Origin: Desulfobacterales bacterium
GTDB lineage: Bacteria > Desulfobacterota > Desulfobacteria > Desulfobacterales > JAHEIW01
Reading direction: 5' to 3'
Assembly: GCA_030066985.1 (NCBI GenBank)
Contig: JASJAN010000032.1
Location: 1-64,000, forward strand
DNA: 64,000 nucleotides
Made by a program: the position numbers and the translations under genes. The notes below the pieces were generated by a model. The model saw only the letters and a list, made by a program, of their open reading frames with translations, was not told where the DNA came from and ran no database searches. Below, in pieces: positions 1-64,000 of this stretch. Position 1 is the stretch's first letter, and the number at the start of each line of letters is the position of its first letter.

Positions 1-2
1 GG

Positions 3-2189
3 TATGCAACCTACCGCCTCAATATCCTGCTAAATGAAGCGTCGCCTTCACTGGCGCTTAGGATGCTGGAAGTGTCAGTCGCCTATACGCTTTACATCAA
101 TGGAAAACAAATCGTTGCTATGGGTGTTGCCGGCAAAGACCGTGAATCAACTGTTCCGCAGCAATACCATCAGGTGGTTGATTTTGAAGCACAAAACAGC
201 CGCGTGGATATGATCTTGCAGGTATCCAATTTTCATCACAGACGCGGCGGCGGGCCCTGGGAAGTCATCAAGTTGGGTACCGAAAAGGATATCCGCGATA
301 TCCATGAACGGCGCCTCAGTCTGGATCTTTTCCTTTTCGGCTGCCTTTTCATTATGGCCCTGTATCATCTGGGCCTTTATCTTTTCAGGCAAAAAGACCG
401 TTCACCGCTATATTTCAGTATTTTTTGTTTCTTAATTGCTTCAAGACTGCTGACCACCGGTGGACGATATCTGGCGCAATTATTCCCGCAAATGAGCTGG
501 GAATTGCTGATAAAGTTGGAGTATCTTTCGTTTTATCTGGCTGTCCCGGCCTTTGCCATATTTATGCGCTCACTTTTTCCTAATTTTTCAAAAACCATTT
601 TGCGCCTGATTGAAATACTTGCCATTGTTGTTTCCGGTATTGTGGTTTTTGCGCCTGCACGCCTGACTTCCTATACGGTCAATCCATATGAAGTGATCAC
701 CATCGGAACGCTTCTGTACAGTTTTTATGTGATTATGGTTTCTCTACGGCAGCACAATATTGAGGCCCTTGTTTTTCTGGCCGGATTTTTGATATTGGCG
801 ATTACGGTCATAAATGACATGCTGCACGTTGACGAAATCATCCAAACCGGTTTCTTTGCGCCGTTCGGATTCCTTTTCTTCATTCTGTCCCAAGCATTTT
901 TACTCTCCTATCGATACTCAACAGCTATGAGCACAGTTGAATCCCAACGCAAAGACTTAAGAGATGCCCTCGGATCCTACAGGACGGAGATCATCGATCG
1001 GGTTCAGGCTGAGGAAGCATTGCGCGAATCTGAAGAAAAATACCGAACCATCCTGCAAAATATGGAGGAAGGGTATTACGAGGTCGATCTGGCCGGCAAT
1101 CTGACCTTCTTCAATGAATCCTTGCGCCGAGCTTTAGGATATACAAAAGAGGAACTCATCGGGAAGAACAACCAGCAATTTATGAGCGCACAGTCAGCCA
1201 AGAAGGTATATGATACCTTTAACACTGTTTATAAAACCGGCCAACCTGCCAAAGCAATTGATTGGGAGATGATTGCAAAAGACGGCAGCACGAAATTTGT
1301 CGAGCTCTCCGTATCGTTAATGCAGGATTCAGAAGGCCGGCCGATTGGCTTTCGGGGGGTTGCCCGGGACATTTCCGAACGCAAAAATGCCGAGGAACAG
1401 GCCAAAATTCATCAGCAGCAGCTCATGCAGGCCAGCAAAATGGTGGCGCTGGGCACGCTGGTTTCCGGTGTCGCCCATGAGATCAACAACCCCAACAACT
1501 TTATTATGTTAAACTCCCCTATTTTAAGGGAGGCCTGGGAAAATTCAATGCCGATTTTGGAAAAGTATTATAAGGAAAACGGTGATTTTATCGTCGGCGG
1601 CATGGAATTCAGCGTAATGCGCAAAAATATTCCGGCTCTGTTTTCCGGTATATCCGATGGTTCCAAACGGATTAAACGAATTGTTGACGATCTCAAAAAT
1701 TATGTCAGAGACGACACTGCCGACCTCACCCAATCGATCGATATCAATGCGGTTTTAGAATCAGCCGTTTCGCTTCTTGCCAATATGATCAAAACCGCCA
1801 CCCACAAATTTTCAATTATCTACGGAAAGAATTTACCGTTTTTAAAGGGAAATTTCCAGCGACTCGAACAGGTCATGATCAATTTAATCCAAAATTCCTG
1901 CCAGGCCCTTTCAGACACCAACAAGGGTATTTTTATATCAACCACAAATAAAAAAGACCCCTCGAATATTATGATCATCATTCGAGATGAGGGCGTGGGA
2001 ATTCCACCAGAGACACTAGAGCATATCATGGACCCGTTTTTTACCACCAAACACGATGCTGGTGGGGTCGGACTGGGGTTATCAATTTCATCACGAATCG
2101 TAGAGGAGCACGGGGGCAACTTACATTTCATCTCTGAAGCCGGCGTGGGCACCACGGCAACGATCACCCTGCCGATTAAACAAGAGTAA
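3..2189 (+). CDS. 7TMR-DISM/PAS sensor histidine kinase (5' end outside window)
   Basis: Membrane histidine kinase, cut at its N-terminus by the window edge. The frame is open back to base 3, upstream of the first in-window Met (base 63), so the true start lies outside. Counting from Met63: residues 1-75 resemble the extracellular DISM sensor domain (ends with a QVSNFHHRRGG stretch), about 85-290 hold seven hydrophobic segments, 290-325 looks coiled coil, 325-440 is a PAS domain (EEKYRTILQNMEEGYYEVD). The phosphoacceptor His is His472 in an AHEINNP H-box, followed by a HATPase domain with NLIQNSCQAL (N box), DEGVGIPPE (G1) and GVGLGLSIS (G2). The response regulator starts 23 bases after the stop, so the two form a two-component pair. 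The ligand is unknown; DISM sensors are usually thought to bind carbohydrate-like or other small molecules. Confidence 0.93.
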   Translation, partial: YATYRLNILLNEASPSLALRMLEVSVAYTLYINGKQIVAMGVAGKDRESTVPQQYHQVVDFEAQNSRVDMILQVSNFHHRRGGGPWEVIKLGTEKDIRDIHERRLSLDLFLFGCLFIMALYHLGLYLFRQKDRSPLYFSIFCFLIASRLLTTGGRYLAQLFPQMSWELLIKLEYLSFYLAVPAFAIFMRSLFPNFSKTILRLIEILAIVVSGIVVFAPARLTSYTVNPYEVITIGTLLYSFYVIMVSLRQHNIEALVFLAGFLILAITVINDMLHVDEIIQTGFFAPFGFLFFILSQAFLLSYRYSTAMSTVESQRKDLRDALGSYRTEIIDRVQAEEALRESEEKYRTILQNMEEGYYEVDLAGNLTFFNESLRRALGYTKEELIGKNNQQFMSAQSAKKVYDTFNTVYKTGQPAKAIDWEMIAKDGSTKFVELSVSLMQDSEGRPIGFRGVARDISERKNAEEQAKIHQQQLMQASKMVALGTLVSGVAHEINNPNNFIMLNSPILREAWENSMPILEKYYKENGDFIVGGMEFSVMRKNIPALFSGISDGSKRIKRIVDDLKNYVRDDTADLTQSIDINAVLESAVSLLANMIKTATHKFSIIYGKNLPFLKGNFQRLEQVMINLIQNSCQALSDTNKGIFISTTNKKDPSNIMIIIRDEGVGIPPETLEHIMDPFFTTKHDAGGVGLGLSISSRIVEEHGGNLHFISEAGVGTTATITLPIKQE

Positions 2190-2212
2190 TAAACCGTGAA
2201 AGGCAACTCAAA

Positions 2213-3646
2213 ATGACTCAGTCAAACTATCCGCAGTTTCCGGTCATGATGGTGGATGATGAAGCTCAGGCAATTACCAGCTTTGAGATGACATTGCGCT
2301 CTGCCAATATGAACAATTTTATCCCCTGTCACGATAGTCGCGATGTCATGCCGTTGCTTGCCAGTCAGGAAATTGAAGTGATGCTGTTGGACCTCAGAAT
2401 GCCGCATATTTCCGGCGAGGAATTGCTGCCACAGATAACCGCCGAATATCCGGAAATTCCGGTTGTGGTCGTCACCGGCTCAAACGATGTGGATACAGCC
2501 GTAACCTGCATGCAGCACGGTGCCTTTGACTATATTTTAAAACCGGTGGAGAAAAGCCGCCTGATCGGCGGTGTCAAGCGAGCCATTGAGCTGCGAGAAC
2601 TGCAGCGTGAAAACCAACTGCTCAAAGCCCAGGTGCTATCGGACAAACTTGAAAAGCCCGAAGCTTTCTCAGAAATTATTACCACCGCTGCGGCTATGCG
2701 CGCCATATTTCAATATATCGAAGCCATCTCCGGCAGTCCGCGTCCGGTTTTGATCACCGGTGAAACCGGTGTGGGAAAAGAACTGGTGGCCAGGGCGGTC
2801 CATACCCTCAGCAATCGTTCCGGCCCGTTTGTGCCGGTCAATGTGGCCGGCCTGGATGACCAGGTGTTTGCCGACACGCTGTTCGGTCACAAAAAAGGCG
2901 CTTTTACCGATGCGCGTGAGGCCCGCAAAGGATTGATCGAGCAGGCTACCGGCGGCACCTTCTTTCTGGATGAAATCGGCGATCTGAGTCTGACTTCGCA
3001 GGTAAAGCTGTTGCGTCTGTTACAGGAAGGCGAATTTTTTCCCATCGGATCCGATGTGGCCAAACGGTCGAATGCCAGAATCGTGGTGGCCACAAACCAG
3101 GATCTTGATGCCTTGCAATCAGCCGGCCAGTTTCGCAAAGATCTTTATTATCGGTTGTGCGATCATCAAATCCACATTCCGCCCCTGCGCCAGCGCCTTG
3201 AAGATTTAACGGCCCTGGTGGTTCATTTTTTGGAAAAGGCCGCCAAAGCGTTAAACAAGAAAAAACCTACGCCACCGCAGGAGCTGATCACGCTGCTTTC
3301 GACCTATCATTTTCCGGGCAACATCAGAGAACTTGAATCCATGGTATTTAATGCCGTCAGCAGTCATATATCCGGCAAACTGTCAATGGATACTTTTAAA
3401 GCCCATATTATCAAAAAACAGCCGCACTCCGATCTGGATTCAACAACGCCCATCTCCCCACAAGACTCCCCGGTCAAGTTTTCGGAACAATTGCCCACGC
3501 TCAAACAAATCGAGCAGATGCTGGTTGATGAAGCCATGAAAAGATCCAACGGGAATCAATCGATTGCAGCTCTGAGCCTGGGGATTTCACGCCAGGCGTT
3601 GAATAAGCGGCTTAAAAAGGCCGAGCAGCAGGCTAAGTCGCAATGA
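2213..3646 (+). CDS. NtrC-family sigma-54-dependent response regulator
   Basis: Transcription activator, partner of the upstream kinase. REC domain about residues 8-125 with acidic pair D15-D16, phosphoacceptor D60 (LLDLRMP) and the KP motif (YILKPVEK). AAA+ domain about 145-385 with Walker A GETGVGKE beginning at G183, Walker B FFLDEIGD and an arginine-finger region (FRKDLYYRL). The C-terminal Fis-type HTH is visible (QSIAALSLGISRQALNKRLKK). The sigma-54 contact loop reads GAFTDA (229-234) instead of GAFTGA, so D233 replaces the second Gly. This variant occurs naturally in some activators, so function is still likely. The target promoters are unknown; genes immediately downstream are candidates only by proximity. 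Confidence 0.95.
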   Translation: MTQSNYPQFPVMMVDDEAQAITSFEMTLRSANMNNFIPCHDSRDVMPLLASQEIEVMLLDLRMPHISGEELLPQITAEYPEIPVVVVTGSNDVDTAVTCMQHGAFDYILKPVEKSRLIGGVKRAIELRELQRENQLLKAQVLSDKLEKPEAFSEIITTAAAMRAIFQYIEAISGSPRPVLITGETGVGKELVARAVHTLSNRSGPFVPVNVAGLDDQVFADTLFGHKKGAFTDAREARKGLIEQATGGTFFLDEIGDLSLTSQVKLLRLLQEGEFFPIGSDVAKRSNARIVVATNQDLDALQSAGQFRKDLYYRLCDHQIHIPPLRQRLEDLTALVVHFLEKAAKALNKKKPTPPQELITLLSTYHFPGNIRELESMVFNAVSSHISGKLSMDTFKAHIIKKQPHSDLDSTTPISPQDSPVKFSEQLPTLKQIEQMLVDEAMKRSNGNQSIAALSLGISRQALNKRLKKAEQQAKSQ

Positions 3647-3718
3647 AATTGTGTAGCCCATCCAAAAATGGATTTTGTGCTTGCGTCTGCCAAAATTCGG
3701 ATGGTAAAAATAAGCATC

Positions 3719-4435
3719 ATGGCCGAAATCCGAATCCAACCAGAAATATTTGAAACCTATCCGACGTTTCGACGCGGCATAGTGATTGCCCGACATTTAG
3801 ACAACCAGGGCCAGTCGAGTGAACTTGAAGACCAACTCGGCCGTGCCATCGAACAGGCCGCCCGGCAGCCGATCGATCTAAAAACAGACCCATTGGCCGC
3901 CGCCTGGACCGAGGCCCATCGGCAATTCGGTTCGAATCCGAATAAATTCCCCCCGGCGCACTGCGCTCTTTTGAAACGGGTTCAAAAGCCCGGCGCCCGC
4001 ATACCGTTCATCAGCAAAGTGGTCGCTATTATGAACATCAGCTCCATCGAGGCGCATATGCCGGTCGGCGGTGATGATGTCATCCGGGCAGCCGGCAGTC
4101 TGGAATTGCGCTACGCCGACGGCAGCGAGAGGTTCACCCCTCTGGGCAAACCGGATCACAGCGAACATCCGAAAGCCGGGGAAGTGATTTATGTGGTTCC
4201 CGAATCAAAAGAAGTCATGTGCCGGCGCTGGAATTGGCGCAATGGGCATACCACCCGTATTGCTGAAGATACTCGCGTTATGGTAATGAATATCGACGGC
4301 CTGGGAGCAGACAGTGAAGCCCGGGCGGTTGCGACCCGCGACAGGGTTGCGCGCATGCTCGAAAAATACGGCCAGGCAGAAGTGACGACAACGTTGCTGT
4401 CCGCCGAACAGCCGACTTATCCGTTGGACGTTTGA
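3719..4435 (+). CDS. B3/4 (PheRS beta-like) domain protein
   Basis: Free-standing B3/B4-type domain of the kind found in the beta subunit of phenylalanyl-tRNA synthetase. Stand-alone members are often suggested to act as tRNA-editing or tRNA-binding factors. Visible family features are the N-terminal start (IQPEIFETYPTFRRGIVIARHLDN), a LLKRVQKPGARIPFISKVVAIMNISSIEAHMPVGG-like core (split here: RIPFISKVVAIMN, SSIEAHMPVGG), and a CRRWNWRNGHTTRI segment near the C-terminus. I chose Met at 3719 because homologs begin at about this point. In-frame starts at 3668 and 3701 are possible, and none has a good ribosome site. It lies 72 bases after the response regulator on the same strand. A specific substrate cannot be stated. 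Confidence 0.82.
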   Translation: MAEIRIQPEIFETYPTFRRGIVIARHLDNQGQSSELEDQLGRAIEQAARQPIDLKTDPLAAAWTEAHRQFGSNPNKFPPAHCALLKRVQKPGARIPFISKVVAIMNISSIEAHMPVGGDDVIRAAGSLELRYADGSERFTPLGKPDHSEHPKAGEVIYVVPESKEVMCRRWNWRNGHTTRIAEDTRVMVMNIDGLGADSEARAVATRDRVARMLEKYGQAEVTTTLLSAEQPTYPLDV

Positions 4436-4477
4436 TCACAGGCACGATTAAATCATAGGGTCTAAACTGGATGTGAA

Positions 4478-5080
4478 ATGAACAAAAACCCGGAAAATAG
4501 AGATAACGCCCGCATTAACTATAAGTCACCGGTGACCATTGAAAATTTAAATGCGGGCATCATATATAAGGCCAGAATGCTCAATTACAGCAAACATGGG
4601 TTGTATTTTGAGACCGACAACTGGTTGGATCTGGGCGATGAGGTCTTTATCGGGGTCGAATATTCGCCATACAGCAATACACATGATACGTATGAATGCC
4701 TGCGGGCTAAAATAATGTGGCGCAAAAAGCTGCCGACATCCCACTTTACCTATGGGTATGGTGTTCAATACAGTATTGATTACGATAAACAAAAAGCGCG
4801 CAACGGCAATCTTAAGATTCTAAATGATCAGAGAAAACACCCCCGCAAACGCTATTCCCAGAACCTTTTATTCTCCGCCAAAAACAAGATCCTCAAAGGA
4901 TTGGCCAAAAATATCAGTCCTTCCGGCGTATTTATCGAAACCTATCATCGTTTGCAAGTGGGTCAAATCGTCACGCTGGTTGTCCCCTTAAAAGGTGCTA
5001 AAACCGCCAAAATAAAAGGGGAGGTCATCTGGGACGGACCGAATGGTTTCGGCGTCAAGTTTATCAGCATCAAAAGCTAA
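4478..5080 (+). CDS. Tandem PilZ-domain protein
   Basis: Small cytoplasmic protein of two PilZ domains. Domain 1 spans about residues 8-105 and domain 2 about 120-198. Domain 2 has both cyclic-di-GMP motifs: the arginine motif (HPRKRYS) and N-x-S-x-x-G (NISPSGVFIET). Domain 1 has the second motif (NYSKHGLYFET), but its arginine motif is degenerate (DNARINYKS), so it may bind the nucleotide poorly. PilZ proteins generally relay c-di-GMP to motility, exopolysaccharide or transcription partners. No such partner gene is adjacent. It follows the B3/4 gene by 42 bases. Confidence 0.88.
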   Translation: MNKNPENRDNARINYKSPVTIENLNAGIIYKARMLNYSKHGLYFETDNWLDLGDEVFIGVEYSPYSNTHDTYECLRAKIMWRKKLPTSHFTYGYGVQYSIDYDKQKARNGNLKILNDQRKHPRKRYSQNLLFSAKNKILKGLAKNISPSGVFIETYHRLQVGQIVTLVVPLKGAKTAKIKGEVIWDGPNGFGVKFISIKS

Positions 5081-5335
5081 ACTCCGTTTCGATGGATGCC
5101 GCAGTCAATAGCGCCAACAGGCCTTTTAGCGAGTTGGCCGCGTCCATTCGATTGCACAAATTCCCGCCTCTCTACAGGTCCGTGTAAACTGTCTTTGGGC
5201 TTATAACACGTTTTTGCGAAGACAACCCTTGATGCGATCTAATAAGATTTACTTCGACATTTAAGGAATGTAGGGTATAATTTTATAAAAGCCGTTTGCG
5301 GTTTTGCGCTATCCACATTAAACGAGGAGGACAAA

Positions 5336-5926
5336 ATGACTGCAGCAATACTTATCGGCGTTCTGATTTTGCTGGCCATCATTGCAGTGGCTGCCATATA
5401 CAACCGTCTGGTGACGCTTCGAAACCGGTATAAAAATTCGTTTGCCCAAATCGACGTCCAGCTCAAACGCCGCTATGACCTGATCCCGAATCTAATTGAA
5501 ACAGCCAAGGGCTATTTGAAGCATGAGCGCGAAACGCTGGAGGCCGTTATCAAGGCCAGAGCGGGTGCGTTGGATGCCAGTCAGAAGGCTGCGGGCAATC
5601 CCGGAGATCCGAAGGCGATGAAAGATCTGGCCAGCGCCGAAGGTTTGCTGGCCGGAACCTTAGGTCGCCTATTTGCTCTGGTTGAAAATTACCCGGATTT
5701 AAAAGCCAATGAAAACATGCTGGAGCTGCAAGAGGAGCTGACCTCAACTGAGAACCGGATAGCCTTCGCGCGTCAGGCATTTAACGACGCCATTACAACC
5801 TATAACATCACCTGCGAAAAATTTCCCCACACCATCATTGCAGGCATGTTTAATTTTTCAACGGCCCAATGGCTGGAGTCAACCGAGACACCCGAAGAAA
5901 AGCAGGCACCCAAGGTTTCATTCTAG
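5336..5926 (+). CDS. lemA: LemA family protein
   Basis: LemA-type membrane-anchored coiled-coil protein of 196 residues, the usual family length. One N-terminal transmembrane helix (about residues 4-20, AILIGVLILLAIIAVAAIY) is followed by the family signature (RYKNSFAQIDVQLKRRYDLIPNLIETAKGY) and ends with the ENRIAFARQAFND..YN pattern. A strong ribosome site (GAGGAGG) precedes the ATG. LemA is commonly found next to an M48 metalloprotease, as here (gene at 6170-8071), which supports a shared role in envelope proteostasis. The exact biochemical activity of LemA is not established. Confidence 0.95.
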   Translation: MTAAILIGVLILLAIIAVAAIYNRLVTLRNRYKNSFAQIDVQLKRRYDLIPNLIETAKGYLKHERETLEAVIKARAGALDASQKAAGNPGDPKAMKDLASAEGLLAGTLGRLFALVENYPDLKANENMLELQEELTSTENRIAFARQAFNDAITTYNITCEKFPHTIIAGMFNFSTAQWLESTETPEEKQAPKVSF

Positions 5927-5952
5927 TTTCAAATATCACAAAGGAGTTACAA

Positions 5953-6009
5953 ATGTCGTGCGCCATATCTCGGTACTGCTTTGTGGTTCATGTAACGGCA
6001 TGCCAATGA
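5953..6009 (+). CDS. Possible 18-codon leader ORF downstream of lemA
   Basis: An AAGGAG site at 5941-5946 sits six bases before an ATG that opens an 18-codon reading frame ending in TGA at 6007-6009. The spacing is textbook, while the following M48 protease gene has no recognisable ribosome site. Either this is a short leader peptide, or it is the abandoned start region of the downstream gene, separated from it by the palindromic repeat at 6018-6110. I have no homology evidence for a product. Confidence 0.25.
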   Translation: MSCAISRYCFVVHVTACQ

Positions 6010-6017
6010 TTACAGTG

Positions 6018-6110
6018 TTCAGGTGTCAGGTGTCAGCCCTTCGATTCGTCCCTGAAACCTGACACCTGACACCTGAACCGCCTACGGCGGAACTGGAGAA
6101 CCTGACACCC
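6018..6110. repeat. Palindromic repeat, CTGACACC family, copy 1
   Basis: A perfect 19-base inverted repeat: TTCAGGTGTCAGGTGTCAG at 6018-6036 and its complement at 6059-6077, with a 22-base loop. A partial third unit (CCTGACACCC) follows at 6101-6110. It lies between lemA and the M48 protease. The same unit recurs at 8098-8208, 16405-16423 and 32222-32236. Confidence 0.9.
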
Positions 6111-6169
6111 GATAAAGAAAGTTGAAAGGTATTAAACACATAGCTTTTAAGAAGTATAAATAACACCCA

Positions 6170-8071
6170 ATGGATTTTTTCAAACACCAGGATATCGCCC
6201 GAGCCAAAACCAGCCGCTTGATCGCTTTATTTATTTTGGCGATTTTGGCGATTGCGTTTGCAGTTTACGGGATTGCGTTGATCATCATGTTTTATCATTA
6301 CTCCCGCCAACCTGGCGCTAACCTGTACAGCTTTGAGATGATCCAGCCCGAACTGGGGTTTTGGGTGATAAGCGCCACGCTGCTGGTCATCCTTTTCGGC
6401 ACCATTGCTAAAATCATCGAACTGGCAAAAGGCGGCAGGGCCATTGCTGAAAAGCAGGGCGGCAGACTCATTAATACCGCTACAACAGATGCCGCCGAGC
6501 GCAGACTGATCAATGTAGTTGAGGAGATGGCCATTGCCTCAGGCATACCGGTGCCGCAGGTATATATTCTTGACGAGGAAAAAGGCATCAACGCCTTTGC
6601 CGCCGGTTACACACCCAATGATGCCGCCGTAGCAGTTACCCGCGGCTGTTTAAGCGAGCTGCGCCGTGATGAGCTCCAAGGAGTTATTGCCCACGAATTT
6701 AGCCATATTCTAAGCGGGGATATGCGTTTGAATATCCGCCTGATTGGGTTGCTCAGCGGTATCATGGTCATTGCCTATGTCGGACGTCTGATGCTGCAAA
6801 GAAGATCCGGCAACAACAAACACGCCGGCGTCGTGGTCGTGATTGCCCTGCTTTTAATGCTGGTTGGGTCTTTGGGCTTCCTGTTCGGCCGCATGATCCA
6901 GGCTGCTGTCTCGCGACAAAGAGAATATTTTGCCGATGCCTCGGCAGTCCAATTCACCCGCAACCCAAGGGGCCTTTCAGGTGCATTAATCAAAATAGGC
7001 TCCCTTTTGCACGGCTCCCGTATACATTCACCCCATGCCCAGGAAATCTGTCATATGTTCATTGGGTCAGCATTTCGCTCCGCATTTGCCACCCATCCAC
7101 CCTTAAGAGACAGAATTCAGCGCCTCGAGCCGGAATATAGAAGCCGAATTCAGCAGGTTCTGGAAAAAAAGCCGGCGGTGATTGCTCCCAAACCCGCAAA
7201 GGAGGCGGTTTCTGCTGCATCAGCCCCGATCACAGCACTGGCCGCCGGCGCTGGTGCAGTCATTCAGAAACCGGGCAATATAACCGAGCAGAACATCCGC
7301 AAAGGTCGAAAACTAATAGCCACCATCCCCCACCAGATCAAAACCGAGCTCAACGATATTTTAGGCGCAATGGCCGTCACCTGTATGCTGTTGCTCGATG
7401 AAGATCCCCAGATCAGAAAACGCCAGCTGAAGCGTTTGCAAAAGCACGCTCCCGGCAAGCTGATCTGGCACCTGACAAGTCTCGAATCGCATTTCAAGAC
7501 CCTGGATCTGCAATTGCGGCTGCCCATCCTGGATTTGGCGCTGCCGGTTTTACGCCAGATGTCTGCCGGCCAGTATGCTAAATTTAAGGCCTTTATTCAG
7601 ATTATGGTGGAGGCCGACGCGCGGCTTTCTTTTTTTGAATTTGCGCTTCAACAAATCATCACGCATCGGCTGGGTGCAAATTATCAGCGCCATAAAAAAG
7701 ACATTGTTTATAAAAACATCTCTGCGCTGGCTGCAGATGCCGCCACCATTCTCTCGCAGCTTGCCCATGTCGGCCATCCCCAACAAACAGCCGCCCAGGC
7801 CGCTTTTAACTACGGATGGAAAAGATTGAATATCACAGATTCGCGCTGGAAGATGCAGCCGGCCGGCAAAGTGTCGTTCGGAGCGCTGCGGGTTGCCCTG
7901 AAGCGGTTTGCACTGGCCAGCCCGGGCGTTAAAAAAATATTCCTGGATGCCTGCGCCCATTGCGTGCTTCATGACGAACGCGTTACCATAGAAGAAGCCG
8001 AATTGGTGCGCGCGGTGGCCTATGCCTTAGACATCCCCCTGCCCCCTTTTCTGGACCCCTTCAGCGATTGA
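6170..8071 (+). CDS. M48 family (HtpX-like) membrane metalloprotease with long C-terminal extension
   Basis: Zinc endopeptidase of the inner membrane. Residues 17-45 and 75-95 are hydrophobic segments, followed by the catalytic HEFSH (H175, E176, H179), two more membrane segments near 200-245, and the third zinc ligand region REYFADASA with E252. This is the HtpX/M48B layout. HtpX proteins are about 290 residues, so the roughly 310-residue tail here is extra. Part of the tail is Ala/Pro-rich (350-380); the rest is predicted helical and has no motif I recognise. The partner lemA is upstream, separated by a repeat. No clear ribosome site precedes the ATG at 6170. Likely substrates are misfolded membrane proteins, by family knowledge only. 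Confidence 0.9.
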   Translation: MDFFKHQDIARAKTSRLIALFILAILAIAFAVYGIALIIMFYHYSRQPGANLYSFEMIQPELGFWVISATLLVILFGTIAKIIELAKGGRAIAEKQGGRLINTATTDAAERRLINVVEEMAIASGIPVPQVYILDEEKGINAFAAGYTPNDAAVAVTRGCLSELRRDELQGVIAHEFSHILSGDMRLNIRLIGLLSGIMVIAYVGRLMLQRRSGNNKHAGVVVVIALLLMLVGSLGFLFGRMIQAAVSRQREYFADASAVQFTRNPRGLSGALIKIGSLLHGSRIHSPHAQEICHMFIGSAFRSAFATHPPLRDRIQRLEPEYRSRIQQVLEKKPAVIAPKPAKEAVSAASAPITALAAGAGAVIQKPGNITEQNIRKGRKLIATIPHQIKTELNDILGAMAVTCMLLLDEDPQIRKRQLKRLQKHAPGKLIWHLTSLESHFKTLDLQLRLPILDLALPVLRQMSAGQYAKFKAFIQIMVEADARLSFFEFALQQIITHRLGANYQRHKKDIVYKNISALAADAATILSQLAHVGHPQQTAAQAAFNYGWKRLNITDSRWKMQPAGKVSFGALRVALKRFALASPGVKKIFLDACAHCVLHDERVTIEEAELVRAVAYALDIPLPPFLDPFSD

Positions 8072-8097
8072 TCCCTATGTTCAAGTATACAGGTTTC

Positions 8098-8208
8098 GGG
8101 TGTCAGGTGTCAGACTCTGTAGTTCCGCCGTTGGTGGTTCAAGTGTCAGGTGTCAGTTTTCAGGGACAAATAGAAGGGCTGACACCTGAAACCTGACACC
8201 TGACACCT
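8098..8208. repeat. Palindromic repeat, CTGACACC family, copy 2
   Basis: Two forward units (GGTGTCAGGTGTCAG at 8099-8113 and AAGTGTCAGGTGTCAG at 8141-8156) face a run of inverse units (CTGACACCTG and onward) at 8179-8208. Together they form a large potential cruciform or RNA hairpin just after the M48 gene and before the convergent NlpC gene. Its position would suit transcription termination in both directions. Same family as 6018-6110. Confidence 0.88.
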
Positions 8209-8263
8209 ATAAAATATGTGTATTGCGGGACAGCACACTAAAAATTATTGCGACTGTGCTAAT

Positions 8264-8821
8264 TTAGGGTTGGTAAGATTTTGGCAGGATGCGTCTTGCG
8301 GTCCAGTAATATTTTCCCCAGTAAACCTTATCGATCTTCGACACCGTCACGCCTTTGTTTTTGGAAGCATGCACAAATTCTGATCCGCCCAGATAAATAC
8401 CCACATGCCGCGGATAAGTCGGCGGCCTGAAGAACACCAGGTCGCCGGCGCGAAGATTCTCATAGCTTACCGCTCTTCCCTGCCGGATTTGCGCCTGGGT
8501 GGTGCGCGGTAAATAAATGTTAAAGACATCTTTATAGACCGCTCTGACAAAACCGGAGCAGTCAATTCCACGGCGGCTGCTGCCGCCCAGTCGATGCTGA
8601 GTCCCCTCCCAGCGCCGGTATTCCTGACGCAAGCGGTTTTCGATTTCAGCGTCAACGGCATACCTTTTGTTGATTTGCGTGTGTGTCACCACAGGAGGTG
8701 ACACGGCAGCCGGTTTGGGGTTGGCGGCACACCCACCCATCAGAGAAAGGGCCGTCAGTGCGGATAGCACAGGAAACCCTGTCGATTTGAACCAACACAG
8801 AATGTTAAGCAGTTGTTTCAT
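8264..8821 (-). CDS. NlpC/P60 family lipoprotein (cell-wall endopeptidase)
   Basis: Predicted lipid-anchored peptidoglycan hydrolase that cleaves within the stem peptide. The chosen start (ATG at 8821) gives a normal lipoprotein signal peptide ending in LMGG-C31; an upstream in-frame GTG at 8857 would add 12 residues and spoil it. The NlpC/P60 domain occupies about residues 55-180. The catalytic Cys88 lies in GIDCSGFV, the catalytic His139 in PRHVGIYLG, and a further His151 in FVHAS. The AGDLVFF motif is also typical. Length (185 aa) matches small Spr/NlpC-type lipoproteins. It is transcribed alone, convergent with the M48 gene. Confidence 0.93.
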   Translation of the reverse strand: MKQLLNILCWFKSTGFPVLSALTALSLMGGCAANPKPAAVSPPVVTHTQINKRYAVDAEIENRLRQEYRRWEGTQHRLGGSSRRGIDCSGFVRAVYKDVFNIYLPRTTQAQIRQGRAVSYENLRAGDLVFFRPPTYPRHVGIYLGGSEFVHASKNKGVTVSKIDKVYWGKYYWTARRILPKSYQP

Positions 8822-9072
8822 ATTTGAGGTCCGCTTCAAAAACCTTAGTTCCGTCACATTTATTCAAAAAGGTGTTCTATGTTAAACCATCGGTCAAAAT
8901 CTCAATTTCTTGAATTCGCAACAACCCGATACGTTCAGTTTGAGCCCTCTCTGAGTATAGATGACCGTTCGATTGACAAAGTCGACGGGAAAATGGGCAA
9001 AACAGTTGCTTATGCATAACCCTGTTTTACCATTTAGGTAGATCTTAACTTAAAGCCAAGAAAGGATGAAAC

Positions 9073-9525
9073 ATGCGCACCGTATGTATTGCTCTCATTT
9101 TGATTGTCGCCTTTACCCTGCCGGTATTCGCTGATACCGGCTTAACAAATGTTAAAAGTTCGCACGATGTCAAAACTACCGCTGATCGTTTGGAGGCGGT
9201 TTTAAAAGAAAAAGGAATGACCGTTTTTTTGCGGGTCAACCACAGTGAAGGCGCCCGTAATGTGGGAAAACAATTGCGGCCCACCGAGCTGGTGATCTTC
9301 GGCAACCCCAAAGTCGGAGCGCCGCTGATGCAGTGCGGCCAGACAATTGGCATTGATCTGCCGCAAAAAGCGCTCATCTGGCAGGATGAAAACGGGCAAG
9401 TGTGGCTGACTTACAACGACCCCCGGTACCTGGCAAAGCGTCATGGGATCGATGGCTGCCAGCCGGTGCTGGATAAGGTGCAAAATGCGCTTAAAAATTT
9501 TGCAAAGGCTGCCACGCAACCTTAA
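9073..9525 (+). CDS. Exported DUF302 protein
   Basis: Small secreted or periplasmic protein of 150 residues. Residues 1-20 form a cleavable signal peptide (IALILIVAFTLPVFADT). The remainder is one DUF302 domain with the family features VKSSHDVKTTADRLEAVL, LRPTELVIFGNPKVGAPLMQ and ALIWQDENGQVWLTYNDP. The molecular function of DUF302 is unknown; homologs are often found beside redox or metal-stress genes. The ChrA gene begins 81 bases downstream on the same strand. An AAAGGATG-type site precedes the ATG. Confidence 0.88.
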   Translation: MRTVCIALILIVAFTLPVFADTGLTNVKSSHDVKTTADRLEAVLKEKGMTVFLRVNHSEGARNVGKQLRPTELVIFGNPKVGAPLMQCGQTIGIDLPQKALIWQDENGQVWLTYNDPRYLAKRHGIDGCQPVLDKVQNALKNFAKAATQP

Positions 9526-9606
9526 ATTATTCTTTTAAAACGCAAATAAATGCTTGTTGAAGCGGATTAATACGGAAAAACGGCATGTCACCGGAACCTT
9601 TCATCA

Positions 9607-10980
9607 ATGGCAACAGTAAATGTGGAAACACTTGAAGAAAATTTGAAAACCGAGAGCAAAGAGGGCGAAAAGCTGGTCATCGCGCATCCATCCTTTGGCA
9701 AGGCTTTCAAATTCTGGCTAAAGCTCGGCTTCATAAGCTTTGGCGGGCCGGCCGGGCAGATATCGATCATGCATCACGAGCTGGTGGATCAGAAAAAGTG
9801 GGTCAGCAACAAGCGCTTTTTAAATGCGTTGAATTATTGCATGCTGCTGCCCGGGCCCGAGGCCCAACAGTTGGCCATTTATATCGGCTGGCTGCTGCAC
9901 CGGCTTCCCGGCGGAATTGTTGCGGGGGCCCTTTTTGTCATTCCCTCCATTTTTATCCTGTTTGCCTTAAGCTACATTTATGCCGCTTATGGCGCCTTTC
10001 CCTGGGTGGCGTCTGTGTTCAGCGGCCTGAAGGCGGCCATCATGGCCATTGTCGTAGCGGCGGTGATCAAGATCGGCAAAAAAGCGCTCAAAAATGGCAT
10101 CATGGTCACCGTTGCAGCTCTGTCCTTTATTGCGATCTTTATTTTTAAAATCCCTTTTCCACTGATCGTTCTTGGCGCCGGACTGATCGGGCTGGCCGGT
10201 CACTATGCCCTGCCGGCAAAATTTGAGGTCATCAAAGGCAAGGATGCCCGCGATTTTGATGCGGGATATGTGCAAATTTGTGAGGATCCGGAGGTATGTC
10301 ACATCAATCCGTCCACCGGCAGAAATGTAGTGCTGGTAGCTGTCTTTTTTCTGCTGTGGCTGATACCGGTGGTAGCGCTGTACGCATTGCTGCCCCAACG
10401 GGTATTTTACACCGAGGCGCTGTTTTTTACCAAGGCGGCTTTTTTGACGTTTGGTGGCGCCTACGCCGTTTTAGCCTATATCGCCCAGGCCGGTGTCGAG
10501 CAGTATGCCTGGCTGACGGGTCCGCAGATGATCGACGGCCTGGGCCTGGCCGAAACCACCCCCGGCCCCCTGATCATGGTGGTGCAATTTGTCGGTTTTA
10601 TGGCCGGCTGGAATTACGCCGCCGGCTGGAGTCCGATTCTCGGTGGGCTGATGGGCTCGCTGGTGGCCACTTATTTTACGTTTCTGCCGTGTTTTCTGTT
10701 TATTTTCCTAGGGGGACCGTATATCGAAAAATTCCGTGATAATCCCACCCTTTCGGCGGCCCTGTCCAGCATTACCGCTGCAATAGTAGGTGTCGTATTG
10801 AACCTGGCCGTCTGGTTTGGGCTACAGGTGCTTATGCCTTTCGATGGTAGTTTCAACGGGTTTGCCGCTGTGATCGGGTTGGCCGCCTTTGTTGCGATTC
10901 AATGGTTTAAAGTCGGCATCATGACGGTTATTTTTGCTGCCGGCGCGATCGGATTCATCTGGCATCAGTTAATTCTTTAG
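9607..10980 (+). CDS. chrA: Chromate efflux transporter, CHR family
   Basis: Inner-membrane chromate/sulfate-type transporter of 457 residues, the two-domain long form. The first CHR half (about residues 33-215) contains FWLKLGFISFGGPAGQISIMH and the LLPGPEAQQLAIYIGW motif. The second half (about 240-455) contains FFTKAAFLTFGGAYAVLAYI and GLGLAETTPGPLIM, the repeated FGG and PGP signatures of this family. About ten or more hydrophobic segments are visible. The family exports chromate using the proton-motive force. It follows the DUF302 gene closely; no chromate regulator (ChrB) is adjacent, so natural substrate and inducer remain uncertain. Confidence 0.93.
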   Translation: MATVNVETLEENLKTESKEGEKLVIAHPSFGKAFKFWLKLGFISFGGPAGQISIMHHELVDQKKWVSNKRFLNALNYCMLLPGPEAQQLAIYIGWLLHRLPGGIVAGALFVIPSIFILFALSYIYAAYGAFPWVASVFSGLKAAIMAIVVAAVIKIGKKALKNGIMVTVAALSFIAIFIFKIPFPLIVLGAGLIGLAGHYALPAKFEVIKGKDARDFDAGYVQICEDPEVCHINPSTGRNVVLVAVFFLLWLIPVVALYALLPQRVFYTEALFFTKAAFLTFGGAYAVLAYIAQAGVEQYAWLTGPQMIDGLGLAETTPGPLIMVVQFVGFMAGWNYAAGWSPILGGLMGSLVATYFTFLPCFLFIFLGGPYIEKFRDNPTLSAALSSITAAIVGVVLNLAVWFGLQVLMPFDGSFNGFAAVIGLAAFVAIQWFKVGIMTVIFAAGAIGFIWHQLIL

Positions 10981-11051
10981 AACCTCAATCTGCCCCAGGC
11001 GGACCGATACCCAAGAATTTGTTTTATTGAACAGATTGATTCTTATTATTT

Positions 11052-11298
11052 GACAGGATTTACAGGATTTTGAGGATATTTCTCTTAGTCGCTCTCCGGA
11101 TGAGAGCGACTAAACTCAATCCGCTTTCAGCGGAAAAATTATTCGGCTAAACAATTCAAACTCGGAAATGGCTGCTAAACATTTAAAACACCAACACAGT
11201 TGATGAAAGCAACTAATGCTCGCCGCAGGCGATAGGGTTTGGCCGTTCTCTTCCGGGGAACGGCCAAAAATAATCCTGACAATCCTGTAAATCCTGTC
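11052..11298. repeat. Mobile-like intergenic element with terminal inverted repeats and two internal hairpins
   Basis: The terminal arms are GACAGGATTTACAGGATT at 11052-11069 and its exact complement at 11281-11298. Inside are two perfect hairpins: TTAGTCGCTCT (11085-11095) with its complement at 11103-11113, and TTGGCCGTTC (11239-11248) with its complement at 11258-11267. No open frame is present. This fills most of the 366-base gap between chrA and the convergent cyclophilin-like gene. Confidence 0.85.
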
Positions 11299-11346
11299 TA
11301 AAAAGCTTTATACGCTGCACTCACAAGTGGCAGTAAGACTGACATT

Positions 11347-11724
11347 CTACGCTTTTTCGATCCGGGCAGTGATGGAACCGCCCATCTCACCAAGCGCTAT
11401 CCAGTCTCCGTCGACATTTCCGATGGTTAAAATCGGAACCGCTGCCTCGGGCGCATCGCCACTGCTGGCCGGGGTGGGCCCAAAAAACAGGCAAAACCAC
11501 TGGTTGGGGGCATGCCAGCCCAGATCGCCGACATTCATGAGGGCGCCTTTTTCCCCGGGATGATCACCGATATCCGCTGTTGGCGGACCGTAATACTCAT
11601 CACCCCAGCGACTGCCACTCCATTCAAACGGCAAGGCAGCCGCTGCCGCCTTGCCGGCAGGGGTATCGTTAAATTCACCTGTGAGCTCTAAGTCTCCGAT
11701 CTTCACAACAATGGGTGTGGGCAT
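11347..11724 (-). CDS. Cyclophilin-like fold protein (TM1367-like)
   Basis: Compact 125-residue cytoplasmic protein. The order VKIGDLELTGEFNDTPAGKAAAAALP, WGDEYYGPP, GDLGWHAPNQWFCLFFGPTP and GEMGGSITARIEKA matches the cyclophilin-like TM1367-type family. That family shares the cyclophilin barrel but lacks demonstrated prolyl isomerase activity. AAAGGAGAA lies upstream of the ATG. It is transcribed alone and divergent from the MscS gene, 155 bases away. No substrate or partner can be named. Confidence 0.78.
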   Translation of the reverse strand: MPTPIVVKIGDLELTGEFNDTPAGKAAAAALPFEWSGSRWGDEYYGPPTADIGDHPGEKGALMNVGDLGWHAPNQWFCLFFGPTPASSGDAPEAAVPILTIGNVDGDWIALGEMGGSITARIEKA

Positions 11725-11879
11725 CTGTTCTTCTCCTTTCTGTTGAAACCAATAGAATCTACATTATCAGCCCTCCAAAGTAAAGCTGGGCTTCTTCCAA
11801 ACACATTTTGCTTGCACGACACCATTTGCAATGTCATATTAGCTCCATCTTCGAGCATCTGATCTAAAGGAGGATAGCA

Positions 11880-14228
11880 ATGCTTTTTCAAAGCGTGAAC
11901 TTCGCCAAGCGTCATATCCTGTTTTGGGCATTAATTTTTATGGTGATGGTTGTGGCCCATCCAACGGCACAGGCCAACCCGGCAGCTGTCACCCAGATGA
12001 CAAAAAAATCCTCAAGCGGCAATAATCCGGAAACCCAGGTTCCAGCGGACCTATCTCCGGAAGAAGTCGATGCGCAGCTGGCCACCATGGATGATGTCCA
12101 GGTCAGGCAACAGCTGGCCCAAAAGCTGAAACAGGAGACTGCTGCAAATACACTGCCCACCGCACGAAGCACACCGATGGACCTGTTTTATCGTTTTGCT
12201 GATAAGGCTAGTGCGATTCTCAATAAAATCGGTTCGGTGTTTACCGGCGCGCATGAACGCTCCGACCAATGGGATGCAGCCGTTAAAAAGCTTACCGGCG
12301 ACAGGGGGGCTTCCCATTTGGTGGGTATTCTGTTCGCAACAGCCCTGATCATTGCCGCCGGCCTGATTCTCAAATGGTTGTTCGGACGGGCGACATGGGC
12401 CATTCGAAAACAACTCCTGCAAACCATGAATCTGGGCCGCCTGGAATTCTTCGGACGGGTTTTATCGCGCATGCTGCTCAATGCTGCTGGCGTGGTCATT
12501 TACATTTTGGCGACGTTTATCTTATTTGTATTGTTCTTCAGGAAAGGTCAACCGGGTTATTTAATCGCCTCAGTCTATATTGTCGTCAGCTACTACATTA
12601 TGCTTTTCGCCTTTGCAGCCACAACCATTTTTGCGCCGGCTGCCGGCGGGCTGCGCCTATTTCCACTGCAGGAAAGGGATGCCAGTTTCCTGCATCGCTG
12701 GATTTGCGGTATCACCATCGTTGCCGGGACGGTCACCGGGACGGCCATTATCCTGTTGCGGGCCGGGATCAGCAATCAGCTGTATATGCTGATATACAGC
12801 TGCGCCGGTGCACTTGTTATTCTGGCACTGGTGATCATGATCTGGCAAAGCCGGAAGCGGGTGGCCGAAGGGTTGTTGGGCGACAGGGATGAAAAGGATG
12901 AAAAGGTCACCTTCGGGCAGCGGCTGGCGCGCAACTGGCATTACCTGGCCATCCTATACGTGCTGGTCATGGGGGCTTTCTGGATCAATGAGGTTTATCT
13001 TGAGCATGATGCGGACATTGTTGGGCTGATTGCCAGCATTTTTATCATACCGATATTTATTGGGCTGGATCAATGGGGCCAGCGCCTGTTAAAGATGGCT
13101 TCCGGCGAGCTGCCGGAGATTGTGGATTTGAGCGGGGACGCGGTTGAAAAGCCGGTTGATGAACTGCAACCGGTTGACAGCAAGATGGATATTCAACATT
13201 ATATTCCGCTGATCAGCCGCTGCCTGCGCATATTTCTGGTCTTATTTTTATTTTTCATCATGCTGCGCTTATGGGGCATCGATCTGTCCTTTGGCCGCCT
13301 GTTTACGCGCTCGATCCTCAGTATCTTGATCACCGTTGTGCTGGGCCTGATCACCTGGCAGATCATCAAAGCCCGCATCGATCGCAAGCTCAAAGAAGAA
13401 ATGCCGGAATCTGATGAAGATATGGAAGAAGGCGGCGCCGGCGGCTCACGCATCGGGACCCTGCTGATATTGCTGCGCAAATTTGTCATCTCGGTTTTAT
13501 TTGTGATTGTGACCCTGATCGTGCTGTCCTCACTGGGGATCAACATCGGACCGCTGATAGCCGGTGCCGGTGTGATCGGTCTGGCCATCGGGTTTGGGGC
13601 CCAGACCCTGGTAAAAGATATTATCGCGGGTATCTTCTTTTTAATCGATGATTCGTTTCGCGTAGGCGATTTTATTGAAACCAGCGGCACCAAGGGCATG
13701 GTGGAACACATCTCTTTGCGCTCGCTGAGACTGCGCAGCCCCCGGGGCCCGGTTCACACCATTCCCTTCGGCAGTATGGGCACGGTCACCAATAACAGCC
13801 GCGATTATATCATTACCAAACTGGATTTCCGGGTGCGCTATGACACCGATGTGGACAAGGTCCGTAAAATTATCAAACGCATCAATGTGGCCATTCAAGA
13901 ACACCCGGAAATGGGGCCCAACCTACTGGATAAGGTCAAATCCCAGGGGGTTAGAGAGTTGGACGACTCGGCCATGATCATGCGCGTTAAGTTTAAGACC
14001 ATCCCCGGCGAGCAGTTTGTCATCCGGCGAGAGGTTTTCCGCATGATCCAGGAAATGTTTGCGCAGCACGGCATTGAATTTGCGCATCGCAATGTAACCG
14101 TATACATGCCGCCGGGTGAAGATAAAGATAGCGATGCTACCAATGCCGCCCAGGCCGGCGCTGCCGCAGCTGCAGCCGCGGCAGCTCAAGAAGCGGAGGA
14201 GGCAGCTGCCAGGGAAAAACCTAAATAA
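11880..14228 (+). CDS. Large MscS-family mechanosensitive channel
   Basis: Small-conductance mechanosensitive channel of 782 residues, much longer than the 286-residue E. coli MscS. A signal peptide (about 1-32) precedes a periplasmic region and about ten membrane segments. The pore helix and MscS core are near residues 540-620 (GPLIAGAGVIGLAIGFGAQTLVKDIIAGIFFLIDD), followed by the beta domain (DFIETSGTKGMVEHISLRSLRLRS) and a conserved IPFGSMGTVTNNSRD segment. The tail (about 755-782) is Ala/Glu-rich and low in complexity. A strong AAAGGAGG site precedes the ATG. Family role: release of osmolytes on hypo-osmotic shock, which fits a genome region rich in osmolyte catabolism, though that link is inference. 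Confidence 0.93.
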   Translation: MLFQSVNFAKRHILFWALIFMVMVVAHPTAQANPAAVTQMTKKSSSGNNPETQVPADLSPEEVDAQLATMDDVQVRQQLAQKLKQETAANTLPTARSTPMDLFYRFADKASAILNKIGSVFTGAHERSDQWDAAVKKLTGDRGASHLVGILFATALIIAAGLILKWLFGRATWAIRKQLLQTMNLGRLEFFGRVLSRMLLNAAGVVIYILATFILFVLFFRKGQPGYLIASVYIVVSYYIMLFAFAATTIFAPAAGGLRLFPLQERDASFLHRWICGITIVAGTVTGTAIILLRAGISNQLYMLIYSCAGALVILALVIMIWQSRKRVAEGLLGDRDEKDEKVTFGQRLARNWHYLAILYVLVMGAFWINEVYLEHDADIVGLIASIFIIPIFIGLDQWGQRLLKMASGELPEIVDLSGDAVEKPVDELQPVDSKMDIQHYIPLISRCLRIFLVLFLFFIMLRLWGIDLSFGRLFTRSILSILITVVLGLITWQIIKARIDRKLKEEMPESDEDMEEGGAGGSRIGTLLILLRKFVISVLFVIVTLIVLSSLGINIGPLIAGAGVIGLAIGFGAQTLVKDIIAGIFFLIDDSFRVGDFIETSGTKGMVEHISLRSLRLRSPRGPVHTIPFGSMGTVTNNSRDYIITKLDFRVRYDTDVDKVRKIIKRINVAIQEHPEMGPNLLDKVKSQGVRELDDSAMIMRVKFKTIPGEQFVIRREVFRMIQEMFAQHGIEFAHRNVTVYMPPGEDKDSDATNAAQAGAAAAAAAAAQEAEEAAAREKPK

Positions 14229-14245
14229 GTGATGTTTGATTACAA

Positions 14246-14301
14246 GAACGAGGACGAACACGGCTGAGCTAAATTACTCACCCTCGTAATCGTCCTCGTT
14301 C
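14246..14301. terminator. Inverted repeat after the MscS gene
   Basis: GAACGAGGACGA at 14246-14257 pairs perfectly with TCGTCCTCGTTC at 14290-14301 across a 32-base loop, 18 bases after the MscS stop. There is no T-run, so this is not a canonical intrinsic terminator. It may be a dispersed repeat or an RNA 3'-end stabiliser. Confidence 0.45.
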
Positions 14302-14377
14302 TCGTCCTCGATAAGAATGTTTTAGGAAAGATATTGCTAACGTAGATGGTGATCAAACGCTCTGCCCCGGAGTGGCG

Positions 14378-14902
14378 TCAGCGCACCAGCCGATAGATAC
14401 CCTTGCCGATCCAGAACAATCCCAGACCGTCAAAAATATAATCCAGCGGAGTCGGATTCCCCAAAAATATGGAGCCCCCAAATAAAAAGCCGATACCGAT
14501 CAACACCACTCCGGCAATGATATCCCCAATACCGGAGCCGTCTTTGACCTTGGGCGACACTTCAGTCTCGGATTCATGGGCAGTCTGTATTTGACCGCCG
14601 ACCATATGCACCCCGGACTGCTGCGGAAGCGGCGGCGGGCTGGCGGGCGCTGCAGCCTGCTGGTCGATATCCTGGATCACTTCTTCAACATCACAAATGG
14701 CACCGGCACGCTGGAGTGCCGCCTGATATTTCATGGCTTGCTCATAGTCGACGTTGCGCTTTAAAACCACCTGGGGTGTCTCGAAAAGTTGTTCAATCTT
14801 TTTTCCGTCGGCCTTAAAAAGGGTGGCCAGATTCTTTTTGACTTCCTCAACATTGCGGCCGCCTGAGACGGTACCGCCAAAAATAACATTAAATTGTTTC
14901 AT
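14378..14902 (-). CDS. Small membrane protein, tandem paralog A
   Basis: Unrecognised 174-residue protein. Residues 1-80 form a soluble module (MKQFNVIFGGTVSGG, then KKNLATLFKADGKKI and VVLKRNVDYEQAMKYQ) that resembles a small alpha/beta domain seen fused to many short membrane proteins; I know no function for it. A Pro/Gln-rich linker (about 85-110) leads to two hydrophobic segments near 125-170. The start at 14902 is set by GGAAGG ten bases upstream; a longer frame to 14926 runs over that site. It is a clear duplicate of the gene at 15113-15637, including the identical upstream ribosome-site region. Confidence 0.8.
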   Translation of the reverse strand: MKQFNVIFGGTVSGGRNVEEVKKNLATLFKADGKKIEQLFETPQVVLKRNVDYEQAMKYQAALQRAGAICDVEEVIQDIDQQAAAPASPPPLPQQSGVHMVGGQIQTAHESETEVSPKVKDGSGIGDIIAGVVLIGIGFLFGGSIFLGNPTPLDYIFDGLGLFWIGKGIYRLVR

Positions 14903-15112
14903 AATCGGGTTACCTTCCAGCAGCAAATCCGAAATTTACCAACACACTTGGTGTGACAGCTGCTGGATACAATTTCGACCATGTGGGTTAAAAACTTTAG
15001 CAATTCCAGCTGGATTAATATCAATTAACGGTTAAAAACAGACTTAAATTCAGGCGACCTTATGTTGTGTATTAGAATGGACAACAGCAAGAATGGATAT
15101 CAAAGAAGCGGA

Positions 15113-15637
15113 TTAAGATTTTTTTACTACCATGCGAATACCGGTAATTAACCAGCATACCCCCAGACCGCCCATAAATAAATCCATGAATCCGGGATGA
15201 CCGAAAAGGATTATCCTTACCACTCTGATGAGGATCATCAAAACACCCAGAATAATAAGAAACGGCCCTCGATTTGACTTTTTTGATGTTTGTTTTTGCA
15301 GTCCCGGTTTGTGGACAGATTGTTTTCGCCCGCCGACCATATGAGCACGCGATTGCTGTGGAATCGGTGGTGGTGTGGATGGCGTGGCTGCTTGCTGGCC
15401 AATATCCTGGATGATTTCTTGAACGTCACATACGGCTCCGGCGCGCCGCAGTGCTGATTGATATTTCATGGCTTGTTCGTAATCAACGTTACGCTTTAGA
15501 ACCACCTGGGGCGCTTCAAAAAGTTTATCAATTTTGTTGGGATCGGCTTTAAATAGGGCGGCCAGATTCTTTTTGACGTCCTCAACATTACGATCATCTG
15601 AAACAGCACCGCCAAAAACAACATTAAATTGTTTCAT
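15113..15637 (-). CDS. Small membrane protein, tandem paralog B
   Basis: Paralog of the preceding gene, 174 residues from the start at 15637. The N-terminal module is nearly identical (MKQFNVVFGGAVSDD, VVLKRNVDYEQAMKYQSALRRAGAVCDV). The linker and membrane part have diverged, with hydrophobic segments near residues 125-165 and a basic tail (VVKKS). At least 25 bases upstream, covering the GGAAGG ribosome site, are the same in both copies, so the duplication unit included the translation start region. Paralog A starts 210 bases beyond this gene's stop. Function unknown. Confidence 0.8.
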   Translation of the reverse strand: MKQFNVVFGGAVSDDRNVEDVKKNLAALFKADPNKIDKLFEAPQVVLKRNVDYEQAMKYQSALRRAGAVCDVQEIIQDIGQQAATPSTPPPIPQQSRAHMVGGRKQSVHKPGLQKQTSKKSNRGPFLIILGVLMILIRVVRIILFGHPGFMDLFMGGLGVCWLITGIRMVVKKS

Positions 15638-15894
15638 AATCGGGTTACCTTCCAGCAGCAAATCGAAAATATAGAGCTGCATCCGTTGCGACTGCTGCTA
15701 GATCTGCTTTCGACCCATTTTGACCAATACTTTAGGAATATTTTTCAGTAAAGCAACCAACCGCAACAGGACATTGCACGGCGTTTTCACATGTCAGATG
15801 GCAAAGTGTGGTGGCAGACAGGTTTTAAGTTTTATCTGGGAAAGCCGATATAGGATTTAGGTAAATACCAAAATCCTATTTCAAAGGAAAAACG

Positions 15895-16137
15895 ATGGAA
15901 ACGATCGAAATCAAAGCCCATAAATCATGGGATCGACAAGTGATCGAGTATATTGAGGATCTTGAAATTATCTGTAATGATTATAATCGCACCATTTTGC
16001 GATATCTGGGCAAGTTAAACCGCCTGCTGCATGAAGAACGGTTCGATCAATCCGAATATGATGCCCTCAATCAGAGCCTGTTGAAAGCTTCGGAAGCGTT
16101 GAACGGGCTGCCCCGCACGATCCAAGACATCAAGTAG
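15895..16137 (+). CDS. Small acidic helical protein of unknown function
   Basis: Short 80-residue frame with AAAGGA seven bases upstream of ATG. The sequence is predicted almost fully helical (DRQVIEYIEDLEIICNDYN, then SEYDALNQSLLKASEALN), has no membrane segment and does not match a family I recognise. It is transcribed away from the duplicated pair, with 257 bases between the starts. Coding is supported by the ribosome site and by codon use like that of its neighbours, not by homology. Confidence 0.5.
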   Translation: METIEIKAHKSWDRQVIEYIEDLEIICNDYNRTILRYLGKLNRLLHEERFDQSEYDALNQSLLKASEALNGLPRTIQDIK

Positions 16138-16140
16138 GTC

Positions 16141-16261
16141 CAAACCTTATATTTTGTCCGATGGCTGTGTTGTGAACCGCTTCAAAATGCTCACGTACTA
16201 CCGTGTACGCTCCGCTTTTTCAGCGTTGCACGCCTTGCCCTCGAACAAAATCTAAGGTTTG
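16141..16261. repeat. Dispersed nested palindrome, family R3, copy 1
   Basis: End arms CAAACCTTATATTTTGT (16141-16157) and, inverted, 16245-16261 match at 16 of 17 positions. The core holds TTCAAAATGCTCACGTACTA and CCGTGTACGCTCC, closely shared with the element at 24476-24639. It lies just past the small ORF at 15895-16137. Confidence 0.85.
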
Positions 16262-16404
16262 AGTTAATTTTTTCTGTATTTTTCGTGCTGCGCGCCTTTA
16301 GACTTTACGGTAAACAAATCGTCCGGGAGGCTGCTGGCTGCTTGTTCCTTGAATTCTTTTCTCTGTGTTCTGCCCTCTGTACTCTGGCACCTGTCTTCTG
16401 TTTT

Positions 16405-16423
16405 CTGACACCTGACACCTGAA
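16405..16423. repeat. CTGACACC-family repeat, copy 3
   Basis: CTGACACCTGACACCTGAA occurs here exactly as in the right arm at 6059-6077. A degenerate continuation (ACTGAAACCTGAAACC) runs to 16440, next to the 3' end of the EamA transporter gene. The opposite arm is not obvious. Confidence 0.8.
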
Positions 16424-16443
16424 CACTGAAACCTGAAACCAAA

Positions 16444-17376
16444 TTAAATTCCCTTCCCGAGAGGATAGACAGGTTCGGCTTTGCGCGGTTTCAGGTGCAC
16501 TACTAAAATGCCTGCTACGATCAAAGCCAGGGCTGTCAGAATTTTAAGCGTAATCGGTTCTCCCAATACCACACCTCCCAGCGCTACACCCGAGATTGGC
16601 ATAATGAAAATGAAAGAATGCAGGGCCACCGCCCCATATTTTTGAAGTAAGGTGTTCCAGGCCACAAACCCAAAAGCGGCGGTAATCAGACTCTGGTATA
16701 AAAGTGCGCCGATGATTTTTGAATCCAGCTGCGACACCATCGGTGCGTCCCATATAAAGGCTTCCAGAAAAAAGATAGGTACCGAAAAAATCATGGAATA
16801 AAGGGTGATTTGGAATGGGCTGAAGTCAGCGATAATCCGTTTCAGGTATATCACGCTGCAGGCCCAGATGAAGGTGGCCAAAAGTATAATCAGTTCCGCA
16901 ATCCTGAATCCGGCAGATACCCCCTTGGTTTCGGCAAACATAAAAGCAACTCCGCTGAAACCCAGAAGAATTCCCAGAAATTTTCGACCGGTAATGCGGT
17001 CACCGGGTATTAAAAAATGGGCCAAGAATAGAATCCAGAACGGCACCAAATTGGCGAGGAGCGTGCCGCGTGAAGCATTGGATTTGCTGAGCCCGAAATA
17101 AAACATGGACAGCTGAATTGCAAAAAGGACCGCCAGTATCAAAACCTGGTGAAGCTGACCTTTTTTGAGCCCGATGGTTTGACCGGTGACTTTGGCCCAG
17201 ATAAAAATCGCCAGGGCAGCAATACTGAATCGGATAGCAGCCGTTGTAAAAACCCCCAAACCGGTAAACGTCATTTTGATGGCCACCGCATTTGAGCCGA
17301 AAATAACACATAAAAATGCAGAAAGGGTGCCGGCAAATAAGGTAAAATTCGGGTTATCGAAGTTCTGTGTATTCAT
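16444..17376 (-). CDS. EamA/DMT-family transporter
   Basis: Inner-membrane drug/metabolite transporter of 310 residues with about ten hydrophobic helices arranged as two EamA repeats (about residues 10-145 and 160-295). Typical features are SNAVAIKMTFTGLGVFTTAAIRF near the start, NASRGTLLANLVPFWILFLAHF closing the first half, and AFGFVAWNTLLQKYGA with MPISGVALGGVVLGEP in the second. The substrate cannot be predicted; relatives export amino acids or metabolites. The gene is transcribed alone and divergent from the alcohol dehydrogenase gene at 17671; the 294-base AT-rich gap should hold promoters for both. Confidence 0.9.
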   Translation of the reverse strand: MNTQNFDNPNFTLFAGTLSAFLCVIFGSNAVAIKMTFTGLGVFTTAAIRFSIAALAIFIWAKVTGQTIGLKKGQLHQVLILAVLFAIQLSMFYFGLSKSNASRGTLLANLVPFWILFLAHFLIPGDRITGRKFLGILLGFSGVAFMFAETKGVSAGFRIAELIILLATFIWACSVIYLKRIIADFSPFQITLYSMIFSVPIFFLEAFIWDAPMVSQLDSKIIGALLYQSLITAAFGFVAWNTLLQKYGAVALHSFIFIMPISGVALGGVVLGEPITLKILTALALIVAGILVVHLKPRKAEPVYPLGKGI

Positions 17377-17670
17377 TTATCAAAAGAATTGAAAATGGAT
17401 TTTATTTCTGCTTTTAACACAGCATTAACGACTTGATGCCGCATTTGGACGAAGACAATCAAGGCGCTGAGCTTATATCAATGAAAGCCTTATGGCAATG
17501 GAATAAAAATCGAATTAACAACCATTGAAGATAACCGTTTAAGCGTTAACCATAAATTCAATTGCCTATTGAAATCTGATATGTCAGAATTAAAAATCTT
17601 TGATCCCCTAAACGGATGACATTCAACTAACCAAGATATGACGCTGCATTAGACCAAACCATAATGGAAC

Positions 17671-18849
17671 ATGCGAATGGCGCTGACCTTTGATTATCGT
17701 GTCAGGCCTTTGATAAAATTCGGCCATGGCCTGGCATCAAACATCGGAGAAGAGCTGATTTCCATCAGCACTAAAAAACGGGTGACCATCATCAGCGATC
17801 CGGGCGTCATTGCCGCCGGCCTGGCCGACCCCGTCACAGCCTCATTGAAAAAACATGGGTTTGCCGTCGACCTTTTTAATGAAGTAATAGGTGAGACATC
17901 TGCCGCGTCAATAGATTCGGCCACACAAAGGATTCGAGCCCGCCAGCCTTCAGTGGTGATTGGCCTGGGCGGCGGTTCTGCTTTGGATGTTGCCAAATTG
18001 GCAACCGCCGCATCAGCATCAGGGCTTGGCGTCGATTCCTACACTCTGATGCACCATCCCCTGCCACAAAGATCGGTAAAACTCGTCATGCTGCCAACCA
18101 CTGCCGGCACCGGGTCTGAAGTCACCCGCACAGCGGTATTCACCAATTCACAAAACCACAAAGTCTGGGCGTGGGGTGACGAGCTCGCTGCCGACCTGGT
18201 GATACTGGACCCGGAACTAACATTAACCTTGCCGGCTTCGTTCACGGCAGCAACCGGCTTGGATGCCATGGTACACGCCATAGAAGCCTGCACCGTCAAA
18301 AGCAGCCATCCGTTTGCACAGGCCAACGGTCTGCAAGCCATACGGCTCATATCTCAAAATCTTGCCAAGGCAATTGACCAACCCCAAGACCAAAGTGCGC
18401 GCGGCAATCTCCTGCTGGCAGCCACCCTGGCAGGACTGGCGCTCGATGGAGCCGGCGCAGGTCTGGCGCACGGTATCGGGCATGCACTGGGAACGATTGC
18501 CGGTATTCATCACGGTCGAGCCGTCGCCTTGGCGCTGGATGTCATTTTTCCGAAAAATGCAACCGCCGCCGTCAATATCCATGCTGAAATCGCCGCAGCC
18601 CTGGGAGTTCAGCGCAACAAAGCATCAGTCAAAGAAACTGCCAAAATAGGTGCACAGGTGTTTAGTGATTATATCCGGCAGGTCGGCATCGATCTTTCTC
18701 TTAAATCGGACGGATTGAAACTTAGCGATAGCAGCCGTCTGGTGGATGTCATCTTTTCTGAGGAGAACCTGCCGATGCACGCGAATAATTGTTATGCGGC
18801 CAGTAAAGCCGACATTCGTGATTTTGCCCAAGAGTTGCTATCTCGCTGA
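17671..18849 (+). CDS. Iron-containing alcohol dehydrogenase
   Basis: Group III NAD(P)-dependent dehydrogenase of 392 residues. The N-terminal nucleotide domain has the GLGGGSALDVAKLAT motif, followed by the PTTAGTGSEVTRTAVF segment. The metal site is complete: D198 and H202 (LDAMVHAIEAC), H267 (GLAHGIGHALG) and H281 (IHHGRA). The family interconverts alcohols with aldehydes or ketones, or reduces maleylacetate. The substrate here is unknown. The stop is 14 bases before an enolase-superfamily gene, so the two are probably cotranscribed and may act on one hydroxy-acid pathway. An alternative, non-overlapping start is not obvious; the ATG at 17671 has only a weak upstream GGAAC. Confidence 0.92.
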   Translation: MRMALTFDYRVRPLIKFGHGLASNIGEELISISTKKRVTIISDPGVIAAGLADPVTASLKKHGFAVDLFNEVIGETSAASIDSATQRIRARQPSVVIGLGGGSALDVAKLATAASASGLGVDSYTLMHHPLPQRSVKLVMLPTTAGTGSEVTRTAVFTNSQNHKVWAWGDELAADLVILDPELTLTLPASFTAATGLDAMVHAIEACTVKSSHPFAQANGLQAIRLISQNLAKAIDQPQDQSARGNLLLAATLAGLALDGAGAGLAHGIGHALGTIAGIHHGRAVALALDVIFPKNATAAVNIHAEIAAALGVQRNKASVKETAKIGAQVFSDYIRQVGIDLSLKSDGLKLSDSSRLVDVIFSEENLPMHANNCYAASKADIRDFAQELLSR

Positions 18850-18863
18850 AAAGAGGAGGTCGT

Positions 18864-19976
18864 TTGAAAATCACCGCCATCGATATCAGAAATTATATGC
18901 GACCACTGGATCCGCCCTTTAAAGCCGCCTGGGATCCGTCACCGCGCAACAAATTCATAGCAACCATCGTCCGGGTAGATACCGACACCGGTATCAGCGG
19001 CGTCGGGTCCGGCGATGCCATGCTAGGTTTAGCCGAGCATATTGACCTGTTTATCGGACAAGACCCGTTCGACATCGAGCGAAACTGGCAGGTCCTGGAC
19101 AACCTTGATTTTCATTACGGCCGCTGCTGGCCGCTGGATGTGGCGCTGTGGGACATCATGGGCAAGGCCAAACAACAGTCCATCGCTCAGCTTCTGGACG
19201 CGCCCACCTTTAAAATCCTGGCCTATGCCTCCACCGGTGAGATCTTAACACCGGAAGAGCGAACCGACAGGGCACAAAAACTGCTGGACCAGGGGTTCAA
19301 GGCCCTTAAGATCAGGTTCCACCATGACGATCCGCGGAAAGATATCAAAGTGGTGGAATCGGTTCGCAAAGCTGTTGGTGATACTATCGCCATCATGGTG
19401 GATGCCAACCAGGGCTGGCGCATGCCCTGGGATACGAGCACCCCGTGGGATTTTGATCGCGCCTGCCAGGTGGCCAAAGCGCTGGAAGATTTAAATATCT
19501 ACTGGCTGGAAGAGCCCTTGCCGCATCATGATTTTCGGGGTCTGGCCCGGCTGCGTCAGGAAACCAACATGCGTATTGCCGGGGGTGAGATGAACCGGCG
19601 CTGGCATGATTTCAAGGAGATGGACACGCTCGGGTCCCTGGATGTGTATCAGCCCGATGTGGTGCTGGCTGGCGGCATTACCGGTGTTAAAAAAATCGCC
19701 GCCCGGGTTCAGAACAACGATGCCTGGTTCAGCCCGCACACCTGGGGCAATGGTCTCGGGCTGCTGGCCAATTTACATCTGGCCTGTGCTGTCAGCAAGT
19801 GCCCTTTTTTAGAATATCCGTTCGATCCGCCGGTATGGACCATTGAAAGACGCGATTACATGCTGCGCCCGCAAGATCGCCTGATGATCGATAAGGATGG
19901 ATATCTAAACGTCCCCGATAAACCCGGACTGGGCTGTGATCTGGACGAAGAGGCTTTGGCACGTTATTCGATATAA
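18864..19976 (+). CDS. Mandelate racemase/muconate lactonizing enzyme family protein
   Basis: Enolase-superfamily enzyme of 370 residues that abstracts the alpha proton of a carboxylate. The start is TTG with GAGGAGG four bases upstream. The barrel residues are visible: K149-x-R151 (ALKIRF), metal ligands D180 (MVDANQGW), E217 (WLEEPLP) and E242 (IAGGEMN), and the D265/H292 pair (YQPDVV, FSPHTWG) that acts as general base in the mandelate racemase subgroup. This subgroup includes sugar-acid dehydratases and racemases. Arg151 replaces the second Lys common in racemases, so dehydration may be more likely, but that is inference. Cotranscribed with the iron alcohol dehydrogenase. Confidence 0.9.
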   Translation: MKITAIDIRNYMRPLDPPFKAAWDPSPRNKFIATIVRVDTDTGISGVGSGDAMLGLAEHIDLFIGQDPFDIERNWQVLDNLDFHYGRCWPLDVALWDIMGKAKQQSIAQLLDAPTFKILAYASTGEILTPEERTDRAQKLLDQGFKALKIRFHHDDPRKDIKVVESVRKAVGDTIAIMVDANQGWRMPWDTSTPWDFDRACQVAKALEDLNIYWLEEPLPHHDFRGLARLRQETNMRIAGGEMNRRWHDFKEMDTLGSLDVYQPDVVLAGGITGVKKIAARVQNNDAWFSPHTWGNGLGLLANLHLACAVSKCPFLEYPFDPPVWTIERRDYMLRPQDRLMIDKDGYLNVPDKPGLGCDLDEEALARYSI

Positions 19977-20008
19977 TACGCCGTTTACAAAAGAATTTAC
20001 AAAATGAT

Positions 20009-20194
20009 AGCCGGGCATGTCATTTTCTGAAAGGCGCTATGAATATCAGGGTGCCTGTGATCCGATATTTGGGATTCAACGCACGTGAGTGGTCAAAATA
20101 TGTTTTTGGGTGCCACCATCCCAAATATCGGGTCACGCTGTTGTGCGTGGTTAATAACCAGCATATCACCTTTCAGAAAAAAACATGCCCGCCT
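20009..20194. repeat. Nested palindromic element, family R2, copy A
   Basis: Outer arms: GCCGGGCATGTCATTTTCTG onward (20010-20042) pair with 20161-20193. Inner arms: TCCGATATTTGGGAT (20061-20075) pairs with ATCCCAAATATCGG (20118-20131). The whole element is about 186 bases and non-coding, between the enolase-superfamily gene and the racemase-like gene. A second copy lies at 28597-28779. Confidence 0.88.
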
Positions 20195-20257
20195 GGCAAC
20201 AACTGAGTGAGTCGTAAAGACTAAAATCAGATAGCAAGCAGGAAAGGAGGGGATCAA

Positions 20258-21046
20258 ATGCATCAGGGCAATCGCGATTTTGGCATTAACACCATCAAGA
20301 CCCGCAAGCAGCATACCTGCTATGGCATGGGACTGGGGATTATCGTGCTCGATGATGCCTACCCGGGCTTTCCAGGGGATGTGCGCAATGCCAGCGCCTT
20401 TCCGTATCCGATTCAGTACGATATTGCCAAGGGCGTGGACAATTATACCCTGGTCTGGGAACAGGACAAAAGCCCCTGCCGGGAGCCGATCAAGCAATCG
20501 GCCAAACGGCTTGAAAATCTGGGCTGCCGGGCCATTGCGGCCGAATGCGGCTATTTTGCCTATTTTCAAAAAGATGTCGCCGGTTATGTCGATATTCCGG
20601 TATTTATGTCCAGCTTGCTGCAGGTGCCGTTTATCCAGCAGGTGATCGGACCGCAAAAAACAGTGGGTATCGTCTGCGCGCAAAAGCGATTTTTGACCGA
20701 GACCCATTTGCAAAATGTGGGGATCGATCTGAGCAGCAATTTTATCATCGCCGGCGCTTTAGACGAATACGGCTGCCCGGAGTTTACCAACCTGTGGGAT
20801 CCTGAGCAACGTCCCGAGCGACCAAAAGCCAATTACGACAAAGCCGAAAAAGATATGATCCGGGTGTGCAAAGAGGTGTGCAAGGCTCATCCGGGTGTCA
20901 GCGCGCTCATGTTGGAATGCACCGGTATGCAGCCGTTTGCGCGGGCCATACAGCGCGAGGTCGATCTGCCGGTGTTTAGCTGGGGCACCCTGCTGGACTA
21001 CGCCTATTCGGTGGTGGCGCATCGGGATTATTATGGCCATGTCTAA
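20258..21046 (+). CDS. Asp/Glu/hydantoin racemase superfamily protein
   Basis: Cytoplasmic 262-residue protein with the two-cysteine layout of cofactor-independent racemases: C97 in IAAECGYFAYF and C221 in MLECTGMQPFARAI. Other fold features include TVGIVCAQKRFL and PVFSWGTLLDYAYSVV. These enzymes use the Cys pair for proton transfer at an amino- or hydroxy-acid centre, or for related decarboxylation/isomerisation. A good AGGAGGGG site is upstream. It lies 281 bases after the enolase-superfamily gene, from which the nested palindrome separates it. The three genes may belong to one hydroxy- or amino-acid route. The substrate is not predictable. Confidence 0.85.
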   Translation: MHQGNRDFGINTIKTRKQHTCYGMGLGIIVLDDAYPGFPGDVRNASAFPYPIQYDIAKGVDNYTLVWEQDKSPCREPIKQSAKRLENLGCRAIAAECGYFAYFQKDVAGYVDIPVFMSSLLQVPFIQQVIGPQKTVGIVCAQKRFLTETHLQNVGIDLSSNFIIAGALDEYGCPEFTNLWDPEQRPERPKANYDKAEKDMIRVCKEVCKAHPGVSALMLECTGMQPFARAIQREVDLPVFSWGTLLDYAYSVVAHRDYYGHV

Positions 21047-21216
21047 AAAGTGGTTTTAAAGCCTCATCTAAGACCCAAATGCTGCGTTATTCCGGCTCGG
21101 CTGCCCTCTGCCATGAGCTACTTTCGGCCTGAGCTCAAGTCGAAGGCGGGCCGAATGGAGCTCGCTGCAGGCCCAGATTGCCTTTGAGCCTAATCTGGGA
21201 CTTTAAAGCCACTTTT
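21046..21216. repeat. Palindromic element beginning at the racemase stop codon
   Basis: AAAAGTGGTTTTAAAG (21046-21061) pairs with CTTTAAAGCCACTTTT (21201-21216), 15 of 16 positions. Inside it CCCAAATGCTGCGTTATT (21074-21091) recalls the ends of family R4 (34365-34455), and CCCAGATT (21172-21179) pairs with AATCTGGG (21192-21199). No reading frame is evident. Confidence 0.75.
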
Positions 21217-21248
21217 CCAGACAGTTCAGGTTTCACAAAAGGGTAACA

Positions 21249-21497
21249 TCACCCGGGTTTAGACGTTTTGTTTTGCAGTTTTCTGGTCAGGAAGCCAACC
21301 AGCTGCAGCACGACTCCGACACCAACTGTCAGCATTAGCACCCATATCAACCGCGCCAACCAGACAATATATTCCTCAGCTCTGAGGCTACGCGCGTACT
21401 GCGGCATTGGCAGGATAACAGCCACAACGGACGCCAGGATGAATGCTTTGACCGCCAGACCAATTAAACGCCTCAGCTTGTTGTTGGTTTCCGCCAT
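21249..21497 (-). CDS. Small two-helix membrane protein
   Basis: Unrecognised 82-residue protein. Two hydrophobic helices (about residues 12-32, LAVKAFILASVVAVILPM, and 46-68, LARLIWVLMLTVGVGVVLQLVG) are followed by a Lys-rich tail (RKLQNKTSKPG), consistent with an inner-membrane protein with both ends inside. It begins 36 bases beyond the stop of the RsbU-type phosphatase on the same strand, so it may be the last gene of that operon. No function can be suggested. Confidence 0.55.
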   Translation of the reverse strand: MAETNNKLRRLIGLAVKAFILASVVAVILPMPQYARSLRAEEYIVWLARLIWVLMLTVGVGVVLQLVGFLTRKLQNKTSKPG

Positions 21498-21533
21498 TAT
21501 CCAATAATCTGTTAAGTGGTCAGGTGCCGGAAA

Positions 21534-23636
21534 TCAGCGGTCCACTTTAATGACGACCAGAGTGACATCATCTTCCTGGGCCTTATCTTCCCTGAAGTGT
21601 TCAAGGGTTTCAGTGATGATGTCCACGATCTGACTGGCAGAGGCCGTATGGTTACACCGAATTATTTCCATTAACGCTTCTTTTCCGAACATCTCGCCGG
21701 CTTTATTGTGCATTTCCCAGATGCCGTCGGTTCCGATCACCATCACCTGTCCGGGTTCTACGCGACGTTTAAAAGCATCGTATTGATAAGTGAAGTCCAA
21801 ACCAAACGCCAAACCCTGACCTTTGAGTTCATCAAACTTATCGGTATCGGGGTCATATATTAGAGCCGGATCGTGGCCGGCCCTGACCCAACGTATTTCA
21901 GGATCCGAAGCCGCTAACTCGCAATAAAAAAAGGTCATAAAATTGCCGGTATCATACGTATCCAGGCTCAGTTGCTTATTTACATCATTAATAATGCTGG
22001 CTGCCGATCCCGGCATGGAGGCGCGCATCATAATCAGAGCCCTGGCGGTGGCCATTAGCAGGGCCGATTCCACCCCATGTCCAGACACATCCCCAACCAT
22101 CACACCAAGCCGTTCCCCATCGATATTTATGAAATCGTAATAATCTCCGCCTGTTTCGTTGCAGTACACACTGGAACCGGATATATCGAACCCCTGCAGT
22201 GCAGGATCATTTTTGGGCAGGAGACTTTGTTGAACCTCCTGAGCGACTTCAAGAGCAGAAATAATGCTAAGATGGTCCTCTAATTTAGGAACGATCTCGT
22301 TGAATGCGTGGATCAGCTGAACGCGTTCATCTTTCATAGTCGCTTTGAGTCTTACCGAAAAGTCACCCTTCGCAAGCCGCTTCCAGCCATCGATGATGGT
22401 CAGTATATTGCCGGTGCTCATACGGGAGGTGAAAAAAGCGACGATACCTGCTAAGAATAAAGCCAGCAAGACGGCGATACCTGTAAACTTCCTCTGATCC
22501 TTAGAATACCCCACAAACATCTGCCCCACTTCCTCTGGCAGGATCATAATTTCCGATTTGGGCACGACAATCACAAAATACCGGTCTGCAAACATCGCAG
22601 CATAGGCCCACAGAGAGTCGACACCTTTGTAAGGCATATCGAGGTATCCTGATTTGCTCTTTTTGATACGATCATACAACGCCTCGATTTTCGGGATCTG
22701 GCTAAATATTTGCCCGCCTGACTTCGTAATGGGTGGCGCTGTTTTTTCCCCCGAGGAAAGAACCCAGATTTTTCCTTTTTTTGAACCGGAATTTGTTTCC
22801 TGGCCGACCATGAAAGAGGTCATCTTTTGGGACCAACGGGAGGTGGTTTCACTTTCCACCAGGGCTTGGGCGATCTTGATATCCATGGCCGCGACGCCGG
22901 CAAACGATCCGTCCGGATGCCGGAAGGGCATGGAAATGGTTAAGGTCAGCTGATGGGTGGTGGCATCTACCATTGTCATCCAATTAGGGGTCATAGAATT
23001 TTTTGCGCTCTTATACCAGGATCGCTCCCGGGGGTCGTAGCCCGTCGGGTAGCCGCCGTGGCCCGGATAAGAAATGTGCACCCCACTCTCCAGGCTGGCA
23101 TATACCCATATGAGACCATCGCCGTAGTCTTGGCCGAGGCGCTTCAGGGTAGCGCTCAAACGCGTGAACCTGGAAATGTCCTTGGCGACATCCGCCTTGT
23201 TCGTGCCCGGGGCCAACAGGAAATTGGGGTGTTCACGGCTGACATGCTTGTAAGTGACCACGCCGCCTCTGAATTGGATGGGATGATTCTGCGAGAGCGC
23301 CATATCATTGGGAGCTGACCGTGAATCGTCAAAATCTGCAGCATAGTACAGCCGTTTTTCCGGCGGCGGCGGTAAGGCCAGAGCAAGCTCAGCCCGGGCA
23401 ACCAGTCGTTGGATGCACTGCTCGGCAGCGAATCCGCCCAGAAGACTGAATGCCGCATAACTGCGAGCTGCCTGCACCATCTCCTGCCTGACGGTATCCG
23501 TAAGGGTATTTTGGGCTTTCGCGGAAATGGTTTTCCCCAATTGCCGGGAGGCGTGGTGGGTAATCCAGGTGACGGCCAGTAATGGAACCAGACTGGCAGC
23601 TAAAAGAACCAGGAAGTGTTTCCAGCGCAGTTTCAT
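21534..23636 (-). CDS. Membrane SpoIIE/RsbU-type PP2C phosphatase with Cache and HAMP domains
   Basis: Signal-sensing serine phosphatase of 700 residues. An N-terminal helix (about 8-26) leads to a large extracytoplasmic dCache-like sensor (about 30-375, with YDPRERSWYKSAKN and GVAAMDIKIAQAL), a second helix (about 385-405), a HAMP domain (about 410-460) and the PP2C-like domain (about 490-700). Metal-binding motifs GGDYYDF and VGDVSGHGVESAL are present, as is the C-terminal GTDGIWEM motif. Such proteins dephosphorylate anti-sigma-factor antagonists in partner-switching systems. No anti-sigma or antagonist gene is adjacent. AGGAGGGG precedes the ATG. Confidence 0.93.
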   Translation of the reverse strand: MKLRWKHFLVLLAASLVPLLAVTWITHHASRQLGKTISAKAQNTLTDTVRQEMVQAARSYAAFSLLGGFAAEQCIQRLVARAELALALPPPPEKRLYYAADFDDSRSAPNDMALSQNHPIQFRGGVVTYKHVSREHPNFLLAPGTNKADVAKDISRFTRLSATLKRLGQDYGDGLIWVYASLESGVHISYPGHGGYPTGYDPRERSWYKSAKNSMTPNWMTMVDATTHQLTLTISMPFRHPDGSFAGVAAMDIKIAQALVESETTSRWSQKMTSFMVGQETNSGSKKGKIWVLSSGEKTAPPITKSGGQIFSQIPKIEALYDRIKKSKSGYLDMPYKGVDSLWAYAAMFADRYFVIVVPKSEIMILPEEVGQMFVGYSKDQRKFTGIAVLLALFLAGIVAFFTSRMSTGNILTIIDGWKRLAKGDFSVRLKATMKDERVQLIHAFNEIVPKLEDHLSIISALEVAQEVQQSLLPKNDPALQGFDISGSSVYCNETGGDYYDFINIDGERLGVMVGDVSGHGVESALLMATARALIMMRASMPGSAASIINDVNKQLSLDTYDTGNFMTFFYCELAASDPEIRWVRAGHDPALIYDPDTDKFDELKGQGLAFGLDFTYQYDAFKRRVEPGQVMVIGTDGIWEMHNKAGEMFGKEALMEIIRCNHTASASQIVDIITETLEHFREDKAQEDDVTLVVIKVDR

Positions 23637-23789
23637 GACCCCTCCTGTCTTTTGTCTCGACGGCCTGAGTTAGCGGGATTCCCGGTATCGCCGTCGAGCA
23701 TATTGATCGAAATCAAAGAATATTCACAAATTGAATCTAATCTTGAATATTCAAAAGAGGGGTTTGGGTCAACTAAAAATAATGACGAT

Positions 23790-24431
23790 CTATGTCACAT
23801 CCGTGACGTTAAAACCATTTTCTTTTAAGTCCGCAACAGCTGATGATGCATCTTCTGTTCTAAGCCGCAAAATAATGTACCAGTTCCCTTTTTGGGATCT
23901 TTCAATTCCGATCAGGCTCAATATGGGAATTTCATGTGAATCCATAAGCTGAACAAGATCCTTCAAATAGCCGAACCGTTTTCTGGATGCATCAATTGTG
24001 ATCCGTTTACTATTGCTTTCACCGGCTCCTAAAGCATTGGCGACAACTCCCGTAATATCCGACTGGGTGATAATGCCAACCAGGTTTTTATTTTCCAGGA
24101 CAGGAAACGCAGCAACGCTATGTTGCTGTCCCTGCCATATGGCGTCCTCTACAGGAAGATCCGGTGAGACGGTCATTGGTTCTTTAATCATAATTTGTTT
24201 GACGGTCATCTTCGATACAAGGTAGTTGAGTTCATATATGGAAAGACTGGTTGCATCAGAAGGAGAAGCATCGCGCAGCATCCCGCGGGTGACAAAGCCT
24301 GCAAGTACCCCATTTTGAGTTACAGGCAAATGCCTTATGTTATTTTTTTTCATTACGTCCAGGGCATCTAATATAGGAGTTTGCGGCTCTACTGTAATCA
24401 CTTCTTTTTTCATAAAATCTTTTACTCTCAT
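23790..24431 (-). CDS. CBS-pair plus ACT-like protein (AcuB-like)
   Basis: Regulatory nucleotide-binding protein of 213 residues. Two CBS domains (about 1-60, MRVKDFMKKEVITVEPQTP; about 75-130, KQIMIKEPMTVSPDLPVEDA) are followed by an ACT-like domain (about 138-213, RITIDASRKRFGYLKDLVQLMDSHEIPILSLIG). This is the AcuB arrangement, thought to sense adenylate ligands. The start at 24431 is favoured by AAAGGAGG seven bases upstream; a longer frame to 24467 would cross it. It is monocistronic, with the divergent PNPOx-like gene 635 bases away. Confidence 0.88.
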   Translation of the reverse strand: MRVKDFMKKEVITVEPQTPILDALDVMKKNNIRHLPVTQNGVLAGFVTRGMLRDASPSDATSLSIYELNYLVSKMTVKQIMIKEPMTVSPDLPVEDAIWQGQQHSVAAFPVLENKNLVGIITQSDITGVVANALGAGESNSKRITIDASRKRFGYLKDLVQLMDSHEIPILSLIGIERSQKGNWYIILRLRTEDASSAVADLKENGFNVTDVT

Positions 24432-24475
24432 CTCGCCTCCTTTTCTTTTTGCTAACCAATTCAACATGGATTGTT

Positions 24476-24639
24476 AGAACCTATCTCAAAAATGCATCTA
24501 ATCCGCCAGAGGCGGACAGGCGCCCAATGGTTGTGTTGAAAACCGATTCAAAATGCTCGAATACTATCGTGTATGCTCCACTTTTGAATCGGTTTTCGCC
24601 TTGCTCTTGAGCGTGATTTACTATTTTTGAGATAGTTCT
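24476..24639. repeat. Dispersed nested palindrome, family R3, copy 2
   Basis: Terminal arms AGAACCTATCTCAAAAAT (24476-24493) pair with ATTTTTGAGATAGTTCT (24623-24639) with one bulge. The inner arms GAAAACCGATTCAAAA (24538-24553) and their exact complement (24582-24597) form a perfect 16-base stem. The core TTCAAAATGCTC...ACTATCGTGTATGCTCC matches the element at 16141-16261. Confidence 0.88.
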
Positions 24640-25066
24640 AGTTAAACAATCGAAAACTAATGGCGCTCTGTGATGCTGTCAAGGTTGGTTTTTGGCAGCT
24701 TTTATTTGATTTGAGGGGGTGCATCCAGCTATGCTACGATGACTAACAAGTGGGTTTATTGGATGTGTCTGGCCCCTTTGTGTGTGTGCGCCACGATTGC
24801 ATCAGTTAAGAACACCGTGGCGCATATCAGTGTTTGGCTTTTAAGTGTTGGTTGTTTTGCTTCGCCCTATAGGCAATAACGCCTGTTGTCCGGCTCTGGG
24901 ACAAAGCCTTTGGGGAAAAGGGCGCTATCTGCCAGCGATTATTTGAAACGATCGGATATATCTAACCGGTACAACCCAGCTCGCGGGTTCATATGAGATC
25001 GGAATCTGAGTTTGATTTTAAGAAATGATATCCTAAATTTGTAGCGATTCGACCAAGGAGGATTTT
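24640..25066. other. Non-coding stretch upstream of the PNPOx-like gene
   Basis: Remainder of the 635-base divergent gap. I see no reading frame with a ribosome site and no RNA gene. GCGCCACGATTGCATCAG and the nearby CCGTGGCGC give a short hairpin (around 24789-24818). The last bases carry AAGGAGG for the gene at 25067. It should contain the promoter of that gene, but I cannot place it. Confidence 0.4.
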
Positions 25067-25555
25067 ATGAAAGTGCCCATGCGCAAAAAAGACCGCGAAA
25101 TTACCGATCCAATCGAAATAGAGCGCGTTCTCAAAGAGGGTGAAATCATCAGCGTGGCCATGTCTAAAGGAGACCAGCCCTACGTGCTGCCATTTAACTA
25201 TGGTTTTTTAAACGGATTGATCTATATTCATTCGGCTAACAAAGGTTTCAAGCTGGAAGTGTTGGCGAAAAACCCCAATGTTGCTTTCAACGTCATCACA
25301 GATGTTCAACTTCTTCCGGCTGATAAGCCCAGCGACTGCTCGGTGGCCTATTCCAGCGTGGTGGGTTTTGGCCGGGTGCGCATCGTCGAAGATCCCGTTG
25401 AAAAGCTGGCCGCTCTGGAGGCCATCATGGTGCAGTATTTTCCCAAAAACGATGCCTGGCAATATCCAGATAAGGTCGTGGCGGCCTGTACGGTGTGGTG
25501 CATCGAGATCAAGCATCTGACCGGCAAAACCAAGCAGCCTCCCCAGGAGGAATAA
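25067..25555 (+). CDS. Pyridoxamine 5'-phosphate oxidase-like flavin-binding protein
   Basis: Split-barrel protein of 162 residues of the Nim/PNPOx-like family. Features are MRKKDREITDPIEIERVLKEG at the N-terminus, ISVAMSKGDQPYVLPFNYGF, LIYIHSANKGFKLEVLAKNPNVAFNV and SVVGFGRVRIVEDPVEKLAAL, which form the FMN-binding barrel. Relatives bind FMN or heme and reduce nitro-compounds or quinones. The exact reaction is unknown. AAGGAGG lies before the ATG. It is convergent with the CoxG-like gene, with only 41 bases between stops. Confidence 0.9.
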   Translation: MKVPMRKKDREITDPIEIERVLKEGEIISVAMSKGDQPYVLPFNYGFLNGLIYIHSANKGFKLEVLAKNPNVAFNVITDVQLLPADKPSDCSVAYSSVVGFGRVRIVEDPVEKLAALEAIMVQYFPKNDAWQYPDKVVAACTVWCIEIKHLTGKTKQPPQEE

Positions 25556-25596
25556 CACGGATAAAATTTAGTCAGGCCAGGCCTCGAGTTTTAAAA

Positions 25597-26184
25597 TCAA
25601 CCGGTTCTTTTTGGTTTGAATACGCTTTTAAATTTGGAGATCACTACATCCAATACGGATCTGAATATCATTTTTATGAGGTTCGGTTCGGATGCTGAGT
25701 CTGTCCGTAAGGGCGTCTCGGAGGCACCCTTTTCTTCGGCACCCATGATGGCCTGATTAAAGCTATCCAGACCCTGTTTGACTAGCGAGTGCGCGACCTG
25801 CTCCATAAAACCGCCCACCATGCTGGCCATGGGGCCGCTGATATCGACATTGACAGCATAGATCACCCGGCTTTCCAGATCATTGCTTTTTTCAAATTGC
25901 ATTTCCCAGGTTCCGTCAATTTTCCCCAAGCCCCCCTGGCCGACAATCGAGCCCTTGATGGTATCAAAAGGATTTTTTTCCAATATTCTTAGGGTTCCGG
26001 AGTAGTGCCCCTGAACGGCTGGTATTCCCAAAACCATTTTAATCCTGTATTCATCCTCTGCCGGTTGGACGATGTCTTTACAGCCCGGAATGACCCGCGA
26101 CATAAAAACCGGTTCAAAAATAACTTTCCATATTTCTTCCGGAGACGCCGCCATGGCGCCCTCACCGCCCACTTTCATTTCCAT
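25597..26184 (-). CDS. CoxG-like SRPBCC domain protein
   Basis: Protein of 195 residues with a START/SRPBCC lipid- or ligand-binding fold (about residues 1-145: MEMKVGGEGAMAASPEEIWKVIFEP, SRVIPGCKDIVQ, GTWEMQFE, and GPMASMVGGFMEQVAHSLVKQGLDSF). The C-terminal 45 residues may be amphipathic. CoxG members assist membrane attachment or maturation of molybdenum CO dehydrogenases and related oxidoreductases. Here no Cox-type hydroxylase is adjacent; the gene is the last of the minus-strand cluster behind a flavin oxidase. Its partner could instead be the tungsten enzyme or the amine dehydrogenase; that is inference. Confidence 0.85.
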   Translation of the reverse strand: MEMKVGGEGAMAASPEEIWKVIFEPVFMSRVIPGCKDIVQPAEDEYRIKMVLGIPAVQGHYSGTLRILEKNPFDTIKGSIVGQGGLGKIDGTWEMQFEKSNDLESRVIYAVNVDISGPMASMVGGFMEQVAHSLVKQGLDSFNQAIMGAEEKGASETPLRTDSASEPNLIKMIFRSVLDVVISKFKSVFKPKRTG

Positions 26185-26225
26185 ATTGAATTACCCTGGT
26201 AGAATAATTTTAATATCTGTATTTT

Positions 26226-26328
26226 GCACGGGCCAGAGGGTTTCATATGCAAGGCACTTAAGGGCGAGGCTATAGTGAACTATGCCTCGCTCTTAATAAC
26301 ACAGCATATGGAAGCATCAGGCTTGTGC
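26226..26328. repeat. Palindromic repeat, family R4, copy 1
   Basis: The element contains AAGGCACTTAAGGGCGAGGC (26251-26270), a stem with TATGCCTCGCTCTTAATAAC (26281-26300), and CATATGC/GCATATG at 26244-26250 and 26304-26310. Weaker pairing extends outward to both ends. It is shared with 34351-34450. It lies between the flavin oxidase and CoxG genes, within the likely operon. Confidence 0.85.
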
Positions 26329-26343
26329 AAAACAAAATATAGA

Positions 26344-27585
26344 TTACCATGCTTTAGCCATAGATTCCAACGCCGGCCGTTTCAGGCTAAAGGGTGAGAC
26401 ATCAATCGATGTTTTTTCACCGGCAATCATTTCGGCAGTCAATATTCCGGAAATCGGCCCGGTGGCATTGCCAAAGGTATGCCCTGAATTAATCAGCAGC
26501 CCCTCGAACTCGGGGACGAAATCAATTACCGGCAAACTATCTGAGGTAAAGGGCACCACCCGGCCCCAGGCCCGGTCAAAGACCGCATTTTTAAGAGCCG
26601 GGAAATTACTGTACATAGACTCCACCATGACCCCCACACCTCGCGTATCGGCTGTATTGGCAATGTCAACCGATGCGGGGTAATCCATGGGGATGCCAAA
26701 AAGCATGTTGCCGGCTTTCATTTGATTGGCAGCTTGCAAAAATAAGGTTTCGTAACGCCATTCATAATCCACGCGGAAGGCCTCATCATCATAACTTGGC
26801 AAATCTTGAAACAATTTGTATTGTTTGGCACTTTCCGGACCATACAGGCATTTATCCAGCAGTCTTTCTTCTAAAGGTGCGGTGGTCATCAACTGCAGCC
26901 GCATGGTGAATATCCCCAGAGCGAGACCCAGTTTTTCCGTTAGCTGAGTCGTCCGGCCCCCGGCGGCCAGCACCACATATTTGGATTCAATATCCCCTTT
27001 GGCCGTTTTGACGCCGGTTACTTTATCTTTGTCCGTATTGACCGCTAAGACTTCAGTGCCGGTACGGATGAGGGCACCATGTCTTCTGGCAGCGCTTGCA
27101 AAGGCACGGACATAAAGCGTCGGATTAACCAGGCAATCCAGCGGGCAATAGGTGGCGCCGATGGTGCTTTCCGGTAAAACAGGGGCCATCTCCAGCGCTT
27201 CTTTTTTGTCGAGCAGCTGCATGGTAACCCCGTCTTTATTACGCTGTTCGACAAATTCCTGCATGATGGGTAGCTGCGCTTCTTTATCAAAATAAATCAT
27301 ACCGCCGTTTTGCCGCAGTTCAAAGTCGTAATCGAGTTCATCGGGTAAATTCCGGGCGATTTGGTGGGTGGCGCTGGCCAGATCCAATTGGGGACCTGGA
27401 ATTCGTGTATGCATAAAGATATAGCCGATGTTATGACCGGTTGCGCCAGAGGCCAGGTCTCCTGATTCCAGCAAAATAACATCAAACCCCTTTTTTGCCA
27501 GATAATAGGCCGCAGTGCACCCGATAATGCCGCCTCCAACGACAACAACATCGCACCGATGATCTAAGCCGATATTATGCCCCAT
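26344..27585 (-). CDS. DadA/DAO-family FAD-dependent oxidoreductase
   Basis: Flavoprotein of 413 residues that oxidises an amine or amino acid. The N-terminal Rossmann motif is intact (VVVVGGGIIGCTAAYYLAKKG, split by position about 10-30) with the ESGDLASGATGHNIG segment after it. The C-terminal substrate-domain motif VIDFVPEFEGLLINSGHTFGNATGPISG is typical of the glycine oxidase/sarcosine oxidase/D-amino-acid dehydrogenase group. AAAGGAGG lies before the ATG. It sits between the BKACE and CoxG genes in the minus-strand cluster, so an N-methyl or amino intermediate of that pathway is a likely substrate. Confidence 0.9.
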   Translation of the reverse strand: MGHNIGLDHRCDVVVVGGGIIGCTAAYYLAKKGFDVILLESGDLASGATGHNIGYIFMHTRIPGPQLDLASATHQIARNLPDELDYDFELRQNGGMIYFDKEAQLPIMQEFVEQRNKDGVTMQLLDKKEALEMAPVLPESTIGATYCPLDCLVNPTLYVRAFASAARRHGALIRTGTEVLAVNTDKDKVTGVKTAKGDIESKYVVLAAGGRTTQLTEKLGLALGIFTMRLQLMTTAPLEERLLDKCLYGPESAKQYKLFQDLPSYDDEAFRVDYEWRYETLFLQAANQMKAGNMLFGIPMDYPASVDIANTADTRGVGVMVESMYSNFPALKNAVFDRAWGRVVPFTSDSLPVIDFVPEFEGLLINSGHTFGNATGPISGILTAEMIAGEKTSIDVSPFSLKRPALESMAKAW

Positions 27586-27690
27586 AATATCATCCTCCTT
27601 TTATGTGTTTTGGATACACCCGATCGACAGAGGGGCTGATGCCCTAAAATTTTTAATGATCACCGCATTATCACTGTCTTGCCCTGTTTT

Positions 27691-28506
27691 CTATCGCGGT
27701 ATCAGGCGCAGAATTTTGCGGGCCTCATCCGGTGTGGCCACATCTCTTCCCAGCTCCTCACTCAAACGGACGATCCGATGAACCAGCCTTTCGTTGGTTG
27801 CCAATTCGCCTTTCCTGTAATAGATGTTATCCTCCAGGCCGACCCTTACATGTCCCCCCATCAGCACAGCGTGAAGGTTCATGGTCAGCTGGGCAGCCCC
27901 AATACCCGAGACCGTCCAGGTGCTGCCTGAAGGCAGGCTGCTGTATAGATGGACCAAATGCTCGACATTTGCGGGCATTGCCCCTCGCAGCCCCATGACA
28001 AAATTGAAATGCAGCGGTCGATCCGCTAGATCCCGCTCGCCCAATGCAATGGCATTGTTAATCATGCTTAAATCAAATATCTCCATTTCCGGTTTTATAT
28101 GAAGACGCTGCATTTCTGTGGCCAGCGCATCGATCAAGTCAGGCGGATTGACATAGGCCGAATTGGGAAAATTGACCGAGCCTGTTGTCAAACTGGCCAT
28201 CTCGGGGCGCATTTGCAGGCGCTGCATGCGGCTTTCAACATCGGTACCGGCCCGTCCGCCGGTTGATACCTGGATGATGAGATTGCAGCGCTCTTTAATT
28301 CGAGAGACAATTTCATGAAAAATTTGGGGATCATCCGACGGATTTTCATCTTTGTCCCGCGCGTGGATATGAATGATCGACGCCCCCTCATCCTCGCAGC
28401 GCAGGGCACAGGTGACAATTTCCTCTGTTGTCACCGGGACATGGGGTGTATGTTTTTTTTGAGGTTTGGACCCGGTGGGCGCTATGGTTATGATCAATTT
28501 TTCCAT
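27691..28506 (-). CDS. Beta-keto acid cleavage enzyme (BKACE, DUF849) family
   Basis: Zinc-dependent TIM-barrel enzyme of 271 residues. The family condenses a beta-keto acid with acetyl-CoA to give acetoacetate and a new CoA ester. Visible signatures are IIHIHARDKDENPSDDP with metal-binding H46 and H48, IIQVSTGGRAG, PEMASLTTGSVNFP, PEMEIFDLSMI and HVRVGLEDNIYY, which supplies a catalytic or metal Glu. Known members use 3-keto-5-aminohexanoate, dehydrocarnitine and other keto acids; substrate specificity cannot be read here. The position behind an MttB methyltransferase makes a trimethylammonium keto acid such as dehydrocarnitine an attractive candidate. An AAAGGAC site lies upstream. Confidence 0.92.
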   Translation of the reverse strand: MEKLIITIAPTGSKPQKKHTPHVPVTTEEIVTCALRCEDEGASIIHIHARDKDENPSDDPQIFHEIVSRIKERCNLIIQVSTGGRAGTDVESRMQRLQMRPEMASLTTGSVNFPNSAYVNPPDLIDALATEMQRLHIKPEMEIFDLSMINNAIALGERDLADRPLHFNFVMGLRGAMPANVEHLVHLYSSLPSGSTWTVSGIGAAQLTMNLHAVLMGGHVRVGLEDNIYYRKGELATNERLVHRIVRLSEELGRDVATPDEARKILRLIPR

Positions 28507-28596
28507 CTTAAAATAGTCCTTTTAATAAAGATATTTTTTCCATCGGCTATCACGAAATCGTTTCCGTCCAGAGGACACCTGCGAAAAAATCGTCAA

Positions 28597-28779
28597 ACGG
28601 GCATGTTAATTTTTGAGAGGCGATATGCAGATGATTTACCTCCAAGCAACGCAGTGACCCGATATTTGGGATGAAGGGCACCATTGCTTTTGGCCTAACC
28701 CAATTATTGATCAAATCCCAAATATCGGGACACAGTCACCTTATAATTCATATCGCCTATCAGAAAATGACATGACCGA
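28597..28779. repeat. Nested palindromic element, family R2, copy B
   Basis: Outer arms GGGCATGTTAATTTTTGAGA and onward (28599-28627) pair with 28749-28776. The inner arms ACCCGATATTTGGGAT (28657-28672) pair with ATCCCAAATATCGGG (28715-28729). Size, arm sequence and inner palindrome match the element at 20009-20194; loops differ. It lies between the MttB gene and the BKACE gene, inside a probable operon. Confidence 0.88.
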
Positions 28780-28850
28780 TTTTCATTGGTTTAGTTGTCT
28801 GCGACACGCTATTTCAAAAGGATCGCATCGGTTTTGTGCAGGATCAGGGA

Positions 28851-30332
28851 TCACACAATCCCATGGGCCTTCTCTGCACTGCGCAATATCTTTTCCAGCT
28901 CCTTGACCACGGCCGGATCCAAAGGGGCCGGTTCTGAAAAGTTCAAAAGCTCTTCGGCTTTCTGTTTTGCCATTTGCTCAAGGCTGAGACTGCCTTTTTT
29001 AACCCAGTCTTCATAGGTTCCCTTACTGCATAAATCCGACAGGCAAAGCTCCTGGCGCATGTGGGCCAGGGTATGCTGGTTGCCTAAATACTGCCCCCCC
29101 GGCCCGATCTCTTTAATCAAATCGGCGGCCAGGGTTTCTTCATCAAAAGCCATACCCGCCAGGATTCGTTTGGTGCGCTTGGCGATATCGTCATCGATGA
29201 CCAGCTGAGCCAGGCTGACCGCATAATTGCTTTCAAGCGTTCCGGCACAATTGTTCAGATTGGCTCCGGCCAGAGCGGCCAGCAGCAGATTGCCTTGTTT
29301 TTCGAACCCGGCCTGACAATCCACCTGTTTTGAATCGGTTCGGCCGCCGCTGCCTTCTTTCGGCATTTCATAAAAGCGAGCCATTTCGGTGGTGGCCACA
29401 TTCAGCAGACCTGTTTCGGGTGACCCGAAAGAAATGTTTCCGGTTCGAATATCCATGGTCGTTGAAACGCCGCCGTAAATGACCGGTGCGCCCGGATTGG
29501 TTATCTGGGTCAGCGCAATCCCGGCCAGTTGTTCGGCATTGGTGACCAGGAGGGTGCCGGCCAAAGTGACCGGTGAGGAAGCACCGGCAAACGGTTCTGA
29601 ATAGATGATAGACGGCAGGCCGGCGCGCGCCAGTTCAACGATGTTTTCAGCCGTGCGTTCGGCAAAAAACAGCGGCGCAATCGGACATTCGGTGGCGGAA
29701 AAAATCGGCCGGCGACGCAGTTCATCTTCCCCGCCCTGCACCACCGCCGCCATCTCCAGTAAGAAAGGCAAATTCTTAACATCATAGGCCGCCGCTGTTA
29801 TGGAATGTTTGGCGGTGTTTTCAAATGTGGTCTTCCAGCGGTAGAGTTCCACCACGGCATTCGGAACATCCGACGGCATGACGGACACGTGAAAAAAATC
29901 CAGATGCTCCAGGTGCTGGGTCAGGCGTGCAAACTGGGCTAGATCCTCTAAGGTCCCGAGCCGCCTTTGTCCGGTTTCAATATCATGCACCACCGGGGCA
30001 CTGCCCAACGTGCCGTAATAAACGGAATGCGGCGAACCTTTGCCATCCAGGTAAAGATCATGTCCCCGTTCTCGGCCGCCCAGGGTAATGGTCTTGGGGG
30101 CGGTCTGCAGTGATTTGGTGATGAGGTCCCTGGCAAACTTGACGCGCCACAGGGTCCGGTCACCTTGCTTTCCGGTAACTTCACATGGGATATCGTGCTC
30201 TTGCAGGGTGTTGGCAACCATTTCCGAATCAATTTGAATACCGGTCTCTTCCAGAATGGAAAGCGAGGCTTCATGGATGCGCTCTTTGGCTGCTGTATCG
30301 AGTAAGTCGACTTTGGGAACGGCCGTTTGCAT
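28851..30332 (-). CDS. MttB-superfamily corrinoid methyltransferase, copy 1 (non-pyrrolysine)
   Basis: Methyltransferase of 493 residues that should move a methyl group from a methylated amine to its cognate corrinoid protein. The MttB-family core is visible: ILEETGIQIDSE near the start, GTLGSAPVVHDIETGQRR, ITNPGAPVIYGGVSTTMDIRTG, and DCQAGFEKQGNLLLAALAGAN. The frame is complete with no in-frame UAG, so it is not a pyrrolysine trimethylamine enzyme; such homologs demethylate quaternary amines such as glycine betaine or proline betaine. I chose ATG at 30332 because AAAGGAGG is seven bases upstream; the GTG at 30338 is too close. It follows the corrinoid protein by 13 bases, which pairs them. 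Confidence 0.93.
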   Translation of the reverse strand: MQTAVPKVDLLDTAAKERIHEASLSILEETGIQIDSEMVANTLQEHDIPCEVTGKQGDRTLWRVKFARDLITKSLQTAPKTITLGGRERGHDLYLDGKGSPHSVYYGTLGSAPVVHDIETGQRRLGTLEDLAQFARLTQHLEHLDFFHVSVMPSDVPNAVVELYRWKTTFENTAKHSITAAAYDVKNLPFLLEMAAVVQGGEDELRRRPIFSATECPIAPLFFAERTAENIVELARAGLPSIIYSEPFAGASSPVTLAGTLLVTNAEQLAGIALTQITNPGAPVIYGGVSTTMDIRTGNISFGSPETGLLNVATTEMARFYEMPKEGSGGRTDSKQVDCQAGFEKQGNLLLAALAGANLNNCAGTLESNYAVSLAQLVIDDDIAKRTKRILAGMAFDEETLAADLIKEIGPGGQYLGNQHTLAHMRQELCLSDLCSKGTYEDWVKKGSLSLEQMAKQKAEELLNFSEPAPLDPAVVKELEKILRSAEKAHGIV

Positions 30333-30345
30333 AATCACGCCTCCT

Positions 30346-31014
30346 TTATTTTGTTAAAAGAGAGATTGCAATTTCAGTTGCTTCCTGGGCATCCGCACCA
30401 TATGCGTCAGCGCCGATTTCCTGGGCCCAACTTTCTGACGACGCGGCACCACCAATCATCACTTTGAAGTCGTCTCTATAACCCATCTCCTCTAAAGCAT
30501 CGATGACTTCCTTTTGGGCCAGGATGGTGGTGGTCAACAGGGCTGAAAGACATATCATATCAGCCGCATTATCTCTGGCAGCCTCAATGATAACCGGCGT
30601 AGCAACATCGATTCCAAGGTCAATGACTTCAAAGCCGTTGGCCATCAGCAAACTGGATACCATGGTCTTGCCGATATCATGCAGATCGCCTTTAACGGTG
30701 GCAATGACAATCTTTCCCATTAGCTCCTGTGTGACCTGGCTTTCACGCAGCTTGGGCTCCAGGATTGCCAGCGCTCGTTTCATTGTCTCAGCGGCCGCCA
30801 CCAATTCCGGCAAAAACATATCCCCCTTGCCGAACCGATCTCCGACAACCATGATACCGGCCTTAAAGCCGCCCTCAATTAAGTCGAGCAATTCGGCTGC
30901 GCTTATTTCAGCAGCTGCTTGCTCGGCAATCTGGATTGCCGCAGCCTTATTCAGCGTAATAATAGCCTCCTTTGCCTTTTTCTGAAGACTTTGACCTTGA
31001 GCTGCCATAGACAT
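30346..31014 (-). CDS. Methyltransferase cognate corrinoid protein (MtgC/MttC-like)
   Basis: Cobalamin-binding carrier of 222 residues that accepts the methyl group from the MttB enzyme downstream. Residues 10-90 form the helical cap domain. Residues 98-222 form the B12-binding Rossmann domain with the base-off motif D110-L-H112-D-I-G115, in which His112 supplies the lower axial ligand, followed by the conserved SALLTTT and GGAASS motifs. The start at 31014 has GAAGGAGG eight bases upstream; an in-frame TTG at 31032 overlaps that ribosome site and is unlikely. It is the only corrinoid protein gene in this window although there are three MttB genes. Confidence 0.95.
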   Translation of the reverse strand: MSMAAQGQSLQKKAKEAIITLNKAAAIQIAEQAAAEISAAELLDLIEGGFKAGIMVVGDRFGKGDMFLPELVAAAETMKRALAILEPKLRESQVTQELMGKIVIATVKGDLHDIGKTMVSSLLMANGFEVIDLGIDVATPVIIEAARDNAADMICLSALLTTTILAQKEVIDALEEMGYRDDFKVMIGGAASSESWAQEIGADAYGADAQEATEIAISLLTK

Positions 31015-31032
31015 CGCGTAATCCTCCTTCAA

Positions 31033-32190
31033 TTATGTATTCAGATCAAAACGAGAAAGGTTCAATTCATCGAGCGGTATCTCAGTTTTGCCATCACAAA
31101 TTAATTCCTGGATGAGCTTGCCCGAGCCGGGCCCCATGCCGATCCCATGACCGCAATGGCCGCAGGCCATTATAAATCCCTCAACCCCCTCGACCGGACC
31201 CAAAATCGGCAGGTCATCCGGGGTGTTGGGGAAAAAGTTGGCATAGGATCGGATGATGCGAACATCTTTGAGCATCGGCATTGCCCTGACATTAACCCTG
31301 GCCATGAGTTCGATTTCTTCTTGAGAGGTTCTTTTATCATAGCCCGCGTTGCGCCAGCTAGCACCGATTAAAAGATTGCCGGCCTTCTGCTGGCTCATAA
31401 TGAGACCGCACCCCAATTGTTCCGATTTGCCGCTATCTTCTTCGACCATATATGAAGCACCCATTATGGCATGCGATACTGTCGGCGGTAATTGCTCGGT
31501 AACCAGCATCGCCAGTTGAAAGGGAGCCACAGGCACTTTAATGTCAACCATATCGCCGATCAAACATCCCCAGCTCCCGGCGGCGTTTACTACCGTGTTG
31601 GTTTTAATGGTGCCTTTATCGGTGACAACGCCTTGCACCTGCCCGCCGGCAACCTCGATGTCGCGCACTTCGGTATAGTGAAAAAGCTGTGCCCCGCTCT
31701 TTTGCGCTTGTAGGTTCAAAGCAATCACCAGAAAAATAGGATTGGTAATGCCATCGATCGCACTGTAGACAGCGCCAACGACCCTTTCCTCTGCCAGATG
31801 AGGCTCCAGCTCGAGTACCTGTTGGGCATCGATCATCTTCAGCGGATATCCATCGTCGGCCCTTTTTTGCAGGTGGGCTTCGACAAAAGGAAGTTGATTT
31901 TCGTCTTCAATTACGAGCAGCCCGCCACCCTGCACATACTCAAAGTCCATTTCCAGTTCGGCTTTAAGCTGCCGATGAACGTAGAAACTGTGCATCGCCA
32001 GTCGGACATCAATTCCGGGCTTACGCGTTATGGACCAGACAAAAGCAGCGTTGGCGCCGGAGGCTTCGCCGGCCATGCATCCTTTCTCGATCAGGACAAC
32101 ACTTTTGCCCGCGCGCGCCAGAAAATAGGTAATCGCTGAACCCACCACGCCACCGCCGATAACGACGATTTCAGCTTCTTGCGGAAGCAT
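31033..32190 (-). CDS. HcnC/SoxB-like FAD subunit of amine or amino-acid dehydrogenase
   Basis: Flavoprotein of 385 residues with an N-terminal IVVIGGGVVGSAITYFLARAG motif and the EKGCMAGEASGANAAFV segment typical of DAO enzymes. The C-terminal domain contains PVEGVEGFIMACGHCGHGIGMGPGSGKLI. Such proteins form a heterotrimer with an [2Fe-2S] protein and an FAD/NAD-type subunit (HcnABC, opine or octopine oxidase, D-hydroxyproline dehydrogenase), which are the two genes immediately upstream. The ATG abuts the stop of the preceding subunit (TAA-ATG), so translation is coupled. Likely role: oxidative demethylation or deamination of a methylated glycine. Confidence 0.9.
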   Translation of the reverse strand: MLPQEAEIVVIGGGVVGSAITYFLARAGKSVVLIEKGCMAGEASGANAAFVWSITRKPGIDVRLAMHSFYVHRQLKAELEMDFEYVQGGGLLVIEDENQLPFVEAHLQKRADDGYPLKMIDAQQVLELEPHLAEERVVGAVYSAIDGITNPIFLVIALNLQAQKSGAQLFHYTEVRDIEVAGGQVQGVVTDKGTIKTNTVVNAAGSWGCLIGDMVDIKVPVAPFQLAMLVTEQLPPTVSHAIMGASYMVEEDSGKSEQLGCGLIMSQQKAGNLLIGASWRNAGYDKRTSQEEIELMARVNVRAMPMLKDVRIIRSYANFFPNTPDDLPILGPVEGVEGFIMACGHCGHGIGMGPGSGKLIQELICDGKTEIPLDELNLSRFDLNT

Positions 32191-33648
32191 TTAATATCCT
32201 CTGTTTTCCGTCATCTGTTCGCTGACACCTGACACCACAGGCTTTGTTTCGTCTGCGGCCAGCACGCCGAGGGCAACTGGTTTAATCGATGGTCGGGGGT
32301 TTAAAGTTCCGACATCTTCAACTGCCACATTGAGCCGATGCCGCAGCAATTCAATAACGGCCGGCCCGCACATACGCCCCTCACAGGCACCCATGCCCAA
32401 GCGGGTCATGCGTTTGACATCTTTTATGCGCAGGTTGCCATCCGACAGCGCCGCTTCTAATTGTTTAAGCGTTACCTCTTCACAGCGGCAAATGACCGTG
32501 TCGTCGGTTGCCAGCTCGCAAAGGCCTTTACGCGGCAGACTGATGTTGTCGAGGACTTTGCGGAATCGATTGATGGTATTCAGTTTTTTTTGGTAAGGCC
32601 GCATTTGTTCAGCGGCGGTTGCCGGTGAAATGGTGCCCAGAGCGCGGGCTGCCGCAATCCCGGCAATACAGCCTTCCGCAATGGCGGCTTTTCTGCCGGC
32701 AACGCCGGCGCCATCGCCAACCGCATAGATACCCGGCACGCTGGTTTCCATGTTGGCCTTGCGCAGCGGAATGTAGCCTCCCCGTCTCAGATCGTATTCG
32801 TGCTCACATTCAGCCAGCATCGTCAGCTCTGCTGAAGACACCAGGCCGTAACCCAAACAGATGGTGTCCACTTTTATGAAGCGGGCGGTATTTAAACTGG
32901 GTCTCCAATCCTTATCGACTTCCGCAATCACCGCCTCCTGGACACGCCCATCGCCACGGGCCTCGAGGAGAATATGGCTTTGCAACAGCGGAACACCGGC
33001 TTTTTTAATGCTGCGCCAATACTGCATGCCTTCTTTTAAAAAATTCCAATTGCCCAAGACGCCCTTTAATGCCTGCAGCCAATGATTGGCATAATTACCG
33101 GTTTCCAGTATTGCCGATATATTGCCACCGGCCTTGATAATCTGGTCAGCCAGGACCAATTGTAAGGGTCCTGTGCCGGCAAGCAGGATGTTTTCTCCGG
33201 GAAGTACGCGTTCTGTTTTGACGAGCTTTTGAGCCCCGCCGGCGGCAAAAACACCGGGAAGTGTCCAACCCGGAAACGGAACCGGTCGATCATAGGCGCC
33301 CGTAGCGACGACCAGGTGCTTAAAGCGCAAACTGGATGAGGTACCGTTACGCGCCAGGGCAAGGCTGCGATCATCAAATATCCCCCACACCAGGGTATTA
33401 TTTAAATATTGGATTTTATCTGCGTGAGAATAGAATTGATGCAGCAAATCCTGTCCCTCTGTATAATCCGGACCCAGAGCGTCAGGATCGGCGACGTTAA
33501 AACCTTTTTGATATTGTCGGAAGCACTGGCCCCCCAAACATTCATTTTCATCCAACAGCGTGACGTTCACCCCGGACCCGGTCGCTTTTATGGCAGCCGC
33601 CACCCCACCGGGCCCGCCGCCGATGATGACAATATCGGATGTTCTCAC
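32191..33648 (-). CDS. HcnB-like FAD/NAD-binding subunit with Cys-rich C-terminus
   Basis: Pyridine-nucleotide-disulfide-type flavoprotein of 485 residues. The first FAD motif IVIIGGGPGGVAAAI is at about 5-18, with AVGDGAGVAGRKAA in the second FAD region. About residues 385-440 hold a BFD-like iron-sulfur motif: ICRCEEVTL, then GACEGRMCGP. The start is GTG at 33648, three bases after the upstream 2Fe-2S gene. The last ~15 codons (VVSGVSEQ and following) run through a copy of the CTGACACC repeat (32222-32236), so the native C-terminus may have been altered. Alpha-subunit role in an HcnABC-like amine dehydrogenase. Confidence 0.9.
   Translation of the reverse strand: MRTSDIVIIGGGPGGVAAAIKATGSGVNVTLLDENECLGGQCFRQYQKGFNVADPDALGPDYTEGQDLLHQFYSHADKIQYLNNTLVWGIFDDRSLALARNGTSSSLRFKHLVVATGAYDRPVPFPGWTLPGVFAAGGAQKLVKTERVLPGENILLAGTGPLQLVLADQIIKAGGNISAILETGNYANHWLQALKGVLGNWNFLKEGMQYWRSIKKAGVPLLQSHILLEARGDGRVQEAVIAEVDKDWRPSLNTARFIKVDTICLGYGLVSSAELTMLAECEHEYDLRRGGYIPLRKANMETSVPGIYAVGDGAGVAGRKAAIAEGCIAGIAAARALGTISPATAAEQMRPYQKKLNTINRFRKVLDNISLPRKGLCELATDDTVICRCEEVTLKQLEAALSDGNLRIKDVKRMTRLGMGACEGRMCGPAVIELLRHRLNVAVEDVGTLNPRPSIKPVALGVLAADETKPVVSGVSEQMTENRGY
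32222..32236. repeat. CTGACACC-family repeat inside a coding region
   Basis: CTGACACCTGACACC lies inside the last codons of the HcnB-like gene. It is the same unit as the intergenic repeats at 6018, 8098 and 16405. It reads in frame without stopping the gene early. Confidence 0.75.
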
Positions 33649-33651
33649 GTG

Positions 33652-33963
33652 TTATGATTCCCGTTTTGGTATGCTTCTCTGGGTTTCGACCCGGCACCCT
33701 GGAGCGGCAAGCGTTTGGCAGGCCTGGGTGTTGGGTATTCCGTTTATGACCATACGGCATTCCTGACACAGCCCAATACCGCAATAAAGCCCCCGGGGTT
33801 GTGCGAGCTTATGGGTATAGCGCAGGGTCCTGCGATCGGCAGCCAGCAATACTGCCCCAATGGTCTCACCTTCGTAGGCAGTGATCTTTTCGCCATCTAC
33901 CTCTATCTCAAACGGCTGCCCTCGTTTGACACCTTTAAATATGCGTTTGTCTGTTTGACCCAT
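33652..33963 (-). CDS. HcnA-like (2Fe-2S) ferredoxin subunit
   Basis: Small [2Fe-2S] protein of 103 residues, equal to the N-terminal domain of sarcosine oxidase alpha subunits and to HcnA. The cluster ligands are C61, C66, C69 and C82 (YCGIGLCQECRMVING, then TQAC), in the order used by plant-type ferredoxins. It begins the operon of three dehydrogenase subunits, followed by the corrinoid protein and MttB, and would pass electrons from the flavin centres to a quinone or another carrier. It is preceded by 628 bases without a gene, where the operon promoter should lie. Confidence 0.92.
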   Translation of the reverse strand: MGQTDKRIFKGVKRGQPFEIEVDGEKITAYEGETIGAVLLAADRRTLRYTHKLAQPRGLYCGIGLCQECRMVINGIPNTQACQTLAAPGCRVETQRSIPKRES

Positions 33964-34350
33964 TTACGCCTGCTTCCCCTCTGTAATTAACTGAGGGCTC
34001 GAGGAGTTATTTAGTGCAACCTAGTATCATAGCGCAATGAATTATCAGCAGCGAAATCGTGCACTGTCTGAATGCCTTAGGGAGCGTTACGAAAGAACAA
34101 CAGAAGACCTAAATGCGGCTTGTTGGCACGATGTTGATTTTATATTTTACCCGTTATTTCAAATACGTGCTTTGTTCTGTCGGTACGCCCCCTTAGGCAT
34201 GAGTTTGCACGATTCAGTCGCTGATGATTCATGTAGCGACCGAATCCACAAAGCTCACCGGTCCCTCAACTAGATCATAAATCGTTTCGGACTTATTTCA
34301 GGCATAGGTTTACGATTCCCTTTATCATTCATTTGACAGGACTTTGTACG
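33964..34350. other. Intergenic region upstream of the HcnABC-like operon
   Basis: Non-coding as far as I can see. A 78-codon frame (34037-34273) has no ribosome site and a composition unlike its neighbours. The region should hold the promoter for the minus-strand dehydrogenase-corrinoid-MttB operon. I cannot identify -35/-10 or -24/-12 boxes with confidence. Confidence 0.4.
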
Positions 34351-34450
34351 CGGCGGAGGTTTCCATAGGCAAGGCACTTAAGGGCGAGGCTATCCGCCTC
34401 AGGCGGATGCCTCGTCTTTAATAACGCAGCATATGGGAGCCTCCGGCTCG
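34351..34450. repeat. Palindromic repeat, family R4, copy 2
   Basis: It contains AAGGCACTTAAGGGCGAGGC (34371-34390) identical to copy 1, with a perfect inner stem TCCGCC/GGCGGA (34393-34407) and ATAACGCAGCATATG (34420-34434). The outer ends GGAGGTTTCC and GGGAGCCTCC pair. Confidence 0.85.
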
Positions 34451-34459
34451 CCCATAGGG

Positions 34460-34580
34460 TGAAAATAGATGAGAAATAAAATAGATCTGTTTCCGCTTTA
34501 GGTAATAATTGAAAGACATTACTCATGGTTCCCGTGCAAGCTGGTGCAATCACATAATTAATTTTTCTCATCTATTTTCA
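34460..34580. repeat. Long inverted repeat next to the R4 element
   Basis: TGAAAATAGATGAGAAA (34460-34476) is perfectly complementary to TTTCTCATCTATTTTCA (34564-34580); the 87-base interior is not coding. It lies just downstream of the MoaD-like gene on the minus strand. Confidence 0.85.
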
Positions 34581-34591
34581 TACAAAGCTTG

Positions 34592-34825
34592 TTAGCCGCC
34601 TGATATCGGCGAATATAACGATAACGTATCTTTTTCCTTCAATGCATCGGATTCATCCGCGTTACGCCCATTGAGCAAGACAATCGCCTTCTCTTCAGCC
34701 GGGATTTCAAGAATATCCAGAACACTTCTTACCGTCGCCCCGGATTCAAGTTGGATGTCAAAGGAACTTTCATTTGCGGGCGCATATTTTTTTAAATTGA
34801 CGTATAGGTCCACATGCACTTTCAT
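34592..34825 (-). CDS. MoaD/ThiS-family sulfur-carrier protein
   Basis: Ubiquitin-fold protein of 77 residues ending in the required Gly-Gly (SPISGG). The core VNLKKYAPANESSFDIQLESGATVRSVLDILEIP matches MoaD-like proteins associated with tungsten/molybdenum pterin enzymes. It is encoded right after an AOR-family gene, so it probably serves that enzyme's pterin cofactor or is a dedicated subunit-like carrier, as seen for other AOR loci. The start is ambiguous: ATG at 34825, or GTG at 34840 overlapping the AOR stop codon (GTGA). The GTG start would imply translational coupling. Confidence 0.9.
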   Translation of the reverse strand: MKVHVDLYVNLKKYAPANESSFDIQLESGATVRSVLDILEIPAEEKAIVLLNGRNADESDALKEKDTLSLYSPISGG

Positions 34826-34836
34826 TGTTTTATATC

Positions 34837-36672
34837 TCACATCCGATCAAGACCCAAGTCATTGAGTTTCTCCTCGGTTGGAAGGCCATCCTGGGACCAA
34901 CCCCGAATGCGGTAATAGTGTTCAAGCATTTCATCCAGATGGCAAACCACGCCCTTGGCAGGCCCATCGGGCATGGGTGTCTCGGTAAAGCGGGCCGGTA
35001 AGCTGTCCTGCCGGCGATCGAAGCCGGCGCGCATCAGGAACAACCGTTCGGCATTTAGAATACGGTCACCGATTTTTTCCAGCTCATCTAAAGCGTATTC
35101 TGCTCCGGTGGCGGCATTAACAAGGTCCAGAATGCCTTCGGGCCTAATTTCCAATGTCGGGTCACATAGGTAGCGGATACTGAAAAAAACGCACAAACCC
35201 GCAGCATCTATCAGCGCAAAAACATTTTGCCATTTAACCACAATCGGTGGTTTATCTTCCCAGCTCTGTCCATCAATTTTGATCGGAACGCCCAGGAGCT
35301 CGCAATAGGGCAGATCGCCTCGCATGTGTGAAGCCCCGATAGGAGAGGTGGCGTAATTTAACCCTAATCCCTGGGTGCCGCGCGGATCATAACCGGGTAG
35401 ATCAAGGCCCTTGGAAACCATGGCAAGCTCTGGATGTCCATAGCGCGTCGCCATCCGCAAGCTGCCCTCGGCCAGGATGTCTCCAAAACCCTCACGCATG
35501 CCGGTTTGCTGAGTTAATTTCACCAGGGCTTCGCCATCCCCCCACTCCAAGGGAAAGCCGATATCGCCTGCGCTGAGATGGCCCTTCTCATAAAGCTCCA
35601 TCGCACAGGCAATGGCCGAGCCCATACTGATTGTGTCCAAACCCAGCTCATTGCACAGGTAATTCGCCTTTGTGAGCGCCGCCAGGTCACCGACGCCGAC
35701 GTCAGACCCGAGTGAGTAGACGGTCTCATATTCAGGTCCCTCGCCTTCGCCTTGATAGGGACCGTCGGGAACCTTGGTTACCCGCCCGCAGGCAATTGGG
35801 CAGCTAAAGCATGGCTTTGCTTTGACCAGATATTTCTCGGTCAGGGCTTCACCGTAAATGGACTCCCATTCATCGAACTGCCCGGTCTGGAAATTGCGCG
35901 TGGGAAAGACGCCATGCGTCTGAGTGGCCACGACTGTAATGGCCGTGCCATGGGTGGTCAGCGGATAGGGCCCGGCCTTTTTGACTTCTTTAAATCGGTC
36001 GCGATATTTTTGGTTCATTTCCTTGAATCGTTCTTCACTGGCCAGTTTGATCTTTTGGGTTCCGCGAACGGCTACTCCCTTAAGTTTTTTGGCGCCCATG
36101 ACTGCACCAACACCGGCGCGTCCGGCCGCACGATCGCGGTCGTTCATGATGGACGCGAAAAGAACACCTTTTTCTCCAGCAGGCCCGATGACCGCAGTTT
36201 TGGCCTTGCCGTCGGTTTCAGCCCGCAGGGCATCGTCGGTCTCGTGCGTATTTTTGCCCCATAAATGCACGGCCGGTTTTAATTCCGCCTTGTCATCATT
36301 GATCCAGAGATAAACGGGTTCAGCTGCAGCGCCCTCAAAAATGATACCATCGAAACCGGCCTTTTTGAGTTCTGCAGGAAAGTTGCCGCCGGAATTGGAA
36401 CAGGTTATGGCGTTTGTCAAAGGAGACTTGGTGGTAACCATATAGCGTCCACCGGTCGGCGCTTTGGTACCCGTTAGAGGGCCGGTGGTCATGATCAATT
36501 TGTTTTCTTTTCCCAAAGCATCACAATTGGGATCCACTTCCTTGAGCATGTAATAGATGGCCAAACCCCTGCCGCCGATAAAATCCCTGGCGACTTTCGG
36601 ATCTGGTGCTTCTGCATTGATGTCACCGCTGCTTAGGTTAACCCTGAGAATTTTTCCCATCCACCCGTTCAT
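34837..36672 (-). CDS. Aldehyde:ferredoxin oxidoreductase family protein, copy 1
   Basis: Tungsto- or molybdopterin enzyme of 611 residues, the usual AOR size, that oxidises an aldehyde (or reduces an acid) with low-potential electrons. The N-terminal domain is typical (MGKILRVNLSSGDI, DFIGGRGLAIYYMLKEVDP, GPLTGTKAPTGGRYMVTTKSP). The [4Fe-4S] ligands are C288, C291 and C295 (KPCFSCPIACG), with a probable fourth Cys in AAGLCVFF near residue 495. AAGGAGG lies eight bases before the ATG. The class III aminotransferase gene upstream could make the aldehyde, and a MoaD-like gene follows directly. Confidence 0.95.
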   Translation of the reverse strand: MNGWMGKILRVNLSSGDINAEAPDPKVARDFIGGRGLAIYYMLKEVDPNCDALGKENKLIMTTGPLTGTKAPTGGRYMVTTKSPLTNAITCSNSGGNFPAELKKAGFDGIIFEGAAAEPVYLWINDDKAELKPAVHLWGKNTHETDDALRAETDGKAKTAVIGPAGEKGVLFASIMNDRDRAAGRAGVGAVMGAKKLKGVAVRGTQKIKLASEERFKEMNQKYRDRFKEVKKAGPYPLTTHGTAITVVATQTHGVFPTRNFQTGQFDEWESIYGEALTEKYLVKAKPCFSCPIACGRVTKVPDGPYQGEGEGPEYETVYSLGSDVGVGDLAALTKANYLCNELGLDTISMGSAIACAMELYEKGHLSAGDIGFPLEWGDGEALVKLTQQTGMREGFGDILAEGSLRMATRYGHPELAMVSKGLDLPGYDPRGTQGLGLNYATSPIGASHMRGDLPYCELLGVPIKIDGQSWEDKPPIVVKWQNVFALIDAAGLCVFFSIRYLCDPTLEIRPEGILDLVNAATGAEYALDELEKIGDRILNAERLFLMRAGFDRRQDSLPARFTETPMPDGPAKGVVCHLDEMLEHYYRIRGWSQDGLPTEEKLNDLGLDRM

Positions 36673-36717
36673 TGCATATCCTCCTTATTTTGCATTAAAA
36701 TTACTGAGACATCTTGA

Positions 36718-38043
36718 TTACTTGATGGTCTCTGCGATGCCCTGGGCAAGCGATTCCACTAAAAAGTCAATGTCTTTTTCGCTGATCGTAAAAGCCGGTG
36801 CTATGACGATGGCATCACCATCATTGCCGGCCAGGCCGAAGGCCTTGTATACGATGACGCCCTTTTGAAATACATTGTGCCAGATGCGCTCTGCCGTTTG
36901 CGTTTCACGCTTAAACGGTTGCAGCGTAGCTTTGTCTTCAACCAGCTCTAGCCCCCAGAACATTCCCAGACCGCGTACATCAGCAACATGATCGTGACCG
37001 CATAAAGCGTCCTTTAGTTTTTTACCAAGCACATTGCCGATTTGATCGGCGCGCTCGACCAAGTTTTCTTGTTCCAAAATATTTAGGGTGGCCAGGCCGA
37101 CGGCAGCAGCTACCGGGTGATGCGAATAGGTGCCACCGTGTACGAATCCGTCCGCCGATTGTAAGGCATCGAAATGCTCCGCTTGAACGCCAACTGCGGA
37201 TAGGGCAATCGCACCGCCACCGAGCCCTTTACCTAATGTGACGATGTCCGGGCAGATGTCGTAATGTTCGCTGGCAAACCAGCGACCGGTGCGACCCAAA
37301 CCGCACATGACTTCATCATGAATCAATAACACCTGATATGCATCACATATCTCGCGGATGATTTTCCAATACTCCGGGGGGGGCGCATATACGCCCAGTG
37401 TTGCGCCGCTGATCGTTTCGCCGATAAAAGCCGAAACGACATTGGATCCAATATTCTGGATGGTTTCATCCAGCGCCAGCGCACATCGCAGCTGGCAGCC
37501 GGGATAGTCCAGGCCATAAGAACAACGCATACAATACGGCGGCGGTATATGGACGACCTCGCTCAGAAGGGGTTCAAATGGCTCGCGGAAGGCGGTGCGC
37601 CCCATGGCAGATAGAGCGCCCAAACTCAATCCATGATATGATTTCCAGCGAGAAATAAGCCGGATTCTTTGAGGCCGCCCTTTTGCAAGATGTATCTGCC
37701 GGGCCATCTTGATAGACGCTTCAACCGCCTCGCCGCCACTCGAAAGAAAGTAAAAACGTTCGATTCCCGTCGGTGCGCGGCGTGCGAGCGCTGCCGCCAG
37801 ATCCTCAACCACCGGCGATACAAATGCGGTCGGATGGATGTAATCATGCTGCAGAACCTGCTGATGGAGAGCTTCAGCAATTTCACGGCGGCCGTGCCCC
37901 ACATTGGTTACAGCAGCACCGCCGCTGGCATTCAGATAGCGCTTTCCAGTGTCATCTTCGATCCACAGACCTTCTGCTTTGTGAACTTTTGGAAGTGTAC
38001 CTTCCGGGGCGCGTCCAAAGACATAGCTTTTTGATGAGCTCAT
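36718..38043 (-). CDS. Class III (omega) PLP aminotransferase
   Basis: Pyridoxal phosphate enzyme of 441 residues related to taurine, beta-alanine, gamma-aminobutyrate and diaminobutyrate transaminases. Visible are the N-terminal WIEDDTGKRYLNASGGAAVTNVGHG, the PLP phosphate segment YFLSSGGEAVEASIKMARQIH, the catalytic DEVMCGLGRTGRWFASEH (Asp contacting PLP N1) and LGKGLGGGAIALSAVG with the Schiff-base Lys. The start at 38043 has CAGGAG and AAAGGA upstream; TTG at 38064 lacks a site. It lies 45 bases before the AOR gene and probably delivers a semialdehyde to that enzyme. The amino donor or substrate is unknown. Confidence 0.93.
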   Translation of the reverse strand: MSSSKSYVFGRAPEGTLPKVHKAEGLWIEDDTGKRYLNASGGAAVTNVGHGRREIAEALHQQVLQHDYIHPTAFVSPVVEDLAAALARRAPTGIERFYFLSSGGEAVEASIKMARQIHLAKGRPQRIRLISRWKSYHGLSLGALSAMGRTAFREPFEPLLSEVVHIPPPYCMRCSYGLDYPGCQLRCALALDETIQNIGSNVVSAFIGETISGATLGVYAPPPEYWKIIREICDAYQVLLIHDEVMCGLGRTGRWFASEHYDICPDIVTLGKGLGGGAIALSAVGVQAEHFDALQSADGFVHGGTYSHHPVAAAVGLATLNILEQENLVERADQIGNVLGKKLKDALCGHDHVADVRGLGMFWGLELVEDKATLQPFKRETQTAERIWHNVFQKGVIVYKAFGLAGNDGDAIVIAPAFTISEKDIDFLVESLAQGIAETIK

Positions 38044-38182
38044 GTTTCCTTTGATCTCCTGCAAAATATTTTTTTTGACGAAATCGACAGGGTCTTATTG
38101 ATGAAAATCTTACCGAATTTGCTTTAATGCTTCTTACAGCAACCGAATGTGCTTTTTGACCTGCATATTATTTTCTGCATCT

Positions 38183-38995
38183 TTAAGCTTGATCTAAGGT
38201 TTTTTCAAATAAGCGACCAAACTGGGGTAGATGCTGATTTACGGCTGCAAGACGCAAGCAGTGCCAGCCCAGGGCCAGATTGCTCGAGAAAACCGGTTTG
38301 TCCAATTTTTCTTCAACAGTTTTAATAATGCCAAGCGCCCGCACATTGGTGCAGGAGATGAACACCGTATCAACATAATCGGGCCGACCCAGTTTTAGAA
38401 TCAGCGCCTCGATTGATTCAGGTGTAATGCGGCCCACATTGTCATCCAGAGGCTCATTCCATGACCCCATAATCGGGACCGCAAAACCGCTGTCCTGGAT
38501 AAATCCGCGCATACGTTGATTAATTTCATCCGTGTAGGGGGTGATAAGAGCGATGCTGCTGGACGATAGGGCCTGGAATGCAGCTATGGCGGCCTGCAGG
38601 GGCACCGTACAGGTGACTTCAGGGCGCACTTCATGAATTCGGGCATGCACATTTTCGATACCGATGAGCATTGAGCCAGAGGTACATCCATAGGCAATCA
38701 CGTCCAGGGGCAGCCCGGGTATCAGGAGGCGAGTGGCTTTCGGGATCTCGTTCTCCATATCCTTGAGGGTCTGCGGGGTGATTGTTGGTGAGCAGTACAG
38801 TCGATTTCCATACAATGATACACCCGGAAGATCGAGCATCTGACGCATTTCATATTCGATCGTTTGGTCACTCGACAACACGATCAACCCAATACGGGCG
38901 CGTTCTCCCAGGCCGCTATCCATTTCATAGGGAATGTTTTGTTCATTGATTACCAGGTCGTTCCCCTTGGGCTTGCCGGACCTATCATTTTGCAT
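38183..38995 (-). CDS. Maleate isomerase/arylmalonate decarboxylase-like (EutA-like) protein
   Basis: Protein of 270 residues in the Asp/Glu racemase superfamily, closest by features to maleate cis-trans isomerase and the ectoine-utilisation protein EutA. The two Cys motifs are YGCTSGSMLIG (about residue 103) and FISCTNVRALG (about 218), with ARIGLIVLSSDQTIEYEMRQML at the N-terminus. AAAGGAGA lies before the ATG. It begins the minus-strand group that continues to the aminotransferase, AOR and MoaD-like genes. Ectoine breakdown uses such an enzyme beside an aminotransferase and an aldehyde dehydrogenase, which is a suggestive parallel but not proof. Confidence 0.85.
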   Translation of the reverse strand: MQNDRSGKPKGNDLVINEQNIPYEMDSGLGERARIGLIVLSSDQTIEYEMRQMLDLPGVSLYGNRLYCSPTITPQTLKDMENEIPKATRLLIPGLPLDVIAYGCTSGSMLIGIENVHARIHEVRPEVTCTVPLQAAIAAFQALSSSSIALITPYTDEINQRMRGFIQDSGFAVPIMGSWNEPLDDNVGRITPESIEALILKLGRPDYVDTVFISCTNVRALGIIKTVEEKLDKPVFSSNLALGWHCLRLAAVNQHLPQFGRLFEKTLDQA

Positions 38996-39610
38996 GATTT
39001 TCTCCTTTATTGGCCTTGCTACAGGTTTGGGCGATCCTTATCAGAAAACAGGCCACTAAAAATTGCAGCTCGCTCGAATCTCTCTTTTATCTCCGCCATA
39101 AAGGGTTTGAATCCGATAGACTTTTTTCCGGGTATCTGTTAAAGCTTCTATGGTCCATCTTGACCCGCCGTATCATAGCTGCAGGGTTTGTATTGATTGA
39201 AACCATATTAACCCATTTATGAATCAATTCTATATTAATGATATTGAATGTTTTCTGATTTTATGGTTTGACAAATGAACCATACCGGTACTTTTGCTGC
39301 CCGCTCATATATACTCTGTTAAATCAACACGGTGGCGGATACCGAGACCGTTGTCAAGATTTATTTGCGGCTAATAATGCTGTGATATTGATTCATTCCC
39401 GTTATGACCGTAAAAATTGAAATCAATAGTGCTCTCTTACCCTTCAGGCACTTTTATGGCTGCATATGGTTTCACGACCCCTATAAATAAACTTGTTTAC
39501 TGTTCGATGCTTGCTTGCCAATGGAGGGCTCATTCTGAGAAAAAAGTTCTGCTAAACAAAAATGTAGACAACCATCGAGGTTAACAAGAACTTCACAAGG
39601 AGGTAAAGAG
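38996..39610. promoter_or_regulatory. Divergent control region, with operator-like palindrome 39262-39284
   Basis: This 615-base gap separates the EutA-like gene (minus) from the dimethylglycine dehydrogenase-type gene (plus) and has no supported reading frame. TATGGTT (39262-39268) and AACCATA (39278-39284) form a 7-9-7 palindrome; a TTGACA hexamer overlaps its left arm at 39268-39273 but no matching -10 box is seen. This is a candidate operator only. AAGGAGG for the plus-strand gene is at the right end. Confidence 0.3.
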
Positions 39611-42031
39611 ATGAAAAACCACGCGCGCGTCGTCGTCATTGGGGGAGGCATTGCCGGCTGCAGCACCTTATACCACCTGACAAAACTGGGATGGTCCGAT
39701 GTGATACTGGTTGAAAAAAATGAACTGACATCGGGATCTACATGGATGGCTGCGGGCAATGTGCCACATTATCACCGCTCTTTCAATTCAACTAAAATTA
39801 ACGATTACGCGGTACGGCTCTATCAAACGCTGGAAGAGGAGACCGGGCAGCCGGTTGACTGGCATACCACCGGCAGTTTGCGCATCGCTCTCCGTGAAGA
39901 TCGTTTTTCGGAATACAAACATGTGGCCGGAAAAGATAAAATGCTGGGTATCGAATCGGCGCTGGTCGGCCCCGAAGAGATGAAAAAAATCTATCCACTC
40001 ATCCAGACGAGCGGTATTGTCGGCGGTCTATTTCACCCTAATGACGGCCACGTGGATCCGGCCAGTGTCACCCATGCACTGGCGAAAGGCGCGCGCCAGC
40101 GGGGCGCTGAAATATATACATTCAATCCGGTCATGGATATATCTCAGACACCCTCCGGGGAATGGGTGGTTCATACGGAAAAAGGCGACATCACCTGCGA
40201 GATCATCGTCAATGCAGCCGGTTTGTGGACACCCATCATAGGTGCCATGGTCGGGCTTTACCTGCCTGTGATTGCAATGGAGCATCAACATATTCTGTTT
40301 GACGACGTTCCGGAGCTGGTTGAATCCGGCAGGCAGCTGCCCCTGCTCCGTGACCCCGATACGTCCTACTATATGCGCCAGGAGGCAATGGGGCTTCTGA
40401 TCGGACCCTATGAAGAGGAACCCAAATCATGGTATCCGGATGGTGTGCCCATGGATTATGCTTCCCAAGCTCTGACACCGGATCTCGATCGGATCGCATC
40501 GATTATAAAGGGGGCCATAGAACGTGTGCCAGCCATGAGCGACTGCGGCGTCAAAGAGGAGGTCAATGGGCCCATCACCTACACTCCGGATGGCGGACCT
40601 TTGCTGGGACCCGCCTTTGGGGTGCGGAACTTTTATCTCAATTGCGGGCATTGCTTCGGCATCACCCAGTGCGCCGCCTATGGTCTGCACACGGCTGAAT
40701 GGGTTATCGAGGGTGAACCCAGCATAGATCTTTCCGCAGCTGATGGGCGCCGCTACGGAGATTATGCCAACCGGTACTGGGCCCATGAAAAAATAATGGA
40801 ATCCTACCGGATGATGTACGCCATTGAGTATCCGGATGAAATCCGGTTTGCCGCCAGAAAGGCCAAAACCACACCGGTGTACGACACTTTAAAAGACAAA
40901 GGTGCCTGTTTCAGCCAGACTTATGGATGGGAACGGCCGGCCTGGTTTGCCCCCGAAGGTATGGACCCGGTCGATGAAAACAGTTTCAAACGAACCAATT
41001 GGCATGATCCTGTGGGCAAGGAGTGCGGAGTGGTACGGGAGCAGGTGGGTGTCCTCGATCTGAGTGGTTTTGCCAAATTCGAGGTATCCGGCCCCGGCGC
41101 GGAATCTTTCCTGAATTACATCTGCGCCAACAAGGTTCCCGTTAAAACCGGAAAGATTGCGGTTTCCTGCATGCTCAATAAAAAGGGCTTTACAAAATGC
41201 GATGTCACGGTCACAAAAATAGCCGAAGAAAGGTTTTTTGTCGTTGCCGCCGCTGCAGCCGAACGGCATGACCTTGACTGGATGATGGGGCTCATGCCAA
41301 CAGACGGCAGTGTGACCATCGAGAATATGACATATCGATACGGAACACTTGTTATCGCCGGTCCTAACTCAAGAGAGGTATTGTCGCAACTCACCGATGC
41401 GGATTTAAGCACCAAGTCGTTCCCTTTTGCCACCATGCAGAAGATCTTTATAAACTTCTCTCCAGTGATGGCGATGCGAATCGGATTTACCGGAGAGCTA
41501 GGCTGGGAGCTTTACCATCCCGTTGAACATCAGCGCGAAATATATGATGCCCTGATGCGGGCCGGAGAGGCACACGGCATCGCGGATTTTGGTCTGAGGT
41601 CCATGATGTCTCTTCGACTTGAAAAAGGGTATTGCACCCTTGGAGGAGAGTTGAGTTCAGAACGCACCCCTTTGGAAGCCGGTCTGGAACGATTTGTCAA
41701 TTTTGATAAGGGTAACTTCCTGGGAAGGCAGGCGTTAATTGAGCAAAAAGATAAAGGTATTGCCGAACAGCTGGTGTTGATGACCGTAGATGCTGACGAT
41801 GCGGATGCCATTGGAGATGAGCCGGTTTTTCACGAAAACGAAATTGTCGGCAGGATCACATCGGGCGGTTACGGGCATACGGTGCAAAAAAGTCTGGCGA
41901 TGGCCTATGTGAAATCAAATCTTTCCAAGCCCGGAACCAGATTTGAGGTATTGATCCTTGGTGAGCGGTATTCGGCCGAAGTGGTTCAGAAGCCGTATTA
42001 CGATCCTGAAAACGAGCGCCTGAAAGGCTAA
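39611..42031 (+). CDS. Dimethylglycine/sarcosine dehydrogenase-type FAD-GcvT fusion
   Basis: Two-part flavoprotein of 806 residues. The FAD/DAO half (about 1-400) begins VVVIGGGIAGCSTLYHLTKLG and has the NELTSGSTWMAAGNVPHYH segment in which a conserved His can carry covalent FAD. The GcvT half (about 420-800, KECGVVREQVGVLDLSGFAKFEV onward) binds tetrahydrofolate. The enzyme should demethylate dimethylglycine or sarcosine and capture the one-carbon unit as methylene-THF. AAGGAGG precedes the ATG. The glycine it could produce fits the Tdh/Kbl pair downstream. Related fusions use other N-methyl compounds, so the substrate is inferred. Confidence 0.92.
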   Translation: MKNHARVVVIGGGIAGCSTLYHLTKLGWSDVILVEKNELTSGSTWMAAGNVPHYHRSFNSTKINDYAVRLYQTLEEETGQPVDWHTTGSLRIALREDRFSEYKHVAGKDKMLGIESALVGPEEMKKIYPLIQTSGIVGGLFHPNDGHVDPASVTHALAKGARQRGAEIYTFNPVMDISQTPSGEWVVHTEKGDITCEIIVNAAGLWTPIIGAMVGLYLPVIAMEHQHILFDDVPELVESGRQLPLLRDPDTSYYMRQEAMGLLIGPYEEEPKSWYPDGVPMDYASQALTPDLDRIASIIKGAIERVPAMSDCGVKEEVNGPITYTPDGGPLLGPAFGVRNFYLNCGHCFGITQCAAYGLHTAEWVIEGEPSIDLSAADGRRYGDYANRYWAHEKIMESYRMMYAIEYPDEIRFAARKAKTTPVYDTLKDKGACFSQTYGWERPAWFAPEGMDPVDENSFKRTNWHDPVGKECGVVREQVGVLDLSGFAKFEVSGPGAESFLNYICANKVPVKTGKIAVSCMLNKKGFTKCDVTVTKIAEERFFVVAAAAAERHDLDWMMGLMPTDGSVTIENMTYRYGTLVIAGPNSREVLSQLTDADLSTKSFPFATMQKIFINFSPVMAMRIGFTGELGWELYHPVEHQREIYDALMRAGEAHGIADFGLRSMMSLRLEKGYCTLGGELSSERTPLEAGLERFVNFDKGNFLGRQALIEQKDKGIAEQLVLMTVDADDADAIGDEPVFHENEIVGRITSGGYGHTVQKSLAMAYVKSNLSKPGTRFEVLILGERYSAEVVQKPYYDPENERLKG

Positions 42032-42090
42032 GTCTCGGCTCGTTGCTCGCGCCTCCGCCGGGAAACTACATTTTGGGGGATAGCTTGGCT

Positions 42091-43278
42091 TTAGATGACC
42101 CCTAATTGTTGCCCTATTTTAGTGAACGCTGCGATGGCCGTATCCAATTCGGCGGTGGTCAGGGCGGCGGAAATCTGAACCCGGATGCGGGCCTTGCCTT
42201 TGGGCACCACCGGATACGAAAAAGCGATTACGTAAACACCTTCAGCCAGCATGGCATCGGCCATTTGCACCGCCACTTTGGCATCCCCCAGCATAATCGG
42301 TACGATCGGATGACCTCCCGGGTTAATCTTGAACCCGGCTTTGGTCATCCCCTCTCGAAAATAGGTGGTGTTACGCTCCAGCCGATCGCGCAGTTCCGTT
42401 GAAGCGCTCAGCGTTTCCAGGGCTTTAAAGACCGCGGCGGCCACGCCGGGGGCCAGGGTATTGGAAAAAAGATAGGGCCGCGAGCGCTGCCGCAGCATAT
42501 CGATAATTTCTTGGCGTCCGGAAGTAAATCCTCCCGAGGCCCCGCCTAGCGCCTTGCCGAATGTCGAGGTGATGATATCCACCCGCTCCATGACGCCGTG
42601 GTATTCGGGGGTGCCGCGGCCGGTCTTGCCGATAAAACCGGTCGAGTGCGAATCGTCCACCATCACCAGCGCGTCGTAACGGTCAGCCAGATCGCAGACC
42701 CCTTTCAAATCCGCAACGATGCCATCCATTGAAAAGGACCCGTCGGTGGCAATTAAACGAAAACGGGCATCCTGTGCTTCTTTGAGCTTGGCCTCCAGAT
42801 CGGTCATATCGTTGTTTTTATAACGGTAGCGGGCGGCTTTACACAACCGGATGCCGTCGATAATGCTGGCATGATTGAGCTCATCGGAAATAACCGCGTC
42901 CTCGGGGCCCAGCAGGGTTTCAAAAAGACCGGCATTGGCATCAAAACACGAAGAATACAGGATCGTGTCATCGGTGCCCAGAAATTCAGATACTTTTTGC
43001 TCCAGCTGTTTGTGCAGTTGCTGGGTGCCGCAGATAAAACGCACTGAGGACAAACCATAGCCCCACTGCTCTAAGCCTGCTTTGGAAGCATCCACAAGTT
43101 CCTGGGTGCCCGATAAGCCCAGATAATTATTAGCACACAGGTTGATCACCTGCCGGCCATCAGCCAGCTGCACGTTGGCGCCCTGACGCCCGGCAATGAC
43201 GCGTTCGTCTTTGTACAGGCCGCTGTCACGAATCTGCGCCAGCTCGTTGATCAAATGCTCCTTCATATTCCCATACAT
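42091..43278 (-). CDS. kbl: Glycine C-acetyltransferase (2-amino-3-ketobutyrate CoA ligase)
   Basis: PLP enzyme of 395 residues, full length, that converts 2-amino-3-ketobutyrate and CoA to glycine and acetyl-CoA. Typical motifs: [56 protein letters not shown], and the PLP lysine in [14 protein letters not shown] (about residue 243). AAGGAGAGG precedes the ATG. The threonine dehydrogenase gene lies 198 bases upstream on the same strand, so this is the classical Tdh-Kbl threonine catabolic pair. It is convergent with the dimethylglycine dehydrogenase-type gene. Confidence 0.97.
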
Positions 43279-43380
43279 ACTGCCTCTCCTTATATATTAT
43301 TAAGGATTTAAACCGTTCACCATTTCATATTTGCTTCAAGGGTTGAGTAAGCAAGTGCCTAAAATGCCTAAAGTGAGCTA

Positions 43381-43456
43381 AAGTGACTAAAGTTAAGGAA
43401 TTCTATCCGTTTTAATAAAATGATGGAGTGCAGCGACACCATAACTTTAGTCACTT
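43381..43456. repeat. Inverted repeat between tdh and kbl
   Basis: AAGTGACTAAAGTT (43381-43394) is perfectly complementary to AACTTTAGTCACTT (43443-43456). Degenerate units (AAAGTGAGCTAAAGTGA, and TACTTTAGTTCACTCTAGTCAC to the right) flank both arms. It could form a hairpin in the mRNA linking tdh to kbl. Confidence 0.8.
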
Positions 43457-43476
43457 CCTACTTTAGTTCACTCTAG

Positions 43477-44523
43477 TCACTCTTCATTTGACCAATTTAA
43501 GATCACCTTACCCGACTTGCCCGAACGCATCACCTTAAAGGCTTTTTCATATTCGGTATAATCAAAGCGGTGGGTGATCACCTGGCTGATATCCAGGCCC
43601 GTTTGGATCATGGCGGTCATTTTATACCAGGTTTCATACATCTCGCGGCCGTAAATCCCTTTAAGGGTCAGACCGTTGAAAATGATCAGGTCCCAGTCAA
43701 TGAGAGTATCCGCAGGCAAAAGCCCCAGTATGGCAACCTTGGCGCCGTGGCACATATTGGCCAACATCGACCGCAGCGCATCCGGATTGCCCGACATCTC
43801 CATACCGACATCAAAGCCCTCCTTCATTCCCAGTTTCTGCTGGGCATCTTCAATCGTTTGTTTGCGCACATCCAGTGCCAGGGTGGCGCCCATTTGTTTG
43901 GCCAGTTTCAACCGGTAGGGAATCACATCGGTCACCACCACATAGCGGGCGCCGGCATGTTTGGCAATAGCAGCTGCCATGCAGCCGATGGGGCCGGCAC
44001 CGGTAATGAGAACATCTTCCCCGAGCACATCAAAAGAAAGCGCGGTGTGAGTGGCATTGCCCAGCGGATCAAAACAGGTGAGGATGTCGGTTGGAATGAC
44101 AGTGTCGCAATACCAGAGATTGGTGACCGGGATGCTTAAATATTCGGCATAGGCGCCGGGGCGGTTGACCCCGACACCGCTGGTGCGCATGCACAAATGG
44201 CGTCGGCCCGCCAGACAGTTGCGGCATCGACCGCAAACCAGATGCCCCTCACCGGAAACCAGATCACCAGGCTTAAAATCATGAACGTTGTCACCGACCT
44301 CAGCCACCCAACCCACAAATTCATGGCCCACCGGCATGGGCACCGGAATGGTCTTTTGGGCCCATTCGTTCCAGTTATAAATGTGCACATCCGTGCCGCA
44401 GATCGCGGTTTTGTGGATCTTTACGAGCACATCGTTGATGCCGATCTCCGGAACGGGCACTTTTTCCAGCCAGAGCCCCGGTTCGGACTTTGACTTTACC
44501 AGAGCGTCCATTTGGGCAGCCAT
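43477..44523 (-). CDS. tdh: L-threonine 3-dehydrogenase
   Basis: Zinc-dependent medium-chain dehydrogenase of 348 residues that oxidises L-threonine to 2-amino-3-ketobutyrate with NAD. Catalytic zinc ligands C42 ([10 protein letters not shown]) and H67-E68 (GHEFVG) are present, as are structural zinc ligands C97, C100, C103 and C111 ([15 protein letters not shown]). The nucleotide fold includes [32 protein letters not shown] lies before the ATG. It is upstream of kbl. The CGTDVHIY motif and overall order are diagnostic for Tdh rather than generic alcohol dehydrogenase. Confidence 0.97.
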
Positions 44524-44534
44524 ATTTACCTCCG

Positions 44535-44757
44535 CCTAAATTGAGCGTTTCAAAATAAAAATAAAGCTATTTTTCTAAAAGGAATCCTGTCAAATTAAAT
44601 ATTTTCATTTTGAAACCCTGCGGGCTTGCCGATCTTACCGCATCTACTGTGTTAGATGCCGTCCCGCATAGAAAACTATAGCGAAACGGCATCTGCCGTG
44701 TAGCTGCGGCAACCTCGACAAGCGCTCAAATTAGGACCCTAAATTGAGCGTTTCAAA
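44535..44757. repeat. Region bounded by 20-base direct repeats
   Basis: CCTAAATTGAGCGTTTCAAA occurs at 44535-44554 and exactly again at 44738-44757, followed in both cases by an A-rich stretch. Between them are AT-rich sequence and two TCTRCYGTGTWG-like stretches (ATCTACTGTGTTAGATG and ATCTGCCGTGTAGCTG). CGCTCAAATT next to the right copy pairs with AATTGAGCG. It lies upstream of tdh. No coding content. Confidence 0.75.
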
Positions 44758-44940
44758 TTAAAAATATAGTCTACACTATCTAATTTTAAGGTGCCTTTAA
44801 ATCTATATGATGTATCAACCATAGCACTCCTGCGGTGTAGAAAACAAGGGTCAAGCAGTGTTGGAAAAACCACACCATGAAGAACCAGCCGGGTTCGTAA
44901 TGGTTGCTTTTTTAGTTGATTTTTAAGATCAAACACATTA

Positions 44941-45013
44941 ATACCATGCGGCTTTATCAATATTGCCGATAAGGTCTTATGGCAATCATAGAGAAAGATA
45001 AACCGCATGGTAT
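44941..45013 (+). promoter_or_regulatory. Hairpin overlapping the start codon of the MFS gene
   Basis: ATACCATGCGGCTTTATC (44941-44958) pairs with GATAAACCGCATGGTAT (44997-45013) with one bulge. ATTGCC/GGCAAT and ATAAG/CTTAT (44962-44986) form an inner stem. The right arm contains the ATG at 45007-45009, so the start codon would be buried in RNA structure. Confidence 0.5.
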
Positions 45014-46260
45014 CAACACTTCTTGCCTTCGGGGCCCTCTTTGCATCCGCCCTGTTTTTTTTGATGGGCAGTGCGGTATTGAGCACCCAGCTTAGCCTGC
45101 GCATGACCCAGGAAGGATTTTCAACCCTGACAATTGGCATTACGCTGGCATGTTACTTTCTGGGTTTGATGACAGGTTATTTTTTATGCCATCGCCTCAT
45201 TCAGCGGGTAGGACACATCCGATCCTTTGCCGTATTTGCGGCTGCCACCACCATCATCATTATCCTGCACGGGCTTTATATGTCCGCTATTTTTTGGGCG
45301 ATGCTTAGATTTATTAACGGGATTACCATTTTCGGTTTATTTATGGTTGTTGAGAGCTGGTTGAACGAATGCAGCCAGAGCCAGACCCGGGGACGTGTCT
45401 TTTCCATCTATATGACCTTAGCCTATATGGGAATCGGAATCGGACAGCAATTGCTCAACTTGGGGAATGACAGCGGCCAGCAATTGTTTTGGATTGCAGC
45501 GCTTCTTTTCTCCTTAAGCCTAATCCCAGTGTCTACAACGCGATCCGTGCACCCTGAATTACCACAGCCCACGCGATACACTTTCCGGGCGCTTTTTCAT
45601 AAAGTCCCTCTCGGGATGCTGGGGTGTTTTGCGGCCGGTCTGGTCAACAGCGCATTTTTTTCGATGGCCCCAGTTTTCGGAACGAAAATCGGTTTATCAG
45701 TTTTTCAATTGTCATGGTTCATGTCAACAACGGTCATCGGTGGTTTTGCTGTGCAATGGATGATCGGCATTATCTCGGACCGATTCGACCGCACACTCGT
45801 TTTGAGCATTATCACAGGCTTTGTGGCATTGCTCAGTCTAAGCATGGTGATGAACAGCGGAATTTCTTACGCCTGGCTTCTTTTTAAAATGGCCATTTTC
45901 GGCGGCCTGATATTTGCCGTCTATCCGCTGGCAGTCGCCCGCGCAAATGATGTCTTTGAGGGCAAAGACGCGGTGTCCATCAGTTCGGCACTTTTGCTCT
46001 GTTTTAGCATTGGCGCCATTTTCGGCCCTGTACTGGCATCTATCACCATGACGCTATTAGACACACCTTACGGATTGTTTGTATACTGGTCGCTGGTCAC
46101 CGGGACATTTGCCTTGGTTTCCCTTTATTTAAAATACAAGGAAAGGGTCACAATTATTCAGCCGGCGGAGCAGGTTAATTTTGCGCCCATGAAAAACACG
46201 TCATCAATGGCGATGGTGCTGGATCCCCGGACAGATGCCGAAGCAGATGAAGGTATATAA
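45007..46260 (+). CDS. MFS transporter (YcaD-like)
   Basis: Major facilitator protein of 417 residues with about 12 hydrophobic helices in two halves. The loop between helices 2 and 3 (YFLCHRLIQRVGHIRSF) corresponds to the MFS motif A region, and WLNECSQSQTRGRVFSIYM resembles the YcaD-type family pattern. The C-terminal 40 residues are soluble. Substrate unknown. The start codon is within a hairpin (44941-45013) and the ribosome site is weak (GAGAAAG). It runs convergent with the SDR gene, 39 bases away. Transport of an amino acid or organic osmolyte would fit the neighbourhood but is inference. Confidence 0.9.
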   Translation: MVSTLLAFGALFASALFFLMGSAVLSTQLSLRMTQEGFSTLTIGITLACYFLGLMTGYFLCHRLIQRVGHIRSFAVFAAATTIIIILHGLYMSAIFWAMLRFINGITIFGLFMVVESWLNECSQSQTRGRVFSIYMTLAYMGIGIGQQLLNLGNDSGQQLFWIAALLFSLSLIPVSTTRSVHPELPQPTRYTFRALFHKVPLGMLGCFAAGLVNSAFFSMAPVFGTKIGLSVFQLSWFMSTTVIGGFAVQWMIGIISDRFDRTLVLSIITGFVALLSLSMVMNSGISYAWLLFKMAIFGGLIFAVYPLAVARANDVFEGKDAVSISSALLLCFSIGAIFGPVLASITMTLLDTPYGLFVYWSLVTGTFALVSLYLKYKERVTIIQPAEQVNFAPMKNTSSMAMVLDPRTDAEADEGI

Positions 46261-46299
46261 CCTCACACATGAGCTGCGGTTATCGCCGATGTGACCTTG

Positions 46300-47013
46300 C
46301 TAAAACGGCAGCTCTTCTGCGCCAGCCTCGAAATACCCGAAGTCTCGTTCCTGCCTGATTTTTGGTAACCAGCCGACAAATATCTTCGCTGCCTGCTCTG
46401 CGGTCAAATCGGCATCCGGGCTGCCCATCCGTGTTTGGATTCTTCCGGGGTGGATCGCAAACACAGCGATACCGCTTTCTCTGAGTTCCCGATAGATGGT
46501 AGCACTTAGCATATTCTGGGCCGCCTTTGCTATCCGAATACTATAAGAAAGCGGAAGATGATCAAAATCACCGGATGACACTTTGTAAATAGACCCCACC
46601 CGACTGCTCACGTTGACGACCGTTGGAAGCTCAGCTTTTGTCAGAAAAGGAAGGGCTGCCTGCAGACATCGAATCGCTCCGCAGCAGTGCACTTCAAATA
46701 ATTCTTTAATCTCGCTGCACGACGCCTCTTCAATGGAATGACCCGTGCCTGCAATTCCAGCGTTATTAATCAGAAGAGATAGGTAATCGGTTTGCTTCTC
46801 GAGGCTAGATCGGATCTTTTTTACAGCCGAATCATCGTGAAGATCTGCCAGGATGGGAACGAAAGCCTCGCCGAATGTCGATGCTAGCCGTGGACCGTCA
46901 GCTTCATTACGAAAGACGCCAAAGACACGCCAACCCAATCGGCAATATTCTCGAGTCAGCTCGAAGCCCAGCCCTCTGCCCACACCGGTAATTAATGCAA
47001 TGCGGGTTTTCAT
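46300..47013 (-). CDS. Short-chain dehydrogenase/reductase with displaced catalytic Tyr
   Basis: Rossmann-fold protein of 237 residues. The cofactor motif GVGRGLG (about 10-16), NNAG (INNAGIAG, about 88) and the Ser region NVSSRVGSIYK are present. The usual Y-x-x-x-K site reads YSIRIAKAAQNM: the Tyr is two positions early and the Lys-minus-four position is Ile. The enzyme may be inactive, use another residue, or be a binding protein. It is transcribed alone, with the divergent MmgE/PrpD gene 453 bases away. No substrate can be suggested. Confidence 0.87.
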   Translation of the reverse strand: MKTRIALITGVGRGLGFELTREYCRLGWRVFGVFRNEADGPRLASTFGEAFVPILADLHDDSAVKKIRSSLEKQTDYLSLLINNAGIAGTGHSIEEASCSEIKELFEVHCCGAIRCLQAALPFLTKAELPTVVNVSSRVGSIYKVSSGDFDHLPLSYSIRIAKAAQNMLSATIYRELRESGIAVFAIHPGRIQTRMGSPDADLTAEQAAKIFVGWLPKIRQERDFGYFEAGAEELPF

Positions 47014-47466
47014 ATCGATACTTTCATTTATTAAAGTTAAAGGGGGAAGTGAAACTTTTGCTATCTGCTAAGGGAATTGCCATATTCTAATGTGCATCCT
47101 TCAAATGCATATCTTCAATATTTTACAATAGTGCGCTTTATAATGGTGTTCAAGGCACATTCAGTAGAGATTAAGAAGAATTTAAGGTGGGCTAAAGATT
47201 TGGACATAGGTTAAAAACTTTTTTATTCGCAAGACCGATCTCTTTATTGACAGGCAAATTTGCTCCGATATAATCTATTCCAACTTTATTGTTATTGAAG
47301 TAATAACCTGCCGTTGCCCTGTTGCCACCGCTCATTGCCAATGCAATGCATAGGACAACGCGTGCACAGCTTGCAGCCCCATCCTGCCCGGCTAAAGCGC
47401 GCATATTATAAAAAACCATCACTGCTGCATACGCTATTGAGACCTTAGGACCGGGAGGAGCGTTAT
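47014..47466. other. Divergent intergenic region, SDR gene to MmgE/PrpD gene
   Basis: 453 bases without a supported gene. A 76-codon frame (47192-47422, minus) has no ribosome site or recognisable domain. The right end carries GGGAGGAG for the plus-strand gene. Promoters for both flanking genes should lie here; none is assignable with confidence. Confidence 0.4.
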
Positions 47467-48810
47467 ATGGACCGCAACGAGCGCGTCATCGAATTTCTGC
47501 TGGACACAAAATGGCACGACCTGCCGGAAGCCATTCAACATCAAAGCAAAAGGGCACTTTTGGATAACCTGGGCGTTCTCGTTGCAGGCGGCAAAATACC
47601 TGCCTCGCAGATCACCCATGCATTTGTACAGGATCAATTGGCTGCTCACAATCCGGAAGAGGCCTGTACGGTGCTGTCTACCGGAAAGAAGGTGTCTGCT
47701 GTTGGTGCGGCCCTGGCCAACGGGATTGCCGCCAATGGCCTGGATATGGACGACGGCTACAACCTGGCCAAAGGGCACCCCGGTGCAGCACTGCTTCCGG
47801 TGCTCCTGGCTTCGTCGGAACTGGCAACTGGAGCGGATGGTCGGGACTTTCTGGTGGCATTGGTAGCCGGCTACGAGCTGGCCATCCGGGCCGCAATCAT
47901 TCGCCATGCCACCTATACCACCTACCATTCTACCGGCAGCTGGGGTGCCATCGGCGGAGCGGCGGCCGGCGGCAAGATGCTGGGCTTGGATCACGAACAA
48001 CTCCGGTCTGCGATGGGAATCGCCGAATATTTCGCGCCCATCGCGCCGATGATGAAGGGTATCGAGGTGGCCGCGATGACCAAGGATAGCATCGGCTGGG
48101 GGGCCATGGTCGCCATGAGTTCTATCTTGATGGCCGGCAGGGGATTTTCCGGCGTCCAGCCTATCTTTGCCGACGGGCCTGGACCCGAGCTGACGGCTGG
48201 GCTTGGCAAAGACTGGCTCATAATGGACTTGTATCACAAACCCTACGCGTGTTGTTTTTGGGTGCACCCGCCAATTGCCGGTGCCTTGGCATTGATTAGA
48301 GATCACGGTCTTGCATCGGAGCAGATTGACCGGATCAAAGTACACTCTTTCCGGGATGCCACCCAGCTTTCCTGCGCAGCACCACGCGATACTGAGGAGG
48401 CGCAGTATAATCTGGCATACGGCCTGGCTTGCGCGATACTCAAAGGAAAGGTCGGACCCCAGGAAGTGACGCCTCCGACGATTGCTGATCCGCAAATCCT
48501 GGCTTTCATGGCCAAGATTGATCCGGTGGAAGATTCAAAGATCCAAAAGGGATACCCTGCCAATCGCCAGGCCCGGGTACAAATTACAACCACTGACGGT
48601 CGCATTTTCGACTCCGGTGTGGTGGATGCCCGCTGGGGCGTTCCGGCTGATCGGCCCACCGATCAGGACCTTATTGAAAAATTCCAAATGGTGACGGAAC
48701 CGGTTCTGGACCGCGGTAGCGCACGGGCGCTACAGGAGTTGGTTTGGCATCTGGAGCAGGCGCCCAGCGCGGCCCGCCTGGTGGATCTGGCCACAGCTAA
48801 AACCCGCTAA
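47467..48810 (+). CDS. MmgE/PrpD family protein
   Basis: Protein of 447 residues of the 2-methylcitrate dehydratase/cis-aconitate decarboxylase family. Features include RALLDNLGVLVAGGK near the N-terminus, NGIAANGLDMDDGYNLAKGHPGAALLPVLLA with the conserved H-P pair, LVAGYELAIRAAI, and YHKPYACCFWVHPPIAGALAL. Family enzymes catalyse dehydration or decarboxylation of tricarboxylates and some act on unusual hydroxy acids. The gene is followed after 143 bases by an MttB homolog and further on by an ABC importer on the same strand, so it may process the imported compound. The substrate is not predictable. GGGAGGAG precedes the ATG. Confidence 0.92.
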   Translation: MDRNERVIEFLLDTKWHDLPEAIQHQSKRALLDNLGVLVAGGKIPASQITHAFVQDQLAAHNPEEACTVLSTGKKVSAVGAALANGIAANGLDMDDGYNLAKGHPGAALLPVLLASSELATGADGRDFLVALVAGYELAIRAAIIRHATYTTYHSTGSWGAIGGAAAGGKMLGLDHEQLRSAMGIAEYFAPIAPMMKGIEVAAMTKDSIGWGAMVAMSSILMAGRGFSGVQPIFADGPGPELTAGLGKDWLIMDLYHKPYACCFWVHPPIAGALALIRDHGLASEQIDRIKVHSFRDATQLSCAAPRDTEEAQYNLAYGLACAILKGKVGPQEVTPPTIADPQILAFMAKIDPVEDSKIQKGYPANRQARVQITTTDGRIFDSGVVDARWGVPADRPTDQDLIEKFQMVTEPVLDRGSARALQELVWHLEQAPSAARLVDLATAKTR

Positions 48811-48953
48811 ACATGACACGGGCAATTTAGGTGCTGGTGATATTAATCTTTCTGGATGAAAATCGAATAAAAGACGGCATAGAGGCAAGATGAGCCTGAC
48901 TTTTGTACTTGATAGCTGAAATTGATCTTGCCGAGATGCCTGAAGGAGGTCAA

Positions 48954-50405
48954 ATGAAAAGTGGCGGCATGACAGGCGGCATCTATAAACCGCTTAATTC
49001 CGAACAGGTGGAGCTGATTCACAGTGAGGCTTTGCGCCTGATAGAAGAGGTCGGCATGGCATATGAAAGCGGTCAGGACGAGATGCTCGAGCTGGTAAAG
49101 CGCGCCGGCTGCAGGGTAGATCCGGCGGCCATGCGGATTTTTTTCCCACCGCGGCTGGTCGAGGAAATGGTGGCTCAAGCCCCGGGAGAGATTATTTTAT
49201 ACAGCCGGGACGACAAAAACGATCTTCATCTGGGCAAGGACCGCGTCTATGCTGGAACCGGAGGCACCACAGTGAAAGTCCTGGACCTGGATACCGGCGA
49301 AGTGCGACAGAGCGTGCTTCAGGACATCCACAATGTGGCGCGCATCGTGGAGGAAATGAAACACATCCATTTTTTTCAGAACTGTTGCGCACCCAACGAT
49401 GTACCTCATGAGGATTATGATATTAACATCGCTTTTGCCGCTATGATGGGCACCCGCAAGCATATTATGTTCGGGTGCAGCTGCGAACAGGGCCTGCGGG
49501 ATACCTACCGTATGGTCACCAGAATCGCCGGCGGAAAAGATGCGCTTGATGCCAGACCGCTCTTTTCGATCGCCGCCTGCATGATTATCAGTCCGTTGAA
49601 GTTTTGCACCCAGTCCACTGCTAACGTGCGCACCGCTGCAGAACTCAATGTGCTTACGACCGTTACCAGTGCACCCATGAGCGGCTCCACTGCACCGATG
49701 ACCATGGCTGGCACCTTACTGCAAACCCACGCCGAGGTAATGGCCGGGATTACCGTGCATCAGCTGACCCGGCCGGGCGCTCCCGTGCTTTATGGTGGAC
49801 TGCCAGCTCTGGCGGAAATGCACACCATGGGGTACCAGGGAGGTGCGGTTGAATGCGGTATGATGCAAACGGCAATCCATCAGCTCAGTCAAAGAATCGA
49901 TGTGCCCAATTACGCCACCTCAGGTTGTTCTGACGCCAAAATCCCTGACGCCCAGGCCGGCTGGGAAAAAGGCTTCACTACCGGTTTGGCGGCCATGGGC
50001 GGAAATAACTGGATCCACCACGCTGCCGGTATGCTGGAATCGATGCAGTGTATCGCTTACGAACAGTATGTGATCGATGACGAGATCATTGGCCAGGCCT
50101 GTAAAATCCTGGAGGGTATTTCAACGGGCGCGGACCACCTGGCCTTTGAAGCCATCCGCGACGTGGGCCCGGGTGGCAACTACCTGTTGTCCGACCATAC
50201 CTTTCAGCATTTGCGCTCTGAGTATTTTCAGGGCAACGGGGTCAGCGACAAGGCCGGGCGGGAAGCATGGATCGAAAACGGCCGTCTTTCAGCTCGCGAG
50301 CGGGCGCGGGCCATGGCGCGCGTCATCCTCGATAAGCCTGTGGATCCCAAAATCGATCCCGATATCGAGAAGGATATTCGAAGCGATTTTAATATCTTCC
50401 TGTAG
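48954..50405 (+). CDS. MttB-superfamily corrinoid methyltransferase, copy 2
   Basis: Second methyltransferase of this family, 483 residues from ATG 48954, with GAAGGAGG five bases upstream; a longer TTG frame from 48903 crosses that site. Core: ALRLIEEVGMAYESG, GTGGTTVKVLDLDTGEVRQ, LTRPGAPVLYGGLPALAEMHTMG, SGCSDAKIPDAQAGWEKGF and DVGPGGNYLLSDHTFQHLRSEYF. The frame is complete and ends in TAG at the normal length, so this TAG is a stop, not a pyrrolysine codon. No corrinoid protein gene is adjacent, so it must use one encoded elsewhere. The substrate may be the compound imported by the downstream ABC system, as inference. Confidence 0.92.
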   Translation: MKSGGMTGGIYKPLNSEQVELIHSEALRLIEEVGMAYESGQDEMLELVKRAGCRVDPAAMRIFFPPRLVEEMVAQAPGEIILYSRDDKNDLHLGKDRVYAGTGGTTVKVLDLDTGEVRQSVLQDIHNVARIVEEMKHIHFFQNCCAPNDVPHEDYDINIAFAAMMGTRKHIMFGCSCEQGLRDTYRMVTRIAGGKDALDARPLFSIAACMIISPLKFCTQSTANVRTAAELNVLTTVTSAPMSGSTAPMTMAGTLLQTHAEVMAGITVHQLTRPGAPVLYGGLPALAEMHTMGYQGGAVECGMMQTAIHQLSQRIDVPNYATSGCSDAKIPDAQAGWEKGFTTGLAAMGGNNWIHHAAGMLESMQCIAYEQYVIDDEIIGQACKILEGISTGADHLAFEAIRDVGPGGNYLLSDHTFQHLRSEYFQGNGVSDKAGREAWIENGRLSARERARAMARVILDKPVDPKIDPDIEKDIRSDFNIFL

Positions 50406-50457
50406 CCCTCTGCACCCCTAGATCCGCTATGGGAGGGCGGCCTGGATGGGCTGGACG

Positions 50458-51033
50458 CTACTCATTCATCTTTAACTCACAAAAAACACGGTAGCCTGCG
50501 CCTTTCCAATAACCGATCAGCAGCAGGATGTCATCATCCTCATAGTTGTTTTTAAAAAAATAATTTACGTTTCCGTAGGTATCCCGCTCAGAATTGAGCA
50601 AGATCCGCGCATAATTTTCATGCCACATAATTTCATGATCATCCCCATAAAACCAAGGCATCATCATTTTTGCGGCCATGACATCTACATTTTTATAAGG
50701 GTTTTCTTTTGCAAAAAATGAAAACTCGCCGCCAAAATGATGCTTGCCATTTACGTTATCGATCAAAACGACACCATGATGCGGGTAATAGGGATCTCTA
50801 TTCGGCGCTTCATGAAAGCACGTTCCGCTGTAAACACCGGAAGCCGGTCTAACGGTCATGCCGGTACTTTCACAAAATTGGTGCCAGATTTTAAGTGACG
50901 GCGCTTGGCAATACTGGCCCTTGCCCCCGCAGGCATTGGGGAAACAGCTATGGCGATCAGGTGCATGGGAAGCGCCAAGACAAAAAATGATAGCGGCAAG
51001 CGCAATCGTTTTCATTAGCGGCGATTTTTGCAT
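50458..51033 (-). CDS. Secreted Cys- and His-rich orphan protein
   Basis: Unrecognised 191-residue protein with an N-terminal signal peptide (MKTIALAAIIFCLGASHA; the ATG at 51015 may be the true start). The mature part is rich in aromatic, His and Cys residues, with Cys at about 30, 35, 42, 54, 72 and 186 and a HHGVVLIDNVNGKHHFGGEF stretch, suggesting a disulfide-bonded or metal-binding exported protein. It is transcribed opposite to the flanking methyltransferase and ABC-transporter genes, and may be an insertion in that operon. No family known to me; function not assigned. Confidence 0.6.
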   Translation of the reverse strand: MQKSPLMKTIALAAIIFCLGASHAPDRHSCFPNACGGKGQYCQAPSLKIWHQFCESTGMTVRPASGVYSGTCFHEAPNRDPYYPHHGVVLIDNVNGKHHFGGEFSFFAKENPYKNVDVMAAKMMMPWFYGDDHEIMWHENYARILLNSERDTYGNVNYFFKNNYEDDDILLLIGYWKGAGYRVFCELKMNE

Positions 51034-51680
51034 GAAGGCGATCTCATATCGTAGATATGTTAGATATTTTGGTGCCTCAGCAGAATCAGAAATTGCAGCA
51101 GCTCTGCGAGATATAGGATATTGATTATATTTAGTCTCAGCATAATACTAAATTACCAAAAACACAATTGGCAGCGTGGCATCTGCACCAGATCCCCCAT
51201 GAACGATCTAAAAATTAGGCTACAGGCATTTAGAGCCAGCTTTTAATTTTACGGCGATAAACATCTGAAAATTCATGAAAATCATGTCAACGGCATCCAT
51301 TTAATATCTCAGAGCTTGTCGCACCACCATTATAAGCAATATATTCCCAAGCATGACTGTCGGCAGATTAGACCTTGACAGTACTAAGATGATTCTCTAT
51401 GGTGGAAAATATTTATTTTTTGAATATAATTTATTTATTTTCGATTTTACCATCTCCCCAGAGTTAAAAAGCACCTCCAAAAGTTGGAATTGTTATCAAG
51501 CTGAAAAGCAAATAATAATTCACCATAACTTAAAAACGGCCAAAATCCGAACTTCAATAGTGCTTTGGGCACGCAATCGTTCCTTTATCCTATTTATATC
51601 ATAAGAAAAATCGTATCGACTGGATTTGAATACCTTGCTCATCGTTTTCCAACCTATGCACGTCATGAAAGGAGGATGTA
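51034..51680. other. AT-rich divergent region upstream of the ABC importer genes
   Basis: 647 bases without a credible gene; an 83-codon frame at 51353-51604 lacks a ribosome site and has an AT-driven composition. AAAGGAGG near the right end serves the substrate-binding protein gene. The promoter of the importer operon should lie here. I see no clear palindrome. Confidence 0.4.
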
Positions 51681-53348
51681 ATGAAAGACATTGAAACAGT
51701 TCACCCTGCCATTCACGATTTTAAGATCGATATGGACAAGGGCAAAATCACGCGGCGTCAATTTTTGAGATATGCCACGTTGCTGGGGATGTCTGTGGGT
51801 GCAGCGAGTCAATTGGCCGGAATAACATGGCCGAGCAAAGTGTTTGCTGCCAAGCAGAAAAAGGGAGGTGTTTTAACATTTGGCATGCAGGTCCAGGAAA
51901 TGGCCGACCCGGCGACCTATTCATGGACCCAGAAATCCGTGGTTGCGCGCCATATTATCGAGTACATGGTTTTGACCGGGCCGGATAACATTACGCGACC
52001 CTATTTGGCTGAAAGCTGGAAGGCATCTGACGATTTGAAAACCTGGACCTTCAATTTACGTAAGGGGGTTAAGTGGTCAAATGGCGATGACTTCAATGCC
52101 GATGACGTCGTATTTAATTTTACCCGCTGGCTTGACCCCAAAACCGGATCATCCAACCTGGGCCTTTTCGATGCCATGCTCGAAGAAAGCGGAGAGGTAG
52201 ATCAAAAAGGCAATCCGGTCAAGCGTATGATCAAAAACGCGGTTCAGAAAGTTGACAATCATACGGTCCAAATCAACCTGAAATCGCCGGTGCTGTCAAT
52301 TCCTGAAAACCTTTACAACTATCCCACCGGAATTGTGCATCGCAATTTTGAAAAAGAAGGCGGAGACCTCTCCAAGAACCCGGTTGGCACAGGTCCTTAC
52401 ACCCTGAGTGCATTCAAGGTCGGTGAGCTGGCGGTCTTGAAAAAACGCAAAGAACCCTATTGGGGCGGTGAAGTCTTTCTGGATGAAATTCGATTTGTTG
52501 ACCTCGGCGAAGATGCCGGCGCCTATCTGGCGGCTATCGCTTCAAGACAGGTTGACGGAATTTACAATATTGATCTGACAACCCTGGATGCAGCCAAAAG
52601 TATCCCGGGAATCAAGGTTGTCTCGATCCCATCGACCCAGACCGGGGTCATTCGCATGAAGGTCACCGAGAAACCCTTTACCGATCCTCGCGTGCGCCGA
52701 GCGGTCCAGTTAACCTGCGATGCAAAGAGACAGCTCGACATCGCCCACCGTGGCTTGGGGATCATTGGCGAGCACCATCATGTTGCCAAGATACACCCCG
52801 AATACTTTGCCCTGCCTGCCTTCAAGCAGGACATCGCCGGCGCCAAAAAACTGCTGGCCGAGGCGGGCTTCCCCAATGGCATCGATTTAGAATGCGCCGT
52901 GGGAAATACCGACGGCGTCTGGGAGCAGGATTCGGTGGCCGTGCTTAAGGAGGACGCCGCCAAGGCCGGCATCAACATTAAAATGAATGTGATGCCATCG
53001 GCAAAATACTGGGATATTTGGACAAAGGCGCCCTTGAGCCTGACCTCATGGACCCACCGTCCGCTGGCCGTAATGGTGCTGGGTCTGGCCTACCGCACCG
53101 GTGTGCCCTGGAATGAATCCAGCTATGCCAACCCCAAGTGGGATGCCGCTTTGACCGAAGCGGAATCGACCTTGGATGTTGAAAAACGGCGGGCCAAAAT
53201 GGAGAAGGTTCAGAAAATTTTGCAGGATGACGCCATCATGGTTCAGCCGTTCTTCCGAGCCGTATTCACAGCGGTCCGGGATAATGTCGTCGGTTTTGAA
53301 ATGCATCCGACCCGCTATTATCGCTTTCATAAGGTCTCTCTGGCCTAA
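51681..53348 (+). CDS. ABC importer substrate-binding protein (SBP_bac_5, Tat-type signal)
   Basis: Extracytoplasmic solute-binding protein of 555 residues in the dipeptide/oligopeptide/opine class. A twin-arginine motif T24-R25-R26-Q-F28-L29-R30 is followed by a hydrophobic segment and an Ala-x-Ala-like site near residue 56, so folded export by Tat is likely. Family features: [60 protein letters not shown] and [24 protein letters not shown] lies upstream. It starts the importer operon. Opine or N-methylated amino-acid-type solutes are plausible, given the neighbouring catabolic genes. Confidence 0.94.
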
Positions 53349-53368
53349 AAAAGCGTGCGTTTGGGCAT

Positions 53369-53390
53369 GGGGAGTGCTGCGGCGCTCCCC
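53369..53390 (+). terminator. Hairpin between the SBP gene and permease genes
   Basis: GGGGAGTG (53369-53376) pairs with CGCTCCCC (53383-53390) with a 6-base loop, 20 bases after the SBP stop. The following GGCCTATTTT is only weakly U-rich. It may partly terminate or stabilise mRNA so that the binding protein is made in excess over the membrane parts. Confidence 0.5.
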
Positions 53391-53548
53391 GGCCTATTTT
53401 CCACCCAGAAAATTAGAATCCGCACAGAGTGCAAATCGCTCAATGCGGCGTTAAGGGTTAATGGTTGTTCGGACTTGAAGATGGCCTGATATTAAACTGC
53501 TGTATGATCGCTCTTAAGCCATTAACCAATAACAAATAACGAATAACT

Positions 53549-53574
53549 CCCAATTGAATTTTTTTTCAATTGGG
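53549..53574 (+). promoter_or_regulatory. Perfect 10-base hairpin before the permease gene
   Basis: CCCAATTGAA (53549-53558) pairs with TTCAATTGGG (53565-53574) with a 6-T loop, 27 bases before the ATG of the first permease and just before its AGGAGGGG site. It could be a terminator-like stem or a translation control element. Confidence 0.5.
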
Positions 53575-53600
53575 TCCGGATTGCATCAGGAGGGGTAAAA

Positions 53601-54536
53601 ATGGTCACCTTGGTGTTGAAACGCTTTGGGTTCATGATTTTTACCATGATTGTCGTTTCGCTGATTCTTTTTATACTGCTGGAGACAGGACTTACGGGCG
53701 ATCCCGCGGCGCGGGTGCTGGGCCAATTTTCAAACGAAGAGCAGCGCGAGCTGTGGCGCGAGCAGCACGGGTACAATCAGCCCGCCATGCTGCGTTATGT
53801 GAAGTGGCTGGGCAACTTTGCGACCGGCAACCTGGGGGAGTCCATCCGCTTTAAAGGCCCAGTCGCTGATGTGATGCTGCCGCGGCTATGGAACACCGCT
53901 ATACTGGGATTCTGGACGTTTGCGATTATGATCCCGCTATCATTGACGTTAGGTGTTTTATCGGGAATGAGAGAGGGGTCAATGCTGGATAGAACCATTT
54001 CGGTGTTTGGGATTCTAACCACTTCCGTACCGGAATTTGCCAGTGCGGTATTTTTCTCGGCCCTTTTTGTCTTCGGTCTCAAATGGCTGCCGGGCACCAG
54101 CAGTATGTCGGGCGGGTTCGATTGGCGACAGCTGGTTCTGCCGGTCATGGTGCTGGTGGTCTATGATTTTGGCTATGTCGCCCGCATGACCCGGGCATCC
54201 ATGGCGGAAGTCATGACCTCACAGTACATAAGGACAGCGGTGCTAAAAGGGTTGCCGTACAAATCGGTGATTATCAAGCATGCATTGCGTAACGCTCTGA
54301 TTGCGCCGTTTACGGTCATCATGCTGCAAATCAACTGGCTGCTGTCCGGAGTTATTGTGGTTGAATTCTTCTTTGCCTACAAGGGATTTGGTGCGCTGAT
54401 TCTGGAGGCTTCTCTGAACAACGATATTGCCCTTCTGGAAGCGTGCGCCATGGTGGCGGTTTTTGTCGCGGTGGCCACCCAAACCCTGGCCGATATTGGC
54501 TACACATTCCTCAATCCTCGCATCCGATTTAGCTAA
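53601..54536 (+). CDS. ABC transporter permease, DppB-like
   Basis: Inner-membrane permease of 311 residues with six predicted helices. The N-terminal cytoplasmic part has the LGDPAARVLGQ-type segment typical of DppB/OppB (here TGLTGDPAARVLGQFSNEE), and the EAA loop reads TAVLKGLPYKSVIIKHALRNALIAP, the ATPase contact motif. It is the second gene of the importer operon. The stop is 127 bases before the second permease. AGGAGGGG lies before the ATG. Confidence 0.95.
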   Translation: MVTLVLKRFGFMIFTMIVVSLILFILLETGLTGDPAARVLGQFSNEEQRELWREQHGYNQPAMLRYVKWLGNFATGNLGESIRFKGPVADVMLPRLWNTAILGFWTFAIMIPLSLTLGVLSGMREGSMLDRTISVFGILTTSVPEFASAVFFSALFVFGLKWLPGTSSMSGGFDWRQLVLPVMVLVVYDFGYVARMTRASMAEVMTSQYIRTAVLKGLPYKSVIIKHALRNALIAPFTVIMLQINWLLSGVIVVEFFFAYKGFGALILEASLNNDIALLEACAMVAVFVAVATQTLADIGYTFLNPRIRFS

Positions 54537-54663
54537 GCCCATCAATGCGTAAATACGGTGACGTATTTACTTACTCAGGGCTTAGTGCTGAGCAAGCGAT
54601 TGTGTTAGATGGGTTAATTTTTATGTGTCCATGTAATGACGAGTCGAAGCACTAAGGAGACAA

Positions 54664-55563
54664 ATGATGAATACGACTGCAACAACAACTCAAATGCCTT
54701 CTGCCGGATACGGTGCGGCTTTGTGGCGAGCACTGAAATCTTTTAGGCTCTTGCGGGAGAGCTGGGTCGGCATGGCGGGAGCATTGCTCGTTTTATTCTG
54801 GGTAGTGGTGGCGATCCTGGCACCGGCGCTGGCGCCCTTTGACCCCAACTCGTCTATTCAGCCGTTTGCCAAACCGGGGGTAGTGGCGGCCAAAGGCGGC
54901 ACATTCTGGCTCGGTACCGATCATATTGGTCGCGATATTTTATCCCGTATTATCTGGGGTTCGCGCACGGTATTAATCTATTCGCCCTTGGCAACCCTTT
55001 CCGCTTACACGGTGGGTATTCTGATGGGGCTATTAGCCGGATATCGCCGCGGCTGGGTAGATGATGTTTTGTCTCGCCTGGCTGATATCATTCTCTCCTT
55101 TCCGGTGCTGGTGTTGTATATTATCATCATTGCCGTCATCGGCGCATCCGGGATTAATATCATTATTGCCATCACGTTTGCATCTTCACCGGGAATCATG
55201 CGTATTGTGCGCGGCCTGGTGCTGGATCTGCGCAATCGTGACTATGTCGCAGCAGCGCAAACCAGAGGCGAATCCGATTGGAAGGTGATGCTGGTCGAAA
55301 TTCTACCGAATGCACGCGGCCCGCTGATCGTCGATGCGTGCCTGCGACTGGGTTACGTTATTATCACCATCGGTGTGCTCGGTTTTCTGGGCCTGGGTCT
55401 GCCGCCACCGGACCCGGATTGGGGCGGCATGGTAAATGAAACCCGACAGATGGCCATGGCCTTTCCACACATGACGCTGTTTCCCTGTATCGCCATTTCC
55501 TCTTTGATTTTGGGGTTTAATCTCCTGGCGGACGGCCTGCGGGAAATCTCTTTGCGTGATTAG
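54664..55563 (+). CDS. ABC transporter permease, DppC-like
   Basis: Second permease of 299 residues, the usual DppC/OppC partner. The N-terminal helix precedes a periplasmic loop with FWLGTDHIGRDILSRIIWGSRT, the DppC family signature, and the EAA loop reads AQTRGESDWKVMLVEILPNARGPLIVDACL. AAGGAG lies before the ATG; an ATG-ATG pair leaves the start one codon uncertain. The ATPase gene follows after 14 bases. Confidence 0.95.
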   Translation: MMNTTATTTQMPSAGYGAALWRALKSFRLLRESWVGMAGALLVLFWVVVAILAPALAPFDPNSSIQPFAKPGVVAAKGGTFWLGTDHIGRDILSRIIWGSRTVLIYSPLATLSAYTVGILMGLLAGYRRGWVDDVLSRLADIILSFPVLVLYIIIIAVIGASGINIIIAITFASSPGIMRIVRGLVLDLRNRDYVAAAQTRGESDWKVMLVEILPNARGPLIVDACLRLGYVIITIGVLGFLGLGLPPPDPDWGGMVNETRQMAMAFPHMTLFPCIAISSLILGFNLLADGLREISLRD

Positions 55564-55577
55564 GAGGTAAAATATTT

Positions 55578-57683
55578 ATGAATGACGATCAAGCTCCGGT
55601 ACTGATCTGCAAAGACCTTAGCATCTCTTACTATACCCGGGCAGGAGAAATCCCGGCGGTGGTGGATTTTTCGCTGACGGTACTGCCCGGTGAAACCATC
55701 GGCATTGTCGGCGAATCGGGCTGCGGCAAATCCACCGTCGCCATGGCAGTCATGCAGTACATGGGCGGTAACGGCGGTATCAAAAGCGGCAGTATCACCT
55801 TTAAAGGCCGCGATCTAAACCAGATGTCGGAATCTGAGCTGCGCCGTATTCGCGGATCAGAAATTGCGATGATTTATCAGGAGCCCTTTGCCTCTTTGAA
55901 TCCAAGCCTCAAGATCAGCACCCAGCTGATGGAGGTGCCGCTGGCGCATGAAAATATTTCCAAGGATGAAGCGCGGCAAAGATCGGTGCAGATGCTGGCG
56001 GATGTCAAGCTGCCGGATCCCGAACGGATTATGGACTCATATCCGCATCAACTATCGGGTGGCCAGCAGCAACGCGTTGTTATCGCCATGGGCCTTCTGT
56101 CGAACCCATCGCTGTTACTGCTGGATGAGCCCACTACCGCGCTGGATGTTACCGTAGAGGCCGGCATCGTCAAACTGGTGGCCGATATCAGCAAGAAGTT
56201 CGGCACTTCGCAGATCTATATCTCCCATAACCTGGGGCTCATTCTGGAAACCTGTGATCGGGTATTCGTGATGTATTCCGGTGAAGTCGTCGAAGAAGGA
56301 ACCATTGACTCGCTGTTTACCTGGCCAAGGCATCCATATACCCATGGGCTTTTTGCATGCATTCCGCTGCCGACAGCTGACAAGAATGCTGCTCCGTTGA
56401 AACCGATTCGCGGCCAGCTCCCACTGCCTTTCGAACGGCCCCAGGGCTGTTATTACCATCCGCGCTGTGATCATTTTAAGCCCGGGTTGTGTGACCAGGA
56501 ACATATCTCCATGGAGCATGTTGTCGATAGCGCCGCCGACCACCGCGTGCGATGCTTACGCTATAAGGAAATCGATCATCACTTAGAGGCGCCGGGTGGT
56601 GAAGCCAAAGAAGCGCTTGAACTCGGTAAACGGGTGCTTGAAGTCGATCACATGAAGAAGTACTACGAGGTTCGTGACAGCTCGCTGCGGGCCCTGATTA
56701 GCGGCAAGCGCGTTCGTTATGTCAAGGCAAATGAGGAGTTGAACTTTACTGCCAGGGAGGGTGAAACCGTCGCCATCGTCGGCGAATCCGGCTGCGGTAA
56801 ATCAACATTTGCCAAAGTGCTGATGGGTTTGGAGAAAGGTACTGACGGCGAGGTGCGTCACAGAGACAAAGATCTTTCGGAAATAGCCGTTCGGGACCGC
56901 AGCGCAAAACAGATCGGTTCGCTGCAGATGGTATTTCAAAATCCGTTTGACACCTTGAACCCCAGCCACAGCATTGGTGGCCAGATATCACGGGTGATCA
57001 AGAAATTTGGCGTCGAGAAGGATAAAAAGAAAATTTTTGATCGCGTCATGACCCTGCTGGATACGGTCAAACTGCCCAGGGATTTTTATTTCCGAAAACC
57101 CCGGCAGCTGTCGGGCGGTCAGAAGCAGCGTATCGGTATCGCCCGGGCATTTGCCGGAAACCCAAGTATGGTCATCGCCGATGAGCCGGTTTCTGCCCTG
57201 GACGTTTCAGTGGCGGCGGCTGTAACCGAACTGCTGATGGAAATTCAGCGCGAACAAAAAACCACGCTGCTTTTCATCAGCCATGATCTGAGTGTCGTGC
57301 GCTACCTGTCGGATCGCATTGTCGTTATGTATCTTGGTCATATACTTGAAAGAGGCACTACGGAGGAGATTTTCGCGCCACCCTATTCCCCGTATACTGA
57401 GGCACTGTTATCGGCGGTGCCGATAGCCGATCCTGAAGTGACCAAGCGTGAGATCGTACTGGAGGGAAACCTGCCCAGCGCCATGAATCCGCCCAAGGGC
57501 TGCCCTTTTTGCACCCGCTGCCATCGGAAAATCGGCGATATTTGTGATAATGATCCGCCGCCGGAGCAAGTTGTGACGGATCGGCACGTCATCAAATGTC
57601 ATATTCCAATTGAAGAGTTGAAAAAGGTGGAGCCCGTCATCCATGTGCCGGATGACTCCGAACGGATCCACGCGCGGCATTGA
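55578..57683 (+). CDS. Fused DppD-DppF-type ABC ATPase (two nucleotide-binding domains)
   Basis: Cytoplasmic ATPase of 701 residues made of two nucleotide-binding domains in one chain, replacing the usual separate DppD and DppF. NBD1: Walker A G45-ESGCGKST, signature LSGGQQQR near 158, Walker B LLLLDEPTTALD; it ends in the oligopeptide tail with Cys motif YYHPRCDHFKPGLC. NBD2: Walker A GESGCGKST near 402, LSGGQKQR near 511, MVIADEPVSALD, ending in PFCTRCHRKIGDIC. The second domain lacks obvious defects, so both sites look active. It follows DppC by 14 bases and closes the operon. Confidence 0.95.
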   Translation: MNDDQAPVLICKDLSISYYTRAGEIPAVVDFSLTVLPGETIGIVGESGCGKSTVAMAVMQYMGGNGGIKSGSITFKGRDLNQMSESELRRIRGSEIAMIYQEPFASLNPSLKISTQLMEVPLAHENISKDEARQRSVQMLADVKLPDPERIMDSYPHQLSGGQQQRVVIAMGLLSNPSLLLLDEPTTALDVTVEAGIVKLVADISKKFGTSQIYISHNLGLILETCDRVFVMYSGEVVEEGTIDSLFTWPRHPYTHGLFACIPLPTADKNAAPLKPIRGQLPLPFERPQGCYYHPRCDHFKPGLCDQEHISMEHVVDSAADHRVRCLRYKEIDHHLEAPGGEAKEALELGKRVLEVDHMKKYYEVRDSSLRALISGKRVRYVKANEELNFTAREGETVAIVGESGCGKSTFAKVLMGLEKGTDGEVRHRDKDLSEIAVRDRSAKQIGSLQMVFQNPFDTLNPSHSIGGQISRVIKKFGVEKDKKKIFDRVMTLLDTVKLPRDFYFRKPRQLSGGQKQRIGIARAFAGNPSMVIADEPVSALDVSVAAAVTELLMEIQREQKTTLLFISHDLSVVRYLSDRIVVMYLGHILERGTTEEIFAPPYSPYTEALLSAVPIADPEVTKREIVLEGNLPSAMNPPKGCPFCTRCHRKIGDICDNDPPPEQVVTDRHVIKCHIPIEELKKVEPVIHVPDDSERIHARH

Positions 57684-57749
57684 AGATCAACGGGGTCATT
57701 TTACGATCATTTTCGTCAAGTGGCGGCGACGAATCGGCTGCAAGCGCAT

Positions 57750-58355
57750 CTAATCGATGCGTGATTTCTGGACCAGGTTACCCCCGTGCCAAAGATAGAT
57801 CGCCAACAAAGGCGCGGTCTCCGTTCGCATGGCATGCGGCTCCCAGGGTGCATGAAAAATGAGCTGGCCAGGGGCGCGATAGTCCCAATCCTGATCTCCG
57901 CGCTGCCACAAAGTTGGCCCCGTCAGGGGCACGTATACTTCTCTCGCCTCATGGCTGTGCCGCGGATATTTGATTTCAGGTCCCAAAAACAAAATGCCAC
58001 AGGCCATCCGATCACTGGCGATGGGACCCCGCAAGCCGATAAACTCCGTCCAACCATACCTCTCAAGAAAATCAGCACCACAATCCTGCGCTGCATAGGT
58101 TTGCCCCCAATTCAGGTGGTTTGCCAAGGAGTAAAGCATGCGAACCATAAACTCAGTTTGCTTCTCGGCTGCTGTGACGGCCGCCGGCATCCAGGAAAGA
58201 ACAGGAAGAGAACGCGGACGAATAAAACGTTTCACAACAATTTCGGATGGCCAATCTGCCAGGAGGGAATTTAGCTGCGGGTTGTCAAACCCTGTAAATA
58301 AATTGCGAATCGCAGTGACAAGCAGTTTGATGTTGTTTTGATGATCAACTAACAA
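57750..58355 (-). CDS. DMSP lyase-like cupin (DddQ/DddL group)
   Basis: Cupin protein of 201 residues that matches the dimethylsulfoniopropionate lyase family pattern. The region WGQTYAAQDCGADFLERYGWTEFIG is followed by the cupin core Y130-P-R-H133-S-H135-E-A-R-E139-V-Y141 and a second-motif His174 (WEPHAMRTE). H135, E139, Y141 and H174 have the same spacing as the metal/catalytic residues I recall for DddQ. DddQ-type enzymes cleave DMSP to dimethylsulfide and acrylate. The start is TTG at 58355, without a strong ribosome site. The universal stress gene is 43 bases upstream and the ABC ATPase gene is convergent. DMSP as the true substrate needs testing. Confidence 0.82.
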   Translation of the reverse strand: MLVDHQNNIKLLVTAIRNLFTGFDNPQLNSLLADWPSEIVVKRFIRPRSLPVLSWMPAAVTAAEKQTEFMVRMLYSLANHLNWGQTYAAQDCGADFLERYGWTEFIGLRGPIASDRMACGILFLGPEIKYPRHSHEAREVYVPLTGPTLWQRGDQDWDYRAPGQLIFHAPWEPHAMRTETAPLLAIYLWHGGNLVQKSRID

Positions 58356-58398
58356 TGTAAGAAATTTGCGACCTTAGTAGGCAGTGGGTTTTGTGTCT

Positions 58399-58791
58399 CT
58401 ATTTGACCGCCACAACCGTGCAGGGTGCTTCCAGGATAACATACTGAGCAGTGGAGCCAAATACCAATTTTCCAACCTTTGATCTTCTTCTGACGCCGAT
58501 GATAATTTCATCCACATCGTTGTCTTTTACAAATTGGACCAGGTCTTCTCCAGTCGACCGGACACTGACGATGGCTTGCGTAACACAGGGGATATTATCC
58601 GCTTTAAAGGCCGCTTTTAGCTTTTCCAGCTTGTTTTCAGCTTTATCGATATCTTCTTTTTTCAAATCAGGACCTTGTTCCAATGAAGTGATAATATGAA
58701 TGTCGGCTTTAAATGCCTGCCCGTGTTTGTGGGCCACCTTGACTGCATCTTCAGCCACCTGTGAGCCGTCATAAGCCACCAGAATCTTCAT
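58399..58791 (-). CDS. Universal stress protein family
   Basis: Single-domain UspA-like protein of 130 residues. KILVAYDGSQVAEDAVKVAHKHG at the N-terminus and the ATP-binding motif G-x2-R-x-KVGKLVFGSTAQYV (about 100-120) are present, so it is the ATP-binding type. The start at 58791 follows GGAAGGAGG; a longer frame to 58815 crosses that site. It is 43 bases upstream of the DMSP lyase-like gene and downstream of the third MttB homolog with a 291-base gap. No signalling partner is apparent. Confidence 0.93.
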   Translation of the reverse strand: MKILVAYDGSQVAEDAVKVAHKHGQAFKADIHIITSLEQGPDLKKEDIDKAENKLEKLKAAFKADNIPCVTQAIVSVRSTGEDLVQFVKDNDVDEIIIGVRRRSKVGKLVFGSTAQYVILEAPCTVVAVK

Positions 58792-59082
58792 GTTGTCCTC
58801 CTTCCGTAAAGTCACGTTTGGAAAAGATAAATGCTGTTTAATATCTTATCATGTGTATAAAACCGCCGGACAACTGTCAAGATATCCGATCAGGTGTTCA
58901 GCTTTTCGGTTTCAAGTTCATAGGGCATGGACCTGTTGGTCATTAGCAGGGTGATTCTGTTGGGCAAAATTGATATCACAACTTCCCATCGTGCTTATTG
59001 CAGACAGGTTTGATTGTATATCGAATACAGGAACCGCCGGACTTGGTCAGTGGCAGCCGCAATTTTATCCCACCGGCAGGTG

Positions 59083-60549
59083 TTAGCCGGCATGCGCCTC
59101 AGTCAGCTCTTTTTCGCCTTTGATCTTGAGCTTTTCAAGGTTTGCCAGGGTCTTGCCAGGTAAGGGCGGCACCTTGTGTGTTTCTATGATGCTTTTGACC
59201 CTTTCGGCCACTCGCTGGCTCATATCTTTTGAACCCTGCTCGCACCAAAGATCATAGGGTTGGCGTGCCATCAGGCTCGGTATCCAGAGCTCTTTGCGAA
59301 AGTGTTCGTAGGTGTGATCCTCTTGCAGAAAATGCCCCCCCGGGCCGACCTTTTCCATCACATGGCGGGCCAATGTTTCGACGGACACGTCGATACCGCG
59401 AATAAAGCGCTTGGCCATTCCAATGACTTCATCTCCTAAAACGAGCATTTCCGCAGAGCAAATCATTCCCATATCCATATAGCCCACATCGTGAATCAGG
59501 TTCAGACCAGCCAACCCCTGGGCCAGGATGGAAAAGGCGCTTTCAATGCCCGCCTGGGCATCAATGGTTTTTGAATCGGTGGAACCGGCTAGGCCCCAGG
59601 TGGGCAACCCGAATGATTGAACCACCTCAGCCTGAGCGGCCAAACCCAGACTCATTTCAGGTGCAGCAATGCTCATTGTCGAGGTGGCCATGTCAAATCC
59701 GGAAACATTGCATCCCATAACATAAGGCGTCCCAGGATTGCGCAGCTGTATGAGGATCAGGCTCATCAGGCCTTCGGCAACAGCCAGTGCCACTGTGCCG
59801 GCCAGGGTAACTGGGGCTGTAGCACCTAACTGCTGAGATGGGGCAACAACCTGGGGCAGAAAAAGATCGGCAGATAAAAACATTTTATCCACCGGTTCCT
59901 CCGGAAACACCAGTGGTGTGATAGGCTCCGGGTATGATATCATAAAAGGTTTTTCCCGCAGGGCATCCATACCGCCAGCCACCTCGGCAGCCATTTCGTA
60001 CACCAGCTCACTGCCGTGAGCTGAATATCCAATAAAAACAATCGGCTTGGTAGTGTGGGTCACCGCGGCTTCGAACTCGTGCAAATCGGCCGCAATGGCC
60101 GGGACATCCTGGCTGGAACCCATGGGCATCACCCAGTCGATATGGGCCAGTGCATCAGCGACGAGGGCGCCGTGAGCAATGTCAATGACACGTGTTTCAT
60201 GGATCTCACCGGTCAAAGCGTCTTTGGTGCGCGGGCTGGCAGTTGAGGTGCCGTAATAACTTTTGCGCCCCTCGACCTCCATGGCACGCTGTCCCTGCCG
60301 ATCATAGATGGTAAATCCCTTAGGAACTTTTTCCAGGCACTCCTGCACAATATATTCGGGGACTTTTACAATTTCACCCCTTACCATGGCACCGGCCTGC
60401 TTGAGCATTTTACGGGCCCCTTTGTGGAGCACTTTGGCGCCGGTCTTTTCCAGGATGTCAAAGGCAGCGCGTTGAATTTCCCAGATCTGGTCATCACTGA
60501 GAACACGGAAAAATACAGACCGGTTATCTCTAAAGGACGACTGGATCAT
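59083..60549 (-). CDS. MttB-superfamily corrinoid methyltransferase, copy 3
   Basis: Third methyltransferase, 488 residues, complete and without an in-frame UAG. Family features: DILEKTGAKVLHKGARKML, YYGTSTASPRTKDALTGEIHE, LRNPGTPYVMGCNVSGFDMATSTMS, GSTDSKTIDAQAGIES and DVGYMDMGMICSAEMLVLGDEVI. It has diverged clearly from copies 1 and 2, so it is not a recent duplication. TTAAGGAGG precedes the ATG. Upstream on the same strand lies an AOR-family gene after 130 bases. No corrinoid protein gene is adjacent. The methylated amine is unknown. Confidence 0.92.
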   Translation of the reverse strand: MIQSSFRDNRSVFFRVLSDDQIWEIQRAAFDILEKTGAKVLHKGARKMLKQAGAMVRGEIVKVPEYIVQECLEKVPKGFTIYDRQGQRAMEVEGRKSYYGTSTASPRTKDALTGEIHETRVIDIAHGALVADALAHIDWVMPMGSSQDVPAIAADLHEFEAAVTHTTKPIVFIGYSAHGSELVYEMAAEVAGGMDALREKPFMISYPEPITPLVFPEEPVDKMFLSADLFLPQVVAPSQQLGATAPVTLAGTVALAVAEGLMSLILIQLRNPGTPYVMGCNVSGFDMATSTMSIAAPEMSLGLAAQAEVVQSFGLPTWGLAGSTDSKTIDAQAGIESAFSILAQGLAGLNLIHDVGYMDMGMICSAEMLVLGDEVIGMAKRFIRGIDVSVETLARHVMEKVGPGGHFLQEDHTYEHFRKELWIPSLMARQPYDLWCEQGSKDMSQRVAERVKSIIETHKVPPLPGKTLANLEKLKIKGEKELTEAHAG

Positions 60550-60679
60550 CTTAACCTCCTTAAGTTTTGAACTGCTGCGTTAATCAATTAAAAAGGAAAG
60601 AATGTGGTGGTTAGAACATTGACCTGCCGGCAGCACCGCAAACAGGTCTTGGATTCAATTGCAGGCCGGCTCAACCCTT

Positions 60680-62563
60680 TTAGGCCGCAGAATGCTTATG
60701 GTATTGAGGCGAATATATACCCAGTTCCGCCAGCTTCTCTGGCGTCGGCTGACCTTGAGCGTTCCAGCCCATGACATCGTAAAATTCCTGAATCATGGGT
60801 TCCATCCAGGCATGGGGTTTGGAAGGCGCCTCACCGGAGTTGTAGTCTTTTTCAAAAAACATGTCGGGCAGCCGGTCATCAGCTGCGCTGGCACCGTGTC
60901 TGAGGTTGAACAATCGTTCCAGATTGACGATTCTTTCGCCACTGACAATTAGCTTGGAAGCTTCCACCGGCCAGCCGGTTATGGCGGCCGTCAACTCAGC
61001 CTCCCCCACCAGATCATAGGCACAGATCAGACACAGCGCCGGCACCTTACACAGACCCAGGCCGTCCAGCACCGTACCCATGATACTGGACCTTCTGACC
61101 AGCTCGGCCTTACCATGAATGGATTTGAGGTCGGACGCTTTGGGAGCGCCTAGCTCTTCGGATTGCTCGTCCGGCAGCCACTTGTATTCCAGGGTGGCAA
61201 AAACATCATTAAAATCCGCTCCCCGGCTGGCAACCGCATATCCCAAAGCCGTTCCCATGATGTTATCCGGGTGGTAGCCGGCCATTTCCAGTCCTTTAAC
61301 GTGGGGGGCGTAATGCTCGGCCCCGCGCCCGATCACGCGGCTTGCCCGAAGCACACCTTGTGCCAGAATCTTGCCAAAACCCCGACCCGCAGCCATCTGC
61401 CGGATCAATGTCTCCATGGCATCGCCATTGCCCCAGGCAAGATCAAGTCCACCGGTATCCTTCAACGAGATAATACCCCGCTCGAAAAGATCCATGGCAA
61501 AAGCGATAACACTGCCGGCGGAAATATTGTCAAGCCCCAGCCGCGAGCACAGATTGTCTAAAAAGACGAGCGTATCGAGGTCGCGCAAGCCACACTTGGA
61601 CCCCAGCGAAAGCATGGGCTCAAATTCAGGGCGCACCGCCCGCATCCCCTTATATTTGCCGTGCTTAAATTTAATATCGGCCTTGCAGTGAACCGGGCAG
61701 CGATGGCAGCTGCGTCTGCGGGTGATCTGATCCTCTAATTTTTTGCCGTCGATTTGGCCGGCGGCTTCGAAAGTGTTTTGCCGGTAATTATGCGTTGCCA
61801 GGATTCCCAGATCATCCGCCCACTCGACATAACCGGCGCCGCCGTGTCTGGAGATGCCGGCATAATGGGGTGAATTCTGAATTTGCCAGATATAGCGTCG
61901 GACGGCTTCAGTAAATTGATCATTTGAATCAAACAAATTGCGGGATCTTTGTTTTTTGACCACAATGGCCTTCAAATTTTTGGATCCCATCACGGTACCC
62001 ATACCGGTTCGTCCGGCCGCATGATCCCGATCGGACATAATGCAGCCAAACAAAGCACCATTTTCCCCGCCCGGTCCGATGGTCAGCACACTTATTTTAT
62101 GGCTGCCGAGCTTGGCTTTTAAGCGCTCCTCGGTTTCCCATGTATCCAGGCCCCACAGGGATTTGGCATTGCGGATTTCGATGCTGTCACCGTCAATCAA
62201 CAGGTATACAGGCCTGCTCGACCTTCCCCGTAAAATCAGGCTTTGGATGCCATTGGATCGCAAGCGGGGGCCGAAATTGCCGCCGATGTTGGAACTGCCT
62301 AAAATTCCGGTGAGCGGTGAGAGGGCATTTATATGGAGCCTGGCAGACGACGGTGCCGCTGTGCCGGTCAGCAAACCGCAAGACATCAACAAAAGATTTT
62401 CAGGGCCCCGCGGGTCGACGCCGGCCGGCAGTTGATCGTATAACACGTGGACATTGAAACCGCGCCCGCCCAGATACTTGCCGGCCAGATCCTGTGGATA
62501 TTCGGCAAGCTTCCAGGTTTTGGCGGTTAAATCAACTTCCAGAGTGTTTCCCAATATGCTCAT
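60680..62563 (-). CDS. Aldehyde:ferredoxin oxidoreductase family protein, copy 2
   Basis: Tungsto- or molybdopterin enzyme of 627 residues. N-terminal motifs GNTLEVDLTAKTWKLAEYP, YLGGRGFNVHVLYDQLP and GLLTGTAAPSSARLHINALSPLTG place it in the AOR family. The iron-sulfur ligands are C286, C289 and C293 (SCHRCPVHC), with a candidate fourth in GLGLCKVPALC. GRTGMGTVMGSKNLKAIVV is the conserved pterin-proximal region. It differs from copy 1 in its active-site surroundings, so a different aldehyde is likely. It sits between a histidine-ammonia-lyase-type gene and an MttB gene. No MoaD-like gene is next to it. The ATG has a weak ribosome site. Confidence 0.94.
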   Translation of the reverse strand: MSILGNTLEVDLTAKTWKLAEYPQDLAGKYLGGRGFNVHVLYDQLPAGVDPRGPENLLLMSCGLLTGTAAPSSARLHINALSPLTGILGSSNIGGNFGPRLRSNGIQSLILRGRSSRPVYLLIDGDSIEIRNAKSLWGLDTWETEERLKAKLGSHKISVLTIGPGGENGALFGCIMSDRDHAAGRTGMGTVMGSKNLKAIVVKKQRSRNLFDSNDQFTEAVRRYIWQIQNSPHYAGISRHGGAGYVEWADDLGILATHNYRQNTFEAAGQIDGKKLEDQITRRRSCHRCPVHCKADIKFKHGKYKGMRAVRPEFEPMLSLGSKCGLRDLDTLVFLDNLCSRLGLDNISAGSVIAFAMDLFERGIISLKDTGGLDLAWGNGDAMETLIRQMAAGRGFGKILAQGVLRASRVIGRGAEHYAPHVKGLEMAGYHPDNIMGTALGYAVASRGADFNDVFATLEYKWLPDEQSEELGAPKASDLKSIHGKAELVRRSSIMGTVLDGLGLCKVPALCLICAYDLVGEAELTAAITGWPVEASKLIVSGERIVNLERLFNLRHGASAADDRLPDMFFEKDYNSGEAPSKPHAWMEPMIQEFYDVMGWNAQGQPTPEKLAELGIYSPQYHKHSAA

Positions 62564-62936
62564 GTATCAGATAAAGCGCCTTTCGGTTCAAAAGTTACCG
62601 ATGATCACCATATATCCGGCATAAAACAATTATTCTTAGAGAATTGCCAAATGCGTGTCAAGAAAGAATACGCACCTGGCCTTAAATAGTAGTTCGGCAT
62701 TTAATCAGATTGTCTCAATAAATTTCTTCAAAAAAAGATAAGTTAAAAAAGACCTTAAAAAGGTTTCTTGGACTGACCGGTTTTATTGATTAGGTAAGTA
62801 CTGGAGTGATGGCGTAATGAAGTGTTCAAAAAATTGATTCATTATTAGCCGATAATTCAATGAACACATACGCCAACATTCCGAAAATATATAAAGTAAG
62901 GCATTAGGGAATGGTAAAGCGATGGCGTTAATAATA
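62564..62936. other. Intergenic region between the lyase-type gene and AOR copy 2
   Basis: 373 AT-rich bases without a supported gene. An imperfect palindrome lies at about 62811-62873 (TGGCGTAATGAAGTGTTCA facing TGAACACATACGCCA). On the minus strand, AAACCTTTTTAAGGTCTTTTTT near 62748-62770 resembles a weak stem with a T-run and could end the lyase transcript. The AOR promoter may lie between this and base 62564. Confidence 0.35.
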
Positions 62937-64000
62937 CTAATGTAGTTGGCCGATCTGTTTTTCTACCGCTTTGATGATCTTATCGCTGCGCATGAGCTGC
63001 TTGATGGCGGCGATGTCTGTTGAAAGGATACGATCTTTGTCAAGGTGGGAAACGGCCTTGCGGATGACTTGGTAAGCCGCCAGAGTGCCTTGGCCGGGTT
63101 TCATATTGGTAAACAAATCCAGCGCTTGGGCGGCACACAAAAGCTCGATCGCAATCACATCTTCGGTATTGCGAACAATTTCTCTGCATTTGCGTGCCGA
63201 AATAGTGCCCATCGAGACATGATCTTCTTTATTGGCTGAAGTGGGGATCGAATCAATGCTGGCCGGATGACAGAGCACTTTATTCTCGGAAACGAGGGCA
63301 GCAGCTGTATATTGTACCAGCATGAATCCGGAATTCAGTCCGCCATCATCCACCAAAAAGGCTGGCAGTCCGCTAAGTTTGGGATTGACCAGGCGCTCGA
63401 TTCTCCTTTCTGAAATATCCGCCAGTTCCGCAACGGCCATTGCCAGAAAATCCATCGCCAAAGCCACCGGCTGGCCATGAAAATTGCCGCCCAGCAGAAA
63501 GGTATCGTCATCTGGAAAAATCAGCGGGTTATTTGTGGCTGAATTCATCTCGGTTTCGATGACCTGTCGGCAATAGCGGATCGCATCCCGGGTGGCGCCA
63601 TGAACTTGAGGTGAGCACCTTAAGGTGTAAGCATCCTGGACGCGGCTGCAATCCTTATGGGATGTGATGATTTCGCTGTTTTGGGTCATGCGGGCCATGT
63701 TATCGGCCGCGGCCGCCTGGCCGGGATGGGGCCTGACCTCGTGAATTTTAGGATCAAATTCTGTACGGCTGCCCATTAGCACTTCCAGGCTCATGGCCGC
63801 CGTAATATCGGTCAATTTGGCCAGCCGACCGGCATCATCGACCGCCAATCCACCGATGGCCGTCATCACCTGGGTGCCGTTGACCAGCGCCAGGCCTTCG
63901 CCGGCTTCCAGTTGTAATGGCTTCAGACCGCATTTACTGAGCGCCTGTCGCCCGGTGAGCCGCTGCCCTTTGAAAGAAGCCTCTCCTTGCCCGATGAGAA
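62937..64000 (-). CDS. hutH: Histidine ammonia-lyase-type MIO enzyme (N-terminus outside window)
   Basis: C-terminal part of an aromatic amino-acid lyase, open to the right edge; about 354 residues are visible. Motifs: EGLALVNGTQVMTA, VQDAYTLRCSPQVHGATRDA, SDNPL-like ATNNPLIF, GGNFHGQPVALAMDFLA and SIPTSANKEDHVSMGTISARKC, which contains the catalytic Glu region of HutH. The Ala-Ser-Gly triad that forms the MIO cofactor lies beyond the window. HutH deaminates histidine to urocanate; no other hut gene is visible here. Position upstream of AOR and MttB leaves open a related ammonia- or trimethylammonia-lyase activity. The product assignment is by family. Confidence 0.85.
   Translation of the reverse strand, partial: LIGQGEASFKGQRLTGRQALSKCGLKPLQLEAGEGLALVNGTQVMTAIGGLAVDDAGRLAKLTDITAAMSLEVLMGSRTEFDPKIHEVRPHPGQAAAADNMARMTQNSEIITSHKDCSRVQDAYTLRCSPQVHGATRDAIRYCRQVIETEMNSATNNPLIFPDDDTFLLGGNFHGQPVALAMDFLAMAVAELADISERRIERLVNPKLSGLPAFLVDDGGLNSGFMLVQYTAAALVSENKVLCHPASIDSIPTSANKEDHVSMGTISARKCREIVRNTEDVIAIELLCAAQALDLFTNMKPGQGTLAAYQVIRKAVSHLDKDRILSTDIAAIKQLMRSDKIIKAVEKQIGQLH

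Follow-up and report, generated by a model that had tools for sequence, protein, structure and literature searches.

Gene content of the locus

The window (the whole stretch of 64,000 nucleotides that was analysed, from a bacterium of the Desulfobacterales) encodes a DMSP-lyase-like (DLL) cupin, surrounded by genes for corrinoid methyltransferases, transporters and an aldehyde:ferredoxin oxidoreductase (Table 1). An earlier note on this DNA gave the coordinates of the cupin gene correctly; the strand, which it left unstated, is minus. It also placed AOR and MttB genes beside the cupin, as we find, with a Usp gene between MttB and the cupin.

Table 1. Coordinates in the window of the cupin gene, its active-site motifs and the neighbouring genes
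Feature	Position	Strand	Basis
MFS transporter	45007..46260	plus	PF07690
MmgE/PrpD family protein	47467..48810	plus	PF03972/PF19305
Second non-pyrrolysine MttB-family methyltransferase (MttB-B)	48903..50405	plus	PF06253 1.2e-105
SBP_bac_5 solute-binding protein	51681..53348	plus	PF00496 4.3e-76
ABC permease	53601..54536	plus	recurrent ABC cluster
ABC permease	54664..55563	plus	cluster recurs in L033, L034 and rhizobial loci
Fused oligopeptide/dipeptide-type ABC ATPase	55578..57683	plus	NCBIfam dipeptide ABC ATPase; convergent with cupin
DMSP-lyase-like cupin (DLL), 201 aa, TTG start	57750..58355	minus	PF16867 1.4e-34; DddQ best PDB matches; tree
Cupin motif 2 metal ligand H174 (DddQ H163)	57834..57836	minus	alignment with DddQ
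Cupin motif 1, residues 130-141, YPRHSHEAREVY: Y130, H133, H135, E139, Y141	57933..57968	minus	aligned with DddQ Y120/H123/H125/E129/Y131
Universal stress protein (Usp)	58399..58815	minus	PF00582 1.9e-22; 43 bases upstream of cupin
Non-pyrrolysine MttB-family corrinoid methyltransferase (MttB-A)	59083..60549	minus	PF06253 1.6e-88
Aldehyde:ferredoxin oxidoreductase (AOR) family protein	60680..62563	minus	PF01314/PF02730

The AOR, MttB-A, Usp and cupin genes are co-directional, with the cupin last; a search of the gaps between them (130, 267 and 43 bases) revealed no terminator-like site on the minus strand. This run converges on the operon for the solute-binding protein, two permeases and ATPase, upstream of which are the genes for the MmgE/PrpD family protein and MttB-B. 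Both MttB proteins belong to the non-pyrrolysine type (they score below the TIGR02369 cut-off and have no internal in-frame TAG), and their nearest solved relative is a glycine betaine methyltransferase. All specific equivalogs for the SBP_bac_5 protein scored far below cut-off, and no transporter substrate model was reached.

Several of these neighbours recur at other cupin loci. In L033 and L034 the cupin again has Usp and the ABC operon on its flanks, with the fused ATPase adjacent to it; Usp is also its neighbour in L032. The MmgE/PrpD gene is found again in L027/L037, L034 and L024/L040, and in L027 and L025 an MFS transporter gene is next to the cupin or a short way from it. AOR adjoins MttB-type genes in four other genomes (G001, G002, G013 and G295).

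In another part of the window (25597-33963), genes for a BKACE-family enzyme, MttB, a corrinoid protein, a 2Fe-2S protein and FAD oxidoreductases are grouped, and the group resembles a locus for the degradation of carnitine- or betaine-type compounds. At 62937-64000, running on into L023, a gene for HutH adjoins AOR; HutU, formiminotransferase, amidohydrolase and cyclodeaminase genes follow beyond the window. The order histidine ammonia-lyase (HAL), AOR, MttB is kept in G001, G002 and G295, hinting, speculatively, at methylated histidine as a possible substrate of the cassette. A role in ergothioneine or hercynine metabolism, considered from the adjacent HAL gene, was rejected: at 717.7 bits, where the cut-off is 539.15, the enzyme qualifies as a true HutH belonging to a Hut operon, and the urocanase there is of the HutU rather than the thiourocanate type. 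Also rejected, as a parallel, was a HutH-like gene beside a DLL gene in Sinorhizobium, which scores far below the HutH cut-off and accompanies a DLL of another branch.

The cupin gene is the only PF16867 gene in the genome. A dsrA equivalog is present (613.7 bits against a cut-off of 392.85), and thus the host is likely a sulfate reducer of the Desulfobacterales, in agreement with the probable anaerobe of the earlier note. We identified no DMSP-catabolism genes (acuI, prpE or other ddd genes) among the assigned neighbours of the cupin. An AcuI/YhdH equivalog is encoded on another contig and could act on acryloyl-CoA. However, AcuI occurs in 133 of the 291 genomes sampled from the class (46%) and is therefore uninformative about the pathway of the cupin; its co-occurrence was rejected as pathway support.

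Family, fold and active site of the cupin

The cupin is a member of the DLL family PF16867 (DMSP_lyase), which is the sole Pfam match of the ORF (119.7 bits; cut-off 27). In NCBIfam, no model reported it at E 0.1. The profile search proposed earlier as a check thus chooses PF16867; no sugar isomerase or general cupin family is matched in Pfam or NCBIfam, and the outcome that the earlier note named as refuting its idea did not arise. Comparison with three intact relatives gives dN/dS of about 0.21-0.23, and the gene is under purifying selection.

A phmmer search of the PDB places DddQ of Ruegeria lacuscaerulensis first (2.3e-23), followed by 4B29 and 5CU1, entitled RnDddQII and R. pomeroyi DddQ, respectively. 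An AlphaFold2 model was built with seven sequences (mean pLDDT 76), and every one of its six best Foldseek matches is a DddQ-type DMSP lyase. In VIA-align comparisons, DddQ structures reach Z 14.3-14.7 over 166-176 residues, with the N-terminal helices matched too. DddY (Z 11.0) and DddK (10.5) come next, and then sugar isomerases and other, mostly unrelated, cupins (10.5 or below), with phosphomannose and lyxose isomerases at about 10. DddK is matched in sequence only at E about 0.5. Judged by sequence and modelled fold, the window cupin is nearest to DddQ. Its N-terminus is modelled as an ordinary soluble helix.

Tyr120, His123, His125, Glu129, Tyr131 and His163 are the essential residues of DddQ according to Li and co-workers, as cited in PMC4437653, and the two tyrosines among them are described as typical of cupin DMSP lyases (PMC5395565). 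All six are kept in the window cupin, as Y130, H133, H135, E139, Y141 and H174; DddQ W178 is also conserved, as W189. The earlier note had reported H135, E139, Y141, H174 and the core, which spans residues 130-141, all of which are present, and had seen in their spacing the mark of a DMSP lyase. The residues, the family and the proximity to DddQ bear this out in part. However, in an alignment of 82 sequences these six positions hardly vary, whether in the window clade, in DddQ, in DddL or in the 25 further branches, rhizobial ones included. As they are nearly constant across all sampled PF16867 branches, the signature marks family membership rather than substrate or DMSP specificity; it was rejected as proof of the latter, and the spacing cannot single out a DMSP lyase.

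Phylogeny, gene linkage and dispensability

A scan of genome contigs yielded 80 named loci, to which relatives and Rhodobacterales were then added for an IQ-TREE tree. The window cupin falls in a group of 12 (100/98) made up of Desulfobacterota, including two Olavius symbiont genomes, and two Thioglobus-type proteins. This group is nested in a clade of 37 with Inquilinus, Mesorhizobium/Aminobacter and Rhodobacterales, in which no characterised member was found. Sister to the 37, with weaker support (88/62), is a clade of seven (100/99) that holds all three DddQ structures and excludes the window cupin. DddL is on a separate, remote branch. Thus, the cupin is DddQ-like but lies outside the DddQ clade.

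Clade-mates in Rhodobacterales (L044, L047, L055 and L099) adjoin apt (adenine phosphoribosyltransferase) and, in some of these loci, mtnP-like genes, named by reading the sequences; this context is unrelated to DMSP. Genes for oligopeptide-type ABC transporters are repeatedly found next to DLL genes of several branches, that of Sinorhizobium included. A different DLL branch on Ensifer/Sinorhizobium plasmids (L117 and L121) has the DLL gene inside an ABC operon, between the gene for the solute-binding protein and those for two permeases and the ATPase. Relatives about 50% identical to the window cupin are encoded in L112:4740-5525 and L114:4740-5543 (IMG/VR), and also in L046 and L051. In these four, the genes for the portal protein and the terminase large subunit of an alphaproteobacterial phage or prophage flank the cupin gene, which runs on the opposite strand; here a DLL cupin is phage-carried.

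In Desulfobacterota, the linkage of the cupin to MttB is recurrent and specific. MttB lies within about 10 kb of the cupin at six of nine loci, where about 0.4 would be expected; per-genome MttB counts give P of about 1e-7 under random gene placement, a value that is overstated because methylotrophy genes cluster anyway and the genomes are related. Orthologues of MttB-A, with 57-68% identity to that of the window, are next to the cupin or near it in L032, L033 and L038, as are orthologues of MttB-B (50-63% identity) in L034, L037 and L038. In Mesorhizobium, MttB lies about 8.5 kb from the cupin, but within a single clade, and this was not treated as an independent case. All six clade-positive genomes in the class sample of 291 hold both MttB-A and MttB-B, which occur in 48 and 47 of the 291, respectively; the probabilities of this (about 1.5e-5 and 1.3e-5) are likewise overstated by kinship and gene clustering. 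The osmolyte-degrading locus proposed in the earlier note gains from this recurrent linkage, but the note's idea that it deals with both sulfonium and quaternary ammonium compounds is conjectural as regards the substrate of the cupin. No DMSP-specific partner gene was identified among the assigned neighbours.

The cassette also persists without the cupin. G295 (another family) and G001 (the same genus) keep the HAL-AOR-MttB-Usp-ABC genes and lack it, and the transporter proteins of G295 are 82-93% identical to those of the window. In G002 (the same genus, and the nearest relative), the proteins encoded from MttB-B through MttB-A share 88-96% identity with those of the window, and AOR no more than 66%. 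The cupin of this syntenic locus is a remnant (L183:10752-11072; G002:C335) in which the first 107 residues, at 55% identity, are followed by stops. The catalytic half, and with it the metal site, is gone. Its dN/dS of 0.44, compared with 0.06-0.13 for the neighbours, indicates relaxed selection. Thus, the cupin is not needed for the main job of the cassette; it is an accessory rather than a core component, under selection where intact.

Proposed function and comparison with known systems

DddQ and DddW share an established mechanism, in which the carboxylate of the substrate is bound by the metal, a tyrosine acts as base and beta-elimination follows. From kinship to DddQ we infer, by analogy, a similar reaction here. 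The cupin would be cytosolic, with a divalent metal held by H133, H135, E139 and H174, and this metal would bind the substrate carboxylate. Y141, aided by Y130, would take the alpha proton, and the onium group would leave the beta carbon, forming acrylate and, for DMSP, dimethyl sulfide. Acrylate could pass to acryloyl-CoA and then to AcuI. The locus would import methylated onium osmolytes for demethylation by the MttB-family corrinoid methyltransferases, with the cupin as an optional side branch.

We favour, with about even confidence, a metal-dependent beta-elimination lyase on such a side branch; among single substrates, DMSP is the most probable. Either DMSP or a betaine would suit a setting of methylated-osmolyte genes, and another beta-onium or small carboxylate is nearly as likely as DMSP. 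A real contender, to which we give somewhat under an even chance, is a DLL enzyme with another natural substrate and DMSP as a side activity at most. It would account for the separation from the DddQ clade, the clade-mates in soil Mesorhizobium, Aminobacter and Inquilinus, those placed near apt/mtnP or between phage head genes rather than DMSP genes, the constancy of the six residues whatever the context, and the oligopeptide-type transporters beside several DLL branches, Sinorhizobium included. However, proven DMSP lyases are the closest proteins in sequence and fold, and in Desulfobacterota the cupin is specifically linked to genes for methylated osmolytes.

The remaining explanations fare less well. 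The patchy distribution (six true clade members in 291 class genomes), the truncated copy in G002 and the absence from the G001 cassette would suit a remnant of an acquired gene on its way out and of little use to its present host, but the window copy is full length with all active-site residues and a low dN/dS, and we consider such decay very unlikely. Hardly credible is a sugar isomerase or general cupin that resembles DddQ only at the metal site: phosphomannose and lyxose isomerases do appear among the fold matches, but DddQ scores about 4 Z units above them with the N-terminal helices included, and no such family was matched.

Sulfate reducers, including symbionts of gutless worms, might operate an anaerobic two-way switch, a scheme we regard as improbable. 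Imported DMSP or a related onium osmolyte would either donate methyls to MttB-A and MttB-B for sulfate respiration or be cleaved by the cupin, with acrylate and a volatile product (dimethyl sulfide or an amine) as the result.

Little is known of the enzymes that break down DMSP in anoxic sediments. Labelled MAGs in a 2025 saltmarsh study lacked known lyase genes, and dddQ was rare or absent (PMC12596276). For this activity, a concrete candidate is the DddQ-sister clade of Desulfobacterota, which is linked to corrinoid demethylases and is represented in genomes of Olavius symbionts. If the cupin is not a DMSP lyase, surveys based on PF16867 overcount producers of dimethyl sulfide. DMSP lyases of sulfate reducers are already known from DddY of Desulfovibrio acrylicus (PMC5395565); an MttB-linked DddQ-sister clade in Desulfobacterota was not found in the literature searched, which was only part of the whole.

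Non-pyrrolysine MttB proteins and transporters, as in the window, also make up MttB-superfamily osmolyte demethylation loci (MtgB/MtpB/MtcB type), for which the literature searched contained no report of a link to a DMSP-lyase-family cupin. DddY is a DMSP lyase of anaerobic settings (PMC5395565). DddY (Alcaligenes and Desulfovibrio acrylicus) has the same DMSP-lyase cupin fold (Z about 11) and a sulfate reducer among its hosts, but it is periplasmic and has about 380-400 residues rather than 201, and no sequence match to the window cupin was found. DddL, represented by a plasmid-borne copy of Rhodobacteraceae SC52 (L118), shares the Pfam family and the six residues. However, it belongs to a remote clade, has N rather than H at position 168, and is flanked by TetR and oxidoreductase genes, unlike the window cupin. 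DddQ (Ruegeria lacuscaerulensis 4LA2/5JSO, R. pomeroyi 5CU1 and Roseovarius RnDddQII 4B29) resembles the window cupin in length, fold and the six residues, at about 20-25% identity. The window cupin differs in having W150 (F140 in DddQ), in A118, G120 and other clade-specific residues, and in its anaerobic host and MttB context.
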